This document shows positions 1-64,000 of a DNA stretch of 64,000 nt, one piece after another. The notes under the pieces were generated by a model. The model was given only the letters and a program-made list of their open reading frames with translations. It did not search any database and had not been told where the DNA came from. Each line of letters begins with the position of its first letter. Positions within the stretch are counted from its first letter, which is position 1. The stretch is from positions 558,001 through 622,000 of the forward strand of contig NZ_CP139247.1 in NCBI RefSeq assembly GCF_034087045.1, given 5' to 3'. Origin of the DNA: Chitinophaga sancti (GTDB lineage: Bacteria > Bacteroidota > Bacteroidia > Chitinophagales > Chitinophagaceae). A program made the position numbers and the translations under genes.

Positions 1-2
1 CT

Positions 3-3000
3 GATTACCTGTATGCAAAATTCTATGTGAATATGACAGATGATCCTACGATTACAACGGATGATCATTTTGATTTTGTTTCTGCATATGGTAAAGTAAA
101 AACGGCGACCAAAGATGGAAGAAAAATAAGCGTCGTTTTTGAGGATGATGAAGATGGAGGTGTCAGTGTGAATCCATTTATTAGTGCCGCCTGGCAGCGA
201 ATGCGCCTGGAATACCAGCGATATGCCTACCCGGGATATAATAACCGTATCAATGATGATAAGCCTGTAAAAGCCGTTATATCAGCTTTACTGAATGCGT
301 TGAAAACAATGGGGGAGCTGACCACCAATTTCAATAAACGTGCTTATAAGAAAGGCTTTGCAAATACTGTCAAGCTCAATAAGTGCATGGCGAGGTTAGT
401 AAGACGGGATGGACATAAACTGGGAGGTGGTATCAGGGTCTCTTATCTTTCACTGAGTGATGGCTGGTCCCGTATGGATAATGAGCAGAGTGATTACTAT
501 TATCAGCAGGGATATGAATACACAATTACTGAAAACGGTGAAACGATCAGTAGTGGTGTAGCTACTTTTGAACCTTCATTAGGTGGTGATGAAAATGCCA
601 TGCACCTGCCTGTTAATTATACACAGGATGTGAAATGGGGATTGAGTAATTACTTCTACCTGGAACAACCTATGGGAGAAAGTTTATTCCCGGCGCCGTC
701 TGTGGGCTACCGAAAAGTGACGGTATATAATTATGACAAGGATTATAATCTTTCGTTGAAGGCAGGTTATACATCCAAAGAATTCTATACAGCCAAAGAA
801 TACCCGGTTGTAGTGAAACAAACACCTTTGGAAAGTTACCTGCATAATCCTGTCGGGTGGTCTAATTTCTTCGGTGGCAGTACCACTTATGAGTTGGCAA
901 TGTCGCAGGGATATGCTTTGATCCTGAATGATATGCATGGAAAACCTAAGCTGGATCAGGAATTTAACCAATCGGGCGATGAGGTATCTGCTGTAGAATA
1001 TTTTTATAATTCAACGGAAGAGGGCGGAACTTATCGTATCAGTAATACAGTGGATGTAGTGGATAATAATGGTCAGATCACTAAAAACCAGGTGATTGGC
1101 AGAGAGGTGGATGTGTTTGCAGACATGCGGTCCAGTGAACTGTATAATACTGGTCGAAGCATCAATATTGGTTTTGATGTTTTGGCAATTGGCCCATGGC
1201 CTATACCAGTACCGCATTTTCCATGGAATAGCAATACGGATTACAGGTCCTTTAATTCTGCCAGTGTCGTAAAGACAATCCAGTATTATGGTACTGTATC
1301 CAAAATAGAAAAGCGGATAAATGGTTCCAGTATATCTACACAAACATTGTTGTATGATAAATATACTGGCGAACCAGTATTGACCCAGACACAGAATGAA
1401 TTCAATGATCCTGTTTATAACCTGAGTATCCCTGCTTACTGGATGTATAGTCGTATGGGCATGGCTTATAAGAATATGGGTATGCTGCTGTCTGGTTTCT
1501 CTACAGACGGGAATGCTGTTGTTTCCGGTACTTATTCTCCTTACTTAACAGCTGGTGATGAATTGGTGGATATTGGTAATGGCTACCAGTTATGGGTAGT
1601 GAATTCTCCTACATCCACTGGTGGTGCGAGTGCATTGAGAGTGATAGATGGTGTCGGAAGAGTGGTGAAAGGATATGCAGGAAATGTAAAAGTAGTGAGG
1701 TCTGGTTATCGAAACGTACTGAATAACGAGGCCACTGTTATTACCTGTTTGAAAAATCCGGTGGAAGGAACAAAACTGGTAGCACTCAACAATGAAGACC
1801 TGACAAGGTTAAAGGTGATCAATGCTTCTGCAGTATTATATGAGGAGGCATGGGGACAGGAAGCGGATTGTAATATCAAAAGTTGTCCGACTGGTTATAA
1901 TGAAGGGCCAAATGGCGATTGTGTGATCAAAGCTAATTACACGACTGCCCCCAAATTATTCCAACTTGTACATGGCGATGTGTCATCGTTGTATGGTAAA
2001 AGAGGTGCATTCTTTTTTGACAAGGATACCAGGGAACAAATTGCTACCAGTACTGGTGCTTACTGGATGGGAGGCAATAACTGCGTGGGATGTGACCGGC
2101 TAAGTAAAACCGGTATCTGGTTAAAAACACTGGATATAGGTCGCTGGTTTGGGGTAGCCACTTGTATCACAGTTCCTACTGAAGGGGACTACTTTTTTGG
2201 GTATGGATCTGATGACCTGATGCGATTGTATATAGATGGTGCCAAAGTAGATAGTTTCCGGGGAGCTAGCGAAAGTTTCCATGAGGCATGGAGGATCTAT
2301 CCTTATCACCTGACAGCAGGTAAGCATACCATTCGCTTTGATGCGGCAAGTAGTGTGGGTGATCAATCAGTGGCACTTGAAATATATAATAACCACGATT
2401 TAACCACATTGAAAGAAGGCGATCCAGGTAAGATCAGCACTTTGTTTACTTCTTCTGACCTGCTTGACAGAACGGATGTATTGATCTTCTATACAGATGG
2501 TTATGGCAATAATTTAGGACAAAATTATGGCTGTACATCCGGACAGGCTTTGAATTTATGTGATGGTATGGTGACCTGTGGTCTGGCAAAGCCTAAAGGT
2601 AGTTGTCCGGATGGATTTACACCAAGTGCGGATGGGCAGGCATGTAATCCTTCAAGTAGTACTATTAATACTAATACCGGATTAAATATCGCCTATGGTA
2701 GTAAGTGGTCTGAATATAGTCAGGATGGAGCCATCATCTATAATGAACTGGGGGTACCTGTCACTACAGTCAAAAGCACTTATTGGGGTACAGATAACTG
2801 CTCAGTTTCTCAATCACGTGTATCTTCCTCCTCCAGCTCTTCAAGTTCTTCTTCAAGCTATTGTGGCAGGTTAAATACAGTAGGATTCTGGTTAAATAGC
2901 GATTATGGTAATCAATGGATAGGAGTAAAAGCTTGTCTGAAAGTACCAGAGACCAGGACTTATTACCTGGGATATGGCGTAGATAATAGTGCTAAAATTT

Positions 3001-4445
3001 ATATAGATGACGTGCTGTACATATCTGATATGGGAGCTGTAGAGGAGGCATACCATCAATGGAAGGTATATCCCATCTATTTGGCAGCAGGTCAACACGT
3101 GATCCGCATAGAAGCACAAAACGAGTTAGATGCCAGAGCAGTAGGTGTAGAGGTCTATAATAACACCTTAGAGGAGCTCGTAAATAATAGCATCACGCCA
3201 ACGACTATTTTTACCACAGCTGATTTCCAGGATGGTAAAACCTATTTTACTTATGTAAAAGACATTGTGGGCAATGAAGTGGTAGAAAGTAAATTCAATT
3301 GTACAGTAGGTCAGGTGGATGTTTGTGCTGAGCCTTTGGGCTGCCCTGCTATACCGAATGGCGTTGTATTAAACCCATATGTAAATGGTTACCTGGGTAA
3401 CTGGCTGCCATCTCAACAAAAAGTATGGTTGGCCAACCGCTCCGGACAAACCCTGGTCACTGATAATACGGTGAACCCTGAAATCCGTAATAACGGCTAC
3501 CTGCCTGGCTTCTATCCATTCTGGTGGTATGATGCCAGCTGGAATACCTCTACCAGTACAAACTGGGTAACTGCTACTACCAGCACTTTGTATGACAGGC
3601 AATCACAGGAAGTAGAAAGTAAAAATGCCCTGAATATTTATAGTGCTGCCAGGTTTGGTTTTAAAGAAACAAAACCGCTTGCCGTGGGTGGGAATATGAA
3701 ACAGCGTGAAATGTATACAGACGCATTCGAGGATTATGGGTTCAATGCATTAAATATTACTAATGCCATCTGCAAACCGGATAATTTCAATATATACAAT
3801 GTATATGGCAGCAGCAACCTTGATGAAACCGTAGCGCATACGGGTAATTACAGCCTAAAGATCCCGGCAGCTGGTATTAACCTGTCCAGCTATGTATACT
3901 CTTATGAACATACTCCTGGTATTTACCTGGCCAATAACCAGTTTGGCGAATACTATCGTCAGCCGGCATCCTGGCTGGGCCTTAGAGGATTCTGTCCTGT
4001 TCCGGGCAGGGATTATGTTTTCTCTGTTTGGGTGTATGATAATGCAGGTCCGGCTTCCACGCCAGGCCTCACTGTAAAAGTGAATGATGGTGCATATACT
4101 GTAACACTGAAGAAGAAAGCAGCTGTAGAAGGCTGGAAACTCATGGAAGGTACGATCTCCAAAGATTGGATAGGCACGACCGAAATGGGCAGTTTCAGCC
4201 TCAGTATCACCGGGTCCGGGTTAAGAATAGACGATATCAGGATCTTCCCATTTGATGGTCAGATGAAGTCATATGTGTATAGTGATAAAACCCAGTGGCT
4301 GATGGCAGAGCTGGATGAAAATAACTATGCCACTTTCTATGAATATGATGAAGAAGGTGCACTGATAAGGACTAAGAAGGAGACAGAACGTGGTATCATG
4401 ACTATTAAAGAAAACCGTTCTCAAATAAGGTATAGTCCATTTTAA
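3..4445 (+). CDS. Secreted PA14/jelly-roll surface protein of the RHS locus, 5' end outside window
   Basis: The reading frame is open to the left edge (in-frame codons before the GTG at 27), so this is the 3' part of a longer gene. Seen in the sequence: two PA14-like modules at about nt 1940-2400 and 2680-3170, each with an xYFxGYGxDDxxRLYIDG-like strand and a conserved end 'EIYNN'/'EVYNN'. Short Cys-rich linkers precede them, and a run of 12 serines lies near nt 2825-2860. A jelly-roll-like carbohydrate-binding fold follows at about nt 3800-4250, then a tail with YD-type repeats ('YEYDEEGALIRTKKETERG') as found at the end of Bacteroidota RHS-associated proteins. PA14 modules are known sugar- or surface-binding units, so I infer an extracellular adhesive role. 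Only 11 bp separate it from the next gene, so it probably shares a transcript with the RHS gene. The function of the missing N-terminus is unknown. Confidence 0.8.
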   Translation, partial: DYLYAKFYVNMTDDPTITTDDHFDFVSAYGKVKTATKDGRKISVVFEDDEDGGVSVNPFISAAWQRMRLEYQRYAYPGYNNRINDDKPVKAVISALLNALKTMGELTTNFNKRAYKKGFANTVKLNKCMARLVRRDGHKLGGGIRVSYLSLSDGWSRMDNEQSDYYYQQGYEYTITENGETISSGVATFEPSLGGDENAMHLPVNYTQDVKWGLSNYFYLEQPMGESLFPAPSVGYRKVTVYNYDKDYNLSLKAGYTSKEFYTAKEYPVVVKQTPLESYLHNPVGWSNFFGGSTTYELAMSQGYALILNDMHGKPKLDQEFNQSGDEVSAVEYFYNSTEEGGTYRISNTVDVVDNNGQITKNQVIGREVDVFADMRSSELYNTGRSINIGFDVLAIGPWPIPVPHFPWNSNTDYRSFNSASVVKTIQYYGTVSKIEKRINGSSISTQTLLYDKYTGEPVLTQTQNEFNDPVYNLSIPAYWMYSRMGMAYKNMGMLLSGFSTDGNAVVSGTYSPYLTAGDELVDIGNGYQLWVVNSPTSTGGASALRVIDGVGRVVKGYAGNVKVVRSGYRNVLNNEATVITCLKNPVEGTKLVALNNEDLTRLKVINASAVLYEEAWGQEADCNIKSCPTGYNEGPNGDCVIKANYTTAPKLFQLVHGDVSSLYGKRGAFFFDKDTREQIATSTGAYWMGGNNCVGCDRLSKTGIWLKTLDIGRWFGVATCITVPTEGDYFFGYGSDDLMRLYIDGAKVDSFRGASESFHEAWRIYPYHLTAGKHTIRFDAASSVGDQSVALEIYNNHDLTTLKEGDPGKISTLFTSSDLLDRTDVLIFYTDGYGNNLGQNYGCTSGQALNLCDGMVTCGLAKPKGSCPDGFTPSADGQACNPSSSTINTNTGLNIAYGSKWSEYSQDGAIIYNELGVPVTTVKSTYWGTDNCSVSQSRVSSSSSSSSSSSSYCGRLNTVGFWLNSDYGNQWIGVKACLKVPETRTYYLGYGVDNSAKIYIDDVLYISDMGAVEEAYHQWKVYPIYLAAGQHVIRIEAQNELDARAVGVEVYNNTLEELVNNSITPTTIFTTADFQDGKTYFTYVKDIVGNEVVESKFNCTVGQVDVCAEPLGCPAIPNGVVLNPYVNGYLGNWLPSQQKVWLANRSGQTLVTDNTVNPEIRNNGYLPGFYPFWWYDASWNTSTSTNWVTATTSTLYDRQSQEVESKNALNIYSAARFGFKETKPLAVGGNMKQREMYTDAFEDYGFNALNITNAICKPDNFNIYNVYGSSNLDETVAHTGNYSLKIPAAGINLSSYVYSYEHTPGIYLANNQFGEYYRQPASWLGLRGFCPVPGRDYVFSVWVYDNAGPASTPGLTVKVNDGAYTVTLKKKAAVEGWKLMEGTISKDWIGTTEMGSFSLSITGSGLRIDDIRIFPFDGQMKSYVYSDKTQWLMAELDENNYATFYEYDEEGALIRTKKETERGIMTIKENRSQIRYSPF

Positions 4446-4456
4446 TTGCTAATAAC

Positions 4457-5251
4457 ATGAAGAATATACATAAGAAAATAGTAATTGTTGGCCTGGTAAC
4501 GGTAGTAGCAGCCGGTGCTTTTGCAGGTGTAAGAAAGTGGGTGAGTACACCGGCTAAAGAAGAAGATATGTCAATGGAGGAGCTTTTTGCTCCTCCCGAA
4601 GGCATCAAACTCAGTAAAGAAGAAATAGCCACGCTGGCAGATATGTCAAAAGTATTGCACCAGCTGGATACATTGAAAGTATACACCTTAAGCGGATCTT
4701 ATGCTGTGCAGGATCTGGCTGATTCAAGCAATAATATGCAGGCTGACTTTTTCTATACAAGGCAGGATAGTGCGGCTTATTATCGAATTGGTCAACAGGA
4801 AATGATAGCTCTTTCAGAATGCTTTATTACTGTAGATCACGCGACAAAAAAGATCTTCCTGGCACCACACAAAAAAGTGAATCCTCCATTTAATTCACCG
4901 TTGAAAGAGGAGAATAAATACATCGCGAGGGAATCATATCATGTATCAAGGTCAGATAAAGGCGGACTATCAAAGATCACCCTGTTTAATGATACCCATG
5001 TGAGCTGCAGAGAATACAATTTATTATTTGATAGTACTGGCATGATCCGGCAGACAGATATGCGGATGACGGATCCATTACGAGCTACTGATCATACAAA
5101 GGATAAGCTGGTTGTGATGAAGATAAACAACTGGCAGATGGGGATTGCAAAAGCGCCGTTGTTGCGGATGGATAAATATGTTCATGTCCGTAACGGAGTG
5201 GTTACATCTGCGATCAACGACTATGAAATTATCAGGTATCAACATCAGTAG
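4457..5251 (+). CDS. Membrane-anchored protein of unknown function in RHS operon
   Basis: 264 aa, not recognised as a named family. A single hydrophobic helix at residues 8-26 preceded by lysines suggests an inner-membrane anchor or uncleaved signal, with the rest (mixed alpha/beta, charged, no cysteine pairs) in the periplasm. It sits 11 bp after the PA14 protein and 16 bp before the RHS gene, so the three are very likely co-transcribed. I infer that it helps export, folding or anchoring of the two very large secreted proteins; nothing in the sequence proves this. The ATG at 4457 gives a plausible N-terminus (MKNIHKKIVIVG) directly before the helix. Confidence 0.75.
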   Translation: MKNIHKKIVIVGLVTVVAAGAFAGVRKWVSTPAKEEDMSMEELFAPPEGIKLSKEEIATLADMSKVLHQLDTLKVYTLSGSYAVQDLADSSNNMQADFFYTRQDSAAYYRIGQQEMIALSECFITVDHATKKIFLAPHKKVNPPFNSPLKEENKYIARESYHVSRSDKGGLSKITLFNDTHVSCREYNLLFDSTGMIRQTDMRMTDPLRATDHTKDKLVVMKINNWQMGIAKAPLLRMDKYVHVRNGVVTSAINDYEIIRYQHQ

Positions 5252-5267
5252 TTAAAGGATATATGCT

Positions 5268-8200
5268 ATGCGACTAAATTCTTTAATAAAGAATAAAACA
5301 TTATTTAGTTATCATTTACCTCGGCCTATGCCTAAGATTGTTTGCTATCCTATCCGGTTCATTGCCTTATTATTTATTCCCCTGTTTGCAGGTATCATCA
5401 CCTATGCCGCTGCCGGTCCGGGTATAGAAACCTACCAGCACGAGAAGAAGGGAAAATTTAAGCAAGGTGATACCCTGATCGTAAAGGATGAAAAGTTTGA
5501 AAACTCAGCCGTTGACTGGAGTAAGATTAATAACCGAAAGGTGACGAATATTATTACCCTGAGCCTGGATAAAGATGAAGTTAATAAGATCACCCAGGCG
5601 TTTTCAGCGGAAATGAAGATAAAGATTGAATACTGGGCACAACCTAACCAGGCGGATCCGGGTGTTTTAGACAATATTAAACTGAAAGTAACCTATGATC
5701 CAACTACGGGGGCTAGTTACCAGGCTTCCTCGGATTATCACTTTGATAATTCGTACAAAGTGCAGATAACTATTGAGGATTTTACCAGTGCAGAGTTGGG
5801 AGACGATTTGCCGGCCGCTTTTCATCTGATGGGGCAGGTGATTGTAGAACGTACCTATGAAATAGATAATAATACGCCCATTGTAACGCATGTTACCATG
5901 GGGCCTTCCAATTCCACTGCTTACCAGGCATCATTGACCTGGAATAAGTTGGATGGTGCACAGGAATATGATCTTGAATGGACGTTTATATACTCTGGTA
6001 CTGACTTTGGAAGGGAGCTCAATACCAGTTATCCTGATTTTACTGTGCCGATGGTACAGAAGATGTTTAAAAACAATGCTACACGTGTCACGGTACAACA
6101 GGAGTATTATGATATTACCCAGACCAGTTACAATTCATTTATATTAATACGTATTCGTCCTGTTCATTATGATGATGAGGGATACCGTATTGAGGGCGAT
6201 TGGAACTACGGGTTGGAACGTGATGGTAATACCTTCATAGGAGCCATGGATATACCTTCTGCAGGGAGACAGTCCAATTTTAACTGGACATATGATGCGG
6301 CCTATGCAGAAGATGGTAAACGTAAAGAGGTGATTCATTTCCTGGATGGATCATTACGTGAGCGTCAGGCGGTGACCCTCAGTAATACCGAGCAGAAGGC
6401 GATTGTACAGGAGACATTGTATGATGAAGTCGGGCGTCCTGTTGTAAATATAATGCCGGCGCCGGTGAATAATAATTCCCTTAAATATTATAAGGGACTG
6501 CATCCTGCTACTGATGGTAATACTTATGATTATAGCTATGCATATGGCAACAATACAGATTGTATAGCTACCCCAGCACCTTTGGGTACAACTGGTTACG
6601 ATGATGTAGATAACTCCAATACTAGTGTAACAGTAGGTGGTGCGGGGCAGTATTATTCTCCTGAAAACGTCTTTTATAATCTTGATAATAATTCTGTTAA
6701 TAAATACACACCTGATGCGGGAGGATATCCTTTCTCTGTAACCAGGTATACTTCAGATAATACCAATCGTGTAACGGTAAAGGGTAGTGTAGGAGCATTA
6801 TTTCAGCCTGGGCCTGATCAGACCACCAGCAAGGCTGTAAGAATCTATTACGGAACACCTGATCAATGGGAACTCGACAGGTTATTTGGTAATGATGTCG
6901 GTTTTGCCAGCCATTACCTGAAAACGATGACTGTAGATGGGAATGGACAGATTGGAATATCATATGCCAACGCATCAGGTAAAGTAATTGCCAGCGCACT
7001 GGCTGGTGATGCACCTGAAGGTTTGGATGAGCTGCCCGGCAAACCGGCAACCCATGAGGTCACTGCTATTATTATAGACACAAGCCAGTTCAAATTTGAT
7101 GCTGCCAGGTTATCCATGTCAGCTGTCAAAACTTATCTGAATGCGGTACCTGGTCCTGTGACGATCACATATAATATTGCGCAGCTGATTAAGACGTATG
7201 AGGAAAACAGTGTGAAGATCTGTAGTAACTGTTACTATGAGCTGAATATACAGGTCACTGATGATTGTAATGAAGTAGTGTATCACAATGAAAGTCCTAT
7301 TCCTGTTGGAAGCCTGACCAGTAATTGTAGTAATACAGCGGTGAGTACAGGTTCTATTCCTGCCACCTTTGGTAAGGCCGGGCCTTATTACATCACCTTT
7401 ACCCTAGGCTTGTCACAGACCGCTATAGATAATTATACCAGCGATTTTGTAAGCAGTAATACCAATTTGCGTAGTCAGTGGAGTTTTGTATATCCCACAT
7501 TAAATGAAAAGGATTTCGATGCCTGTTTCAATGATTGTGCAACTTGTCTGACCTCTCTTGGTACTAAAGCTGACTTCGTGAGCCGGGTAGTCACCGAATT
7601 GACAAAGGATGCTAACCTGGTGGCCAAAACGGACTCTATTACGCAGTGGGCAGGTGTAAAGTATGACGCATTGTATAGCCAGTGTCAGCTTTTACAGAGT
7701 ACCTGTGGTACTTCTCCATGTGATGATATGATGCATTTAATGCTGCAGGATGTAAGTCCGAATGGACAGTATGCTTTATTTGATGAATCGGGTTCTCCAC
7801 TTGAATCGGGAATAAACGTATTGTATAATAACTGGCGTACTGTTTTCCCGATCATTAACAATCCTTCTAATGTAAATTATCAGAAAAACCTGGTGGAACT
7901 GGGTAATGGACTGACTTCGTCTGCCAATGACCCGGATTTTACACTGGCCATGTTAGTGGAATACTGGAAGTCTGAATGGGCTACCTTGTTCCTGCCTTAC
8001 CATCCGGAGTATTGTGCCTTACAATTCTGTCAGGCTTATGGTGTACCTGAAAGCTGGGATGACCGTTTGAAGAATGTTGTGCAGAGTACCACAAACCTGA
8101 ACACCATTCTGCCTGGTGTTACGTATAGCAGAACAGATGCTTCCTGGCTGGTAAACAATGACCCATTCTTTACCACCTATGCGCCGGATTACAAATCCAG

Positions 8201-11200
8201 GGTGATCTCTGACCTCGCCAATTATACAACGGTGATGGGGATTACAGGAGTTACCACTAATTCCCTGGCCAATAAAACACTACAGCAATATGTAGATTAC
8301 ATCGTGTATTGTGCGGATGGGGATGGCAATATCAATAGTGTGAATCAGGGAGGAGGAACGACCAGTGATAACTGGAGCTATTGTACTCCGGTAGAGAGCT
8401 GTCGTATCCCGGATGTGGAGTTCCGTACATACCGTGAACTTTACCTGGAATTGAAACAACGGTATTACCAGGAGATCAGGAGTGCGAATTACTGTGGCAG
8501 TGCCTGTACAGTAGATAATTCTTCCGGTTTTGTATTTAGCTCCTGTGCGAAGGTGAGTGACTTTGTAATCAGTGAGTCTGATGTGACCTTGTCTGGATGT
8601 ACCGGAAAGGTAGCTAAGATTACTTATACTGGTATCGGTTTGCCATCAGCAACTACCGTACAATTTTATTATCCAGCAGAAACTGTTGTTGATAATGTGA
8701 CTTATGTGACAGGCATCACATTTGAAGTTGGACAAACAGAACGCGTATTTTGTGTACCTGATAATGTGCCTGTCAATACAATCCGTGTTTCAAATGTAAT
8801 TTGTAATAACAGTGGAAGTAATAGTGGTGATGGTGGTGACGATGAAGATACGAAGTGGGATTGTGCAAACTGGAAACTGAGTTGGTTTTCACCTATCTAT
8901 AACAGCCAGGATAATCCTAAGAGTATTGGCGTTTCCTATATTGGAGCTGAAACAATTCCGACAGGAAAATATACTTATGTGGTAGTAAAGGCCACTGTCA
9001 ATGGAGTTGTGAAATATGGGGCAATAAGGATCGATGCGACTACACTTTCGGGTACATGGTCACCTGAAAACCCTAACAACCAGTATTCTCTTTTAGATTA
9101 TGGAATGGTACAAACCCAATGTACCTCTTCGGTGATAGCGTTTGAATCATCCTCATCAGCAAGGCTTGCGTCAACAGCTTCCACAACAGAGGCTGCAACC
9201 ACTACAGCATCTACAGCTACTATAGCCACTACAGAAGCTGCCAGTACCTGTGATGAAGCTTATAAATATAAGATCTCACGTGTTACAAACATTTCCTTTG
9301 GTGGTAATATGAATATTCCTTCTACGGCAGCGGCTTTAACAGATAGTCTCAACCTGCAGTTAGCCACGATGGTGCACTCAAATTGTGAAACCATGGCAGA
9401 CGATTGGATGACTAAGCTGGATGCTTGTCTGAATAGTAATTCCACTTATCTTGCTAAAAAGGCAACCTTAAAAGCAGCACTTATCGAGATCTGTGCGGCA
9501 GGAGGTGATACATCTCACTTATATGGAGCGAGCACTACGCCAAATGGGACACTGGTAGGAGGTTATAGTTCCTTTAAAGATGCCATCAAAGGTATCCTGG
9601 GGCTGAGCACTTTCAGCATGATCTGTAACCCATGGTTGATAGATGCGCCTTATCCATATAGTGTACAGATGCAGGCATCAGATAAAATAGTCAGTAAGAC
9701 GAATTTTGCGATCTGTAACAAAGTATCTTCTTTAAAAATTGCATCTGGCACTGCGACTGGTGATAATGATGGATTCTATACCTGGCTGAAAAATCGATTT
9801 GGGGATGGAATGACGTTATCAAAAGACGAGTTGATCACCTTGCAGAATGGATGTGGAAACTGTCGGTTCCTATTGACGAGCAACATCAAGTTGCCAGTAT
9901 TCTTTGATGGGTATGCAAAAGGAGAAGCCAATTACTGGGATTATAATGATGCAGTCAGTGCGTTTAATACAGATATGGGTGGTAGTGTGGATGTAAGTGA
10001 TGCGAACTATCGGGATGTATTTACGAACTATATGAACCAGCGTTGGGGTTTTACACTGACTTATGATGATTATGTAGATTATAAAGCAAAGATAGATGTT
10101 GACATCAGTGCAATATTGCTGAATAAGGTAGCATATCCTACGGTGACAGAAGATCCATATGCATGTATGGTACAGCAGGTGAATGATGCGGCGGCTACGG
10201 GTTATGTATTGTACCATGAATATATAGATGAAGTAAAGAGAATCTTCCGTAAGGAGTACATTGCTTATTGCGGCAGTGTAAAGCCAACTGTGAAACTGAC
10301 CAGCCAGCAGGCGATCTATCATCATACGTTGTATTACTATGATCAGGCGGGTAATCTTGTGCGTACGGTGCCGCCGGAAGGTGTGCACCTGGTAGATGAA
10401 TCTTTATTTAATCAGATTGATAAGGCCAGAATAAACGTGGATCCGGTATGTAATTATACTGGTCCGATCACAAATTCCAGTGTGGATTCTGCAAAGACGG
10501 CTTTAACGAATGTGATTGGGCTGGGTACTAATAGTGCGATGGAGTTCTGGATGTATAAGCCTAATGGAGGATCGGTACAGTTTGTAACCACTACAGGTAG
10601 TAGTAAATACCTGGTGAATGTATGTCTGGATGGTCGTTATGCACACCTGGATATATATGGTATGACAGTGAGTGGTGGTACGGTAGATCTGACATCATCT
10701 CATCATACAGATGCAGATATGCAGGCTGTTCTGCCATTGGGGCAATGGACGCATATTGTTTTCCAGGGGTATGGTTTGGATAATGATAATCGGGATGTTT
10801 ATATCAATGGTGTAAAGTGCCCGGTGGTGACGAATGCAACGACTGGAGGATGTGGTTGGGAGTTGAGTAGTGGTAGCAGTACACCAGTGTATCCCCAGGA
10901 TTTGGGTTATGTAAAACATATGCGTGTGTATAGCCGGCTGATGACGGAGGCGGAAATTGCGGCGAATGCGGCGGATCCTTGTCTGGGGATTAGTATCGGA
11001 AGTGATGTAGCATTGAAGCCGGGTTATTGGTTCAAGTATAATACGCCGACGAGTGGTGCGGGGAGTGTCGGGTCAGGTATAACGGAGACATCGGTTACAC
11101 CGATTTATCCAACGCATACGTTGGCGACTAGTTATGCATATCAGTCTTTGAATAAGGCTACTTTGAAGGTGTCGCCTGATGGAGGTAAAGAGCAACACTG

Positions 11201-13769
11201 GTTTGATTATCTGGGGCGGGATGTCGCTTCTCAGAATGCAGAACAATTGTCAGGCGCCAAGCATGGTTATTCTACATTTGACGAGCAGAATCGTGTTATT
11301 GAAGAGGGTGAGAAGAGTAATGGTAACACATTGGATAATAGTCTTGCTTTTGTTCCAACCTCTATTCTGACTGCATTTGAGTCTTCTGGTACGAATGGTC
11401 AGATTACGCGTACCCTGTTTGACAAACAGTATGAAGGATTTGGGTATACGCAGGAGAACCTCCATAAGCGCATCGCTGCAAGGTCTTATCAGGATGGTAC
11501 TACATCACAGCAGGTTACCTATTATAGTTATGATCAGATAGGGAATGTGAAAACGATGTGGCAACAGATTGAAGGACTTGAAACAAAGCAAATAGAATAT
11601 AACTATGATCTTGCAGCAGGGAAAGTAAATAAACTGCGGTATCAGTATCTGAATACCAGCTCTATTCCTAAAACAGATCAGTTCTACTATGGTTATGAAT
11701 ATGATGCAGATAACAGGGTGGTGAAAGCTGTGACAGGTATTAATTCAGTCAGCACAGATGGTTGGGAGATTGAAAACCCACATACAGATGCACATTATTC
11801 CTATTATTTGCATGGTCCTTTATCTCGTACTGAGTTAGGAAATAAGCAGTTAGTACAAGGTATTGACTATGCTTATACCTTGCAGGGTCAGCCAAAAGTT
11901 GTCAATGGTCAATTCCTGGGTGCGGAGAACGATATGGGGAAGGATGGTTTGGCTGATAATGTTCATAGTGTAGTAGGCCCTGATGTATTTGGCTATACAC
12001 TGGATTATTATACAGGTGATTATACACCGATTGGTAATGCCGGTATCTTCCCATTAACTTGGCAGACTAGCAGTACTTCCGCAGCAGGGCATAATCTGTA
12101 TAACGGCAATGTGGGTCGTGCGACGGTCTCATTATCTCAATTCGGCAACACAGTAGGTTACAGTTATAGATATGATCAGTTGAATCGTCTGAAGGCGATG
12201 CGCCAGCATCCATTGACAATTGGTGCTACATCATGGGACGCATCTACAGCAGGTACAGCTTACCAGGAAGATGTAACCTATGATGCAAATGGAAATATAC
12301 TGACTTACAACAGAAATGGAAGTGGGGCGAATGGTAAGCAGGCTGCGATGGATGAATTGATCTATGGTTATAATAGAGATGCATCCGGTTACCTGTTGAA
12401 TAATCAGTTAGCACAGGTAAAAGATGACATTACGACAACAGATTATTCCACCGATGTGAAGTCACAGTCTGATAATAATTATGGTTATGATAAGATAGGG
12501 AATTTAGTGAAGGATGTACAAGCTGGCATTTCCGATATTACCTGGACTGTTACCGGCAAAATTAAAAAGATTATCAAATCAGATGGCAGCACAATTGAGT
12601 ACAAATATGATGCAGATGGTAACCGTGTTTATAAAGTATATACTCATGGTACGCAGGTAGATAAAACCTGGTATGTGAGGGATGCAAAAGGAGTTGTACT
12701 GGCAATTTATGGCAATAAGGATGGGGATACTAAAATATATTGGAAAGAACAACAACTGACTGGTTTTAGTCGATTAGGTTCCTGGAATCCGGATTTGGAT
12801 GTATCCGCTGGCAGTAGTGGTACAGTTTGGGGTGCAAGCGGTAAGAAGTTATATGAACTGTCCAATAATTTAGGCAATGTAGTAGCAACAGTAAGTGATG
12901 AATTAACAGCTGAAAATGGGGCATTTGTAGTTAGTTCCAATGACTATTATCCGTTTGGTATGATGCAACCTGACAGGGATTATTCTACGTCATCTTATAG
13001 ATATGGATTTAATGGGCAGGAAAAGAGTAATGAGATTAAAGGAGAAGGCAATATTTATACTGCACAGTTCTGGGAATATGATCCGAGGGTAGGTAGAAGA
13101 TGGAATGTGGATCCTCGTCCGGATGTTAGTTATAGTCCATATGCTGTAATGCAGGATAACCCTATTTGGTATAATGATCCAGCGGGAGATACTGGTATTT
13201 TGCAATCCGGATCAAGTTCAAGAGATAATCCAACGGTAGTAGGTACGGCTGCACATGAGGCGTTGTCTACTTATCTCAACCAGCAAAATCCCGTCGAATG
13301 GTATACTAGCCTGACTTTACCAAGTGGTAAAAAGCCAGATGTTGTAAACGGGCTTTTAAATCAGGTTTGGGAATTGAAACCAACATCCTATGATCCTTGG
13401 AAAAATAAATATGCTAAATATTTGAAAGCTAAATCTCAAATAGAAGCTTATGTTGCAGAATTAAATCTCGGTACGTCTTTCTTAGGAGGAGGAACGTTTA
13501 GAAAGGGGACGGACAAAGCATGGGGAATACCAATAAATAATGGAAGGCAGCTTTGGTCAAGAGACGGTAGCTATGTGTTTACTTATTATATCGATAATCC
13601 TACAACAGGGTTAATATATTATAATGCAAGGAAGGTACAACAGAAACCACAACCTTCTCCTGTAACTTCACCGGCGGACAAAAAGAACCCTCTAAAGGAT
13701 ATTGATCTACCAATTATAGTACCAGTAGGGGGAGCCGGATTGCTGCCAGAATTTTTATTACCGCTTTAA
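5268..13769 (+). CDS. RHS-repeat polymorphic toxin protein with nuclease-like C-terminal tip
   Basis: 2833 aa. A hydrophobic signal segment lies at residues 28-48; Met21 is an alternative start that would place it nearer the N-terminus. A DUF6443-like segment follows at about residues 354-400 ('LYDEVGRPVVNIMPAP'), then long Cys-rich beta regions, a Thr/Ala low-complexity linker near residues 1290-1325, a LamG/concanavalin-like domain at about 1750-1905, YD repeats at about 1960-2550 and the conserved RHS core ('YGFNGQEKSNEIKGEG', 'DPRVGRRWNVDPRP') at about 2580-2640. After 'NDPAGD' the sequence changes into a variable tip of about 190 aa containing D2691, E2702 and K2704 (PDVVNG...WELK), the D-x10-ExK pattern of PD-(D/E)XK nucleases. 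RHS shells are known to encapsulate C-terminal toxins. I infer a secreted antibacterial or anti-competitor nuclease; the toxin family is tentative. Confidence 0.85.
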   Translation: MRLNSLIKNKTLFSYHLPRPMPKIVCYPIRFIALLFIPLFAGIITYAAAGPGIETYQHEKKGKFKQGDTLIVKDEKFENSAVDWSKINNRKVTNIITLSLDKDEVNKITQAFSAEMKIKIEYWAQPNQADPGVLDNIKLKVTYDPTTGASYQASSDYHFDNSYKVQITIEDFTSAELGDDLPAAFHLMGQVIVERTYEIDNNTPIVTHVTMGPSNSTAYQASLTWNKLDGAQEYDLEWTFIYSGTDFGRELNTSYPDFTVPMVQKMFKNNATRVTVQQEYYDITQTSYNSFILIRIRPVHYDDEGYRIEGDWNYGLERDGNTFIGAMDIPSAGRQSNFNWTYDAAYAEDGKRKEVIHFLDGSLRERQAVTLSNTEQKAIVQETLYDEVGRPVVNIMPAPVNNNSLKYYKGLHPATDGNTYDYSYAYGNNTDCIATPAPLGTTGYDDVDNSNTSVTVGGAGQYYSPENVFYNLDNNSVNKYTPDAGGYPFSVTRYTSDNTNRVTVKGSVGALFQPGPDQTTSKAVRIYYGTPDQWELDRLFGNDVGFASHYLKTMTVDGNGQIGISYANASGKVIASALAGDAPEGLDELPGKPATHEVTAIIIDTSQFKFDAARLSMSAVKTYLNAVPGPVTITYNIAQLIKTYEENSVKICSNCYYELNIQVTDDCNEVVYHNESPIPVGSLTSNCSNTAVSTGSIPATFGKAGPYYITFTLGLSQTAIDNYTSDFVSSNTNLRSQWSFVYPTLNEKDFDACFNDCATCLTSLGTKADFVSRVVTELTKDANLVAKTDSITQWAGVKYDALYSQCQLLQSTCGTSPCDDMMHLMLQDVSPNGQYALFDESGSPLESGINVLYNNWRTVFPIINNPSNVNYQKNLVELGNGLTSSANDPDFTLAMLVEYWKSEWATLFLPYHPEYCALQFCQAYGVPESWDDRLKNVVQSTTNLNTILPGVTYSRTDASWLVNNDPFFTTYAPDYKSRVISDLANYTTVMGITGVTTNSLANKTLQQYVDYIVYCADGDGNINSVNQGGGTTSDNWSYCTPVESCRIPDVEFRTYRELYLELKQRYYQEIRSANYCGSACTVDNSSGFVFSSCAKVSDFVISESDVTLSGCTGKVAKITYTGIGLPSATTVQFYYPAETVVDNVTYVTGITFEVGQTERVFCVPDNVPVNTIRVSNVICNNSGSNSGDGGDDEDTKWDCANWKLSWFSPIYNSQDNPKSIGVSYIGAETIPTGKYTYVVVKATVNGVVKYGAIRIDATTLSGTWSPENPNNQYSLLDYGMVQTQCTSSVIAFESSSSARLASTASTTEAATTTASTATIATTEAASTCDEAYKYKISRVTNISFGGNMNIPSTAAALTDSLNLQLATMVHSNCETMADDWMTKLDACLNSNSTYLAKKATLKAALIEICAAGGDTSHLYGASTTPNGTLVGGYSSFKDAIKGILGLSTFSMICNPWLIDAPYPYSVQMQASDKIVSKTNFAICNKVSSLKIASGTATGDNDGFYTWLKNRFGDGMTLSKDELITLQNGCGNCRFLLTSNIKLPVFFDGYAKGEANYWDYNDAVSAFNTDMGGSVDVSDANYRDVFTNYMNQRWGFTLTYDDYVDYKAKIDVDISAILLNKVAYPTVTEDPYACMVQQVNDAAATGYVLYHEYIDEVKRIFRKEYIAYCGSVKPTVKLTSQQAIYHHTLYYYDQAGNLVRTVPPEGVHLVDESLFNQIDKARINVDPVCNYTGPITNSSVDSAKTALTNVIGLGTNSAMEFWMYKPNGGSVQFVTTTGSSKYLVNVCLDGRYAHLDIYGMTVSGGTVDLTSSHHTDADMQAVLPLGQWTHIVFQGYGLDNDNRDVYINGVKCPVVTNATTGGCGWELSSGSSTPVYPQDLGYVKHMRVYSRLMTEAEIAANAADPCLGISIGSDVALKPGYWFKYNTPTSGAGSVGSGITETSVTPIYPTHTLATSYAYQSLNKATLKVSPDGGKEQHWFDYLGRDVASQNAEQLSGAKHGYSTFDEQNRVIEEGEKSNGNTLDNSLAFVPTSILTAFESSGTNGQITRTLFDKQYEGFGYTQENLHKRIAARSYQDGTTSQQVTYYSYDQIGNVKTMWQQIEGLETKQIEYNYDLAAGKVNKLRYQYLNTSSIPKTDQFYYGYEYDADNRVVKAVTGINSVSTDGWEIENPHTDAHYSYYLHGPLSRTELGNKQLVQGIDYAYTLQGQPKVVNGQFLGAENDMGKDGLADNVHSVVGPDVFGYTLDYYTGDYTPIGNAGIFPLTWQTSSTSAAGHNLYNGNVGRATVSLSQFGNTVGYSYRYDQLNRLKAMRQHPLTIGATSWDASTAGTAYQEDVTYDANGNILTYNRNGSGANGKQAAMDELIYGYNRDASGYLLNNQLAQVKDDITTTDYSTDVKSQSDNNYGYDKIGNLVKDVQAGISDITWTVTGKIKKIIKSDGSTIEYKYDADGNRVYKVYTHGTQVDKTWYVRDAKGVVLAIYGNKDGDTKIYWKEQQLTGFSRLGSWNPDLDVSAGSSGTVWGASGKKLYELSNNLGNVVATVSDELTAENGAFVVSSNDYYPFGMMQPDRDYSTSSYRYGFNGQEKSNEIKGEGNIYTAQFWEYDPRVGRRWNVDPRPDVSYSPYAVMQDNPIWYNDPAGDTGILQSGSSSRDNPTVVGTAAHEALSTYLNQQNPVEWYTSLTLPSGKKPDVVNGLLNQVWELKPTSYDPWKNKYAKYLKAKSQIEAYVAELNLGTSFLGGGTFRKGTDKAWGIPINNGRQLWSRDGSYVFTYYIDNPTTGLIYYNARKVQQKPQPSPVTSPADKKNPLKDIDLPIIVPVGGAGLLPEFLLPL

Positions 13770-13792
13770 TTAAAATTTCATTATTTTCATTT

Positions 13793-14698
13793 ATGAATTT
13801 TGTACGTTTTATAGCCGAGTTTATTAATCCTAATATTGGGGGTTATCGAAAATTATTAATAGAAGATTTTCAATGTTCACCAGCGTATGCAAGGATGTTA
13901 AACAAGCTTTTTTATTCTAATTTTTCATTCCAACAATTTATAGAATGGCATGAGAAAACTAATATTATAAATTTTGATATTATTAGGCCTCGATCAAGGG
14001 AGGAAAAACATGGCAATTACTGCAGATTGGAGGATTTAGATTTATTTGAGTATGACTTTAAATACATAAAGTACGGCAATAATACTCATTTTCAATTTTT
14101 TCGTCAGGATCAATATCCGTCATTCCAATTAGCAGCCGATTCCTTGCCCTGTCCATATTTTCTAATCAGAAAGGATTTTGTTAATTATTTGGATGAGTTA
14201 ATATTTTCATCTTTGCCTGATTTTAAAAAAAACAAGAAATCATCACAGTTTGAAAAGGAATTATTTGAAGGCGTATCTATCATTTTTGATAAAAAAAGAA
14301 ATGATATGCAATTCTCTGATATTGTTAGTTATTTTTTTCCGGATTTATTATTTAAGATTAATGGGAAAACTATCAAATGTAATTTGCAGACTGATTTAAG
14401 GTCCTTTACATTTAGTAGAAAAACATTTGCATTTTTTTATAGTCAAATTGTGCAGATAAAGGAAGATGAAAACCATCATGGTGTTGTTGATTTTGATCGC
14501 AGTGAACCATTTGTAGTAAATGAACCGGGAAGTGGGTTGTTTTTAGTCACCAACTCACAGGAGGTGATTGATAGAAGTAATAAATTCATTTTGTTAGTGG
14601 CAGAATTATTTCTTCATTACTATACTGTTTTTGAGAAATGGGCGACAGAATTTTTAAAACAAAACTATACTAAGATTATTAGTCATCCAGAGTTTTAA
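13793..14698 (+). CDS. Putative immunity protein for the RHS toxin
   Basis: 301 aa, not recognised. It begins 23 bp after the RHS stop and ends before a strong terminator, the usual position of the immunity gene in polymorphic toxin loci. It is visibly more AT-rich than the RHS body and uses A/T-ending codons heavily. That fits the known exchange of toxin-tip/immunity cassettes by recombination. The protein is soluble (no signal peptide or membrane helix), rich in Phe, Lys and Asp, with a central 'DFKKNKKSSQFEKELFEG' helix. The proposed role, binding and blocking the tip nuclease in the cytoplasm, rests on position only. Alternatives are an unrelated orphan gene or an immunity gene for an older tip. 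Confidence 0.6.
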   Translation: MNFVRFIAEFINPNIGGYRKLLIEDFQCSPAYARMLNKLFYSNFSFQQFIEWHEKTNIINFDIIRPRSREEKHGNYCRLEDLDLFEYDFKYIKYGNNTHFQFFRQDQYPSFQLAADSLPCPYFLIRKDFVNYLDELIFSSLPDFKKNKKSSQFEKELFEGVSIIFDKKRNDMQFSDIVSYFFPDLLFKINGKTIKCNLQTDLRSFTFSRKTFAFFYSQIVQIKEDENHHGVVDFDRSEPFVVNEPGSGLFLVTNSQEVIDRSNKFILLVAELFLHYYTVFEKWATEFLKQNYTKIISHPEF

Positions 14699-14727
14699 TA
14701 TTGATTTTCTTATTATTGGCTTTTTAG

Positions 14728-14765
14728 AAAGCGCTTTCGGATGAAATTCTGAAAGCGCTTTTATT
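14728..14765 (+). terminator. Rho-independent terminator of the RHS operon
   Basis: An 11-bp perfect inverted repeat (AAAGCGCTTTC at 14728-14738, GAAAGCGCTTT at 14751-14761) is followed by TTTTATTT, 30 bp after the putative immunity gene. Confidence 0.85.
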
Positions 14766-14795
14766 TATAACTAAATGATCTTATTTACTCTCTAG

Positions 14796-16521
14796 TTAGG
14801 GTGTGCTGAATAAGTATTAATCTATTGTTAATCAATGTTGTATGGCCTGTTTTTTGCTTGAATAGTGTATAAATATTGAATGAATCATCTCCAAAAGCAT
14901 GCAGCCATGATACGTTATACACCTGCAAAACAATTGACATTAGAAGGTTTTTCCACACCCTTCTCGCAGCAGTTATCCACTTCCAACAGGTGGGTTATAC
15001 TCGCTGCAAAGATTCCGTGGGACAAACTGGCGGATGTGTATTATAAAAAGATGCGGGCTGATTTCGGAGCGCCAACCTTGAGTGCGCGGATGGTAATTGG
15101 TGCGGTGATCATCAAACATATACTGAATATAGACGATCGTGAGGTAGTAGAGCAGATCACAGAAAACATATATCTGCAATATTTTGTAGGTCTAAGCAGT
15201 TTTCAACAGGAAGCTCCCTTTGATGCATCGCTGATGGTCAGTATTAGAAAACGGTTAGGCGTAGAGGTGATGTCCAGGTTGAATGAGATTATCTTGCAGG
15301 AAGCGGGATTAACCAAAGCGAAAGAAGAGAAAACATCGGATGCCGGCAGTAAGGATGAAAGTGATGGGGATGGAGGAGAGAGCAATAAAGTTGGCTGCCA
15401 GGCGGATGCAGAGATAGTAAAAGAAACGCCATCTGAAGGACTATCAGGAACATTGATGTTAGACGCGACGGTGTCAGAGCAACAGATCGATTATCCAACG
15501 GATATTAAGTTATTAAATGAGGGGCGCCGTCAATTGGAAGGGATAATAGAGCGGGGATGTCTGGCTGCTGAACTGATTATGCCGCGGATGTATCGCAATA
15601 TAGCCAGGAAGCAATATTTGAACATTGCCAAAAAGAAAAACAAAAGCAAAAGAGACATACGCAGGGGTATCCGTCAGCAATTGCAATATGTTAAGCGGGA
15701 TTTAAAGTATATCAACTGGCTGATTGAAACAGGACCTACTTTTAAGGAGACATTGAAACCGAAAGAGTGGACGTTAATACAAGTGATCCAGGAAATGTAT
15801 CGTCAGCAGGTAGAGATGTATAAGAAAAGAGAACAGAAAATATCTGATCGGATTGTAAGTATCTATCAACCGCATGTGCGTCCGATGCCGAGAGGCAAAG
15901 ACCGCGTATCAACGGAGTTTGGCAGCAAGCAACTGGTGTTGTTGAAAGATGGTTACACACATATTGAGAAGCTGAGTTGGGATAATTACAATGAAGGAGG
16001 ATTACTAATCGAATGCCTGGAAACCCATAAACGCTTGTTTGGGTGTTATCCGGAGCGGGTATTAGGAGATCAGTTGTTCGGCACACGTGAAAACCGACGA
16101 TACATGAAGGAAAAAGGGATCCGTTATGTTGGCAAGCCATTGGGTCGGCCCTCATCAGATAGTAAGCAGCAAAAGCGATTATTGCAAAAGCAGATGCCGG
16201 AACGAAATGCGATTGAAGGGAAATTTGGACAGGGGAAAAATGCATACGGTCTGGGTAAGATCAAGGCCCGTCTTAAGGATACAGCTGAGAGTTGGGTGAT
16301 GTCTATTTACTTTGTTATGAATCTGCTTAAACTGGCAGCAGGTTCTTTTTTGTCATTACTCCAAATCTATTACTGGCTGGTAACAGAGGGTTATTTAACG
16401 ATAATGGTGAGTTGCCCGGATGCACAACTTAGACCTCGATATATGAGACGTATGGAATGGTAAATAGCAAGGTGTCAAAATGAAATATAATTCATCGGAA
16501 AACTTATTCAGCAGACCCTAA
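14796..16521 (+). mobile_element. Complete insertion sequence, IS5/IS1182-like
   Basis: 1726 bp bounded by 20-bp terminal inverted repeats at 14796-14815 and 16502-16521 that differ at one position (TTAGGGTG... versus TTAGGGTC... read inward). It holds one DDE transposase gene. The flanks (CTCTCTAG on the left, ATATCTTC on the right) do not show a target duplication. On the right the IS interrupts a VapE-like gene whose remainder is not found on the left side. This suggests that a deletion or rearrangement followed insertion. Confidence 0.85.
14880..16463 (+). CDS. DDE transposase, DUF772-type (IS5/IS1182-like)
   Basis: 527 aa. The N-terminal DUF772-like DNA-binding part ('MIRYTPAKQLTLEGF', 'IKHILNIDDREVVEQI') is followed by an Asp/Glu/Gly-rich hydrophilic insert and a catalytic RNase H-like domain. 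Candidate catalytic residues are the Asp in 'LMLDATV', the Asp in 'VLGDQLFG' and the Glu in 'ERNAIEGKFGQGK'. The frame is intact and both IS ends are present, so the element may be active. Start choice: ATG 14880 gives nine extra residues over ATG 14907 (MIRYTP...), where related transposases commonly begin, so the shorter start is quite possible. The family name is my recognition of the DUF772 layout; IS5 versus IS1182 cannot be settled by eye. Confidence 0.85.
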   Translation: MNHLQKHAAMIRYTPAKQLTLEGFSTPFSQQLSTSNRWVILAAKIPWDKLADVYYKKMRADFGAPTLSARMVIGAVIIKHILNIDDREVVEQITENIYLQYFVGLSSFQQEAPFDASLMVSIRKRLGVEVMSRLNEIILQEAGLTKAKEEKTSDAGSKDESDGDGGESNKVGCQADAEIVKETPSEGLSGTLMLDATVSEQQIDYPTDIKLLNEGRRQLEGIIERGCLAAELIMPRMYRNIARKQYLNIAKKKNKSKRDIRRGIRQQLQYVKRDLKYINWLIETGPTFKETLKPKEWTLIQVIQEMYRQQVEMYKKREQKISDRIVSIYQPHVRPMPRGKDRVSTEFGSKQLVLLKDGYTHIEKLSWDNYNEGGLLIECLETHKRLFGCYPERVLGDQLFGTRENRRYMKEKGIRYVGKPLGRPSSDSKQQKRLLQKQMPERNAIEGKFGQGKNAYGLGKIKARLKDTAESWVMSIYFVMNLLKLAAGSFLSLLQIYYWLVTEGYLTIMVSCPDAQLRPRYMRRMEW

Positions 16522-17475
16522 ATATCTTCTTGTTCCAGTTGAATCATTTAAGAATTGTCTGCTGTTTACTGATCCCATAAATGAGGCTCTTCTAGGCATT
16601 AATTCATCATTACGCCCATAAGGTCTTCTTTCTCTTATGCTAGCTTTGGAAATCATCTCCTTTAATCTTTCTGAATGGTGTTTCGCCAAATTATCCATTT
16701 CGTCCATATTTATCAGAAAACATTCAGATAACCTTATTTTCGAATCCTTATCCTTGAGATTGGGAATTCCAGAATAAAAATAGTTCTCTAATCTTAATGG
16801 AACCAACCTTTTCATCCACCTCGTTTTACCTACTCCCTGGTTTCCAACAAAAATGATAGCAGTTTGGTTTGTTATTGAGTCCACTGTTGCACAACCTACA
16901 GTGGCTACAATCCATTTTTTAAAACATAAAGACCAAAGTTCATCATTCTCTGTATTAACTGTGTAAACTAGTTGCTGGATATAGTCTGTACTTCAATCCC
17001 ATATAGGTAAACCATTAAAATAATCTAGAAATGGGTTGAATGCTGGTACAAAATCAGAGTGGATTACTGAATTTAATGTGTCCTTTGATACATTGATCTG
17101 TTTCTTCTTTAATTCTCTGACAATTGAATTAAACTGATAGTCAGTCATATTCCCATATTCGTTACTATCCTTCTTTTTAAAATGTACTTTCCCTGATACT
17201 TGATTGTATCTAAAATCATAATGAGTGTTTAAATGTCTTTCTACCAATTCTAAAGAGGATTGGCCATCTTCCACAACTACTTGCTGACTATTTTCATCTC
17301 CTAAAAATGAAGTAGAAGGATTATTTAAAACCAGGTTACCCTCGTTACCCTGTTTACCATTATTATCATCCCCTAAATTTGACATACATCCTATGCCATC
17401 AATCGTCACCTCTGCTTCATTGTTAGGGGTAAGCAGGGTAAGGTTGCTCTTTAATTCCTTTACATCTGTAATCAT
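16504..17475 (-). pseudogene. VapE-like P-loop ATPase gene, broken by nonsense codon and IS insertion
   Basis: Minus strand. The N-terminal part runs from 17475 to an in-frame TGA at 16993-16995 ('NPFLDYFNGLPIWD*'). The same frame continues without shift ('STDYIQQLVYTVNTEN...') into a Walker-A motif 'FVGNQGVGKTRWMKRL' and 'FLINMDEMDNLAKH', typical of virulence-associated E (VapE) proteins of Bacteroidota mobile elements. The 3' end is lost: after 'STGTRRYLGS' the frame reads into the right inverted repeat of the IS and stops at 16504. In VapE relatives a Gly often stands at the TGA position, so a GGA-to-TGA change is plausible (inference). VapE proteins are primase/helicase-like factors for replication of mobile elements or phages; this copy should be non-functional. 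Confidence 0.8.
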
Positions 17476-17596
17476 TTGTATATTTTAGTTTGTTTTGGAA
17501 TAATTTCCAATACAAATGTCCTACAGAAGCAAAAGTCCAAATAGTCTTAAATAGTCTGCTGGACTATTTTTATATCTCCATGGGAAAAGGATTATA

Positions 17597-18343
17597 CTAT
17601 TCGTTGTCAGGATTTTCAAATATCCTGTCCAAATCGACTTTATCTCTTTTAGCCTTCTTATCAGCTCTGGGCTGCAAATATGTTTTTATTGAATCCCTGG
17701 CAAAGGGAGCTCCATCTTCATTAACAAAATAGGTCATTAAAAATTTCTCCAACTGGTCAACACCACTACTTAAATAGCTTATCCCTTTCTTCTCTAACTT
17801 ATAGTCATTTGCTAATTCATAGAACATGGTACACAGCGATGCTACCCCAGCATTCCATTTTAACTTTATTATTTCCTCATTTTTGTTTAGTGATTGGGAA
17901 TTACTAAGGTTTTTTATGCTATTTAAATAGCGCTTATTTAGGGATAATTTTAAATCTATCAATTCTGATGCAATAATTGGATATTTCATTGCATCAGAAT
18001 ATTTACTGCATTTATCACATAGGTCGTCTATTATATTTACGATCGAACCTATGAATATTTGGAGCTGATTTTGGTCAGTTCGATTTAATAACAATAAATC
18101 TATACTTGATTGAGCTTCAATCTTTTTCTCTGTTACCTTTTTATCAAGAAAATTGGAAAAATAGGATACATTAGTAAATGGCATTTCATAGCAATCAAAG
18201 TCCAAAAATTGAATGTATTCTTCTTGCTCATTAATTGATAAAATTTCCAGGTCTGGATTCACAAATAAAAAAGCACTTCTTAAGTCAGAAATTTTCTTTC
18301 TTTCAATTAAGTCAATAAAAAAATATAGAGGATGCTGTTCCAT
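17597..18343 (-). CDS. Unknown element-encoded protein, weakly RteC-like C-terminus
   Basis: 248 aa, mostly helical and rich in Leu, Ile, Asp and Lys. The C-terminal third ('IKLKWNAGVASLCTMFYEL', 'FVNEDGAPFARDSIKTYLQ') resembles the pattern of RteC-like domains carried by Bacteroidota conjugative and integrative elements. There, RteC-type proteins regulate excision or transfer. The match is by eye and weak. It lies between the integrase side and the VapE pseudogene on the same strand, separated from VapE by 121 bp. It has no signal peptide or membrane segment, so it is cytoplasmic. Confidence 0.6.
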   Translation of the reverse strand: MEQHPLYFFIDLIERKKISDLRSAFLFVNPDLEILSINEQEEYIQFLDFDCYEMPFTNVSYFSNFLDKKVTEKKIEAQSSIDLLLLNRTDQNQLQIFIGSIVNIIDDLCDKCSKYSDAMKYPIIASELIDLKLSLNKRYLNSIKNLSNSQSLNKNEEIIKLKWNAGVASLCTMFYELANDYKLEKKGISYLSSGVDQLEKFLMTYFVNEDGAPFARDSIKTYLQPRADKKAKRDKVDLDRIFENPDNE

Positions 18344-18402
18344 AAAATTAGGTGCAGGATTATTTCACCTACACCTAATATACTAAAAGTCTAAATTACA
18401 TG

Positions 18403-18585
18403 TTACAACTTGCACAATAAACACACCAAAATCAGTACTATGGCACCTACTAACAAAATGATCAAGGGATTCTCTTTTAATTCCTTCTTCTCATCTGATA
18501 TAACCTTATCAGCTACAATACTTCCCAATGTCCAACATACTGCCAATAACACTATCACACTAAACACCAGGCTAAGACTATTCAT
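18403..18585 (-). CDS. Small two-helix membrane protein
   Basis: 60 aa with two hydrophobic helices (residues 4-25 and about 41-58) joined by a charged loop 'ISDEKKELKEN'. Its ATG overlaps the 3' end of the integrase gene by 8 bp, which suggests translational coupling. No family recognised; small membrane proteins like this are common accessory cargo in mobile elements. It could also be a chance ORF, but the clean membrane topology and coupled start favour a real gene. Confidence 0.5.
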   Translation of the reverse strand: MNSLSLVFSVIVLLAVCWTLGSIVADKVISDEKKELKENPLIILLVGAIVLILVCLLCKL

Positions 18586-19813
18586 TTATCTGGCTTTTAG
18601 ATACCCCTAATAATTTCCTCCTCAACACCTGCATATCATCACTAACCTTTGTATCCACCACCTTGGCATATATCTGTGTAGTCTTCAGATTAGTATGCCC
18701 CAGCATCTTAGACACAGTCTCAATAGGCACCCCATTAGTAAGAGTTACAGTCGTAGCAAAAGTATGCCTGGCAAGGTGAAATGTTAGGTTCTTATTAACC
18801 TTACATATATCCCCAATTTCCTTTAGGTAAGCATTCATCTTCTGATTGCTCAATACTGGGAAAATATTTGCATCAACCAGCTCAGACATATCCTCATAAT
18901 TATTCAGCACTTCTACTGCCTGTGGTAATAAAGGAATACTTGTTCTGGTATTTGTTTTCTGTCTATGGGTAATAATCCACCTCTCATTATTAATGGTACT
19001 AAGATGCTTATATTTCAACTCCTTTATATCAGCATAAGCCAATCCTGTAAAGCAGGAGAAAATAAAAATATCCCTTACCTTATTCAGCCTTTCATTTTCA
19101 ATAACCTTGTGCTGGATATTCAATAATTCCTCCTGTGATAAATATCCCCTTTCTATTGTTTTCAACGAGCACTTAAAATTCCTAAAGGGGTTATTATCCA
19201 GCCATCCATGAGTTATAGCCATATTAATGACTTTCTTCAATGATTGGATATACTTAATCACAGGGTTATGGCTGATCTTCTCTGACCTTTTCAGGTACAT
19301 TTCAAAATCAACAACAAATTCATGTTTAAGCTCCTTTAGAAATATATCTTTCCTATTAAGTTGAGTGGTGATAAACTTAACCAGTTTTGCTTCCAGTGTT
19401 TTGAACTTTGTAAGTGTTCCTTTAGAGTGGTCTATACCTATGCTTTTACTTAACTGTTCATTGTGATAAGAAACAGCATCCAGCAGTGTCTTTCTTTCAA
19501 TGTCTTTTCCTGCCAGCTTATTCCTGATAAGATCAATAGAAACAGGAATATTCCTTTCCAGCAAATCATTGTAAATACTAAGGATTCTGCCTTTTAAAAT
19601 AGATAGGTTCTTATTGATCTCCTGAGCTTCTTGTTTATTTCCCTTTACCTGATACTTCCTGCCATCCCAAGACTTTTCCTCTATAAACAGTGCTGTATTA
19701 TGATTCAGCCTATTCCCCTCATAAGTTATTCTAACAAAAATGGGTATCTGTCCTTTAGAAGTCTTCCTCGACTTATACAAGAAATAGGTAATGAAAATTC
19801 TATTGCCTTCCAT
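18578..19813 (-). CDS. Tyrosine recombinase (phage-type integrase), Bacteroidota type
   Basis: 411 aa. It has an N-terminal arm-binding domain ('ITYFLYKSRKTSKGQIPIFV'), a SAM-like core-binding domain (about 105-205) and a catalytic domain (about 220-395). Catalytic residues are visible in 'RQKTNTRTSIPLLP' (Lys), 'HLARHTFA' (HxxR) and 'LGHTNLKTTQIYAKV' (His, then Tyr nucleophile). The first catalytic Arg, normally in TGLR, is Ala here ('CFTGLAYADI'). Loss of that Arg is known in the CTnDOT integrase subgroup, so this does not by itself mean inactivity. It is adjacent to the tRNA-Ser 3' end, which would be its attachment site. The ATG at 19813 starts directly at the arm domain. Confidence 0.92.
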   Translation of the reverse strand: MEGNRIFITYFLYKSRKTSKGQIPIFVRITYEGNRLNHNTALFIEEKSWDGRKYQVKGNKQEAQEINKNLSILKGRILSIYNDLLERNIPVSIDLIRNKLAGKDIERKTLLDAVSYHNEQLSKSIGIDHSKGTLTKFKTLEAKLVKFITTQLNRKDIFLKELKHEFVVDFEMYLKRSEKISHNPVIKYIQSLKKVINMAITHGWLDNNPFRNFKCSLKTIERGYLSQEELLNIQHKVIENERLNKVRDIFIFSCFTGLAYADIKELKYKHLSTINNERWIITHRQKTNTRTSIPLLPQAVEVLNNYEDMSELVDANIFPVLSNQKMNAYLKEIGDICKVNKNLTFHLARHTFATTVTLTNGVPIETVSKMLGHTNLKTTQIYAKVVDTKVSDDMQVLRRKLLGVSKSQINE

Positions 19814-20025
19814 TTTCCAAAAGGTGTGTTATTACCTTTTTTGAAAAAATGGCCCAAAGCAGCAGATATGTATTTGATTGGTTTATAAGTGTGTAAGATA
19901 TGTTTTCATGCTACCTCCCAAAAGATGTACTGCTACCTCCTGTGATACCTCGTAAAATAAAACATATCAAAAACAGGAAAACAGTAAATAGGAACAAACC
20001 CTTACTAGCACAGCACTTCCCTAAA

Positions 20026-20060
20026 ACAAAAATGCCCATAGATTTTAATCTATGAGCATT
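20026..20060 (-). terminator. Terminator downstream of tRNA-Ser
   Basis: Reading the minus strand, ATGCTCATAGATT pairs with the following ATCTATGGGCAT (one G.U pair), then TTTTGTTTT. It lies 13 bp after the tRNA 3' end and would end its transcript. Confidence 0.75.
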
Positions 20061-20072
20061 CTAAAATTTCGG

Positions 20073-20161
20073 CGGTGAGAGAGGGATTCGAACCCTCGGT
20101 ACAGTTTGACCCGTACGACGGTTTAGCAAACCGTTCCTTTCGGCCACTCAGGCATCTCACC
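20073..20161 (-). tRNA. tRNA-Ser(GCU)
   Basis: 89 nt without encoded CCA. The acceptor stem GGTGAGA/TCTCACC, an anticodon stem ACGGT/ACCGT with loop TTGCTAA (anticodon GCT), a long class II variable arm and a T arm GAGGG-TTCGAAT-CCCTC are all present. It reads AGC/AGU serine codons. Confidence 0.95.
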
Positions 20162-20368
20162 GAAACTTCCCCGTTAGGGGTTGCAAAAATAATAATAATT
20201 CTTAATTCTCCAAAAGCAATTAAAAAAAATTAGAAAATTCTTCATTCGTTATAAAATTCACAATTAATCATCCCCCCATTTTTATCCCGGATTAATACTT
20301 TACCTTGTTAATATCAATTATCGATTGCGAACTGATTCCGCCAACGACTTACTTAAAACCTACAACTG

Positions 20369-21448
20369 ATGAAAGTATTCACTGACGTACTTACTGACCC
20401 AGTTTACACAAAGTCAACAAAACCAGATTCGAAATTCCAAAAGTTCCTGAAATCGATGATCCGTGACGAGCGCGACCTTCCATTTCTCTACCTCACCATC
20501 GAACTTTCCCTCACCCTCCTGCCACTGGCCATATTATTATTCCTGCCATTACCGGCATTCCTGTGGTGGACCGCTGCAGTAGCTTTTACATTTTTGAACA
20601 ACTTCAGGTATAAAGGCCCCTTTGGCCTTATGCTACACTGCACCAGTCACCGGGTGTTTTTCGTTAAAAAATATCAGCTACTCAATCACTACCTCCCATG
20701 GGTGATCGGACCCCTCTTTGGCCAGACACCTGAAACATATTATAGCCATCACATCGGTATGCACCACCCGGAAAATAATATGCCGGATGATGAAAGTTGT
20801 ACCATGCCATTTCAGCGTGACTCCATCAGGGGATTTAGCCGTTACCTGGGTAGCTTTTTCTTTACAGGAGTAATACACCTGGCCAGGTATTTCGTCAGAA
20901 AGCACCGGAAAAAACTGCTGATCCGCTCTGTAAGAGGAGAGATACTATATATATTAATGTGTGTAGGGTTGTCTTTTGTAAACTTCCCCGCTACTTTGGT
21001 GGTCTTCATCCTGCCATTTGTGATTTCCAGGATTATCATGATGGTGGGAAACTGGGCACAGCATGCATTCATTTGCGCCATGGATCCGGATAATGCTTAT
21101 AAAAACAGCATCACCTGTATTAATACCAAGTATAATCACAAGTGCTGGAACGATGGCTACCACATCAGTCATCATATCAAACCGAATATGCACTGGACAG
21201 AACATCCTCTTTATTTCAGGCAAACGCTGCATGAATATATTGAGAACGAAGCCATTGTATTTGACGGCATCCACTTCCTGCATGTATGGCTGTGGTTGAT
21301 GGGGAAGAGGTATGACCTGCTGGCAAAACACTTTGTAAATATTGGAAACCGGTTTAACTCGGATGAGGAAATCATGGCTTTTTTGAGGGTACGGACAAAG
21401 AAAATAGACCTGGCGACATTGCCGGCCACAACGGTAGCAGTTGCTTAA
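20369..21448 (+). CDS. Membrane fatty acid desaturase family protein
   Basis: 359 aa. Three histidine boxes bind the di-iron centre: H90xxxH94 ('LHCTSHR'), H127HxxxHH133 ('HHIGMHH') and H265xxHH269 ('HISHHIKPNMHW'). Hydrophobic segments at about residues 44-82, 167-180 and 190-235 fit the usual four-helix inner-membrane topology. Family members introduce double bonds or hydroxyl groups into acyl chains; the substrate cannot be told from sequence. The 205-bp gap after tRNA-Ser separates it from the mobile remnant, so it appears to be chromosomal. It is followed at some distance by fabF, which would fit a lipid theme, but the 286-bp gap argues for separate transcripts. Confidence 0.85.
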   Translation: MKVFTDVLTDPVYTKSTKPDSKFQKFLKSMIRDERDLPFLYLTIELSLTLLPLAILLFLPLPAFLWWTAAVAFTFLNNFRYKGPFGLMLHCTSHRVFFVKKYQLLNHYLPWVIGPLFGQTPETYYSHHIGMHHPENNMPDDESCTMPFQRDSIRGFSRYLGSFFFTGVIHLARYFVRKHRKKLLIRSVRGEILYILMCVGLSFVNFPATLVVFILPFVISRIIMMVGNWAQHAFICAMDPDNAYKNSITCINTKYNHKCWNDGYHISHHIKPNMHWTEHPLYFRQTLHEYIENEAIVFDGIHFLHVWLWLMGKRYDLLAKHFVNIGNRFNSDEEIMAFLRVRTKKIDLATLPATTVAVA

Positions 21449-21655
21449 AAAGAGGCTCAATGAGGAGTACCAAATTTTCCCAAATCTGCCAATAACCACT
21501 CTAAAAGCATCTATTACACCGACCTGAACCGCCTGATTTTCATCATCCCGCATACAAATTTTTATCAAATCATTCCCAACAAACTCACTACGGGAGGCCA
21601 TCCGCCGCCTCCCACCCCCTGACTTTGCCCTATTCTTTCCCCATTATATTATATA

Positions 21656-21685
21656 ATTCTTATGATTATGCGTAATCATAAGAAT
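21656..21685. promoter_or_regulatory. Perfect 13-bp inverted repeat upstream of fabF
   Basis: ATTCTTATGATTA (21656-21668), TGCG spacer, TAATCATAAGAAT (21673-21685). It ends 8 bp before the TAAATTTG -7-like element of fabF, where a -33 element and repressor or activator sites would lie. No T-tract follows, so it is more operator-like than terminator-like. The regulator is unknown. Confidence 0.55.
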
Positions 21686-21692
21686 AAGTGCC

Positions 21693-21700
21693 TAAATTTG
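21693..21700 (+). promoter_or_regulatory. Candidate Bacteroidota -7 element of fabF
   Basis: TAAATTTG fits the TAnnTTTG consensus of Bacteroidota promoters. It lies 34 bp before the fabF ATG, giving a leader of about 25-30 nt. Confidence 0.5.
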
Positions 21701-21734
21701 CGCTCTAACTTTCGATTTTAAAGTTCAAAGCAAT

Positions 21735-22997
21735 ATGCGCACTGTTACGTTAAAAAGGGTTGTGGTTACCGGGCTTGGGGCCTTGACGCCTATCGGAAAT
21801 GATGTAAACACTTTCTGGGATAGCCTTAAAACAGGGACCAGCGGTGCCGGTCCTATTACACGATTCGACACTACAGAGTTTAAAACCAAATTCGCATGCG
21901 AACTGAAAGGTTTTGACATAGAAAAGTACATGGATAAGAAAGATGCCCGTAAAATGGACATGTTCACCCAGTACGCAATGGTTGCCGCTCAGGAGGCTGT
22001 TGAAGACGCCGGCCTGAACAAGGAAGGTGTTGACAAAACTATGGTCGGTGTAATCTGGGCTTCTGGTAACGGCGGTATGCAAACCTTCGAAGACCAGATC
22101 GTGGAATTCACTCAGGCCAACTTCGTACCTAAGTTCAATCCATTCTTTATTCCCAAGCTGATCTCCGACATCGCTGCCGGTCAGATCTCCATGAAATATG
22201 GGTTCATGGGCGTAAACTATTGTACAGTATCTGCTTGTGCTTCTTCCAGCAGTGCTTTGGTTGACGCCTTCAACTTTATCCGCCTGGGCAAAGCCAACGC
22301 AATCGTAGCCGGTGGTTCCGAAGCCCCTGTTACCCGCGCTGGTATCGCAGGTTTCAATGCGTTGAAAGCCCTCTCTACCCGCAATGACGATCCTACCTCC
22401 GCTTCCCGTCCTTTCGACGCTGACCGCGATGGTTTCGTAATGGGCGAAGGCGCTGGCGCTATCATCCTCGAAGAATATGAGCACGCTATCGCAAGAGGCG
22501 CTAAAATCTACGCTGAAATGGTAGGTGGCGCAATGAGTGCAGATGCTTACCACCTGACGGCTACCCACCCTGAAGGTCTGGGCGCACGCCTGGGTATGAC
22601 CCGTGCCCTCGAAGATGCTGAACTGACACCCCAGGATGTTGATTATATCAACGCACACGCTACTTCTACCCCTCTCGGTGATGCAAGCGAACTGAAAGGT
22701 ATCATCGGCGTATTCGGTGATCACGTTACCAAACTGAACATCAGCGCTACCAAATCTATGACAGGTCACCTGCTCGGTGCTGCCGGTGCTATCGAAGCTA
22801 TCGCAAGTATCAAGGCAACCCAGCATAACCTGATTCCGCCTACCATTAATACTACTACCCTGGGTGAAGGTATCCCAACCGACCTGAACCTGACTATCGG
22901 TAAGGCACAGGAACGTGAAGTGAATGTAGCGATGAGTAATACTTTCGGCTTCGGTGGTCACAATGCGATCGTAGTGTTTAAGAAATACAAAGCGTAA
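21735..22997 (+). CDS. fabF: Beta-ketoacyl-[ACP] synthase II
   Basis: 420 aa, the normal length for FabF, which condenses malonyl-ACP with acyl-ACP in fatty acid elongation in the cytoplasm. The catalytic triad is visible: C168 in 'VSACASSSSAL', H308 in 'NAHATSTPLGD' and H345 in 'KSMTGHLLGAAGA', plus the C-terminal 'NTFGFGGHNA' loop. The N-terminus 'MRTVTLKRVVVTGLGALTPIG' has six residues before the usual start. Unlike the common arrangement, no acpP or other fab gene is adjacent, so this may be a solitary or second FabF. A perfect palindrome just upstream of its -7 element suggests specific transcriptional control. Confidence 0.95.
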   Translation: MRTVTLKRVVVTGLGALTPIGNDVNTFWDSLKTGTSGAGPITRFDTTEFKTKFACELKGFDIEKYMDKKDARKMDMFTQYAMVAAQEAVEDAGLNKEGVDKTMVGVIWASGNGGMQTFEDQIVEFTQANFVPKFNPFFIPKLISDIAAGQISMKYGFMGVNYCTVSACASSSSALVDAFNFIRLGKANAIVAGGSEAPVTRAGIAGFNALKALSTRNDDPTSASRPFDADRDGFVMGEGAGAIILEEYEHAIARGAKIYAEMVGGAMSADAYHLTATHPEGLGARLGMTRALEDAELTPQDVDYINAHATSTPLGDASELKGIIGVFGDHVTKLNISATKSMTGHLLGAAGAIEAIASIKATQHNLIPPTINTTTLGEGIPTDLNLTIGKAQEREVNVAMSNTFGFGGHNAIVVFKKYKA

Positions 22998-23019
22998 TTG
23001 ACGTATATATAATGAAGAG

Positions 23020-23052
23020 AAAGGCTGCATCCAAAAGATGCGGCCTTTTTTT
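23020..23052 (+). terminator. fabF terminator
   Basis: Stem AGGCTGCATC/GATGCGGCCT (one G.U pair) with loop CAAAA, followed by TTTTTT. Confidence 0.85.
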
Positions 23053-23087
23053 ATGTCCACACTAATTCCCCCTTTTCTTCAACGCTT

Positions 23088-23345
23088 CTTCGAGTGCTGT
23101 TCGAATGCTGTTCGAGTGTTGTTCGAGTGTTGTTCGAGCGTTGTTCGAGCGTTGTTCGACGCTAGTTCGTCGCTAGTTCGTCGCTAGTTCGACTACGATA
23201 TAACTTCGCCACCAACAGTTCACCAACAGCCCACCAATAGATCACCAAAAGGTCACCTCATTATCCCTCCGATATACAAGTGCCCTTTTAGTCCCCTTTT
23301 GGCACCGAATCTCCACCGAATCTTTACTAACTCTCCAACCTCTTC
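23088..23345. repeat. Consecutive direct-repeat arrays with 11-bp period
   Basis: This fills most of the 439-bp gap between fabF and uvrA. Array 1 (23088-23186) has nine abutting 11-bp units, GTTCGAGTGTT drifting to GTTCGAGCGTT, GTTCGACGCTA and GTTCGTCGCTA. Array 2 (23210-23253) has four units, CACCAACAGTT to CACCAAAAGGT. Array 3 (23282-23345) has shorter pairs such as GCACCGAATCT/CCACCGAATCT. All share the 11-bp period although their sequences differ. No ORF or strong promoter is evident inside. Confidence 0.85.
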
Positions 23346-23436
23346 ACTAAAATTTTTAGCAAAATCACCATTTTTGACGTAGCTTAGTATTAAAATAAAC
23401 ACCATGATTCATACCATGGTTACTCGCTAATCAAAT

Positions 23437-26313
23437 ATGGCAAAGAAGAAAGAGAATGCATCAACGCCGGTCCTCACACCGGCTACGGCAGATGATCAAA
23501 TAGCTGTGTTTGGCGCCCGGGTTCACAATCTCAAAAACCTGGACCTCACATTACCTAAAAATAAACTGGTTGTCATCACCGGCATCAGTGGCAGCGGAAA
23601 ATCCTCCCTGGCATTCGATACCATCTACGCAGAAGGCCAACGCCGATACATGGAAAGCTTTTCTGCCTACGCACGCCAGTTCATAGGCGATATGGAACGC
23701 CCCGATGTTGATAAAATCACCGGCCTTTCCCCGGTTATCTCCATCGAACAAAAAACTACCAACAAAAATCCCCGCTCTACCGTAGGGACCATCACCGAAA
23801 TTTATGACTTCCTCCGCCTGCTCTACGCACGCGTAGGTATCGCATACTCCTATAATAGTGGTAAACGCATGACCCGCTTCTCCGAAGAAGAAATCATGGA
23901 CCACGTATTTAAAAACTTCCCGAAAAAGAAACTCGTCATCCTCGCCCCCCTCATCCGCGGGCGTAAAGGTCACTACCGCGAACTCTTCGAACAGCTCCGC
24001 AAACAGGGCTACCTCAAAGTACGCGTGAACGGAGAAATCCTCGACCTGAAAGAAAGGATGCAGGTGGATCGTTACAAAATCCACGACATCGAACTGGTAG
24101 TTGACAGGGTACAAGTGCAGGACGACGCCCGCACCCGCATCAGCCAGAGCATTCAAAAAGCCCTGCAGATGGGGAAAGGCCTCCTCTTCATCATGGACAA
24201 TGACACTAACAAAGTCAGCCAGTACTCCAAACAACTCATGTGTGAAGATACCGGCCTCTCCTACGAAGAGCCCTCTCCAAACACATTCTCCTTTAACTCT
24301 CCATATGGCGCATGCCCCCGTTGTAAAGGCCTCGGCACCATCTACCAGATAGATATGGACGCCGTGATCCCCGATCAAAACGTCTCTATCAACGACGGTG
24401 GCCTCGCCCCACTCGGCGAAGCCAGAGATACCTTCACCTTTAAACAGGTACAACAACTCGCCAAAAAGAATAAATTCTCCCTGACTGCCCCCATCGGCAA
24501 CCTGCCTCAGAAAACATTGAACCTCCTCCTATTCGGAGATGAAAATGGTAGCCTGGAAATGGACATGGAATTCGGGGATAATGGCGAAAACGCTTATAAC
24601 TCTGACTTCGAAGGGGTGATCAACACCGTTCGCCGTTACTTCAACGATACTTCGTCAGACGCTGTACGCAACTGGGCTGAAAGCTTCATGAAACTACATA
24701 CCTGCCCTGAATGTAACGGCTCCCGCCTCAAAAAGGAAAGCCTCTTCTTCAAGGTAGATGAAAAAAATATCTCCGAACTGGGGAACATGGACCTGGATAA
24801 ACTAGCCGCCTGGTTCAAGGACATCGAAAAGCGACTGGACAAAAAACAAAACACCATCGCCAAAGATATCCTCAAAGAAATCAGGGAAAGACTAGGCTTC
24901 CTGCTCAACGTTGGTCTCACTTACCTCACCCTCAACCGTGCTACCCGTACGCTGAGCGGTGGTGAAAGCCAGCGTATCCGCCTCGCCACCCAGATCGGCT
25001 CCCAACTCATGGGTATCACTTATATCCTGGATGAACCCAGTATTGGTCTTCACCAGCGTGATAATATGCAACTCATCGATGCCCTCCGCAACCTTCGCGA
25101 AATGGGCAACACCGTGATCGTGGTGGAACACGATAAAGATATCATGCTCCATGCCGACCACCTCATCGACGTTGGTCCAGGTGCCGGTGTACACGGTGGC
25201 CGCATTATCGCCCAGGGTACACCCAGCCAGATCCTGAAACTCGATACCCCCACCGCCGGCTACCTGAATGGTAAACAGGCAGGGACCATCCCCTCCGAAA
25301 GACGCAAGGGTAACGGGAAAGCACTGGAACTAAAAGGCGCCACCGGCAATAACCTCAAGAACGTGAGTGTGAAACTCCCGCTAGGTACCTTTATCTGCGT
25401 AACAGGGGTATCCGGTAGTGGTAAGTCTACTCTCATCAACGAAACGCTGTACCCCATTCTGAGTCAGCACGCCTACGATTCCAAACAGGACCCGATGCCT
25501 TACAAAAGCATCAAAGGCCTTGAAAATATAGACAAGGTCATCGAAATCGATCAGTCCCCAATCGGTCGTACCCCCCGTAGTAACCCGGCTACTTATTGCG
25601 GGTTCTTTACGGACATCCGTACCCTGTTCTCCCAGGTGCCGGAGGCCAAGATCAGGGGCTATAATGCAGGTCGGTTCTCCTTCAATGTAAAAAGCGGTCG
25701 CTGTGATGTTTGTGAAGGAGGGGGGATGAGAGTCATTGAAATGAACTTCCTCCCTGATGTATACGTGCATTGTGAGAAATGTAATGGCCGCCGGTACAAT
25801 CGTGAAACACTGGAAATCAGGTACAAAGGCAAATCTATCTCCGATGTACTGGATATGACGGTCGATGAGGCGGTGGAGTTCTTCCAGCCCGTAACTTATA
25901 TATACCGGAAAATCAAGACTTTACAAGATGTAGGACTGGGATATATCACATTAGGACAATCAGCCGTGACCCTGTCAGGTGGTGAGGCCCAGCGTGTAAA
26001 ACTGGCGACTGAACTATCTAAAAAAGATACCGGAAAGACTATTTATATCTTAGACGAACCTACTACGGGTCTGCACTTCCAGGATATCCAGCTGTTGCTG
26101 AATGTACTAAACAAACTGGTAGATAGGGGGAATACCGTGCTGGTGATCGAACATAACCTGGATGTGATCAAGATGGCCGATCATATTATTGATCTGGGGC
26201 CTGAAGGTGGCGCTGGCGGAGGTACAATATTATGTACCGGTACACCGGAACAGGTGAGTGAATGCAAGGAAAGCCATACGGCGAAGTTCCTGAAGCAGGA
26301 GCTAAAAAGATAG
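23437..26313 (+). CDS. uvrA: Excinuclease ABC subunit A
   Basis: 958 aa, the usual UvrA length; the damage-recognition ATPase of nucleotide excision repair, working with UvrB. It has two ABC modules: Walker A 'GISGSGKSSL' (about residue 49) with signature 'LSGGESQR' (about 506), and Walker A 'GVSGSGKSTL' (about 658) with signature 'LSGGEAQR' (about 846). Zinc-binding cysteines are seen in 'CPRCKGLG', 'CPECNGSR' and in the C-terminal finger 'CDVCEGGG'...'CEKCNGRR'. All key motifs are intact. It is a monocistronic unit between the 11-bp repeat region and its own terminator. I see no LexA-type operator in front, only the repeats. Confidence 0.97.
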   Translation: MAKKKENASTPVLTPATADDQIAVFGARVHNLKNLDLTLPKNKLVVITGISGSGKSSLAFDTIYAEGQRRYMESFSAYARQFIGDMERPDVDKITGLSPVISIEQKTTNKNPRSTVGTITEIYDFLRLLYARVGIAYSYNSGKRMTRFSEEEIMDHVFKNFPKKKLVILAPLIRGRKGHYRELFEQLRKQGYLKVRVNGEILDLKERMQVDRYKIHDIELVVDRVQVQDDARTRISQSIQKALQMGKGLLFIMDNDTNKVSQYSKQLMCEDTGLSYEEPSPNTFSFNSPYGACPRCKGLGTIYQIDMDAVIPDQNVSINDGGLAPLGEARDTFTFKQVQQLAKKNKFSLTAPIGNLPQKTLNLLLFGDENGSLEMDMEFGDNGENAYNSDFEGVINTVRRYFNDTSSDAVRNWAESFMKLHTCPECNGSRLKKESLFFKVDEKNISELGNMDLDKLAAWFKDIEKRLDKKQNTIAKDILKEIRERLGFLLNVGLTYLTLNRATRTLSGGESQRIRLATQIGSQLMGITYILDEPSIGLHQRDNMQLIDALRNLREMGNTVIVVEHDKDIMLHADHLIDVGPGAGVHGGRIIAQGTPSQILKLDTPTAGYLNGKQAGTIPSERRKGNGKALELKGATGNNLKNVSVKLPLGTFICVTGVSGSGKSTLINETLYPILSQHAYDSKQDPMPYKSIKGLENIDKVIEIDQSPIGRTPRSNPATYCGFFTDIRTLFSQVPEAKIRGYNAGRFSFNVKSGRCDVCEGGGMRVIEMNFLPDVYVHCEKCNGRRYNRETLEIRYKGKSISDVLDMTVDEAVEFFQPVTYIYRKIKTLQDVGLGYITLGQSAVTLSGGEAQRVKLATELSKKDTGKTIYILDEPTTGLHFQDIQLLLNVLNKLVDRGNTVLVIEHNLDVIKMADHIIDLGPEGGAGGGTILCTGTPEQVSECKESHTAKFLKQELKR

Positions 26314-26324
26314 TTTTAATGCAG

Positions 26325-26375
26325 GCCGCAGGCTAAAATACATCCAGTTATCGCTAGCCGCAGGCTAAAATATAT
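26325..26375. repeat. Two 19-bp direct repeats after uvrA
   Basis: GCCGCAGGCTAAAATACAT (26325-26343) and GCCGCAGGCTAAAATATAT (26357-26375), differing at one base, 32 bp apart. Each contains the small dyad GCC-GCA-GGC. They lie between the uvrA stop and its terminator. Confidence 0.7.
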
Positions 26376-26381
26376 CTCCTT

Positions 26382-26418
26382 AAAAAATCGCTTTTGTCAT
26401 AGACAAAAGCGATTTTTT
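26382..26418 (+). terminator. uvrA terminator
   Basis: AAAAAATCGCTTTTGTC pairs with GACAAAAGCGATTTTTT around a short ATA loop. The stem is symmetric and works for either strand. Confidence 0.9.
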
Positions 26419-26489
26419 GTTTCCAGGTACAACAGATTCTACCCTCTAAGTCATTATCTTCGCCTCCAGAATTGTTATAACCAATAGGC

Positions 26490-26966
26490 ATGAAATATAT
26501 TTCCGGAATTATAGCCCTTCTACTCATAGCAGTATTTGCGGCTTGTGAGGATGAAACCAAGACCTGTGACCAAACCTTGCTCGCAGACCTTGGTATTAAC
26601 TTTAAAAAAGACTCCCTGGATGGGTACATCAACAAAGATACCACCTGGCCCAAAGTGACTGTGTGTGCCCTTGACAAGGACACCCTCATTAGCCAGCAAG
26701 CCAGATCCAGTGTATATTTCGAACTCGACCCGCTGCACGATACCTGTCGTTACTACCTGAAACTGGACTCCGCCGCCGTGGCAGACACCCTGACCTTCAG
26801 GTATACACGTACGCCGCACTTTGTATCTGCAGGTTGCGGCTTCGCCACTTTCTCTACACTGGATACGGTGATAACCACCTACCATACCATCGACTCTTTA
26901 CATATAAATAACCGGGAGGTAACAAGTGATAATACAACGAACATTTCTTTATTCTTTATTTATTAG
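26490..26966 (+). CDS. DUF6452-type lipoprotein
   Basis: 158 aa. A lipoprotein signal with lipobox-like 'AVFAAC' puts Cys at about residue 19, followed by acidic residues (EDETKTCD), a common context for export of Bacteroidota lipoproteins. The mature part has paired cysteines and a beta-rich pattern ('SVYFELDPLHDTCRYYLKL'). I recognise the DUF6452 arrangement because it is directly followed by a DUF6048-like gene, which overlaps it by 41 bp. Function unknown; an envelope role is likely. Confidence 0.75.
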   Translation: MKYISGIIALLLIAVFAACEDETKTCDQTLLADLGINFKKDSLDGYINKDTTWPKVTVCALDKDTLISQQARSSVYFELDPLHDTCRYYLKLDSAAVADTLTFRYTRTPHFVSAGCGFATFSTLDTVITTYHTIDSLHINNREVTSDNTTNISLFFIY

Positions 26967-27819
26967 TCTCTTCGCGGTCGCCGCGCAGGCACAGGTGAAG
27001 AAGGATACCATTCCGGCGACTGTAAAGGATACGACTCACAGACCGTTATCAAACGCGCTGAAAATCAAAGCAGCCAATGATAGCGTTACCCTGAAGACTA
27101 AATCAGGTAAAGATTCTGTTGTGCTGAAAACCAAAGCAGGCAAAGACTCTATTGCCCCTAAAGGCAAACCAATCGTTGCAAAAATCGAAGACAGTACCTA
27201 CCTCTCTAACGCAGGTATCCGCATCGGTCTGGACATCAGCCGTTTTGCCCTGCTGTATTTCCAACCATACAGAACCGACGTGACCGTTCAAGCCGATGTA
27301 CGCCTCGGCCAAAAGATCTATGGCGCCATCGAAACCGGCTGGAACCGCACCTCCCACAGCGATTCCAACTACACCTACAAAGGAAGCGGTATCTACAGCA
27401 CCATCGGTATCGACTACGACTTCATGAAAAAAACAGAAACCACAGAACAGAATATGCTCTACGGAGGTATCCGTTATGGTTTTGCACATAATACCTACGA
27501 AGTACCTACTTACCTCATCACCAGTGATTACTGGGATGCATCTACCCAGGGGAGTTATCCAAAAACAAGTATGACCGCCCACTGGATTGAGCTGGTATTT
27601 GGTCTGAGAGTAGAAGCGGCAAAAAACCTGTTCCTGGGATGGGGTGTGCGAGAGAAGATCATGATCCACAGTAGTGCCAGCAAAGCATTTCCACCTATCG
27701 TAATTCCCGGATTTGGAAGTGGGTCGAAGCGGTCACAGTTCGATATGACCTATACCGTGTCTTATATGATTCCGATGTATAAAGTCAAGGTACACGTACC
27801 AAAAGATAAAAAGAAATAA
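26926..27819 (+). CDS. DUF6048-type outer-membrane beta-barrel-like protein
   Basis: 297 aa. It starts at a GTG inside the preceding gene: the signal peptide (RTFLYSLFISLFAVAAQAQ) needs this start, no ATG lies upstream of it in range, and GGGAGG stands 6 nt before the GTG. The 41-bp overlap points to translational coupling with the DUF6452 lipoprotein. The signal is followed by a Lys/Ser/Thr linker with repeats (KSGKDSVVLKTKAGKDS), then a barrel-like domain with alternating residues ('GIRIGLDISRFALLYFQPYR'). I infer that the pair forms an envelope complex of unknown purpose. Confidence 0.75.
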   Translation: MIIQRTFLYSLFISLFAVAAQAQVKKDTIPATVKDTTHRPLSNALKIKAANDSVTLKTKSGKDSVVLKTKAGKDSIAPKGKPIVAKIEDSTYLSNAGIRIGLDISRFALLYFQPYRTDVTVQADVRLGQKIYGAIETGWNRTSHSDSNYTYKGSGIYSTIGIDYDFMKKTETTEQNMLYGGIRYGFAHNTYEVPTYLITSDYWDASTQGSYPKTSMTAHWIELVFGLRVEAAKNLFLGWGVREKIMIHSSASKAFPPIVIPGFGSGSKRSQFDMTYTVSYMIPMYKVKVHVPKDKKK

Positions 27820-27843
27820 GGGGGAAGTGATTCCCCCTTATTT
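27814..27843. terminator. Bidirectional terminator between DUF6048 and GNAT genes
   Basis: AAATAAGGGGGAA, loop GTGA, TTCCCCCTTATTT: a 13-bp perfect stem serving two convergent genes. It contains the stop codon of the plus-strand gene. Confidence 0.85.
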
Positions 27844-28285
27844 AATGCCGTATCATATCAATATGCGGCAACCCATAATCATCATATTCCTCACTCACCT
27901 GCTCAAAACCTAATTCACTATAAAACTTCAGCAGGTACGACTGCGCACTGATCTTCACCGGCACCTTGCCATAATGTGCTGCTATTACGTCGAGCGTACG
28001 CTTCATCAACTCCTTTCCAACTCCCTTGCCCCGTGCTTCCTTCGCCGTTAGCACCCTGCCAAACGCCGCCTGCTCATATTTCTTTCCCGGACCAAAGATC
28101 CTGGTATACGCCACGACCTCCCCGTTTTCCATCCCATACAGGTGCAGGGCTTTCTGGTCATAATCATCCAGGTCTTCCGCCATACAGTTCTGCTCTATGA
28201 TAAAGACATTGAAACGTACCTGCATTATGGCATATAACTCGCTATTCGTTAATTCCTCAAAGGATTTGGTAAACCACTGTATCAT
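27842..28285 (-). CDS. ElaA-type GNAT N-acetyltransferase
   Basis: 147 aa from the chosen start. It has the acetyl-CoA binding motif of the GNAT fold, 'AAFGRVLTAKEARGKGVGKELM' region (R/QxxGxG/A, seen as RGKGVG), after 'LYGMENGEVVAYTRIF'. The N-terminal 'ELYAIMQVRFNVFIIEQNC' is characteristic of ElaA-like proteins; their substrate is not established. Start choice: a longer frame begins at 28339, but a TAAATTTG promoter element at 28291-28298 sits only 5 bp before the inner ATG (28285, MIQWFTKSF). The longer start would therefore lie upstream of the promoter. Confidence 0.85.
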   Translation of the reverse strand: MIQWFTKSFEELTNSELYAIMQVRFNVFIIEQNCMAEDLDDYDQKALHLYGMENGEVVAYTRIFGPGKKYEQAAFGRVLTAKEARGKGVGKELMKRTLDVIAAHYGKVPVKISAQSYLLKFYSELGFEQVSEEYDDYGLPHIDMIRH

Positions 28286-28290
28286 GCTGA

Positions 28291-28298
28291 CAAATTTA
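28291..28298 (-). promoter_or_regulatory. -7 element giving a leaderless GNAT mRNA
   Basis: TAAATTTG on the minus strand (TAnnTTTG consensus), 5 bp before the ATG at 28285. Transcription would start at or next to the start codon. Confidence 0.45.
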
Positions 28299-28634
28299 AT
28301 AAATGTGATGATTGTTATCAGTCCTAAAGCCATATTCACTCCTTCAAAATGAGTTTATTGGCATTACGGCTGGTTAAAGACACTCCTTTCCTTATCTTTG
28401 ACGAGCCCTGGATCTCTTGTCATGGATACATTGAACCTGACAAATACCTTCGTAAGCCTTACCTGGAACAGCTTCCGGGAATAGCCACGAATATTCCAGG
28501 GCAGGAAAAGGGGAGGACTATATATGTGACCTATATGTTCGTAATCAGATTGTAAACCCAACCCCGGCTCCACCATATTAATTATTAAAATATATTTTAA
28601 CATACCTTTATATCTTAAACCAGCATTTATCCAC
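28299..28634. other. Intergenic region without supported gene
   Basis: About 340 bp between the divergent GNAT and alpha-2-macroglobulin genes. A 68-codon plus-strand frame (28349-28555) has no recognisable domain, no signal and no start context, so I do not call it. The stretch 28570-28630 is AT-rich and probably carries the promoter of the downstream gene. Confidence 0.5.
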
Positions 28635-31600
28635 ATGCATCCCAAAAGAAATATTGCCATCCTTACTGGTATTTTCTGTCTGTTAATGTCATGTTTTTCA
28701 GCTTGCAAACAATCCAGAAAAGCAATGAACCCTGAACTGGCAAAATACATCGATGCCTATACCGCCGGTGTAATTTCCAAACAAAGTACTATCAGGGTAC
28801 AGCTATCCAGTAATGTAAACGTTACCCACACCCAAAATGAGCCTGTCACCGAAGAACTCTTCGATTTCAGCCCGTCCATCAAGGGTAAGGCCTATTGGGT
28901 AGACGCCACTACGATTGAGTTTCGTCCGGATGCCAACCTGACGCCCGGCAAAACCTACACCGCTACTTTCAGACTCGGAAAAGTCATCAATGTCGAAAAA
29001 GCCCCTCGCTCTTTCGACTTCGAATTCCGTGTCATGTCGCCATCGTACGAACTGCAGGATTTTGGCCTTAAATCAGCCAACAATACCTCCCGCGAAAAAA
29101 TGATCTACACCGGCGCCATCGTTACTGCTGATGCCGAAGATCCTCAAGAGATCGAAAAAGTAGTCACCGCCCACACCGGTAGCAAATCCTTCCCTATCAA
29201 ATGGGAACACAATGCCGCCGAAAGAACATCTAAGTTCACCATCGAAAACCTGACCCGTGCCCAGGATGGATGGAACCTGGACCTTGAATGGAACGGCGCT
29301 CCGCTCAAAGTTGATCTATCAGGCAAAAAGCAAATTGAAATCCCGGCCATCGGTGAATTCAAAGTGCTCGATGTAAAAGCAATCGTTGATCCTGAACAAT
29401 ACGTTCTTGTACAATTCTCCGATCCCGTTAGCGTAGCTCAAACCCTCGATGGCCTCATCGGCATCAGCGGTGTTAGCGACCTGCGCTATACCATCGAAGG
29501 CAGTGAAGTAAAAGTATTCGCACCTAAACGCCTGGAAGGTAGCTTCTCCGTTGTGATCAACGAGGGTATCCTGAACAGTTATGACGATAAACTGCCACAA
29601 AGCTTCTCCGCCAATATCGATTTCGAAAATATTCAACCTTCCGTATCTATCCCCGGCAAAGGGGTAGTGCTCCCGGAAAGCAATAAACTGGTGTTCCCCT
29701 TCGAAGCTGTGAACCTCAGTGCCGTAGATGTGACCATCATCAAGATCTACGAAAACAACATTCCGCAATACCTGCAAAGAAATGACCTGAATGGTACGCA
29801 GGACCTGCGTCGTGTAGGTCGTCCGGTGGTTGAAAAAACCATTCGCCTCGATACCGACAAGTCGCTCAATCTTCATAAACGTAACCGCTTCTTCCTCGAC
29901 CTGGATCAACTGCTCCGCACCGAACCAGGCGCCATCTACCGCGTGACCATCGGCTTCCGCAAAGCCTACTCACTCATGGGTTGCGGTGCTAAAACTGACA
30001 ATACCAAAAAAGAAGAACAGTCTGAAGAAGACTATTACAGTGATGGCTATGGCGAAAAGATCGACGAAGACGATGACTTCTGGTCCCGTTACGATAGCTA
30101 CTATCCATACGGTTATAACTGGGAAACCCGCGACGATGCCTGCTCTAACTCTTATTACAACAAAGACAGATGGGCATCGCGCAACGTATTCTCTTCCAAT
30201 ATCGGTCTGACTGCCAAGAGAGGGAATGACAACAGCATGCTCATTGCCGTTACCGACATCCGCGATACCAAACCATTAATGGGTATAGAACTGGAACTGC
30301 TCGACTACCAGAACCAGGTGATCTTCAAAACCAAGAGCGATGGCGATGGTCTCGCAAATTTCGATCTGAAACGCAGACCTTACCTCCTGATCGCTAAGAA
30401 AGGTGATGAAAGAGGCTACCTGAAACTGGACGACGGTAACTCACTCCCCCTGAGCCGTTTCGATGTGAAAGGGGAAGAAGTACAAAGCGGTATCAAAGGC
30501 TTCCTCTACGGTGAACGTGGTGTATGGCGCCCTGGCGATACCCTGTACCTTACCTTCATACTGGAAGATAAACAACAGAAATTACCTGCTGATCACCCGG
30601 TTACCCTGGAACTGTACAACCCGAAAGGACAGCTGTACAGAAAGATCAACGCCCTGCAATCTGTAAACGGCTTCTATAACTTTATCACCGCTACCAACCC
30701 TGACGATATCACTGGTAACTGGACGGCGAAAGTAAAAGTAGGAGGCGCCCTCTTTACTAAAAATTTGCGCATTGAAACTGTAAAGCCCAACAGGCTGAAA
30801 GTAAAACTGGACTTTGGTACAAGAACTACCCTGTCCAAAGACGATGCTTCTGAAGGTACACTGAGTGCACAATGGTTGTTTGGCGCTACTGCCCAGCACC
30901 TGAAAGCAAAAGTCGATGTATCGCTTACCCAACAGGCTACCAGCTTTAAAAACTTTGCCGGCTATACCTTCGATGACCCTGTCACTCACTTTGAGGCTGA
31001 AGATAAAACCATCTTCGAAAGCGCCCTTAGTGAGAACGGTACGGCCCCTGTAAAAGTAAACCTGCCACTGGGCAAAATTGCTCCGGGCCAGCTGAAAGCT
31101 AATTTCGAAATCAAAGTATTCGAGCCAGGTGGCGATTTCAGTATCGACCACTTCTCTATGCCATACAATCCGTTCTCTACCTATGCAGGTATCCGCATGC
31201 CGGAAGGAGATCGTACTACAGGTATGTTGCTCACTGACCAGCCACACCATATCAGTATTGTAAATGTGGATAACAATGGTAACCTGGTACGTGGTTCCAG
31301 CAGTGTGCAGGTAGAACTGTACAAAGTTCGCTGGCGCTGGTGGTGGGATGAAGATGGTGAAGACGACTTTACCAACTTTACCCAGGATAGCTACAACCAG
31401 CTGTTGAAAAAGGAAACCATCGCGCTCAATAATGGTAAAGGTACCTGGGACCTGCAGATCAACTCTCCTGACTGGGGCCGTTACCTCGTAAGAGTGAAAG
31501 ACCTGAAGAGCGGACATACCACCGGCAAGTCAGTATATATTGATTACCCCGGTTGGGCTGAAAGAGTGCAGAAAGAAAATCCTTCTGAAGCTTCTATGCT

Positions 31601-34208
31601 CGTGTTCACTTCTGACAAGAGTAAGTACAATGTTGGTGAAGACGTGAACCTCACCATTCCAAGTAGTGAAGGTGGTCGTGGCCTCATCAGCATTGAATCA
31701 GGCAGCAAGGTGCTGAAATCCTTCTGGGTCAATACAAAGAAAGGACAAACCACCTTCAGCTTCAAGGTGGACAAAACGATGGCGCCTAATATATACGTAA
31801 ACATTAGTTTGCTGCAACCACATGCACAAACAGCAAACGATCTGCCTATCCGTATGTATGGTGTAATACCACTGACAATCGAAGATGCAAATACCATTCT
31901 CAGTCCGGTGATCACCATGGCCGATAAACTAGAACCTGAACAGAACGCCAGCATCACCGTATCTGAAGCAAAAGGCAAATCCATGACCTATACCATCGCC
32001 ATTGTTGATGAAGGTCTGCTGGATCTGACCCGCTTCAAAACACCTGATCCACATAGTACCTTCTATGCAAGAGAAGCACTGGGTGTAAAGACCTGGGATA
32101 TTTTCGACTACGTGATCGGTGCATGGGGTGGTGATATGGAACGCATTCTGAGTATCGGTGGTGACGAAGGTCTGAACAGAAATGCAGGCGCTGCAAAAGC
32201 AAACCGCTTTAAACCAGTTGTATTATACATGGGTCCATTCACCCTGAAAGGTGGTGAGAAGAAAACACACAACTTCAAACTGCCTCCGTACATTGGTTCT
32301 GTGAAAGCGATGGTAGTAGCAGGTCAGGATGGTGCTTATGGTGCTGCTGAAAAAGTAGTAGCAGTGAAGAAACCACTGATGCTGCTTACATCACTGCCAC
32401 GAGTATTAGGTCCATCTGAAACTATTCAATTACCAGTTACCGTATTCGGCCTGGAAAACAATATCAAATCAGCGAAAGTAACACTGGCTACCAGCTCCCT
32501 GCTCGAAGTGGTGGGTGAAAGCACGAAGACCGTTACCTTCAATCAACCGGGTGAACAACTGGTGTACTTCGATGTGAAAGTGAAAGCTGCCGTAGGTGTG
32601 GCCAAAGTAAAAGTAACAGCTACCAGCGGCGCTGCGAAAGCAGAAGAACAAACTGAACTGGAAGTACGTAATCCAAATCCTCTGATCACCACCGTACAGG
32701 ATGGAACTGTAACAGGTGGTCAAAGCTGGACTGCCGATTACAAACCAGCAGGTATGGCAGGCACCAATACCGGTGTATTGGAAATATCTACCGTGCCTCC
32801 GATGAACCTGGCCAAACGCCTGAATTACCTGGTACAATATCCACATGGTTGTGTAGAACAAACTACTTCTGCGGCCTTCCCGCAACTGGTACTGAACCAG
32901 CTGGTAGACCTGAAGAGCAGTGAAGCTGCCAATGCAGATCACAACATCAAAGCGGCGATCAACAGGCTGAAAGGCTTCCAGACATCCGACGGTGGTTTGG
33001 CTTACTGGCCGGGTAATGCAGAATCAGATGAGTGGGGTACAAACTATGCCGGTCACTTCCTGCTGGAAGCACAGGCAAGAGGGTACGAACTGCCTGCAAG
33101 TATGCTGGACCAATGGAAGAAATACCAACGTAACAAAGCAGCATCCTGGACACCACGCAGCACCAACTTCTATGGTGGCGATCTCACACAGGCATATCGC
33201 CTGTATCTGCTCGCACTGGCCAGGGTGCCTGAGTTAGGTGCGATGAACCGTCTGAAAGAGTTCGCATATCTTTCTGATGCAGCGAAATGGAGACTGGCTG
33301 CAGCTTACAAACTTGCTGGTCAACCGGAAGTATCAAATATGCTGATCAGAAATTTACCAACCAGTGTAAAACCTTATAAACAATTAGGTGGCACCTTTGG
33401 CTCTGATACCCGCGATAAGGCGATGATACTGGAAACACTCACCACCTTAGGCCAGACAACACGTGGCAATGAACTGGTGAAAGAACTGGCTGCTGCTATG
33501 TCGAAAGACGATTACTATAGCACACAGACCACAGCCTATACATTGATTGCGATTGCGAAGTTCTGTGGTACGAACAAGAATGGCGCTAAAGCTACCTTTA
33601 CTTACAAGCTGAATGGTAAAGCGACCACTGTAAATGCCACCTCTTACATCACACAGATCCCGGTTGTAACCACTACCACTGGCAATGTAAGTGTGCAGAA
33701 CACCGGTGGTAATATACTGTATGCAAGACTGATCCTGCAGGGTCGTCCGGATGCAGGGCAGGAGCCAACTGTGCCAAACAATCCTGAAGTATTAGGGCTG
33801 TCAGTAACTTATAGCACACGTGACGGTCATCCGCTGGATGTAACGAACCTGCGCCAGGGTACAGACTTCATGGCGACTGTGAAGATCACAAACCCTGGTA
33901 AGCGTGGATATTATGAGCAGATGGCATTGACACAGATCTTCCCAAGTGGATGGGAGGTGATCAATACACGCCTGCTGGAAAGCGATAGCGCCTTCCATAA
34001 TTCACCGTTTACATTTATGGATATTCGTGACGACAGGGTGTATACTTATTTCAATATTGAAGAAGGTAAAACACATACATACAATGTATTGCTGAATGCA
34101 GCTTACTTAGGGCATTATTACCTGCCGGCTGTGAATTGTGAAGCGATGTATGACAATACCATACAGGCCTTCCTGCCAGGTAAATGGGTAGATATAAGTA
34201 CGAAGTAA
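28635..34208 (+). CDS. Bacterial alpha-2-macroglobulin-like lipoprotein
   Basis: 1857 aa. A signal peptide ending in 'MSCFSAC' with Cys at residue 24 or nearby predicts lipidation. N-terminal MG-type beta domains come first, with an acidic, Tyr-rich insert near residues 450-500, then 'GFLYGERGVWRPGDTLYLTF' (MG/MG3-like). The bait/alpha-2-macroglobulin core follows with 'NVYIDYPGW'-like strands, and a thioester motif C1406-V-E-Q1409 in 'YPHGCVEQTTSAAFPQL' stands before the alpha/alpha toroid. These proteins trap foreign proteases in the periplasm, covalently when the CxEQ thioester is present. pbpC follows about 265 bp downstream, a well-known partnership thought to protect and repair the wall. 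Confidence 0.92.
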   Translation: MHPKRNIAILTGIFCLLMSCFSACKQSRKAMNPELAKYIDAYTAGVISKQSTIRVQLSSNVNVTHTQNEPVTEELFDFSPSIKGKAYWVDATTIEFRPDANLTPGKTYTATFRLGKVINVEKAPRSFDFEFRVMSPSYELQDFGLKSANNTSREKMIYTGAIVTADAEDPQEIEKVVTAHTGSKSFPIKWEHNAAERTSKFTIENLTRAQDGWNLDLEWNGAPLKVDLSGKKQIEIPAIGEFKVLDVKAIVDPEQYVLVQFSDPVSVAQTLDGLIGISGVSDLRYTIEGSEVKVFAPKRLEGSFSVVINEGILNSYDDKLPQSFSANIDFENIQPSVSIPGKGVVLPESNKLVFPFEAVNLSAVDVTIIKIYENNIPQYLQRNDLNGTQDLRRVGRPVVEKTIRLDTDKSLNLHKRNRFFLDLDQLLRTEPGAIYRVTIGFRKAYSLMGCGAKTDNTKKEEQSEEDYYSDGYGEKIDEDDDFWSRYDSYYPYGYNWETRDDACSNSYYNKDRWASRNVFSSNIGLTAKRGNDNSMLIAVTDIRDTKPLMGIELELLDYQNQVIFKTKSDGDGLANFDLKRRPYLLIAKKGDERGYLKLDDGNSLPLSRFDVKGEEVQSGIKGFLYGERGVWRPGDTLYLTFILEDKQQKLPADHPVTLELYNPKGQLYRKINALQSVNGFYNFITATNPDDITGNWTAKVKVGGALFTKNLRIETVKPNRLKVKLDFGTRTTLSKDDASEGTLSAQWLFGATAQHLKAKVDVSLTQQATSFKNFAGYTFDDPVTHFEAEDKTIFESALSENGTAPVKVNLPLGKIAPGQLKANFEIKVFEPGGDFSIDHFSMPYNPFSTYAGIRMPEGDRTTGMLLTDQPHHISIVNVDNNGNLVRGSSSVQVELYKVRWRWWWDEDGEDDFTNFTQDSYNQLLKKETIALNNGKGTWDLQINSPDWGRYLVRVKDLKSGHTTGKSVYIDYPGWAERVQKENPSEASMLVFTSDKSKYNVGEDVNLTIPSSEGGRGLISIESGSKVLKSFWVNTKKGQTTFSFKVDKTMAPNIYVNISLLQPHAQTANDLPIRMYGVIPLTIEDANTILSPVITMADKLEPEQNASITVSEAKGKSMTYTIAIVDEGLLDLTRFKTPDPHSTFYAREALGVKTWDIFDYVIGAWGGDMERILSIGGDEGLNRNAGAAKANRFKPVVLYMGPFTLKGGEKKTHNFKLPPYIGSVKAMVVAGQDGAYGAAEKVVAVKKPLMLLTSLPRVLGPSETIQLPVTVFGLENNIKSAKVTLATSSLLEVVGESTKTVTFNQPGEQLVYFDVKVKAAVGVAKVKVTATSGAAKAEEQTELEVRNPNPLITTVQDGTVTGGQSWTADYKPAGMAGTNTGVLEISTVPPMNLAKRLNYLVQYPHGCVEQTTSAAFPQLVLNQLVDLKSSEAANADHNIKAAINRLKGFQTSDGGLAYWPGNAESDEWGTNYAGHFLLEAQARGYELPASMLDQWKKYQRNKAASWTPRSTNFYGGDLTQAYRLYLLALARVPELGAMNRLKEFAYLSDAAKWRLAAAYKLAGQPEVSNMLIRNLPTSVKPYKQLGGTFGSDTRDKAMILETLTTLGQTTRGNELVKELAAAMSKDDYYSTQTTAYTLIAIAKFCGTNKNGAKATFTYKLNGKATTVNATSYITQIPVVTTTTGNVSVQNTGGNILYARLILQGRPDAGQEPTVPNNPEVLGLSVTYSTRDGHPLDVTNLRQGTDFMATVKITNPGKRGYYEQMALTQIFPSGWEVINTRLLESDSAFHNSPFTFMDIRDDRVYTYFNIEEGKTHTYNVLLNAAYLGHYYLPAVNCEAMYDNTIQAFLPGKWVDISTK

Positions 34209-34240
34209 ATTGACTAAATTTACTTCCTCTCAATAAAATG

Positions 34241-34275
34241 GAGCGTGTATCAAAAGTAAGATACACGCTCTTTTC
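34241..34275 (+). terminator. Terminator after alpha-2-macroglobulin gene
   Basis: GAGCGTGTAT (34241-34250) pairs with ATACACGCTC (34261-34270), then TTTT. This would separate the gene from pbpC, at least in part. Confidence 0.8.
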
Positions 34276-34435
34276 ATTCGAATACCTGATGGAGCCAGGT
34301 TTCCATTGATACAGTTCTAAGGAGGTTCATTTATTTTTGATACATCCTGCGTTTTATTCGGATACCTAATGGAGCCAGGTAGTCCTTTCAGAACTTCTAA
34401 GGAGGTTCATTTATTTTTGATGCACGCTCATTTTT
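34276..34435 (+). repeat. Two tandem copies of an 80-bp element upstream of pbpC
   Basis: GGAGCCAGGT occurs at 34291 and 34371, and TAAGGAGGTTCATTTATTTT at 34318 and 34398: exactly 80 bp apart. The copies diverge in the middle. In copy 2, GAACTTC-TAAG-GAGGTTC can form a 7-bp hairpin holding an SD-like AAGGAGG. Confidence 0.8.
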
Positions 34436-34473
34436 TTTGCCACGAGGGTGGCGGCCGGCTTAAAAAGAATTCT

Positions 34474-36840
34474 ATGTGGTTGCGTAAAAGAAAATGGTGG
34501 TTGATTGTTGCTTCCATCTTGTTAATAATATATATTTTTTGTCTCCCCTCCCGTTTATTTACGGCCCCTACTTCCTTTGTAATAGAAGACAACAACGGCA
34601 GGCTGCTCAGCGCTACTATTGCCACAGACGGCCAATGGCGATTCCCTGTTGATAAACCTGTACCTGAAAAATTTGCACGGTGTATTATCGCTTACGAAGA
34701 CAAACGTTTTAATTACCACTGGGGTGTGGATATCATAGCCCTTGCCCGTGCTTTCAAACAAAACATACAACACCGCACAGTTATCAGCGGAGGTAGTACC
34801 CTCTCTATGCAGGTGATCCGCCTCTCGCGCAATAAACCCCGTACTGTATTTCAAAAGTTGATCGAAGCGGTCCTCGCTACACGTCTTGAATTCTCTTATT
34901 CTAAAAAAAGCATCTTACAATTATATGCTGGCAATGCACCTTTCGGTGGCAACGTAGTAGGGTTGGAAGCAGCTTCCTGGCGCTATTATGGCCGTGGTGC
35001 AGAACAATTATCCTGGGGTGAAACAGCGGCATTGGCAGTATTGCCCAATAGTCCGGCATTAGTACACCCTGGTCGTAACAGGCAGATTTTACTCACGAAA
35101 AGAAACCAGCTTTTAAACAGGCTGTGGAAGAATAAAACCATTGATAGCGTGACCTGTACACTCTCTAAATTAGAACCTTTACCAGATCAGCCACAGGCAT
35201 TGCCGCAGGATGCACCACATTTGCTAGACAGGTTCCGCAAAGATTACCGCACAGGTAGCACCCGTATCCAAACCACACTGGAAGGTGATCTGCAAAGAAA
35301 TGTAGCAAACATTGTAGAGCGCTATCACAATATTTACAAAGCGAATGGCATTAACAACGCTGCAGCCATTGTATTGGATGTAGAAACGGGCAATACACTC
35401 GCTTATGTAGGAAACATCTATCATCCTAAAGATCCAGAAATGGAAAGCCATGTCGATATTATACAGAGTCCGCGCAGTCCGGGTAGTACATTGAAACCAG
35501 TGTTGTATGCAGCGATGATGACGGATGGCATGATACTGCCACATAGTTTAGTGCCGGATATTCCTACACAGATTGCAGGGTATACACCACAGAACTTTGA
35601 CTTGGGATATGATGGTGCAGTACCCGCCAGCAGGGCATTGGCAAGGTCACTGAATATTCCGGCGGTGCGAATGCTACAGCAATATCGTTATGAACGTTTT
35701 CATGCATTACTGAAGAAAATGGGTATTACCACATTGCGTCAGCCAGCAGATCACTATGGTTTATCACTGATCTTAGGTGGTGGAGAAACCACTCTGTGGG
35801 AGATGGCTGGCATGTATGCAAGCATGGCGCGTACCCTATTACATTTAGATCAATACAATGGTAAGTATGATGCAGATGACATTCATGCACCCAACTATAT
35901 ACATGGATTAAAAAGACCTTCAGAACATGCACCTACAGACTATGGAGTGCTGGATGCGGGTGCAATCTGGTACACCTTCCAGGCAATGGAAGACGTAATG
36001 AGACCGGGGGAGGAAATGCTCTGGCAACAGTTATCCTCTTCACAAAGAGTAGCATGGAAAACAGGTACCAGCTTTGGTTTCAGAGATGGATGGGCCATAG
36101 GTGTCACGCCACAATATGTAGTAGGTGTATGGATCGGTAATGCAGATGGAGAAGGGAGACCAGGGTTATTGGGCGTAGCGACAGCAGCCCCTGTGATGTT
36201 TGATGTATTCAGATTACTACATACCAGTGGCTGGTTTACGACGCCTTATAGCAAGTTAAGAAAAGTAGAAGTGTGTAAACAAAGTGGCTACAGGGCAAGC
36301 GATCTCTGTCCAGACAAGGATTCGCTATGGGTGCCTGTGAATGGATTACGTTCAGGGGTATGTCCTTATCATCAGTTAATACATTTAGATCATACAGGCC
36401 AATACCGCGTAACAGCGAATTGTGAATCGCCTGCCATGATGCAACATGTACCCTGGTTTGTATTACCACCAGCTATGGAATTCTATTATCGTACCCGGCA
36501 TAACTATGCCGCATTACCTCCATACCGGCCCGATTGTATCGCGACCTTATCAGCTGATAAGCCAACGATGGAAGTAATATATCCCAGACCCAATGCACGT
36601 ATATATGTACCTATAGAAATAGACGGCATACCTGGAGAAGCAGTATTTACAGCCACCCACCGGGATACAAAAGCAAAGATCTTCTGGCACCTGGACAATA
36701 ACTTTATCGGTACTACAGAAGAGTTTCACCAGATGGCTTTGCACCCGGCACCAGGTAAGCATATGCTCACATTGGTAGATGAAACAGGCGCTGAGGTACA
36801 TGTACCATTTGAAATTTTAGCGAAAGAAAAAGACAAGTAA
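34474..36840 (+). CDS. pbpC: Penicillin-binding protein 1C
   Basis: 788 aa from ATG 34474 (MWLRKRKWWLIVASILL), which places the membrane anchor at the N-terminus. A longer frame from 34369 would translate the upstream repeat and is unlikely. The glycosyltransferase domain (GT51) has catalytic Glu75 in 'AYEDKRFNYHWGVD' and 'SGGSTLSMQVIRL'. The transpeptidase domain has Ser338 in 'SPGSTLKP' (SxxK), SLN in 'ALARSLNIPAV' and KTG at 529 ('WKTGTSFGFRDGWA'). A C-terminal BiPBP_C-like domain follows. It is a bifunctional peptidoglycan synthase of the 1C class in the inner membrane, located after the alpha-2-macroglobulin gene as in many bacteria. Confidence 0.93.
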   Translation: MWLRKRKWWLIVASILLIIYIFCLPSRLFTAPTSFVIEDNNGRLLSATIATDGQWRFPVDKPVPEKFARCIIAYEDKRFNYHWGVDIIALARAFKQNIQHRTVISGGSTLSMQVIRLSRNKPRTVFQKLIEAVLATRLEFSYSKKSILQLYAGNAPFGGNVVGLEAASWRYYGRGAEQLSWGETAALAVLPNSPALVHPGRNRQILLTKRNQLLNRLWKNKTIDSVTCTLSKLEPLPDQPQALPQDAPHLLDRFRKDYRTGSTRIQTTLEGDLQRNVANIVERYHNIYKANGINNAAAIVLDVETGNTLAYVGNIYHPKDPEMESHVDIIQSPRSPGSTLKPVLYAAMMTDGMILPHSLVPDIPTQIAGYTPQNFDLGYDGAVPASRALARSLNIPAVRMLQQYRYERFHALLKKMGITTLRQPADHYGLSLILGGGETTLWEMAGMYASMARTLLHLDQYNGKYDADDIHAPNYIHGLKRPSEHAPTDYGVLDAGAIWYTFQAMEDVMRPGEEMLWQQLSSSQRVAWKTGTSFGFRDGWAIGVTPQYVVGVWIGNADGEGRPGLLGVATAAPVMFDVFRLLHTSGWFTTPYSKLRKVEVCKQSGYRASDLCPDKDSLWVPVNGLRSGVCPYHQLIHLDHTGQYRVTANCESPAMMQHVPWFVLPPAMEFYYRTRHNYAALPPYRPDCIATLSADKPTMEVIYPRPNARIYVPIEIDGIPGEAVFTATHRDTKAKIFWHLDNNFIGTTEEFHQMALHPAPGKHMLTLVDETGAEVHVPFEILAKEKDK

Positions 36841-37261
36841 AATTCATTGTTAATCTAAAAATGAACTTAAACTACATGATTGTAGTCCATGTGCTATTAG
36901 TCTTTGCCTGTAAAAAACTGTCAATCTAAACGGTACGACCACTTTTCCTGACTTTAAACCGGATACGACAAAGTGAGGGTAATACAAATATCCTCATTAT
37001 GAAACCTATTACATCAATGAATGAAGGTATACCAGCCCGGTGGTGTCAGCATTTTCTTCTTCGCAAGAAACTGCTGACACCACATACTATAAAAAATACC
37101 TGGAACAAAGCTGACCAGTTATACATTAATTAAGATTGATAATATTTTTAACCACCTGGCTCTCAGTTGGTTATTTTTTTGCCTACCTACCAGATATCAG
37201 AAGATACTAGATAAAGATTTTCCTTACATTATTTTTACTTGAAATATTTATTCCCTTATCT
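36841..37261. other. Gene-free region with strong hairpin at 37040-37083
   Basis: Contains a long stem: GTGGTGTCAGCA (37040-37051) with TGCTGACACCAC (37072-37083), extended inward by TTTCTT/AAGAAA after one mismatch, loop CTTCGC. No T-tract follows on either strand. Two tiny frames exist: 36861-36929 (22 codons, with a lipobox-like 'LLVFACKK') and 36999-37133 (44 codons). Neither has enough support to call. The first may be a decayed signal peptide of the lipoprotein family that follows. Confidence 0.55.
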
Positions 37262-38431
37262 ATGAAGAAAATTTACTTAATTGGTGCCATACTTGGCGCC
37301 CTGGTTTTCTATGCCTGTAAAAAGGAGGATAAAACCATCACTGTTACCAACACAGTGAATGACACTATCAATAAGACTGTTTGGTGGAGCGGTCAGGTGG
37401 ACGCTAATACACTGACAGCGGCAATCAGCGTGGGTTATTCCACCAAAGTCGCTGATTCCGTATTACCATCCGCATCAACATCTGTAGATGCCCCCGTACT
37501 GGATACCATGTACGAAAGAACTTATAGTGTAATAGAAGGACAGTACCTAACCATCTATCCGCCAAATCTTTCAGGCTATGTAGCTGGCTATTATGTGCAG
37601 ATCAAAGGTGCCAGTTCTTATTTCAAAGTAAATTACGCCACTGCGAATACACAACGTAAAGCGGCAAGAGCAGCGATGCGTGCAAAGCTGGCAGCAAGTG
37701 GTGCGAAAAAGGCCTCTCAATTGCCTGCATTTGCTCGTGGTAGCGGCGAGGGTTATATCGACTCTTCAATTGTAATCAAATTACCAGTCTCCATCAAAGG
37801 CGATACTTTCTATGTGAAGTATGCGGCGTATGATACCTTAAACCGTGTAAGTAAACCTGTTACAGCTACAGTGATCGTATTACCCCAGGGAAGTACTACA
37901 TTCAACGATTCACTGGCTGGCACCTGGAATTATGCAAGATATAAATATTATGGTACCAGTTCCTATGACAATGAATGGATAGTTGATACGCTGTATCCTT
38001 ATACCCAGCAGTACTATACCTGCAACAATAATACCCTGACAGCATCCGAAGTGGATACTGATATTTACCTGGCTAGCTATGCATGGATTTATCATTGGGC
38101 GTTCACGTTCAATAGTCAGTATACCTATTCCTCATCTTATAGCGGTGGTTACAGAAACCTGGACCTGGATAATTCGACTTGTAGCAGCTATGCATATATT
38201 TATTCAAATAATTATAATGGTATCGAAACAGGTGCTATTTCTTATGATGCGTCCAAACATCGCCTGATGTTCATCCACAATAACAGTGAAAGTAACAACA
38301 GTTCAAACCTCGATTTCGACTACTATTATTATTATGTAACTGAACTGACTGCCTCAAAACTGGTATTGACATATGATGATAATGAGACTTCTGACTACCA
38401 GTACCTGTACATGTACGAATTCAATAAATAA
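37262..38431 (+). CDS. Lipoprotein of unknown function, first of a tandem paralogous pair
   Basis: 389 aa. Lipoprotein signal 'GALVFYACKKED' with Cys at residue 19. The N-terminal half shares blocks with the next gene: 'YPPNLSGYVAGYYVQIKG', 'SYFKVNY', an Ala/Arg/Lys-rich helix, 'GEGYIDSSIVIKLP' and 'IKGDTFYVKYAAYDTLNRVS'. The C-terminal half is rich in Tyr, Ser and Asn and less conserved. Not recognised as a named family. The surface or periplasm is the likely site. The two genes are 35 bp apart and share a terminator after the second copy, so they are probably one transcript. Confidence 0.75.
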   Translation: MKKIYLIGAILGALVFYACKKEDKTITVTNTVNDTINKTVWWSGQVDANTLTAAISVGYSTKVADSVLPSASTSVDAPVLDTMYERTYSVIEGQYLTIYPPNLSGYVAGYYVQIKGASSYFKVNYATANTQRKAARAAMRAKLAASGAKKASQLPAFARGSGEGYIDSSIVIKLPVSIKGDTFYVKYAAYDTLNRVSKPVTATVIVLPQGSTTFNDSLAGTWNYARYKYYGTSSYDNEWIVDTLYPYTQQYYTCNNNTLTASEVDTDIYLASYAWIYHWAFTFNSQYTYSSSYSGGYRNLDLDNSTCSSYAYIYSNNYNGIETGAISYDASKHRLMFIHNNSESNNSSNLDFDYYYYYVTELTASKLVLTYDDNETSDYQYLYMYEFNK

Positions 38432-38466
38432 CTACACACTTTCCAAACTGAATTTAGATTAAACTT

Positions 38467-39576
38467 ATGAAGAAAATTATATTATCAGGTGTGTTAGCCA
38501 GTGTTGTAGCATTCTATGCCTGCAAAAAGGAAGGAACCACCACCACTATAACAAATACAGTACACGATACTACAATAGTAACAACCTATGCCAGCGGCAT
38601 CGCCAATGCAGATACCCTGACTGCCAGTCTGAAAGTAGCTTATGGCAGCAGTATAACAGGTACATTTCCTACAGCGTCAGCTGATGCAAGTGCACCGGTA
38701 CTGGATTCCCTGTACAATAAAACGTATACAGTGATCAAAAGCCGTTTCCTGATCATCTATCCGCCAAACGTATCTGGCAATGTAGCAGGTTACTATGTAC
38801 AGATAGCAGGTGCTGCTTCTTATTTCAAAATTGATTATACACAGGCATACGGTCTGAGAAAAGCGGCAAAGCAAGCGAGAGCTGCTGCTACTAAAACACC
38901 AAATGCCCGTGGTAACGGCGATGGTTATATTGATTCTACCATCGTATTCAAATTACCTGCTACCATCAAGGGTGATACTTTCTATGTAAAGTATGCAGCG
39001 TATGATACCCTGGGTCGTGTAAGTGATGCAATTACTGCAACAGTACTGGTATTGCCTGAAGGTAGCGATAAATGGACCGATTCACTGGCTGGTACCTGGA
39101 ACTACTATGGTCAAAATTATTATTATAATGGCAGCTGGGAGTATACAGATTACCAGGTGGATACCTTATATAATTATACCCAAAACTTTGATTGTAATAA
39201 TGATCAACTATCTTTTGGATCGACGTTAACTATTCCTTATTATAAAAATATTTACCACTCTTCTTACAGTTTCGATAACTACTCATTTACCTATACCTAT
39301 TCAAATAATTATGGGTACCTGGATATGAATACCTCAACCTGTAGTAACTATGTCTATAATTTGAATTATAGTGCCGATTCTGAACAGGGAGGTTTTTCAT
39401 ACGATCCGGCCACCAAAAAGTTTACAGTGATCTATGACGCTTCTTCAAATGTAGATTTTGGTTATGATACCTATCATTTAGCTGAACTGACAGACAAGTA
39501 TATGATTTTGTCTTACAACAATTCAAATAACGACTATAACGGGACGATATATTACTACAAATTCATAAAACAATAG
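38467..39576 (+). CDS. Lipoprotein of unknown function, second of a tandem paralogous pair
   Basis: 369 aa. Signal 'ASVVAFYACKKEG' with lipobox Cys at about residue 19. It repeats the conserved blocks of the gene before it ('YPPNVSGNVAGYYVQIAG', 'GDGYIDSTIVFKLP', 'IKGDTFYVKYAAYDTLGRVS') but diverges in the Tyr/Asn-rich C-terminal half. This pattern is typical of a local duplication followed by diversification of an exposed domain. Function unknown. It ends 10 bp before a strong bidirectional terminator shared with rarA. Confidence 0.75.
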   Translation: MKKIILSGVLASVVAFYACKKEGTTTTITNTVHDTTIVTTYASGIANADTLTASLKVAYGSSITGTFPTASADASAPVLDSLYNKTYTVIKSRFLIIYPPNVSGNVAGYYVQIAGAASYFKIDYTQAYGLRKAAKQARAAATKTPNARGNGDGYIDSTIVFKLPATIKGDTFYVKYAAYDTLGRVSDAITATVLVLPEGSDKWTDSLAGTWNYYGQNYYYNGSWEYTDYQVDTLYNYTQNFDCNNDQLSFGSTLTIPYYKNIYHSSYSFDNYSFTYTYSNNYGYLDMNTSTCSNYVYNLNYSADSEQGGFSYDPATKKFTVIYDASSNVDFGYDTYHLAELTDKYMILSYNNSNNDYNGTIYYYKFIKQ

Positions 39577-39586
39577 CACTTTTATT

Positions 39587-39619
39587 AAAAAGGCGTCCCG
39601 GATCCGGGACGCCTTTTTT
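39587..39619. terminator. Bidirectional terminator between lipoprotein pair and rarA
   Basis: AAAAGGCGTCCCG-GATC-CGGGACGCCTTTTTT, a near-perfect palindrome with A- and T-tracts on both sides, between convergent genes. Confidence 0.9.
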
Positions 39620-40877
39620 AATATCCATATTTTTCTTTCCACAACCCTCTCAGGTGCTTCCTCATTTCATCTTCCCTGGCATTCTTCCCCGGATCATACA
39701 GCTTCATTCCTTTGATCTGCTCTGGCAGGTACTCCTGTGGCGAAAAATTGCCTTCATAATCATGAGAGTATTCATAGCCTTTGTTATACCCCATTTCTTT
39801 CATCATCTTTGTCGGCGCATTTCTGATATTCATCGGCACCGGCAGATCACCGGTTTTATTCACTACGGACAAGGCGTTGTTGATCGCCATGTAAGCTGCA
39901 TTGCTCTTTGCAGAAGACGCCAGATACGTGGTACACTGCGATAATATAATTCTAGCTTCGGGATACCCGATCATCGTCACCGCCTGAAAACAACTGGTGG
40001 CTAATAACAATGCATTGGGGTTCGCATTTCCAATATCTTCAGAAGCAGAAATCAACAATCTCCTCGCTATGAACTTCACATCTTCTCCACCTTCTATCAT
40101 CCTTGCCAGATAATAGACGGCTGCGTTCGGATCACTGCCCCTGATAGACTTAATGAAAGCAGAAATGATATCGTAATGTTGTTCGCCTGACTTATCGTAG
40201 ATAGCTACCCGTTGTTGTGCAATATCCATCACCTTCTGATCAGTGATCACGATAGGAGATTCCTGTTGCAGGGTATTCACCACCAGCTCAAATAAGTTCA
40301 GCAATTTACGGGCGTCGCCACCAGAGATGTTGAACATTGCCCGCGTTTCTTTCAGTTCTATTTTTCTGCTGCCTAACCACTCATCCTTTTCCATGGCCTG
40401 ATGCAACAGCTGTAAGAGCTCTTCTTCAGTCAATGGTTTCAACACATATACCTGGCTCCTGCTCAGCAACGCTGCATTTACTTCAAAACTGGGATTCTCG
40501 GTAGTTGCACCGATCAGGGTAATGATCCCTTTTTCCACAGCGCCGAGCAAGGCATCCTGCTGACTTTTATTGAAACGATGAATTTCATCTATGAACAATA
40601 CGGCATATCCCTGTTTGCGGGCAATCTCGATCACTTCGCGCACTTCTTTTACACCAGCAGCAATGGCACTGAGGGTATAAAAGGGTACTTCCATGGTATG
40701 CGCAATAATATTGGCAATGGTCGTTTTACCTACGCCGGGAGGTCCCCACAGAATCATGGAGGGAATTTTACCTTGTTGTATGGCCTTGCTTAAGATGCTG
40801 TCTTTTCCGGTCAGGTGTTGCTGTCCCACCAGCTCATCCAGTGTCTGAGGCCGTAACCGCTCTGCTAATGGTTCCAT
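39618..40877 (-). CDS. rarA: Replication-associated recombination protein A (AAA+ ATPase)
   Basis: 419 aa. Walker A G45-PPGVGKT52, Walker B 'VLFIDEIHRFNKSQQDALL', a sensor region 'IGATTENPSFEVN', then the RarA C-terminal oligomerisation part ('NYNKGYEYSHDYEGNFSPQ' region). The N-terminal 'PLAERLRPQTLDELVGQQHL' is diagnostic. It is a clamp-loader-like ATPase acting at stalled replication forks. It lies 18 bp downstream of a small membrane protein gene on the same strand, so they may be co-transcribed. Confidence 0.93.
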   Translation of the reverse strand: MEPLAERLRPQTLDELVGQQHLTGKDSILSKAIQQGKIPSMILWGPPGVGKTTIANIIAHTMEVPFYTLSAIAAGVKEVREVIEIARKQGYAVLFIDEIHRFNKSQQDALLGAVEKGIITLIGATTENPSFEVNAALLSRSQVYVLKPLTEEELLQLLHQAMEKDEWLGSRKIELKETRAMFNISGGDARKLLNLFELVVNTLQQESPIVITDQKVMDIAQQRVAIYDKSGEQHYDIISAFIKSIRGSDPNAAVYYLARMIEGGEDVKFIARRLLISASEDIGNANPNALLLATSCFQAVTMIGYPEARIILSQCTTYLASSAKSNAAYMAINNALSVVNKTGDLPVPMNIRNAPTKMMKEMGYNKGYEYSHDYEGNFSPQEYLPEQIKGMKLYDPGKNAREDEMRKHLRGLWKEKYGY

Positions 40878-40895
40878 ATAAAAGATCTTAACGGG

Positions 40896-41399
40896 TTAAA
40901 ATAAAGGCTCCTCATCCTGCCTGTTCTTCCACTGTTTCAGGAAGGAATAAGAGAGCAACACATTTGTTACAATTATTACTCCAATCAGGATGAAAAATAC
41001 AGACATAGGACTCAGCATGGCTCTCATTTTACCCTGCTCACTGGTTGGGAGCTGTTTGATCACATCTTCCAACGGACCCAGGTTACCTGTTTTGAGCAGC
41101 AGAAACAGGGATAAGCCTGCCAATGCAATATATCCACCTACAAAGATGCTGATACCACCAATGATCCGGATGCCACCCGGAGTACTTTCTTTCAATACCA
41201 TATTACGATCTATCAGCGCTTTTTGCAGATGGAGAGATAATATAGCATGAATTAAAATAGCTCCTAAAAAGATGCCGGCAGAAAGGATCATCAGGCTACC
41301 GGTGGTGAACAGTGTGATCACAAGTCCCATCAGAAAGAAGGTCGAGAACATGATATTAACAGCAGTCAGTCCTCTGAATAATTTAAACTTAAAAGTCAT
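40896..41399 (-). CDS. Four-helix membrane protein of unknown function
   Basis: 167 aa with hydrophobic segments at about residues 12-33, 36-53, 80-103 and 131-152 and a basic C-terminus (KQWKNRQDEEPLF). No family recognised. It stands directly upstream of rarA with an 18-bp gap and probably shares its promoter, although no functional link is evident. The short loop between helices 2 and 3 is basic (LHLQKALIDRNMVLKE), suggesting a cytoplasmic side. Confidence 0.7.
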   Translation of the reverse strand: MTFKFKLFRGLTAVNIMFSTFFLMGLVITLFTTGSLMILSAGIFLGAILIHAILSLHLQKALIDRNMVLKESTPGGIRIIGGISIFVGGYIALAGLSLFLLLKTGNLGPLEDVIKQLPTSEQGKMRAMLSPMSVFFILIGVIIVTNVLLSYSFLKQWKNRQDEEPLF

Positions 41400-41532
41400 T
41401 GATCTCCGGTTTTTCGAGGTACAAACCTACCTAAATCTTCCCTTATAGCAAGATAAAAACAGCCGTCTGTAAAATCCGTATCTCACACAATCTGTGATTT
41501 AGCTATCTTTAAATACTAAACCTGTTTATTTT

Positions 41533-43590
41533 ATGAAGAGCATTTACGCTTTACAACTATCGTTGTTGGCTGCCATCTCATGGACGGCCTGCAACAACCA
41601 CACCACAACAGAACAGGCGGGGACAAACCAGGACACCCTAAAAATTCCCGCGTTTGACGTAAGTTCCATTGACAGTACTGTGAATCCCTGCGACGATTTC
41701 GACAACTTTGTAAACGGCAACTGGAAGAAGAAAAACCCGGTTCCTTCTACAGAAAGCCGTTGGGGCGCATTCAATGTTCTTGATAAACAGAACAAAGAAA
41801 TAAGGTTGAAAGGCATTATCCTGGATCTGGCCGCTAAAAAAGACCTGAAAAAGGGTACTGAAGAGCAACAGATCTCCGATTTCTACCGCTCCTTTTATGA
41901 TACTGCTACCATCGAAAAACTGGGTATGACCCCGTTACAGCCTTACCTGGATAAGATTAATGCTATCCAGTCACTGGAAGACTGGGCAAAAGTATCTGGT
42001 GAACTCCAGAACCTGGGTATCAGCACAGTAGCCACTTTCTACATCGGCGCTGACTCACGTAACAGTAAGATGAATGCTGTATACGAGAACCAGGGCGGTC
42101 TCAGCCTCGGCGAAAGAAGCTATTATGAAAGAACAGACAGCGCTACCAAAGCGGTACGCGATGAATTCGTAAAGCATATAGATAAACAATTCTCCCAGGC
42201 AGGTTTCAAAGATGCAAACCCAGGTCAGACGATCCTGGACTTCGAAACCAAACTGGCGAAACTGCAACTCACCAACGTACAGCTGCGTGACCCGGTGGCT
42301 ACTTATAATAAGGTGGCTTTTTCCGAGCTGAAAAAACTGGCTCCGGAATTTAACTGGGATGGTTATGCTGAAGTACAACAGGTGAAAGTCGATACCATCA
42401 TCCTGGAAAACAAGGCATATGTTACCAATTCAGCTAAACTGGTGAAAGCGACTCCGCTGGAAACCCTGAAAACATATGCACGCTGGCAGACCCTGTCCCG
42501 CTTTGCAGGTTACCTGCCTAAGGCCATCGACCAGGAAAACTTCCATTTCTTTGCAACCGTAATGCGTGGAACCAAAGCACAAAAACCTCGCCTGGAACGC
42601 GCTATTCGTGCTACCGACGGTACTATGGGCTACCCACTGGGTAAACTGTTTGTAAAACAGTATTTCCCTGAAAGCTCCAAACAGAAGGTTTCTGAAATGA
42701 TCGAAAACGTTCGTGCCGTATATGGAGAAAGAGTGGACAGCCTGAAATGGATGAGTGCTGCTACCAAAGAAATGGCGCACAAAAAGCTGAAATCCTTCAC
42801 TTACAAAATCGGTTATCCTGATAAGTGGAAAGATTATTCCAGCATTGATGTGAAACCAGGTACCCTGATCGAAAATATTGTGGCAGCTACCAACTACAAA
42901 CACAAGGAAGAGGTCGAAAAGATCGGCAAACCTGTGGATAAGTCAGAGTGGGAAATGACACCACAGACTGTTAATGCATACTACAACCCACTCAACAACG
43001 AAGTTGTATTCCCGGCTGGTATTCTGCAACCTCCATTCTTCAATGCAGATGCAGACGATGCGATCAACTATGGTGGCATCATGGCGGTAATCGGGCATGA
43101 ATTTACCCATGGCTTTGATGACCAGGGTTCACAGTTCGATGCAGAAGGTAACCTGACCAACTGGTGGACGCCTGAAGATCGTAAGAACTTCATGACACTG
43201 GCTAACCGTTATATCCGTTATTTCAACGGTATCGAGGTATTGCCTGGCTTCCATATCAATGGTGCACTGACAATCGGTGAGAACATCGCAGATCTGGGTG
43301 GTCTGACACTGGCTTACCACGCACTGGAAAAATCCCTGAAGGGTAAACCGGAACCTGCAAAGATTGATGGATATACCTGGCAACAGCGTTTCTTCCTGGG
43401 TTGGGCACAGGTATGGCATGGCAACAGTACAGAAGCTGCGCTGCGCAACCAGGTGCAAACAGATCCACACTCACCGGCTAGCAGCCGTATAGATGGCCCG
43501 CTGCCTCATCTGAAAGAATTCAATGATGCGTGGGGATGTACTGGTGGTAAAATGAAACTGGCAGATACTGCGAGGGTAGTAATCTGGTAA
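41533..43590 (+). CDS. M13-family (neprilysin-like) zinc metallopeptidase lipoprotein
   Basis: 685 aa. A signal peptide with Cys near residue 20 ('AISWTACNNH') suggests a lipoprotein. The peptidase M13 N-domain begins at 'NPCDDFDNFVNGNWKKKNP'. The catalytic domain has zinc motif H522-E-F-T-H526 in 'VIGHEFTHGFDDQG' and the second motif E583-N-x-x-D587 in 'IGENIADLGGL'. The C-terminal 'AWGCTGGKMKLADTARVVIW' holds the conserved CxxG...W ending. M13 enzymes cut oligopeptides outside the cytoplasm. It has its own terminator, so it is likely a single-gene unit. Confidence 0.92.
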   Translation: MKSIYALQLSLLAAISWTACNNHTTTEQAGTNQDTLKIPAFDVSSIDSTVNPCDDFDNFVNGNWKKKNPVPSTESRWGAFNVLDKQNKEIRLKGIILDLAAKKDLKKGTEEQQISDFYRSFYDTATIEKLGMTPLQPYLDKINAIQSLEDWAKVSGELQNLGISTVATFYIGADSRNSKMNAVYENQGGLSLGERSYYERTDSATKAVRDEFVKHIDKQFSQAGFKDANPGQTILDFETKLAKLQLTNVQLRDPVATYNKVAFSELKKLAPEFNWDGYAEVQQVKVDTIILENKAYVTNSAKLVKATPLETLKTYARWQTLSRFAGYLPKAIDQENFHFFATVMRGTKAQKPRLERAIRATDGTMGYPLGKLFVKQYFPESSKQKVSEMIENVRAVYGERVDSLKWMSAATKEMAHKKLKSFTYKIGYPDKWKDYSSIDVKPGTLIENIVAATNYKHKEEVEKIGKPVDKSEWEMTPQTVNAYYNPLNNEVVFPAGILQPPFFNADADDAINYGGIMAVIGHEFTHGFDDQGSQFDAEGNLTNWWTPEDRKNFMTLANRYIRYFNGIEVLPGFHINGALTIGENIADLGGLTLAYHALEKSLKGKPEPAKIDGYTWQQRFFLGWAQVWHGNSTEAALRNQVQTDPHSPASSRIDGPLPHLKEFNDAWGCTGGKMKLADTARVVIW

Positions 43591-43610
43591 AATAATATCT
43601 TCTCTATTTC

Positions 43611-43648
43611 AAAAAAGCTTTTGCCGGTGGCAAAAGCTTTTTTTTTGT
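43611..43648 (+). terminator. Terminator after M13 peptidase
   Basis: AAAGCTTTTGCC-GGT-GGCAAAAGCTTT followed by a run of T. Confidence 0.9.
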
Positions 43649-43688
43649 AATTTTGAGTATCCTTTCACCAGATGTAAATTAGATCCAT

Positions 43689-43907
43689 ATGACAGGCATC
43701 TTCAGACAATACCGCACGGAATTACGCAATATCTTCATCTTAGCATTGGTCGTACTCGCAATACCTTACCTCCCGGCTTTTGCTGATCTGGCATTGACCG
43801 CCCAGGGTTTGATCATAACAACCGCTATTATGGGTAGCCTGGTGCTGGCCATGATCATCAAACTTTACTTCCGCGTATTAGTGTTGCGTATCACCAAAGA
43901 AAACTAA
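43689..43907 (+). CDS. Small two-helix membrane protein upstream of YHS lipoprotein
   Basis: 72 aa with two hydrophobic helices (about 14-32 and 38-60) and basic ends. It stops 6 bp before the ATG of the YHS-domain lipoprotein, so the two are almost certainly co-transcribed. No family recognised. A link to metal handling is possible only through that neighbour. Confidence 0.6.
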   Translation: MTGIFRQYRTELRNIFILALVVLAIPYLPAFADLALTAQGLIITTAIMGSLVLAMIIKLYFRVLVLRITKEN

Positions 43908-43913
43908 CATTTG

Positions 43914-44225
43914 ATGAAAAAGATCTCTATAGTATTCGCAACGATAGCAGCAGGTGTATTTTTTGCCTGCAATCAACCATCTTCTGAGAAAGCTGCCGCA
44001 AAGGCAGACTCCGCAATGAGTACTGTCACTCAGCCAGCTGAGGATACGACAGCTTTGCAGCCGATCGCAGGAAAAGTGGGTGATCCGGTGTGTGGCATGC
44101 CTTATGATACTACGTACCATGAATTTAGCGTTTATAAGAATGATACAGTGCATTTTTGCTCCCCAACCTGTAAAAGGGTATTCGATAAGAATCCGGAGAA
44201 ATATGCAGCTAAACTGGGTCTGTAA
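43914..44225 (+). CDS. YHS-domain lipoprotein
   Basis: 103 aa. The ATG at 43914 (MKKISIV) is preferred over the in-frame TTG at 43911. Lipobox 'AGVFFACNQ' with Cys at about residue 19, an Ala/Ser/Thr linker, then a YHS domain: 'VGDPVCGMPYDTTYHEFSVY' and 'HFCSPTCKRVFDKNPEKY'. The paired cysteines (CGM and CxxxC) are typical metal ligands in YHS modules of copper- and heavy-metal-related proteins. I infer a periplasmic or outer-membrane metal-binding role. Confidence 0.85.
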   Translation: MKKISIVFATIAAGVFFACNQPSSEKAAAKADSAMSTVTQPAEDTTALQPIAGKVGDPVCGMPYDTTYHEFSVYKNDTVHFCSPTCKRVFDKNPEKYAAKLGL

Positions 44226-44474
44226 GGATCCATATAGCATTTAGTATACTTAGCGACGTTGGGAATTATTTCCGGCGGAGTGAGATGTCATAAAGCCCCT
44301 TTTGAAGATCATGGGAGTACTCCCTTGAAGTACATAAGCATTTTTGAGCATAACGCACTGATTGTCAATCAGGCTTTAACATTTCTAAATCGACCAGCCG
44401 CCTTTTTTCGTCTCCAACCCGATGTAACTTCTTATAGTATTTCGCGTTCTAATTGATCATACAAACACGTGCGC

Positions 44475-44876
44475 ATGAGATCTATATTTACGTGGCTGCT
44501 GCTAATCACGTTCTTCTGCAGCTGTGAGAAAAATGATACGGAGGCAACGCCTTCTATCGATGTGACCGGTTCCTGGGAACTGGCCGCCAGTATGAAACAG
44601 CCCGATACCACCTGGCAGGCGGTTGCTGCTGCGGATTCTGCGACGTATTCTTTTGATGTAAACGGACAGGTCTCCTATTCGACTAAATCATGGCGTACTA
44701 CAGGCACCTATAAAGTGATTGCTGATGGGAGCAAGGTAAAGCTCATTATCAGTACCGATTCTTTGTCTCAATATCTGGAGGTAGAGAAGACGAGTGATTC
44801 TACAATCCGGGTGGACGACTGGTTAAAGGCGGTGAATAAGGGCTATACCAGTAAGAAGTTTGTCAGGGTTTTTTAA
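44475..44876 (+). CDS. Lipocalin-like lipoprotein
   Basis: 133 aa from ATG 44475 (MRSIFTWLLLITFFCSCEK), chosen over the GTG at 44469 because it starts at the signal. The lipobox Cys lies at about residue 17. The mature part shows the short lipocalin-like pattern 'DVTGSWELAAS', 'YSFDVNGQVSYSTKSWRTTG' and 'YKVIADGSKVKLIIS', ending in beta strands. Domains like this are common in Bacteroidota and their ligands are unknown. It stands alone, 250 bp after the YHS gene. Confidence 0.75.
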   Translation: MRSIFTWLLLITFFCSCEKNDTEATPSIDVTGSWELAASMKQPDTTWQAVAAADSATYSFDVNGQVSYSTKSWRTTGTYKVIADGSKVKLIISTDSLSQYLEVEKTSDSTIRVDDWLKAVNKGYTSKKFVRVF

Positions 44877-45033
44877 AAGAAACATCCCGGGATAATTCCC
44901 GGGACGGTCAGTTAAACAGCTTATGAAAATCTACGCTTACGTTCAGATTATTAACCTGAAGGTCGGTAGTTAATATTATGACAGTGTTACCAGAGGATTA
45001 CCAACGTATTAACAATTAGTTGTAGCGACATAT

Positions 45034-45789
45034 ATGAGATTTGACAAGGTTTCTCCAACAGCCGCCCTTGCTCCTTATATTAAATATTATGTGATCGCAG
45101 AGAATACGCTGGCTGAGGAGTATACAATTTTTCCTTCTACAAGTCTGGTTATTGGGTTTCAATATAGAGGACTTTTGTCTTTAGTGCAGCCCACTTATGT
45201 TACCCCATTATCTATTTCCGGCATTTCCGGGATGACCAATTCATTTAAGGTTTTTAAGAATTCTCCTGATATAGGAACGGTGTTGGTATATTTTACTGAG
45301 ACCGGGTTGTTGCATTTTACGGCTAGTCCGGCGAATGAATTGTTTAATCAGAGCATTGGGATTGATTACATATTTCCTCCCTTGAAAGTAAGAGAAGCAG
45401 AAGAGAGGCTGGCTATGGCGACTAATGATGTAGAGCGGATAGCTGTGATGAACAGATTCTTTTTATCGCTACTTCGACAGATCTCCATGGATAAGTTGGT
45501 GATGGAGGCGGTGCGATTAATATATGCAACTAAAGGAACAATAAAGATTAAAGCATTGCAGGATCAGTTATTTATTAGTCAGAGTCCGTTTGAAAAGCGG
45601 TTTAGAAAATTGGTCGGTACCTCTTCTAAAAAGTTTGCATCTATTGTGCGTTTTAACGCGGTGATGGAAGGGTTGGGGACTGCTTGGTCATTGACGGAAA
45701 TTTGTTATGAATATGGGTTCTTTGATCAGGCGCATTTTATAAAGGATTTTAAGCAGTTTACGGGGAAAACGCCGGAGGAGTTGAGATAA
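45034..45789 (+). CDS. AraC-family transcriptional regulator
   Basis: 251 aa. The N-terminal DUF6597-like sensing domain starts 'VSPTAALAPYIKYYVIAENT' and continues with 'IFPSTSLVIGFQYRG'. The C-terminal helix-turn-helix pair (about 165-250) ends with 'LTEICYEYGFFDQAHFIKDF' and 'FKQFTGKTPEEL', the usual AraC signature. This subgroup in Bacteroidota often regulates a neighbouring gene; the next gene, 60 bp downstream, encodes a DUF1398 protein. The region before it (44950-45030) contains TTAATA/GTTACC/TTAACA words but not at an 11-bp spacing. Confidence 0.88.
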   Translation: MRFDKVSPTAALAPYIKYYVIAENTLAEEYTIFPSTSLVIGFQYRGLLSLVQPTYVTPLSISGISGMTNSFKVFKNSPDIGTVLVYFTETGLLHFTASPANELFNQSIGIDYIFPPLKVREAEERLAMATNDVERIAVMNRFFLSLLRQISMDKLVMEAVRLIYATKGTIKIKALQDQLFISQSPFEKRFRKLVGTSSKKFASIVRFNAVMEGLGTAWSLTEICYEYGFFDQAHFIKDFKQFTGKTPEELR

Positions 45790-45849
45790 ACGATTTTTTA
45801 CAATTTGGTTTTTAGAGGGGAGAGGATCTTTGTATAAATTACTATAGCA

Positions 45850-46239
45850 ATGTTTACATTACAAGAGATTAAAGATGCACATGCAAAGGTGAAATCGGGA
45901 GCTGATTTTCCTCAGTATATCAGGGATTTGAAAGTGCTGGGAGTGGTGAGGTATGAGACGTATGTATCAGATGGGCATACGAGTTATTATAGTGAGAATG
46001 GAGGGACGGTTATTTCCGAGGAAAAGTATGATTTTTTGGAAGTGGAAAAGGTGAGTGATATTTCTGGTTTTAAGAAAGGTTTGAAGGAGCATCAGGATGG
46101 GAAGAGTGATTATATGGGGTTTTGTAGGATGTGTGCGGAAAGTGGGGTAGAGAAATGGGTGGTGAGTATAGGGGAGATGAGTTGTAGTTATTTTGATGTG
46201 GAGGGGGGAATGATGTTGGAAGAGAGGATACCGGAATAA
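45850..46239 (+). CDS. DUF1398 family protein
   Basis: 129 aa, a length typical of DUF1398 (YbcV-like) cytoplasmic proteins of unknown function. Conserved features seen are 'HAKVKSGADFPQYIRDLKVLG', 'YETYVSDGHTSYYSENG', 'FKKGLKEHQDGKSDYMGFCR' and 'GVEKWVVSIGEMSCSYFD'. It is likely under the control of, or co-transcribed with, the AraC-type gene before it. No catalytic motif is apparent. Confidence 0.85.
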   Translation: MFTLQEIKDAHAKVKSGADFPQYIRDLKVLGVVRYETYVSDGHTSYYSENGGTVISEEKYDFLEVEKVSDISGFKKGLKEHQDGKSDYMGFCRMCAESGVEKWVVSIGEMSCSYFDVEGGMMLEERIPE

Positions 46240-46514
46240 GGAAAATGGCTTATATTTCTGAAGACTAAAAAGCCAGGTGCTGTGAACACCCGGCTGGTGG
46301 CTTCTCAAAAAAATAATGTGCGGATTGTATTAAGAATGGGGGGACGATCAATTTTTACAAAGAATGTAAGGAAGATTTCGGAATAGTAAAATGTTGTAAA
46401 TTTGAATTAATGAAAATACCCGGATGCGGCTAACACCCGGATATTCTTTTGGTCTAGTAAAACATTTTCCACAATACCGCAAGTTTTGTGACTACGTCCA
46501 CCACTTTTGTAATG

Positions 46515-46558
46515 CCTTCCAGGGAACTACTAGAAACCCTGGAAGGTTTTCTTTTTTT
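46515..46558 (+). terminator. Strong terminator with no evident gene upstream
   Basis: CCTTCCAGGG (46515-46524) pairs with CCCTGGAAGG (46537-46546), then TTTTCTTTTTTT. Confidence 0.8.
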
Positions 46559-46566
46559 ATTCATGG

Positions 46567-46639
46567 TAAAAGAACCGGCTGTAGTTGGCCACGTGGCGGC
46601 AGGCAAGCCGCCACGTGGCCAACTACAGCAATTCTTTTA
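46567..46639. repeat. Very long perfect-arm inverted repeat
   Basis: A 23-bp perfect stem (46578-46600 with 46607-46629; core GTTGGCCACGTGGCGGC) with loop AGGCAA is extended by TAAAAGAA/TTCTTTTA after a small internal loop. The total is 31 paired bases. The arms are GC-rich in an AT-rich setting. Confidence 0.85.
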
Positions 46640-46991
46640 GTAGCTATTACGAGTCGATTAATAGCACTGATTAGCCGTCATTACTACAAATCTATCGCAA
46701 ATTACTACACGAATCACACTCAACTTTACCGATCAAATACAAGTATTTTTTATCTAATTAAACCTTTCTAAATCCTTTATTGAAAAGCATTTTCATTATA
46801 CTACACAAACCAGTAAACTGCAACTCCTATGTTCAACTTCATCACAGTATTTAGGTAAAATTTTAAAAAGAATTTCATGCATGCATCGCGAATTAGAGTG
46901 CTGTAAGTTTTTAATACTATAACAAAAACCGCGACCATTTTTATTACTGCCTTGTTGGAATGACCGTTTTGTTTTGCCAGCCGATTTCCAC

Positions 46992-47022
46992 AAAAAAAGG
47001 GCGTATCACAAGATACGCCCTT
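46992..47022 (-). terminator. Terminator of the Oar-like receptor gene
   Basis: On the minus strand AGGGCGTATC-TTGT-GATACGCCCT is followed by TTTTTTTG. Confidence 0.9.
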
Positions 47023-47046
47023 CGACTTTTACATACTTTATACTAA

Positions 47047-50000
47047 TTAGAAACTATACCTCAAACCTAACTGCATCTGGTGTCTGCTCGCAAAGAAATC
47101 CTTTGAATAAGGAGTTCCTGGATTAGTCCATGTATAAACAGGATTTGCAGTCGCTGAACCAGCAGTCGCAGTCTTCAAACCTACACTCGCTGTTGAGTTG
47201 AATGTATTCGGAGAGAAGTACTGTACACCCCAATTCTTATTAATCAGATTCGTCACATTCACGATATCATAAGTAAGCGTGATTGTATGCAGCGTCTTAC
47301 CACTCTTGAAATTGAAATCCTGTGTGAAACGGAAGTCAGCAGAAGTATTCCAGGGTGTACGACCACCATTACGCTCTGTAAACTCACCCTTACGTGTCTT
47401 CAGGTACTTATCACCTTCTACATAAGCAAAGAATGCATCTGCCATATCCTGATTAGCAGCAGTGAAGAAAGTACGGGCCTCTGCCTGATCCTTTGGAATA
47501 TACACCAGACTTACCTGCTGTGGAGTACCCTGAATTGTACTGTTCACAAATCCATAAGAGAAAGGAACACCAGAAGATGTATTAAAGAACACCGCAAAGT
47601 TTGCTACCCAACGATTCTCCTTAGTCCAGTCAACTTTGTAAGAGGCTGTCGCAACGATACGATGACGGATATCAAAGTTAGAATAAGCCAGACCAGGATT
47701 GTTAGGATTCAGTGCCTGATTCAGCTGCCAGTTAGACTCCATTGAGTTACGGATACCATTGGTGATATCTTTAGACTGACCATAAGTATAAGCTACACTT
47801 GCATTCAGACCAAACTTCCATGTCTTGTTTGCCTGACCGGTAATGCTGTAACGGTAACCCTGCTTGGTATTTGATAACAGGTAAGCATTAGTAAATTTAG
47901 AGTTGATCTTAGCACCAGTATAGATTGGCTGCTGGTGTTTAGTATCATAAGGCAAATAGTAAGGATTATCAACCAGGTTTACCTGCTGGAATTTCAGATC
48001 GTTGATAGTCTTTGTATAAATACCTTCTACAGTGAAACGCCATTGGTTCTGTGTAGAATAATCCAACGCTAAGCTGCTTCTCCACATTGATGGCATCTTA
48101 AAGTTATTATCGATCATATCCACCTGTGTAGCACCAGTTGCATCATGTACATCTACACCCTGTGCACTCACGAACTGTGCAGCACCCTGGTTGCTCACCT
48201 TTACAGGATTAGAACCAGTAGCAGGAGCATCGCTGGCACTTGTATAACCAAATTTCTTATCGTACGCTCCATAAGTTACACCATTGTTGTAGTAAGCGTA
48301 ACCTAACCATGCGAAAGGAATACGACCGGTGAAGATACCAGTACCACCACGCAGGATCAGGCTCTGATCGCCATTGATGTCGAAGTTGAAACCTAAGCGT
48401 GGAGAGATCTGTACGTTATTCAGGTACTTGTTCTTGATATCGCTTGGTTTGGTATACGTATAAGTAGTACCGTAGTTTGCATCTACAGGAGCACCAGTTG
48501 TTTTCACGCTCAGCGGTTGCTTGTTAGGCAGGCTGGTATAATCTAAACGCACACCAGGAGTCAGTTTGAAACGGTCAGTGATATGGATCTCATCCTGTGC
48601 ATAGATAGAGTACAGGTTGATCTTGAACGCTGCTGGTGGGTGAGACATGATATAATCACGTGAGTTATCAGTGTAGTTGAAGTTACCACGTACACGACTC
48701 GGCTGATCAGCCAGGAAAGAAGCAATGCTGCTGTAGTCAACACGGCCGTTCCAGGAGTTTACGAAACCATAAGTAATGTTGTAAAACTCGTTGTGTGTAC
48801 CGATATTGATGTTATGCCTACCTTTGAAGATATTCACGTTATCGGTGAATTCAAAGGTTTTTTGTTTCATGTTGAAGATAGCCGCTTCACGGTCAGTACC
48901 TAAGAAGATAGTACCACCATTGCTCGCGATCTGGATCTGAGGCAGTGAAGGATCAGACAGTGGATCACGGTAATCATGCACACTGCTATAACCCAGGATC
49001 AAACTGTTTGACACCGTGTTATTGAAATGGCTTTTCAATTCAGCAACTGTGGATGTCTGGTTGTTGGTTTGTTTGTAATCAATACCGCTGAAACGGAAGT
49101 TCTGTTGGTCACGCTCCAGGTTAGTCGCTTCGGAGAAGATGGTATTGTTACGGATAGACAGCTGGTGCTTGTCGTTGATATTCCAGTCTAAACGGTTAAA
49201 GAACTTAGTAGAGTTGGAATAGATATTATAGTTACCGTAAGTACCTGCGTTGTATTTACCAGTTTTATCTACATCCAGTGCACTCATGTGATCAGCGATC
49301 TCTTTAGCCTGATCAGCAGTCAGCAAGGTCATGTCGGAAGAACCAGCAGCAAGGATCACAGGATCCTGACGACGGGTGATCTCTTCGTTGGTAAAGAAGA
49401 ACAATTTGTCTTTGATGATTGGGAAACCAACACGTACACCTGTCTGGTATTCGTGGAAGCTGGAAGGCTCTTTAGAACCATCACCTGCGTTGTTCTTACC
49501 AATCATTGCTGCATTACGACCGAAAGCGTAAATAGAAGCATGTACTTCGTTGGTACCGCTACGTGTTACAGCATTGATACTACCACCGAGGAAGTTACCA
49601 ATCTTTACGTCGTAAGGAGCCAGGTATACCTGAATATCCTGAACGGCATCCAGAGAAACCGGGTTAGTACGGGTAGAGCTACCTGGCTGTCCGGAGCTGT
49701 TAGTCTGACCACCCAGAGAAGGGCTAAAGCCAATAGCGTCGTTATTGATCGCACCATCCAGGGTTACGTTGTTATAACGGAAGTTGGAACCCAGGAAGGA
49801 GTTGTTATTACTTTGAGGAGTACCACGAGTGAAGTCCTGGAAACTACGGTTCAGGGAAGGCAATGTTTTCAAAGCGTTCTGACCTACACGGAAACCGCCT
49901 GGTTTACCAGTGTTGTTGCCTTTTACTACTACTTCGCTCAGTGCAGTAGATTCATCCTGCAACAGGAAGTTGAAGGTTACACTACCCAGTGATAAGTTGA

Positions 50001-50289
50001 TATCATTTCTTTCTTCCTTCTTAAATCCGATGAAAGTAACGGTGATGGTATAAGGACCACCAGGATTCAGGTTGTTGATCAGGTAACGGCCTTCTGCGTT
50101 GGTTTGTCCACCATATTTAGTACCGGTACCGGTGTTTATAGCAAGCACGGTTACTCCAGGCAAAGGTTCTCCTTTTGCGCTTACTACCTTACCAGTAAGT
50201 TGTGACGTTGTAATCTGCGCCTCTACGTTGGTTGCAGCTAGTACAAGGATGCTAAATAAAAAAATTAGTGAAGAGTAAATCTTATTCAC
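47047..50289 (-). CDS. Oar-like TonB-dependent outer-membrane receptor
   Basis: 1080 aa. Signal peptide (residues 1-24), then a carboxypeptidase-regulatory-like domain ('TGKVVSAKGEPLPGVTVLAI'), and a plug domain containing 'FRYNNVTLDGAINNDAIGF' and 'GSINAVTRSGTNEVHASIYA'. A large beta-barrel follows, ending in 'HQMQLGLRYSF' with terminal Phe. The length and plug sequence fit the Oar (OmpA-related) group of TonB receptors. I infer that it imports a phosphate-containing or other ligand under phosphate limitation, because a triple TTAAYA box sits 20 bp before its -7 element. A second box further upstream appears to drive a separate short RNA. Confidence 0.88.
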   Translation of the reverse strand: MNKIYSSLIFLFSILVLAATNVEAQITTSQLTGKVVSAKGEPLPGVTVLAINTGTGTKYGGQTNAEGRYLINNLNPGGPYTITVTFIGFKKEERNDINLSLGSVTFNFLLQDESTALSEVVVKGNNTGKPGGFRVGQNALKTLPSLNRSFQDFTRGTPQSNNNSFLGSNFRYNNVTLDGAINNDAIGFSPSLGGQTNSSGQPGSSTRTNPVSLDAVQDIQVYLAPYDVKIGNFLGGSINAVTRSGTNEVHASIYAFGRNAAMIGKNNAGDGSKEPSSFHEYQTGVRVGFPIIKDKLFFFTNEEITRRQDPVILAAGSSDMTLLTADQAKEIADHMSALDVDKTGKYNAGTYGNYNIYSNSTKFFNRLDWNINDKHQLSIRNNTIFSEATNLERDQQNFRFSGIDYKQTNNQTSTVAELKSHFNNTVSNSLILGYSSVHDYRDPLSDPSLPQIQIASNGGTIFLGTDREAAIFNMKQKTFEFTDNVNIFKGRHNINIGTHNEFYNITYGFVNSWNGRVDYSSIASFLADQPSRVRGNFNYTDNSRDYIMSHPPAAFKINLYSIYAQDEIHITDRFKLTPGVRLDYTSLPNKQPLSVKTTGAPVDANYGTTYTYTKPSDIKNKYLNNVQISPRLGFNFDINGDQSLILRGGTGIFTGRIPFAWLGYAYYNNGVTYGAYDKKFGYTSASDAPATGSNPVKVSNQGAAQFVSAQGVDVHDATGATQVDMIDNNFKMPSMWRSSLALDYSTQNQWRFTVEGIYTKTINDLKFQQVNLVDNPYYLPYDTKHQQPIYTGAKINSKFTNAYLLSNTKQGYRYSITGQANKTWKFGLNASVAYTYGQSKDITNGIRNSMESNWQLNQALNPNNPGLAYSNFDIRHRIVATASYKVDWTKENRWVANFAVFFNTSSGVPFSYGFVNSTIQGTPQQVSLVYIPKDQAEARTFFTAANQDMADAFFAYVEGDKYLKTRKGEFTERNGGRTPWNTSADFRFTQDFNFKSGKTLHTITLTYDIVNVTNLINKNWGVQYFSPNTFNSTASVGLKTATAGSATANPVYTWTNPGTPYSKDFFASRHQMQLGLRYSF

Positions 50290-50306
50290 GTCAGTTAAAT
50301 TTGACG

Positions 50307-50362
50307 CAAACGTATCTCCGTAACATTACGCGTGTGTTAACACAATATTAAATTAATGTTAA
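50307..50362 (-). promoter_or_regulatory. Pho-box promoter A of the Oar-like receptor
   Basis: On the minus strand TTAACA-n5-TTAATA-n5-TTAACA (plus coordinates 50357-50362, 50346-50351, 50335-50340), then 20 bp, then TACGTTTG (50307-50314), a TAnnTTTG -7 element 18 bp before the ATG. The 11-bp hexamer spacing matches known PhoP/PhoB-type boxes. Confidence 0.65.
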
Positions 50363-50431
50363 CGAGCGCATGTAACACTATGTACCAACGAATTACAAAT
50401 GTATTCGATGATAATTTGTGGAAAATAATTT

Positions 50432-50517
50432 AAAAAATGACGTGTATGGCAAGCCATCACATAAGTGCGGATAAGAAGAATTTGTTAGTTCGTTATAGGT
50501 ATTCTCTTAGTTCGCAA
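50432..50517 (-). ncRNA. Candidate phosphate-responsive small RNA, about 86 nt
   Basis: Promoter B (-7 element at 50524-50531) points to a start near 50517 on the minus strand. A hairpin (GTG-ATGGC-TT-GCCAT-a-CAC, 50460-50442) followed by GTCA and six T ends it near 50432. No credible ORF lies inside. It could instead be the long leader of the Oar-like receptor mRNA with an attenuator. Confidence 0.4.
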
Positions 50518-50523
50518 TATGTT

Positions 50524-50568
50524 CAAAAATAGGTGGTCTATGTTAAGGGAGTGTTACCCTAATATTAA
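50524..50568 (-). promoter_or_regulatory. Pho-box promoter B
   Basis: Minus strand TTAATA-n5-GTAACA-n5-TTAACA (plus coordinates 50563-50568, 50552-50557, 50541-50546), then 9 bp, then TATTTTTG (50524-50531). The middle hexamer is 20 bp from the -7 element, the same phase as promoters A and C. Confidence 0.6.
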
Positions 50569-50642
50569 CTTTATCTCTGATAACTGTTAAAATTTTCACA
50601 AGAAGGTAAGCCATGGGAGCGGAAAACACACAAAGACTTGCT

Positions 50643-50682
50643 AAAAAAAGAAAACGCTTTAGCCAATGGCTAAAGCGTTTTC
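50643..50682 (-). terminator. Terminator of the TonB receptor-lipoprotein operon
   Basis: GAAAACGCTTTAGCC pairs with GGCTAAAGCGTTTTC (15 bp, 3-nt loop), with a T-tract on the minus strand. Confidence 0.9.
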
Positions 50683-50702
50683 AAAATTGCTATATAATAA
50701 TA

Positions 50703-52109
50703 TTAATATACAGTTGTCTCTGCACCTGCAGTCGTCCAACCTGTAGTCCAATCAGTAGTACCATCAAATGCACCAATGTAGGTAGTAGCAGTGAAACCGG
50801 TAGTCAGATTAGAGAAATCAGCACCAGTCAGTGCAGGAGAACCTGTTTTCAGCAGGAAGCTAGGTGTACCAACGTTAGTAGAAGAAACACCAGCAGAGAA
50901 CAGGTAAGGATTTGCCAGCAGCACATCAGTCGCGTTAGTCAACACAGTTGTGCTGGTAGTAGCCCACCATGCAGTCCATGCAGCATTGTCGGTAGTGCTC
51001 CACTCGCTCTTGGTTGCAGCAGTAGTGCTACCAGCGATGATGTTGTGAGAGAATACCAGGGTACCTTCAGAAGCGTTAGCAGAAGTCTTGTGAGATACAA
51101 CTTTGCTGTCATCCAGGTAGAAACCGTAAGGGAAACCGATGATCAGAGAGTTGTACAGGCTCATAGAAGAGTTACGACGGATTTGTACACCATGCTGATA
51201 GTTAGCGTTGATAGAACCTGTAGAACCAGGACCAACGATAGTCATGTTTGAGAAAACAGCTTTCGTCTGTGGTGTATTGGAAGAACCAGTTGCATCGTTA
51301 TCAGACTCAAAACCGTTTGAACCAGATTGGTCAGCAATAGTTCTGAAACGCTGTGCCAGACCAAACTGTACACGACCAGAGAAACCATTGTCAGTATCGA
51401 AATCATCATCCCAGGTATAAGTTGCAACCAGGTGATCACAATTTACAGTACCACCGAACCACTCGAAAGAGTCGTCACCGGAACGATAAACCTGTACATA
51501 GCTGATAGTAGTACCACTACCAACACCACCCATAGTCAAACCATTGATTTCGTTATCAGGAGAGTAAGCAACACCAGCAAACTCGATACGTACATATTTC
51601 AGTACACCAGAGTTGTCAGCAGCATCAGTACCACCATAATAGATATAAGTTTTTTCATCACCACCGTTAGTCGCAGTCAGACCACCTTCTATCTTAGCTT
51701 CGCCACCAGTAGCGTTGATTGGAGCTTTACCCAGCAGGATAATACCACCCCAGTCACCATCCTGACGTGCACCAACTTCCTGTGCAGAGGTGAAGATGAT
51801 TGGTTTTGCAGCAGTACCTGTTGCATTTATTTTACCACCACGGGTTACTACCAGCGTACCTTTAGAGGCTTTATCACCCACGATGATAGTACCAGGTTCG
51901 ATAGTCAGGGTTGCACCGCTCATTACATATACAAACCCTTTCAGCATGTATTTTTTGTCAGCAGATAAAGTTTGATTTGCTTTGATGTCTCCGGAGAGAG
52001 TTACGTACGTAGAATCAGTCGTAGATGTAGTATTGTCATCATCTTTGCTACAGGAGGTCATTGCCCCAAAAGATGCCATTACCAGCAAGCCTATAAGATA
52101 CCTTTTCAT
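50703..52109 (-). CDS. Beta-helix-like surface lipoprotein, partner of TonB receptor
   Basis: 468 aa. Signal with lipobox 'ASFGAMTSCSKDDD': the Cys is followed by acidic residues, a pattern known to send Bacteroidota lipoproteins to the cell surface. The mature protein is Gly/Ser/Thr-rich with repeated strand-turn units ('GFVYVMSGATLTIEPGTIIV', 'GDWGGIILLGKAPINATGG', 'SYVQVYRSGDDSFEWFGGTV'), suggesting a right-handed beta-helix. It lies 38 bp downstream of the TonB receptor gene and is its probable operon partner, analogous to substrate-binding lipoproteins that pair with TonB receptors. Phosphate control is inferred from the box upstream of the receptor. No SusD-type TPR fold is seen. Confidence 0.8.
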   Translation of the reverse strand: MKRYLIGLLVMASFGAMTSCSKDDDNTTSTTDSTYVTLSGDIKANQTLSADKKYMLKGFVYVMSGATLTIEPGTIIVGDKASKGTLVVTRGGKINATGTAAKPIIFTSAQEVGARQDGDWGGIILLGKAPINATGGEAKIEGGLTATNGGDEKTYIYYGGTDAADNSGVLKYVRIEFAGVAYSPDNEINGLTMGGVGSGTTISYVQVYRSGDDSFEWFGGTVNCDHLVATYTWDDDFDTDNGFSGRVQFGLAQRFRTIADQSGSNGFESDNDATGSSNTPQTKAVFSNMTIVGPGSTGSINANYQHGVQIRRNSSMSLYNSLIIGFPYGFYLDDSKVVSHKTSANASEGTLVFSHNIIAGSTTAATKSEWSTTDNAAWTAWWATTSTTVLTNATDVLLANPYLFSAGVSSTNVGTPSFLLKTGSPALTGADFSNLTTGFTATTYIGAFDGTTDWTTGWTTAGAETTVY

Positions 52110-52147
52110 GGATTGTCTAATTGAGTTTAGGTTCAGAAAAATTTAAA

Positions 52148-54979
52148 CTACTTTGATAAATGATATGTAAAAGTCAATGTGAATGATGTTCCAGGGCGAT
52201 ACTGCTGTAACAGGTAGTCTTCGCCGGAGTTGATGCTTCCTTTTTGATATGCAGGATTATCGAATTTGTTGTTACCATTCTGGTCATAGTAGAATTGATA
52301 ACGGGCATTTAACAGGTCTTTGATGTTCAGACGGAATCCGCTACGCTTGCTCACATTCAGGTTAGCCTGGAAGTCCAGCAGGTTTCTTGGGCTTTCGTAG
52401 ATGTTACCGAGTCTGCCGGAACCATCTGCGCCTCCACCTTCACCTACCAGGTACAGACGCTGACCAATTCTGTTATACAGCAGGTTAAAGCTGACCTTAT
52501 CATTAGGCAATGCATAACCAAGGCTTGTATTTACTACATAGTTAGATTGACCGGATAATGGTCTGTCTTTCGCGGTAGAAGTTGTATTGTCAGATACTAC
52601 AGATTTGATATAAGCAACGTTCGCATAGAAGGTTACATTATCCAGGAAGCTATGCGGTGCTATGAATCCCAGTTTCTTTCTCACTTCTACTTCCACACCT
52701 ACATTGTATGCATTAGGATAGTTGTAAGGCGTTACATCATACTGGCTCAGACCTGAAGATGTTACCCTGCTTTCTATCGGATTGTTGAAGTATTTGTAGA
52801 ATACAGATCCTGATACTACTTCACCCGCTGCAGGGAAGATTTCATAACGCAGATCCGCATTATCAATCTGACTGCGCTTCAGGTTGATATTACCATTGAT
52901 GAGTGAAGACATCTCATAGTCGTAATATGCTAATGGCGCAATCTCACGCAGCTCTGGTCTTGCTACTGTTCTGTAATAAGAACCACGCAGGTTGGAACGC
53001 TCATTCAGTGCATAAGTAATGTTTGCTGAAGGCAATACATCCAACCAGTTATTGTCCAGGTTAATAGTTGCGTTATTGATTGGTGACTTCAACTTCATAT
53101 TATATGACTCCACACGCACACCCCATACGATACGGATCTTATCAGAAAGACGGTTATCGAGTTGTGCATATCCTGCTGTTGTAAGTGTCGTCGCCCTGTA
53201 TTCATCTGCTGTAGAGGTGATGTCATTCAGGTCATAGAAATCCTGATCGATCACATCATCACCAAACAGTGTGCTGATTGGACGTTGTGCAACTACATCG
53301 CCACCATCTTTAATAGGATCCAGTTTCATACCAATATAGCGGGCATGAAAATCTCTGGAACGATACTGTCCTAACACACCTGCTTTGAACAGGCTCTTGT
53401 TGTCAAGGAAGCGGAAAGGATGTGAATAGTTTGCACTGGCGATATAGATGTTTTCATCCAGATCAGAGAACAGCCGGCTGTTGGCTTTACCTACCGATCC
53501 GATATCAGCTACCATTACAGCAGATGCATCATCGATGGCACGGCCATAGGATACTTTACGCTGGTCAGGCTGGTTGTTGGTGACTTTGTTGTAAGACAAT
53601 AACCAGTTCACTTTACTCTGCCCCTGTCCAACCTGATGATCACCTTCTACGGATGTTTTGAACAGTGATTTCTGAATCAGGTCAAATGCATAGTAGTTGA
53701 TATACTTAGAGCTACCGATATTGTCACCTTCTCTATACAGGAAATTGTCATCAAAGATCTTGTTGTAAATGTTTCTCCATACCAGTTTGCTTTTGCCTGT
53801 AGTGTAACCTACGTTTGCAACAGCACCCAGGTTAGAAGAGTATTTATATACATTGTCAGTATAATCGAAGTTGTCATAATGCCTGATCATGTCTTTGGCC
53901 ACTGTCTCATTGTGTGAATAAGTCACACCTGCAATCACACCCAGGCTACCATGTTTCTTAGTATCCCAATGATTTCCCCAGCTACCCTGCAGGTTGATGG
54001 CGGGTGCACCATTGCGTTCTCTTACACGATAATCATTGTTCAGCGACTTCTCTGCAGCACGAGTTTGTGCAGCACTCAGCTGGTTGTTTACAATTGCTGT
54101 AGTAGATGGAAAAGCTGATGGCAACTGACGTGCGCCATTATCAAAACCTAAGATATCAGTGCTTGATTTATAACCAGTTTTGAAAGGCTGGAAAGTAGAA
54201 ACAGTATTGAATCCGGTACCAAGTGAAATATCGAAGAATTGTTGTTCAGGAATTTCTTTGGTTTGTACATTGATCACACCACCCGCAAAGTCACCAGGCA
54301 ATTCAGGTGTAGCGGATTTGGTGATAACAATGTTGTCGATCATATTCGCAGGAATGATGTCGAAGGAGAAAGCCTTACGGTTAGGTTCTGTACTTGGCAG
54401 GTTGGCATTGTCTACCAGCGCTACATTGTAACGATCACTCAGACCTCGTACAATTACGAACTTATTATCCTGGATAGTAGTACCGCTTACACGCTTCAGT
54501 ACTTCGCCAGTACTGCGGTCCGGCGATTTCTTAATTACATCGGCAGAGATACCGTCTGATACAGCGGCATTATTTTTCTGCTGAGTATATAATGCGTTGA
54601 TTGTTTCCTGCTTGAAAGAGCCTTTGATCACTACTTCAGCCAGGTTTTTGGAAGTAGGTTCGTCCATGATCACGGGCAGACTGGTAGCATTACTACCTTT
54701 TACAACCACTTCAGTGACTGCCTTGGTCTGATACCCCATGTATTTGAATTCGAGTGTATAGGTACCTGGTGCAATGTTTAATGTATAGCTCCCTGATACA
54801 TCAGTCACAGTACCCTGTGTGGTCCCCTGGATTAAAACGGTTACACCAATTAACGGCTCCCCGGTTTTCTGGTCAGTTACCTTTCCAGTAATTCTTCCAT
54901 TATCGAATGCAAAAGATGGCAATATAGCGTACAAAAATAAGCATACACATAACAGTGCGGACTCTAAAACTTGCTTCAC
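52148..54979 (-). CDS. TonB-dependent outer-membrane receptor
   Basis: 943 aa. Signal peptide to about residue 25, a CarboxypepD_reg-like domain ('ITGKVTDQKTGEPLIGVTVL'), plug domain ('ALVDNANLPSTEPNRKAFSF', 'PELPGDFAGGVINVQTKEIP') and a barrel ending in 'SFTLTFTYHLSK'. The spacer 'MDEPTSKNLAEVVIKGSFKQ' separates regulatory and plug domains. It is the first gene of a two-gene operon with the surface lipoprotein. The promoter carries a perfect-phase TTAACA triple box and a -7 element, so I infer use under phosphate starvation, perhaps for organophosphate or nucleotide-like ligands. The true substrate is not visible. Confidence 0.88.
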   Translation of the reverse strand: MKQVLESALLCVCLFLYAILPSFAFDNGRITGKVTDQKTGEPLIGVTVLIQGTTQGTVTDVSGSYTLNIAPGTYTLEFKYMGYQTKAVTEVVVKGSNATSLPVIMDEPTSKNLAEVVIKGSFKQETINALYTQQKNNAAVSDGISADVIKKSPDRSTGEVLKRVSGTTIQDNKFVIVRGLSDRYNVALVDNANLPSTEPNRKAFSFDIIPANMIDNIVITKSATPELPGDFAGGVINVQTKEIPEQQFFDISLGTGFNTVSTFQPFKTGYKSSTDILGFDNGARQLPSAFPSTTAIVNNQLSAAQTRAAEKSLNNDYRVRERNGAPAINLQGSWGNHWDTKKHGSLGVIAGVTYSHNETVAKDMIRHYDNFDYTDNVYKYSSNLGAVANVGYTTGKSKLVWRNIYNKIFDDNFLYREGDNIGSSKYINYYAFDLIQKSLFKTSVEGDHQVGQGQSKVNWLLSYNKVTNNQPDQRKVSYGRAIDDASAVMVADIGSVGKANSRLFSDLDENIYIASANYSHPFRFLDNKSLFKAGVLGQYRSRDFHARYIGMKLDPIKDGGDVVAQRPISTLFGDDVIDQDFYDLNDITSTADEYRATTLTTAGYAQLDNRLSDKIRIVWGVRVESYNMKLKSPINNATINLDNNWLDVLPSANITYALNERSNLRGSYYRTVARPELREIAPLAYYDYEMSSLINGNINLKRSQIDNADLRYEIFPAAGEVVSGSVFYKYFNNPIESRVTSSGLSQYDVTPYNYPNAYNVGVEVEVRKKLGFIAPHSFLDNVTFYANVAYIKSVVSDNTTSTAKDRPLSGQSNYVVNTSLGYALPNDKVSFNLLYNRIGQRLYLVGEGGGADGSGRLGNIYESPRNLLDFQANLNVSKRSGFRLNIKDLLNARYQFYYDQNGNNKFDNPAYQKGSINSGEDYLLQQYRPGTSFTLTFTYHLSK

Positions 54980-55016
54980 AGTAGAATTATTCGTTCGTGA
55001 TAGATTGATAGTACAG

Positions 55017-55072
55017 CAAAAGTATAGGGGCTATATAACCGTAGTGTTAACGGAGCGTTACCAGAATGTTAA
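55017..55072 (-). promoter_or_regulatory. Pho-box promoter C of the TonB receptor-lipoprotein operon
   Basis: Minus strand TTAACA-n5-GTAACG-n5-TTAACA (plus coordinates 55067-55072, 55056-55061, 55045-55050), 20 bp, TACTTTTG (55017-55024). The layout is the same as promoter A. Confidence 0.65.
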
Positions 55073-55134
55073 CAGTTTTACGTAAGTTCGTTGTAGGTAT
55101 AGGAATATAAGGTTTACATAGTGCAATATAATAA

Positions 55135-55554
55135 TTAACAGGAGAAGGGCTGTGGTCCTTGTCTGCTATTATTATGAAGATTTATTAATCTTTCGAGCTG
55201 AATGTTATATTCGTTACCGTTAGCATAACCTGTCTTTGCAATATCATTGAGACCTTTGATCAGTTGGAACAGGTGCATGCTTTTGTTGGTAAACGGTTTG
55301 TTGTCTTTGTTACAGAGTTCGAGGGTAAAGTTGAATCTGTCTTCCAGTTCTTCTTCGAATTCACGAAGGCTCAGGGTTTCGTCGATGGGGTATTCAATGA
55401 GCATATTTTCCAGAAAGCCTGCTTCCTGCAAGGTATCGAAAGCATTAGCCGGGGAGTTCCGCATATATACTGCAATGTTACACGAGAGTAACCGTTGGAA
55501 CTGCATCTGCAAAAGAGATACTGTCATTAAAGGATGTAACTTCAATACTTTCAT
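55135..55554 (-). CDS. Unknown 139-aa protein with Pho-box promoter
   Basis: Small cytoplasmic protein, not recognised: no signal, no membrane helix. A helical N-terminal half ('LMTVSLLQMQFQRLLSCNIA') is followed by an acidic stretch 'ETLSLREFEEELEDRFNFTL' and a C-terminal helix 'HLFQLIKGLNDIAKTG'. The start MKVLKLHPLM at 55554 is preceded by promoter D with TTAATA/ATAACA hexamers at 11-bp spacing. It lies between the TonB operon and the LpxH-like gene, all on the minus strand. The promoter context suggests a role in phosphate adaptation; the biochemical function is unknown. Confidence 0.65.
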   Translation of the reverse strand: MKVLKLHPLMTVSLLQMQFQRLLSCNIAVYMRNSPANAFDTLQEAGFLENMLIEYPIDETLSLREFEEELEDRFNFTLELCNKDNKPFTNKSMHLFQLIKGLNDIAKTGYANGNEYNIQLERLINLHNNSRQGPQPFSC

Positions 55555-55597
55555 TTCACGTTTGGATTATTATTTCCAGTCTTACTGAATTTGTTTG

Positions 55598-55642
55598 CAA
55601 ACTTAGTTCGTGCGTATTAAGTGAATATTAAGGGGGTGTTAT
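55598..55642 (-). promoter_or_regulatory. Pho-box promoter D of the 139-aa gene
   Basis: Minus strand ATAACA-n5-TTAATA-n5-TTAATA (plus coordinates 55637-55642, 55626-55631, 55615-55620), 9 bp, TAAGTTTG (55598-55605). Same layout as promoter B; the middle hexamer is 20 bp from the -7 element. Confidence 0.6.
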
Positions 55643-55697
55643 CTAATCATAAATATATGTTAAAGTATAACATATATAACCTTGCATTTACTCTTCA

Positions 55698-55736
55698 AAC
55701 CAATCCGTTTCCACCTTTAGCGAAAACGGATTGGTT
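55698..55736 (-). terminator. Hairpin downstream of LpxH-like gene
   Basis: A 13-bp perfect stem AACCAATCCGTTT/AAACGGATTGGTT in the 3' region of the minus-strand phosphoesterase gene. No T-tract follows, so terminator function is uncertain. Confidence 0.45.
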
Positions 55737-55786
55737 GGGGACAGGCCTGCGGCCCGCTGAAATAGCAGGAATCAGAAATACCAATA

Positions 55787-56623
55787 TTATGAATTAGGGA
55801 AAGTCACTGCTTTCGACAAATCAATATCTCCCCATATCTGCTGATCTTCTTCCTCTTCCGGCAGTACTACTTTTGATTTCGTTACAGGGTATTGGTAGAG
55901 GGTCCATTCTTTATTTACATATTCAAGAGAAGTGAGGCTTTCCACCCAGTCGCCGGAGTTCAGGTACGTTACCGTCTTACCGTTATGTACCATTTCCTTA
56001 ATGATTGGCTGGTGGATATGCCCACATGCTACTACATCAAAGCCTTTGTCTACAGCGATTTCAGCTACGATCTGTTCAAAGTCGGAGATGAATTTCACCG
56101 CCTGTTTCACCCCATGTTTCACTTTTTTGGAAAAACTCATCTTTTCCCTTCCCATGCTTTCCAGGATATTGTTCACCAGGCGGTTGAGAATAATGAGCAG
56201 ATCATAGCCTTTGCCCCCCAGTTTTGCAAGCCACTTGGAGTTTTTCATGGTTATATCATATACGTCTCCATGAAAGAACCAGTGTTTTTTGCCGTCTACG
56301 TCCAGGATGAGTTTATTATCGATAGTGAGGTTACCCAAACCAAACCCGGCAAATTTGCGGAGGGCTTCGTCGTGGTTGCCGGTCAGATAATATACATCTG
56401 TCCCCTTTCCTGTCATTTTCAGGATTCTGCGGATCACCTTGGTATGCGCTTTTGGGAAGTAGCGTTTGCTGAACTGCCAGATGTCGATAATATCTCCATT
56501 GAGAATCAGTATCTTAGGATCAATGCTATCTAGGTATTGGACAAGCTCTTTTGCGTGACAGCCGTATATTCCGAGATGCACATCGGAAATAACGACTATA
56601 TCAAGTGGGCGTTTATCGGACAT
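55787..56623 (-). CDS. LpxH-like metallophosphoesterase
   Basis: 278 aa. Calcineurin-like phosphoesterase motifs appear in order: 'ISDVHLG' (DxH), 'ILNGDIIDIW' (GDxxD), 'LTGNHDE' (GNHD), 'FFHGDVYD' and 'ACGHIHQP' (GHxH). Insert and order resemble UDP-2,3-diacylglucosamine diphosphatases of lipid A synthesis, and many Bacteroidota carry such LpxH2-like enzymes. An alternative is a general phosphodiesterase. It lies inside the Pho island, but no triple box points toward it; box E upstream faces the divergent DUF47 gene. A phosphate link is therefore only positional. Confidence 0.82.
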   Translation of the reverse strand: MSDKRPLDIVVISDVHLGIYGCHAKELVQYLDSIDPKILILNGDIIDIWQFSKRYFPKAHTKVIRRILKMTGKGTDVYYLTGNHDEALRKFAGFGLGNLTIDNKLILDVDGKKHWFFHGDVYDITMKNSKWLAKLGGKGYDLLIILNRLVNNILESMGREKMSFSKKVKHGVKQAVKFISDFEQIVAEIAVDKGFDVVACGHIHQPIIKEMVHNGKTVTYLNSGDWVESLTSLEYVNKEWTLYQYPVTKSKVVLPEEEEDQQIWGDIDLSKAVTFPNS

Positions 56624-56807
56624 TGTTTACGCTGGTGAACCGGAAAGCCGGATTCGTTGTTTCTAATGGTGATAAATAGTGTTCGCTCGCTGTAGGTGTA
56701 TTTGCCCCTGCGCTGGGCCTTTTCCGGATAAAATCATCCTTGAAAACCAGGCTCGTACACTGCAGGTTTTTACAATACAAAGAAAAAATTGCTATATTAC
56801 TTTTATA

Positions 56808-56878
56808 TTAATACAGTGTTAAGGAATCATTAAGAAAAATTATTTCTTGGAGGTATTGGTCGCGGAAAGCTATTTTTG
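56808..56878 (+). promoter_or_regulatory. Pho-box promoter E of the DUF47-PiT operon
   Basis: Plus strand TTAATA-n5-TTAAGG-n5-TTAAGA at 56808, 56819 and 56830; a TATTTTTG -7-like element lies at 56871-56878. The 35-bp gap to it is out of phase with the other four promoters, so either the -7 assignment or the box is less certain here. Confidence 0.5.
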
Positions 56879-56902
56879 CGCCAAATTCAAACTATATAGC
56901 GT

Positions 56903-57556
56903 ATGGGAGGCTTCAATTCCTTTGTTAAATTGTTTATTCCTAAGGACAGGGTATTCTATTCATTATTTGAGGATGTAGCTGCCAATCTGGTGGAAATGGG
57001 AAAAGTGTTGATAGAACTGGTAAATTCTACAGACCCTGCTGTAAGAAAAGATAAGACGCATCTGATCGAAAGACTGGAGCATAAGAACGACGATTTTACC
57101 CATCGCATATTCGTAGAACTGGGCCAGAACTTCATCACCCCTTTTGACCGTGAAGATATTCACCACCTGGCATCTACGCTGGATGACGTAGCAGATTATA
57201 TTCATGGCTCTGCCAAACGTTTAGATCTGTATAAAGTGGTAGAAATCAGCGATAGCGTTCGTAAACTGGCAGACCTGATTTACCAGGGTTGCGTAGAGTT
57301 GCACAAAGCGATCCCTGAACTGAGAACCATGTCTAACATGCGTAATATCACTGATGCCTGTGTAAGGATCAACAGCCTGGAAAACCATGCTGATGATATC
57401 TATGATATGGCCATCGCTGACCTGTTCGAGAAAGAATCCAACAATGCAGGCGAGCTGCTGAAAATGCGTGAATTGTATCAGGCACTGGAAATCGCTACCG
57501 ATAAATGCGAAGACTGCGCCAATGTGATCGAATCTATCATTATTAAATATGCATAG
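56903..57556 (+). CDS. DUF47 family (PhoU-like) phosphate transport regulator
   Basis: 217 aa, all-helical, with repeated PhoU-type helices: 'RLEHKNDDFTHRIFVELGQN', 'REDIHHLASTLDDVADYIHG', 'INSLENHADDIYDMAIADLF' and 'ALEIATDKCEDCANVIESI'. DUF47 proteins are cytoplasmic PhoU relatives that accompany PiT transporters and tune their activity. It is directly upstream of the PiT gene (39 bp), so co-transcription is very likely. It lies downstream of promoter E. Confidence 0.92.
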   Translation: MGGFNSFVKLFIPKDRVFYSLFEDVAANLVEMGKVLIELVNSTDPAVRKDKTHLIERLEHKNDDFTHRIFVELGQNFITPFDREDIHHLASTLDDVADYIHGSAKRLDLYKVVEISDSVRKLADLIYQGCVELHKAIPELRTMSNMRNITDACVRINSLENHADDIYDMAIADLFEKESNNAGELLKMRELYQALEIATDKCEDCANVIESIIIKYA

Positions 57557-57595
57557 TCGCCCGGTCCTTAATGGCTCAATGCAAACTGTATTCTA

Positions 57596-58600
57596 ATGGC
57601 CTTACTTGTCACAATTATTATACTGGCGTTCATCTTTGACTTTATTAACGGGTTTCATGATGCTGCCAACTCTATAGCTACAATCGTTTCCACAAAAGTG
57701 CTGACCCCGTTTCAAGCCGTATTGTGGGCTGCTATATTCAACTTTGCCGCTTTTTTTATCTCAAAGTACGTTTACGGGGAATTTAAGGTAGGTAATACCA
57801 TTGCTAAATCAGTATTCGAGCAGTTTATCACCCTGAAAGTGATCTTCTCCGGACTGGTAGCGGCGATTGTATGGAACCTGCTGACCTGGTGGTATGGTAT
57901 TCCATCCAGTTCTTCCCATACCCTGATTGGTGGCTTTATTGGCTCTGCCGTTGCTGCTGCTCATGGTAACTTTGATGTGATCAACTATGGTAAGGTAATG
58001 CCTATCATTTACTTTATCGTGCTGGCGCCCTTTATAGGGATGGCCGTCGCCTTTGTGATCACTATTATAATTATGAACGTTTGCCGCAAGGCAAACCCAT
58101 ATAGGGCAGAAAGCTGGTTCAAACGCCTTCAGCTGGTATCTTCTGGTGCCCTGAGCCTTGCCCATGGTGGTAATGACGCTCAAAAGGTAATGGGTATCAT
58201 CGCTGCTGCCCTGGTAGCGCATGGTATTATCCCTGACCTCATGCATATACCGAACTGGGTACCGTTCTCGTGTTTCGCTGCAATTGGTTTAGGTACCATG
58301 AGTGGTGGCTGGAAGATTGTAAAGACAATGGGATCCCGCATTACCAAAGTGACTCCGCTGGAAGGTGTAGCCGCTGAAACCGCAGGTGCCATTACGCTTT
58401 ACCTCACTGAAGCACTGGCCATTCCCGTAAGTACCACACACACAATTACCGGTTCTATTATCGGGGTAGGTGCTACCAAACGTCTTTCAGCAGTACGCTG
58501 GGGGGTAACAGTGAGCCTGCTCTGGGCATGGATCCTGACCATTCCGATCAGTGCTTTACTGGCTGCTGCCGTGTATTTTATCGTGAATCTCTTTTTTTAA
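57596..58600 (+). CDS. PiT-family inorganic phosphate transporter
   Basis: 334 aa with about ten hydrophobic segments. The two PiT signature repeats are 'DFINGFHDAANSIATIVST' near the N-terminus and 'SLAHGGNDAQKVMGIIAAAL' in the middle, the latter being the GxND motif of the family. Further conserved loops are 'WWYGIPSSSSHTLIGG' and 'ALAIPVSTTHTITGSIIG'. It is a low-affinity, ion-coupled phosphate importer in the inner membrane. With DUF47 and the Pho-box promoters of the adjacent outer-membrane systems, it gives a route for phosphate across both membranes. Confidence 0.95.
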   Translation: MALLVTIIILAFIFDFINGFHDAANSIATIVSTKVLTPFQAVLWAAIFNFAAFFISKYVYGEFKVGNTIAKSVFEQFITLKVIFSGLVAAIVWNLLTWWYGIPSSSSHTLIGGFIGSAVAAAHGNFDVINYGKVMPIIYFIVLAPFIGMAVAFVITIIIMNVCRKANPYRAESWFKRLQLVSSGALSLAHGGNDAQKVMGIIAAALVAHGIIPDLMHIPNWVPFSCFAAIGLGTMSGGWKIVKTMGSRITKVTPLEGVAAETAGAITLYLTEALAIPVSTTHTITGSIIGVGATKRLSAVRWGVTVSLLWAWILTIPISALLAAAVYFIVNLFF

Positions 58601-58625
58601 ACGATCTTCGGATTTATATAGCCAG

Positions 58626-58670
58626 GCCGGCGTGAGTAATACAGAAGTTATACTCACGCCGGCTTTTTTT
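58626..58670 (+). terminator. Terminator of DUF47-PiT operon
   Basis: GCCGGCGTGAGTA pairs with TACTCACGCCGGC (13 bp), then TTTTTTT. Confidence 0.9.
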
Positions 58671-58754
58671 ATTGATATTTTTCCCGATGCCGCTTTTTTT
58701 TCCCCCCATCCACCTATTTTTGTAAGGCTTTTGGAAAACCCAGTATCCTATTAC

Positions 58755-58788
58755 ATCAATGAGACCATTATTGTAATGGTGTATTGAT
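58755..58788 (+). promoter_or_regulatory. Leader hairpin upstream of rfbA
   Basis: ATCAAT-gag-ACCATTA-ttg-TAATGGT-gt-ATTGAT: 13 pairs with a small internal loop, ending 26 bp before the rfbA ATG. It is followed by AATTG and no T-tract, so an mRNA leader structure or protein site is more likely than a terminator. Confidence 0.45.
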
Positions 58789-58814
58789 AATTGTTTATCA
58801 TATAATAAACCGCA

Positions 58815-59678
58815 ATGAAAGGTATTATCTTAGCCGGGGGCTCCGGTACGCGTTTACACCCCATTACTTATGCCATCAGTAAGCAGATCATGCCGGTGTA
58901 TGATAAACCGATGATCTACTATCCACTGTCTACGCTGATGTTGGCTGGTATCAGGGAGATCCTGATTATTTCAACGCCTCATGACCTGCCTGCTTTCAGG
59001 CGGCTCTTTAACGACGGCAAGCAGTTGGGACTGGAAATTTCTTATGCTGAACAACCGGAACCAAATGGTCTGGCACAGGCATTTGTGATTGGCAAAGACT
59101 TTATCGGGAATGACAATGTCGCCCTGGTATTGGGAGATAATATATTTTATGGCGCAGGTCTTGGTACCCAGCTGGCCAACAATGTGAATCCACAGGGTGG
59201 TATCGTTTATGCCTACCAGGTATCAGACCCGGAAAGATATGGTGTAGTGGAGTTCGATGACAAAATGAAGGCGGTATCTATCGAAGAGAAACCTGCTAAG
59301 CCAAAGAGCAACTATGCCGTACCAGGGTTGTACTTTTATGACAATACCGTGGTGGAGATTGCTGCTAACCTGAAACCAAGTGCACGTGGTGAATACGAGA
59401 TCACAGATGTGAACAAGGCCTACCTGGAGGCTGGCAGACTGAAAGTATCTATCTTACCACGCGGTACCGCATGGCTGGATACAGGTACCTTCGACTCCAT
59501 GATGCAGGCTTCCCAGTTCGTTCAGGTAATAGAACAGCGACAGGGGATCAAGATCGCCTGTATTGAAGAAATCGCATACAGACAGGGATTCATTGACATA
59601 GATCAGTTACACAAACTGGCAGCTCCACTGCTGAAGAGCGGTTATGGCAACTACCTGGAGTCATTGCTGAAACAATAA
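58815..59678 (+). CDS. rfbA: Glucose-1-phosphate thymidylyltransferase
   Basis: 287 aa, the normal RmlA/RfbA length. N-terminal nucleotide-binding motif '[19 protein letters not shown]' with '[20 protein letters not shown]', then '[15 protein letters not shown]', '[20 protein letters not shown]' and '[18 protein letters not shown]'. It makes dTDP-glucose from glucose-1-phosphate and dTTP, the first step to dTDP-rhamnose and other sugars of surface polysaccharides. No rfbB/C/D genes are adjacent; the next gene is galE, also in nucleotide-sugar metabolism, but terminators separate them. Confidence 0.95.
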
Positions 59679-59694
59679 TATTGAGATCATACAC

Positions 59695-59734
59695 CAAAAA
59701 ATCGCTTTTGCCGCCAGGGTAGAAGCGATTTTTT
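59695..59734 (+). terminator. rfbA terminator
   Basis: AAAAAATCGCTT pairs with AAGCGATTTTTT; T-tract at the end. Confidence 0.85.
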
Positions 59735-59842
59735 GCGATTAGGTGTTCCTGGCTGACCAATATTTTGAGAATATGGTATTTACGACATAAATTCGTAATT
59801 CGCTTTTTGTTACTTTGATACCAACTCTAAAAAACAAATCAT

Positions 59843-60871
59843 ATGAAGGTTCTTGTTACCGGCGGTTGTGGCTATATTGGCGCTCATACTATCGTAGATC
59901 TGATAAATAACGGATTTGACGTAGTTTCTGTAGACAGCAATATCCGTAGTAGTACACAATTGCTGGAAGGCGTAGAAAAAATCACAGGTAAAAAGGTTCG
60001 CAATTACAAAGTTGACCTGTGCAACCTGGAAGATACCCACGCCGTATTCCACGAAAACCGTGACATCGTAGGTGTCATTCACTTCGCAGCCCTGAAAACA
60101 GTACCAGAATCGGTGTCAGAGCCCCTGTTATACTTCCACAACAACCTCACTTCACTGACTAACGTACTGAAATGTGTAAAGGAATTCAACATTCCTAATA
60201 TGGTGTTCTCTTCTTCCTGCTCCGTGTATGGTAATACCAACGCCCTGCCAGTAGTAGAAGAAACCCCACTGGGAGAAGCACAATCTCCATATGCACGTAC
60301 CAAACAAATGGGGGAACAGATTATTGAAGACTATAGCCGTGTAAACAGCACACAGTCTATCCTGCTCCGTTATTTCAACCCGGTTGGTGCACACCCTTCT
60401 GCCCTGATCGGTGAACTGCCGCTGGGCAGACCAGATAACCTGGTGCCAGTGATCACCCAGACAGCCATTGGCAAAATTCCTAAGCTGACTGTGTTTGGCC
60501 ATGATTATGATACCCGAGATGGTAGCTGTATCCGTGACTATATATATGTAATGGATATCGCAAACGCACATACCAGGGCTTTGCAATACCTGATCGACAA
60601 GAAAAATAAAGCGAATTGCGAGGTTTTCAACCTGGGTACCGGTAATGGTGTAACCGTACTGGAAGCTATCAAGGCATTTGAAAAGATCTCTGGCGTGAAG
60701 CTGAATTACGAACTGGGCCCAGGTCGTCCGGGAGATGTAATTGCAATTTATGCGAATAATACAAAAGCTAAATCCCTGCTGGGATGGGAGCCTAAAACAG
60801 GCATTGAGGATATGATGAGGACTGCATGGCAGTGGGAAGTAGCGCTAAGAGACAGGGTTTTAAATAATTAA
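59843..60871 (+). CDS. galE: UDP-glucose 4-epimerase
   Basis: 342 aa, an extended short-chain dehydrogenase/reductase. The NAD-binding motif is 'VTGGCGYIGAHTIVDLINNG'; the catalytic Ser lies in 'VFSSSCSVYGN' and YxxxK in 'SPYARTKQMGEQ'. The UDP-sugar region 'LLRYFNPVGAHPSALIGE' and 'VFNLGTGNGVTVLEAIKAFE' is typical of GalE. It interconverts UDP-glucose and UDP-galactose in the cytoplasm for galactose use and glycan synthesis. It is flanked by terminators on both sides, so it is monocistronic. Confidence 0.95.
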   Translation: MKVLVTGGCGYIGAHTIVDLINNGFDVVSVDSNIRSSTQLLEGVEKITGKKVRNYKVDLCNLEDTHAVFHENRDIVGVIHFAALKTVPESVSEPLLYFHNNLTSLTNVLKCVKEFNIPNMVFSSSCSVYGNTNALPVVEETPLGEAQSPYARTKQMGEQIIEDYSRVNSTQSILLRYFNPVGAHPSALIGELPLGRPDNLVPVITQTAIGKIPKLTVFGHDYDTRDGSCIRDYIYVMDIANAHTRALQYLIDKKNKANCEVFNLGTGNGVTVLEAIKAFEKISGVKLNYELGPGRPGDVIAIYANNTKAKSLLGWEPKTGIEDMMRTAWQWEVALRDRVLNN

Positions 60872-60906
60872 AGTTTCATCCGCCTTAGGCGGATGAAACT
60901 TTTTTT
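60872..60906 (+). terminator. galE terminator
   Basis: AGTTTCATCCGCC-TTA-GGCGGATGAAACT then TTTTTT: a 13-bp perfect stem beginning one base after the stop. Confidence 0.92.
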
Positions 60907-60976
60907 AAATAGTACAGAGCTATAACATGCTCATCTTTTTTATTACTTTAGAGGCGAAATACTTATAACAAAGGCT

Positions 60977-61942
60977 ATGGTAAAAGATATAAAACCATTA
61001 AATGAGAAGGAAACCCGCGCAGGATTTGGAGAAGGAATCCTGGAGGCAGGTCGTAGAAATCCAAATGTAGTGGCGCTGACTGCCGATCTGCTGGGCTCTA
61101 TGAAACTGAACGCCTTTATCAAGGAATTTCCGGATCGTTTTGTACAAGTCGGTATTGCAGAAGCCAACATGATAGGTATTGCTGCAGGTATGACCATTGG
61201 CGGTAAAATCCCTTATACTACCACGTTTGCAAACTTTTCAACCGGACGCGTATACGATCAGATCCGTCAGTCCGTTGCTTATTCTGACAAGAATGTGAAG
61301 ATCTGTGCATCTCACGCAGGTTTAACCCTGGGTGAAGATGGTGCTACTCACCAGATCCTCGAAGATATAGGAATGATGAAAATGCTGCCTGGTATGACAG
61401 TGATCGTACCTTGCGATTTCAATCAGACCAAAGCTGCCACTATTGCGATTGCAGAATACGAAGGTCCTGTGTACCTGCGTTTCGGCCGTCCAAAATGGCC
61501 TAACTTCACGGCAGAAGATCAGACTTTTGAAGTAGGTAAAGCGCAGATCCTGCACGAAGGTACCGACGTAACCCTCTTCGCCTGTGGTCATATGGTATGG
61601 CTCTCTATCGAAGCGGGTAAGATCCTGGAAGAAAGAGGCTATAGCGTGGAAATCATCAATATCCACACCATCAAGCCACTGGACGAAGCAGCTGTACTGG
61701 CTTCTATCAAAAAGACCGGTTGTGCTGTAACTGCCGAAGAACACAACGTACTCGGTGGTCTGGGCGACAGCATCGCACAGGTAGCTGCACGTAACCATGT
61801 AGTACCTATCGAATATGTAGGTACTGAAGATACTTTCGGTGAAAGCGGTAAACCTTTAGACCTGCTGAAAAAATATGGTCTGGATGCAGAGCATATCGTA
61901 GCTGCTGCTGAAAAAGCAATTGCCAGAAAGAAGGCTAAATAA
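60977..61942 (+). CDS. Transketolase family protein, C-terminal subunit
   Basis: 321 aa, corresponding to the pyrimidine-binding and C-terminal domains of transketolase or DXPS-like enzymes. Features are 'EGILEAGRRNPNVVALTADL', 'FPDRFVQVGIAEANMIGIAA' (with the Glu that activates thiamine diphosphate), 'ASHAGLTLGEDGATHQILED' and 'TAEEHNVLGGLGDSIAQVAA'. The diphosphate-binding N-terminal subunit is not adjacent in this window and must lie elsewhere. Split transketolases are known in bacteria and archaea. It works in the non-oxidative pentose phosphate pathway. Confidence 0.9.
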   Translation: MVKDIKPLNEKETRAGFGEGILEAGRRNPNVVALTADLLGSMKLNAFIKEFPDRFVQVGIAEANMIGIAAGMTIGGKIPYTTTFANFSTGRVYDQIRQSVAYSDKNVKICASHAGLTLGEDGATHQILEDIGMMKMLPGMTVIVPCDFNQTKAATIAIAEYEGPVYLRFGRPKWPNFTAEDQTFEVGKAQILHEGTDVTLFACGHMVWLSIEAGKILEERGYSVEIINIHTIKPLDEAAVLASIKKTGCAVTAEEHNVLGGLGDSIAQVAARNHVVPIEYVGTEDTFGESGKPLDLLKKYGLDAEHIVAAAEKAIARKKAK

Positions 61943-61971
61943 GAGATATTCATCAACTTTTTATTGGACTG

Positions 61972-62005
61972 TAGGCTGACTGTAAAACGGTCAGCCTATA
62001 TTTTT
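61972..62005 (+). terminator. Transketolase subunit terminator
   Basis: TAGGCTGAC pairs with GTCAGCCTA, loop TGTAAAACG, then TATTTTTAT. Confidence 0.8.
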
Positions 62006-62033
62006 ATCTCTTATCAATATTAAACCTTACGAT

Positions 62034-62062
62034 AAAAAAACCATCTGAATAGGTGGTTTTTA
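62034..62062. terminator. Second small terminator-like hairpin
   Basis: AAAACCATCT-GAAT-AGGTGGTTTTT, 35 bp before the sigma factor gene; possibly a backup terminator. Confidence 0.55.
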
Positions 62063-62096
62063 ATTAAATTCCAGTCTTTAACCATTTAACCTTTGT

Positions 62097-62648
62097 ATGG
62101 CCGTTATTCAGGATGATAAGACATTGCTGAGTTTGTACAGAGATCCTGCCACAAGGGAGAAGGGATTTACGTATATAATTCAGAAATATCAGGAGCGCTT
62201 ATATTGGCATGTAAGGCGACTAGTGCTGGATCATGACGACGCAAACGACGTATTGCAAAACGTATTTGTAAAAGTTTGGAAGAATCTGGAAGGCTTTCGT
62301 GAAGACGCCCAGTTATACACCTGGTTATACAAGATAGCCACCAACGAATGCCTGACCTTCCTGGAAAAACAAAAGAAAAATACCTCCGTGTCCCTGTCCG
62401 ACGTGGAAACAGGACTTAGCAATACGTTAAAAGCTGATAGTCAGTTTGATGCGAATAAATTGGAATGGAAACTGCAGAGAGCTATTCTGGGACTGCCCGA
62501 AAAACAAAGGATCGTATTTAACCTGCGATACTATGACGAAATGCCCTATGAAGAAATGAGCCGTGTGCTGGATACCTCAGAAGGTGCACTGAAAGCTTCT
62601 TACCACCACGCTGTAAAAAAAATAGAAGAATTTATTAAGAACAGCTAA
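62097..62648 (+). CDS. ECF-type RNA polymerase sigma factor
   Basis: 183 aa. Region 2 is at 'FTYIIQKYQERLYWHVRRLV' and 'DDANDVLQNVFVKVWKNLEG', followed by 'LYTWLYKIATNECLTFLEKQ'. Region 4 with helix-turn-helix is at 'LQRAILGLPEKQRIVFNLRY' and 'MSRVLDTSEGALKASYHHAV'. Small two-domain sigma factors like this direct RNA polymerase to specific stress or envelope promoters. It lies 122 bp upstream of a gene whose product has GYF motifs and a membrane helix, the common place for its anti-sigma factor in Bacteroidota. Confidence 0.93.
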   Translation: MAVIQDDKTLLSLYRDPATREKGFTYIIQKYQERLYWHVRRLVLDHDDANDVLQNVFVKVWKNLEGFREDAQLYTWLYKIATNECLTFLEKQKKNTSVSLSDVETGLSNTLKADSQFDANKLEWKLQRAILGLPEKQRIVFNLRYYDEMPYEEMSRVLDTSEGALKASYHHAVKKIEEFIKNS

Positions 62649-62770
62649 TATTGCGACATTTGCTAATTTTTGTGGTGAAATCCATAATTTTTGAGATGAA
62701 ATTGAAATTTTTGAAGACGAAACGTTTCAGTCTTTAAACTATTCATATCTTTTGCCGTCTAAATACCGAG

Positions 62771-64000
62771 ATGATACCCAAAGGCAACGATATTGCGAAC
62801 GAACTTCAGGAGCTTATTCCTGGCGCTCAATGGCCACAAAAGGCGCCCCTGTCAGGGGTTCCGGTGGGCTACTTTGAGTCCCTGCCAGCAATGATCCTTA
62901 ATAAAGTGCGTCAGGTGGATGTGATGGAAGAGCTGCAAAGCCTCTCCCACATACTGGCTGCTGTACCCAAAACGTTCCCGTTGACCGTACCATCCGGGTA
63001 TTTTGATCAGTTACCTCAGTCAATTAATGCACGTATTCAGGAGCCGGAATTATTGGGTATATCCCGAAAATTACCACTTACCCCTCCGCCTGCAGGGTAT
63101 TTTGAGCAACTGTCAAAACAAATTCTTGCACATGTACATGAAGAGCAGGAGTCCGAACTGACTGGTATTTCCAGAGAACTACCTTTTGCCCCTCCGCCTG
63201 CAGGGTATTTTGAGCAACTGCCACAACAAATTCTTGCACATGTAAATAAAGAGCAGGAACCGGCGCTAACGGGTATTTCCCGGAATGTACCTTTCTCTGC
63301 TCCACCAAAAGGATATTTTGAGCAACTCCCCCAAAGGATACTTGCACTCGTAAACGAAGAGCTGGCCCAGGAATTGACCGGTATTTCCCGGATATCTCCT
63401 CTTACACCTCCTCCAAACGGATACTTCGGGCAACTATCCTCACAGGTGATGCAAAAAATTCAGATGGAAGAAGCCGCTACTGAGCTGGCAGCTATCTCTC
63501 CATTACTGGCATCCCTGCCAAAAGCAATACCTTTCTCTCTGCCTGAAGGGTACTTTGAGCAGTTCCCTGCCCAACTACTCCAGCAGATCCAGGAAGCAGA
63601 AAGCGTATCACCTTTTGCCGAGCTGACCAGAAACATGCCTTTCTCTATGCCTGCAGGTTACTTTGACCAGCTATCTGCCCAGGTCTTGGAAAAGGTAAGA
63701 AATGAGGAAGTAGCAGATGAACTGGCTGACATATCTCCATTACTGGCATCCCTGCCAAAAGCAGTGCCTTTCTCTGTTCCAGCCGGTTACTTTGACCAGT
63801 TGGATACACAGGTAGCCACCATTGCCCAGGCACCAGCCAAAGTAGTGAACATGCGCCCACGCAGAATGCAGTTCTACAAATGGGCGGCCGCCGCCTGTAT
63901 GATTGCACTCGTAGGCACCAGCAGTTTGTTCTACATGCGCAACACCCAACAACCGGCAAATAAGGCAGTTATTAACCTGGCCGAAGCCAGCTTATCAGAT
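62771..64000 (+). CDS. Putative anti-sigma factor with nine tandem GYF motifs, 3' end outside window
   Basis: The frame is open from ATG 62771 to the right edge (410 residues seen). Residues 33-345 hold nine 'P-x-GYF-(E/D)QL' motifs, with GYF at 33, 76, 109, 145, 181, 217, 260, 296 and 339; the unit is 36 residues, or 43 in two or three places with an 'ISPLLASLPKA' insert. Units 3 and 4 are also very alike in DNA. A basic stretch 'NMRPRRMQFYKW' and a membrane helix (371-389) follow, so the repeats are predicted to be cytoplasmic. Single GYF motifs near the N-terminus are familiar in Bacteroidota genes downstream of ECF sigma factors. Nine copies are unusual. I infer control of the adjacent sigma factor. 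Confidence 0.8.
   Translation, partial: MIPKGNDIANELQELIPGAQWPQKAPLSGVPVGYFESLPAMILNKVRQVDVMEELQSLSHILAAVPKTFPLTVPSGYFDQLPQSINARIQEPELLGISRKLPLTPPPAGYFEQLSKQILAHVHEEQESELTGISRELPFAPPPAGYFEQLPQQILAHVNKEQEPALTGISRNVPFSAPPKGYFEQLPQRILALVNEELAQELTGISRISPLTPPPNGYFGQLSSQVMQKIQMEEAATELAAISPLLASLPKAIPFSLPEGYFEQFPAQLLQQIQEAESVSPFAELTRNMPFSMPAGYFDQLSAQVLEKVRNEEVADELADISPLLASLPKAVPFSVPAGYFDQLDTQVATIAQAPAKVVNMRPRRMQFYKWAAAACMIALVGTSSLFYMRNTQQPANKAVINLAEASLSD

Follow-up and report, generated by a model that had tools for sequence, protein, structure and literature searches.

A direct-repeat operator resembling the Pho box in a probable phosphate-gene island of Chitinophaga sancti and its relatives

Introduction

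Known operators of phosphate control are built from direct repeats: the PhoP box of Bacillus subtilis comprises several TTAACA-like direct hexamers per promoter, spaced at about 11 bp and located upstream of the -10 region, while the PhoB box of Escherichia coli comprises direct 11-bp half-sites (CTGTCAT), usually two per dimer, which substitute for an upstream promoter element.

Both PhoB and low-phosphate proteomes have already been studied in Bacteroidota (PMC3547664, PMC8115612). PhoB of Bacteroides fragilis binds the pst promoter, and pst, phosphatases and a porin are PhoB-dependent (PMC3547664). At low phosphate, Flavobacterium johnsoniae induces the receptor and the beta-helix-class lipoprotein (FII) of its phoBR operon, a pf13620 receptor and PlcP (pf12850), and PitA is named in a cluster figure (PMC8115612). 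For PhoP of Riemerella anatipestifer, DAP-seq yielded a motif with TTTAACA as its most conserved nucleotides and EMSA indicated autoregulation; its authors describe a global virulence regulator, liken the motif to that of ArcA, and report targets that are not phosphate genes in particular (PMC9603813). In a search of open-licence papers, the listings and passages covered gave no defined Pho box architecture for Bacteroidota.

Results

Genes of the island

The genes considered lie within a window of 64,000 nucleotides, the whole stretch of C. sancti DNA analysed, to which the listed positions refer.

47047..50289, minus strand: 1080-aa TonB-receptor-like protein (Pfam OMP_b-brl_4, CarboxypepD_reg)
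50703..52109, minus strand: 468-aa PF28492 lipoprotein, predicted to be mostly beta structure of beta-helix type
52148..54979, minus strand: 943-aa TonB-dependent receptor (Pfam, NCBIfam)
55135..55554, minus strand: 139-aa protein with no assigned function and no Pfam match
55787..56623, minus strand: calcineurin-like phosphoesterase (PF00149/PF12850)
56903..57556, plus strand: DUF47 (PhoU_div) protein (Pfam), its control by operator 5 uncertain
57596..58600, plus strand: PiT-type phosphate transporter of the PHO4 family (Pfam)

A fold search with the 468-aa lipoprotein gave weak matches only, none at E <= 0.001, and the named homologues of the 139-aa protein were all from Chitinophaga among the matches listed (120 of 145). 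By inference from its domain and from locus L128, where a relative adjoins a GT28-type glycosyltransferase, the phosphoesterase is a PlcP-like candidate; an identity as LpxH was not supported, the scores of 49.9 and 41 bits being well under the respective cut-offs of 134 and 190.35.

Operator architecture

Five operators were delineated upstream of these genes, each scored with a matrix built from the five sites themselves.

50307..50362, minus strand: operator 1, four half-sites, 9 nt, TACGTTTG; upstream of the 1080-aa receptor-like gene (score 38.3)
50524..50579, minus strand: operator 2, three half-sites, 9 nt, TATTTTTG; an upstream tandem copy in the intergenic region of operator 1 (score 31.4)
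55017..55072, minus strand: operator 3, four half-sites (the last degenerate), 9 nt, TACTTTTG; upstream of the TonB receptor/lipoprotein pair (score 36.6)
55598..55653, minus strand: operator 4, half-sites, 9 nt, TAAGTTTG; upstream of the 139-aa protein (score 35.8)
56778..56833, minus strand: operator 5, four half-sites, 9 nt, TTTCTTTG; faces the phosphoesterase gene (score 37.5)

All five lie on the minus strand and follow a single register, namely three to four TTAAYA-like half-sites at 11 bp, a gap of 9 nt, and TAnnTTTG. An earlier sequence-only reading of this DNA had reported TTAAYA triples with 11-bp spacing in five intergenic regions; all five sites are real, but boxes 1 and 2 fall between the same two genes, and the number of intergenic regions is therefore four. 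Mismatches to three TTAAYA hexamers at 11 bp number 0 at 50335-50362, 1 at 50541-50568, 2 at 55045-55072 and 1 at 55615-55642, all on the minus strand. The TAnnTTTG element, which that reading had placed 9 or 20 bp after four of the boxes, was indeed found at 20, 9, 20 and 9 bp after boxes 1 to 4, and since each 20-bp gap is filled by a degenerate extra half-site (GTAATG and GTTATA), every site shows the 9-nt gap. The further claim of that reading, that each box lies on the strand of the gene that follows, holds for the first four; the fifth had been assigned to the wrong (plus) strand: the repeats there (TTAATA/TTAAGG/TTAAGA) have no promoter in register, whereas the minus strand reads TTAATG, TTAACA, TTAATA and GTAATA, then 9 nt and TTTCTTTG, with one mismatch to TAnnTTTG.

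Comparison with chance within the genome

With the full matrix the five sites scored 31.4–38.3, and when each was left out in turn they scored 18.2–32.4, against background maxima of 14.6 in 140 kb of the same genome not selected by matches and 17.1 across 20 Markov-1-shuffled versions of the window, with the plus strand alone scanned. A scan of the 8.3 Mb genome with a degenerate pattern allowing one mismatch or fewer found six sites, five of them in the island. At up to three mismatches the same pattern gave 28 genome sites versus 19 for its reversal; the weaker genome sites are therefore untrustworthy, and three-mismatch matches were not used. Likewise, the plain triple-box pattern at up to two mismatches showed mild enrichment only (33 versus 24 reversed), as would be expected if TTAA-type repeats simply arose from AT-rich intergenic DNA; that explanation is nevertheless contradicted by the TAnnTTTG register, the clustering, the footprint and the cross-phylum association, and already by the half-site periodicity seen on anchoring with TAnnTTTG alone (below), and its probability is negligible. 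The island boxes are genuine and far above chance.

Elsewhere in the genome, TTAA repeats at site 3557726, close to pst, precede a gene for a 1060-aa receptor-like protein; they are out of register with TAnnTTTG and the gene is not claimed as a target, while sites upstream of sigma-factor-like genes (4022976, 5403141 and 5494390; named by eye) fell inside the noise range. A further site, at 1317085, lies upstream of a 140-aa protein with no Pfam match.

Conservation in relatives and across Bacteroidota

In five other Chitinophaga genomes operator 1 scored 35.0–38.3, operator 4 32.2–36.6, and operator 2 22.6–31.4 with diverged spacers. Upstream of related TonB-receptor/lipoprotein operons, a score of at least 15 was recorded at 61 of 73 readable loci (80 minus seven without a readable receptor start), compared with 8/73 on the reverse strand. 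Sites scoring at least 20 numbered 145 in 1.5 Mb versus 0 in one Markov shuffle, overlapping registers being counted. When the loci were anchored on TAnnTTTG alone, a profile that leaves out 17 of the 69 non-Chitinophaga loci, which have no exact TAnnTTTG, showed half-sites peaking at -14, -25, -36, -47, -58 and -69; the relatives' operators contain up to six half-sites.

The association also extends to established phosphate genes, boxes at four Pontibacter loci facing porin-pstSCAB operons. A class-wide scan of 149 genomes, from which C. sancti itself (six sites) and one genome with 40 matches in 11-bp tandem repeats were left out, returned 43 sites versus 9 control sites; 115 of the 149 had no site at the stringency used. 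Locus information accompanied 28 of the sites and the other 15 came without it. Eighteen of the 28 precede pstS-like, PhoB-type, phosphate-selective porin, DUF47 or island-type receptor/lipoprotein genes (11 of them PstS-like, PhoB-type, Porin_O_P or DUF47), eight precede unrelated genes, and two precede no ORF. The refuting outcome named in the sequence-only reading, boxes occurring just as often at random intergenic positions or ahead of unrelated genes, was looked for and did not occur, the eight exceptions notwithstanding. Among PstS-like matches in the order, which include distant paralogues, a box was present at 5/30, with 0/30 in the control.

In C. sancti itself the pst site is weak (9.2, full matrix) and the phoB candidate is unboxed (3.7); boxed phoB orthologues amounted to only 5/21, versus 2/21 in the control. 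As expected of a Pho box, direct hexamer-like half-sites at about 11 bp adjoin the core promoter, and in other genomes they sit upstream of known phosphate genes (pst, phoB, porin), being weak or absent at pst and phoB here.

The regulator

What the data show is an operator with a fixed register, conserved among relatives and associated with phosphate genes. It is very probable that the repeats form a Pho box at which a PhoB orthologue activates the island genes under phosphate starvation; the identity of the regulator, activation rather than repression, and the response to phosphate are what we infer. In C. sancti, the regulator is probably the OmpR-family gene at 1764477-1765133. Its match to TIGR02154, the best of the genome, reached 217.3 bits, under the cut-off of 296.2, which was itself passed in 2 of 14 control genomes. 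A PhoB-type regulator orthologous to this candidate adjoins a box in locus L128 and lies behind boxes in L212 and L219. Published findings that favour the Pho box reading are the binding of B. fragilis PhoB at pst (PMC3547664), the Riemerella TTTAACA motif (PMC9603813) and the low-phosphate induction of similar genes in F. johnsoniae (PMC8115612). Weighing against it are the weak pst site and unboxed phoB candidate of C. sancti, the small share of PstS-like genes and phoB orthologues with a box, the class-wide sites before unrelated genes or no ORF, the 115 genomes lacking a site, the candidate's score under the TIGR02154 cut-off and the Riemerella PhoP targets.

The box might alternatively be the operator of some other OmpR-family regulator, ArcA-like and concerned with the envelope or redox state, with phosphate genes only part of its regulon. 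The resemblance of the Riemerella PhoP motif TTTAACA, with its 583 peaks, to the E. coli ArcA motif (PMC9603813) would fit such a view, as would the unboxed phoB candidate and the eight class-wide sites before unrelated genes. It is nevertheless improbable, given the boxed pst operons of Pontibacter and the predominance of PstS-like, Porin_O_P, PhoB-type and DUF47 genes wherever the gene at a site is identified.

With a PhoB orthologue as the regulator, phosphate starvation would lead a kinase to phosphorylate the protein, dimers of which would bind the tandem 11-bp half-sites, the last of these lying 9 nt from TAnnTTTG, the -7 element of Bacteroidota. The bound regulator would replace the -33 element in the manner of a class II activator and so turn on the genes for both outer-membrane systems, for the 139-aa protein and for the phosphoesterase, together with, probably, a small RNA.

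Operator 5 and the DUF47-PiT genes

56871..56878, plus strand: -7-like element of DUF47 itself, TATTTTTG, invariant in six Chitinophaga

Across six Chitinophaga genomes operator 5 scored 34.1–37.6 toward the phosphoesterase and 4.4–8.6 toward DUF47. With orientation toward the divergent phosphoesterase in 6/6, DUF47-PiT was ruled out for Chitinophaga as the in-register target. Of the proposal that two outer-membrane systems, an unknown protein and DUF47-PiT form one Pho regulon, the core, a regulon marked by 11-bp TTAAYA-type repeats in phase with the promoter, is strongly supported by the Bacteroidota comparison; direct control of DUF47-PiT is not supported here.

Operator 5 might still control this one gene pair as well, by shared activation or reciprocal repression, an arrangement compatible with the Pho box reading. 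In Sinorhizobium, orfA-pit is repressed by PhoB. DUF47 stands head-to-head with a boxed gene in two Taibaiella, and inspection by eye suggests the same for locus L193; it is itself faced by the box in locus L229 of another genome; the B. fragilis phosphate/sulphate permease BF3715, moreover, is listed as PhoB-dependent (PMC3547664). Against this, the DUF47 promoter had no in-register box in any of the six Chitinophaga compared, and such dual control is considered somewhat doubtful; were it to operate, the originally proposed gene set would be right in substance.

A sixth box and a putative small RNA

44957..45012, minus strand: operator 6, weak, with a poor -7 element GACCTTCA; upstream of a small-RNA-like element (score 19.3)
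44874..44951, minus strand: putative small RNA of about 78 nt, with a core at 44917-44941 followed by an intrinsic terminator (fold and alignment)

New beyond the sequence-only reading is this weaker sixth box upstream of a conserved small-RNA-like element, and a small RNA appears to be transcribed from it. Of 79 Chitinophaga genomes, 26 have a single copy of the core, accompanied in 21 by a box; operator 6 scores 19.3 in C. sancti and four close relatives and 28.1–32.6 in 16 other genomes. Nineteen nucleotides of the core are invariant (the alignment takes in 13 of the 26 sequences). In four others the core directly follows the stop of a lipoprotein gene; boxed stand-alone elements are often close behind the second receptor gene. 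A trans-acting small RNA under PhoB control is likely to be encoded in the island, its invariant core having been retained while its setting changed between two probably Pho-controlled places, after a lipoprotein gene or alone with a Pho box.

MicC (RF00121) was rejected as its identity (24.8 bits versus a gathering cut-off of 90, E 0.19). A genome search for complements of the core around ATG, with one mismatch or fewer, gave seven matches versus two reversed, of which one was the element itself and none of the other six lay at a convincing start codon. The element, if transcribed as proposed, would represent a Bacteroidota small RNA of phosphate starvation, and is now a directly testable candidate.

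Discussion

The analysis defines an explicit operator by which phosphate control in Bacteroidota can be tested. The rule of 11-bp half-sites, 9 nt and TAnnTTTG should render phosphate regulons predictable from genomes, and can tie the 139-aa protein and PF28492 lipoproteins to phosphate.

Compared with the systems described within the phylum, the explicit operator reported here differs from the account of B. fragilis PhoB, in that 'consensus' and 'TTAA' are absent from the main text of PMC3547664. The likeness to R. anatipestifer PhoP is one of motif only, 11-bp arrays, a 9-nt rule and phosphate genes not being described in the sections of PMC9603813 cited here. The low-phosphate regulon of F. 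johnsoniae is similar by gene type, with comparable receptor, lipoprotein and PlcP genes, the term 'pho box' being absent from the text drawn on from PMC8115612.

With the E. coli PhoB box the operator shares 11-bp direct-repeat half-sites and a proposed role in place of an upstream promoter element, and differs in half-site sequence and from the usual two half-sites per dimer. The B. subtilis PhoP box, although from another phylum, likewise repeats a TTAACA-like hexamer directly, with a period of about 11 bp; the present operator is set apart by its TAnnTTTG -7 element, the fixed 9-nt gap and, in relatives, as many as six half-sites.

Operator architecture in the window

The five sites identified within the island, the genome of which is a single contig of 8.32 Mb with the window at bases 558001-622000, were found to share a common register: TTAAYA-like half-sites, the first base of which is frequently G, recur every 11 bp and are followed after 9 nt by TAnnTTTG. 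Two further features were located downstream.

50307..50362, minus strand, operator 1
50524..50579, minus strand, operator 2
55017..55072, minus strand, operator 3
55598..55653, minus strand, operator 4
56778..56833, minus strand, operator 5
44957-45012, minus strand, sixth box, Pho-type and weak, located via relatives
44874-44951, minus strand, small-RNA-like element of ~78 nt with an intrinsic terminator, kept in other Chitinophaga

In sites 1, 3 and 5 the three best boxes end 20 nt upstream of TAnnTTTG, and a more degenerate half-site fills the gap, which accounts for the spacing of '9 or 20' reported in the sequence-only reading. The triple box described there proved to be a true Pho-type operator, albeit as an array exceeding three half-sites; sites 1-4 lie on the minus strand as it had them, while site 5, which it had placed on the plus strand, is also on the minus.

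Significance against chance

The five sites scored 31.4-38.3 with the position matrix built from them and 18.2-32.4 when each was left out, as compared with background maxima of 14.6 (140 kb of the same genome, chosen independently of hits) and 17.1 (plus strand of the window, Markov-shuffled 20 times). A degenerate pattern of three half-sites plus promoter, allowed at most one mismatch, located six sites genome-wide, five of them within the island; with up to three mismatches the real and reversed genome-wide counts (28 and 19) converged, and no wider regulon was therefore drawn for this genome. Matches to a pattern of two half-sites, up to two mismatches being allowed, numbered 27 versus six reversed, one of the 27 ending 27 bp upstream of pstS of pstSCAB; the pstS promoter scored just 9.2 with the full matrix. 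When 117 family genomes were scanned for three exact TTAAYA plus promoter (at most one mismatch), seven sites were recovered in five genomes and none in the control, four of the seven lying in the island, either here or in a genus-mate (G006).

The sixth of the genome-wide sites, and the sole further strong operator-like site in the genome (G000:C1:1317085-1317128, minus strand, score 26.8; L023), lies upstream of a gene whose 140-aa product has no Pfam match. Separately, a 28-bp TTAACA...TTCAGCA segment at 14804-14831 of the window (minus strand) has seven identical copies listed genome-wide, the window's included (G000:C1 500981, 572804, 5152353, 5337509, 5341099, 5707044 and 6264961), and probably belongs to a repeat or mobile element rather than being a Pho box.

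Conservation in relatives

Use of the lipoprotein-family alignment as a search query returned 80 loci, in 73 of which the region upstream of the receptor was readable. Scores of at least 15 were recorded there for 61 loci versus eight on the reverse strand. At four of the latter (L115, L128, L132, L146) the reverse-strand site points at a divergently transcribed operon, either pst or one that contains a phosphoesterase. A matrix-free test was conducted with exact TAnnTTTG anchors, 54 of which occurred in 52 of the 69 non-Chitinophaga loci: TAAY was present at -14, -25, -36, -47, -58 and -69 in 72, 69, 87, 24, 57 and 63%, respectively, compared with 1.1-3.7% at equal distances from 721 control anchors. 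These six peaks at 11-bp spacing indicate that the operator in relatives holds up to six half-sites, perhaps three dimers, the fourth position being the weakest.

Within Chitinophaga, spacers and flanks diverge whereas the half-sites are kept. Of 15 rows for the 1080-aa protein and its orthologues, 13 had a preceding site that scored at least 15 (L136 and L141 being the misses), as did all six for the 139-aa protein, the window's included in each case. Three other Chitinophaga (L072 and L073 at 9921, L074 at 9919) have an additional Pho-type box (28.8-31.4) separating the receptor gene from the lipoprotein gene; the corresponding place in the window has none. Outside Bacteroidia, a locus of an Ignavibacteriaceae MAG (L148) carries a four-half-site box (34.7) at 7057, upstream of a receptor/lipoprotein operon, and beyond it another strong site (32.2) at 16090.

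A small-RNA-like element

In relatives, one further box was observed downstream of the second receptor, followed by a conserved stretch in which no ORF was found and which ends in an intrinsic terminator. Its 25-nt core was detected in single copy in 26 of the 79 Chitinophaga genomes; the reversed control gave no matches, and a 195-genome family sample gave none outside the genus. A block of 19 nt is invariant in 25 of these genomes, while the remaining one has a 3-mismatch match with neither a Pho-type box nor a preceding lipoprotein gene. A Pho-type box ends 14-16 nt upstream of the core in 21 of 26 (reverse strand 1/26); it is weak (19.3) in five of these, namely the present genome and four that are closely related, and scores 28.1-32.6 in the other 16. 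In four genomes the core, with a different terminator, starts 5-43 nt past a lipoprotein gene whose product is 39-43% identical to the island's. Pairing of the terminator stem is maintained, both partners having changed in three of the pairs among 13 aligned sequences. Comparison with Rfam reached no family, and a search for targets gave none convincing. On this comparative evidence, 44874-44951 is a probable, still putative, phosphate-starvation small RNA, to which, at 44.9 kb, the island extends.

Target genes

Assignment of DUF47-PiT to the regulon, as proposed from the sequence alone, fared less well than the operator itself. In six Chitinophaga, operator 5 scored 34.1-37.6 toward the phosphoesterase versus 4.4-8.6 toward DUF47, which has its own invariant element, TATTTTTG; the phosphoesterase accordingly belongs in the gene set, and DUF47-PiT is a doubtful target of operator 5 in this genome. 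In two Taibaiella loci with DUF47 head-to-head with a boxed receptor, the receptor side scored 24.7 and the DUF47 side 8.9 and 10.2. A head-to-head arrangement of DUF47 with a boxed gene was also found beside pstS (L193, judged by eye), and in one locus (L229) DUF47 is itself faced by a box.

A TonB receptor paired with a PF28492 lipoprotein is encoded in the island, as is a second receptor-like protein. The lipoprotein (468 aa), the closest named homologues of which are from Chitinophaga, is predicted to be beta-rich, with weak beta-helix fold matches; named homologues of the 139-aa protein were all from Chitinophaga among the 120 matches listed. The phosphoesterase fell far under the cut-offs of LpxH models.

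A class scan of 149 genomes by pattern only, without gene information and leaving out this genome and one repeat-rich genome, yielded 43 sites in 32 genomes versus nine control sites, with zero sites in 115 genomes at this stringency. Of 28 sites read, 18 lay upstream of phosphate-type genes (PF28492-type lipoprotein 5; PstS-like 4, three called by PBP_like_2 and one by translation; PhoB-type regulator 3; Porin_O_P 3; receptor 2; DUF47 1), eight upstream of other genes, and two had no ORF within 350 bp; 11 of the 18 fall outside the receptor/lipoprotein families. Conversely, a box was present at 5/30 PstS-like matches of the order, many of them distant, versus 0/30 on the reverse strand. In four Pontibacter loci, boxes face both ways between the receptor operon and a divergent gene (Porin_O_P, as checked in L132) followed by pst genes, pstB preceding a PhoU-like gene (judged by eye). 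Contigs of one genome of the class, G197 (e.g. L211), gave 40 pattern matches, many of which fall where an 11-bp unit resembling TAATACRRTTG is repeated in tandem.

Candidate regulator and comparison with known systems

Genome-wide, TIGR02154 is best matched by a regulator at 1764477-1765133 (217 bits, under the 296 cut-off). Among eight regulators of this genome it best matched the box-linked regulators in L212, L219 and L226 (55, 46 and 42%), the last being a frame of 135 aa at a distance of 299 bp from the site, and it had one single match at E <= 1e-60 in each of 20 of 22 genomes. Its promoter was boxed in only 5/21 (reverse strand 2/21) and is without a box in this genome.

According to an extract of PMC3547664, PhoB binds the pst promoter and controls pst in B. 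fragilis, and an extract of PMC9603813 gives TTTAACA as the DAP-seq motif of Riemerella PhoP. The candidate shares 53.5% identity with the regulator in L128, a locus whose phosphoesterase is 60% identical to the island's and is neighboured by a GT28-type glycosyltransferase and a PhoB-type regulator, an arrangement resembling the PlcP, glycosyltransferase and phoBR genes of F. johnsoniae listed in an extract of PMC8115612.
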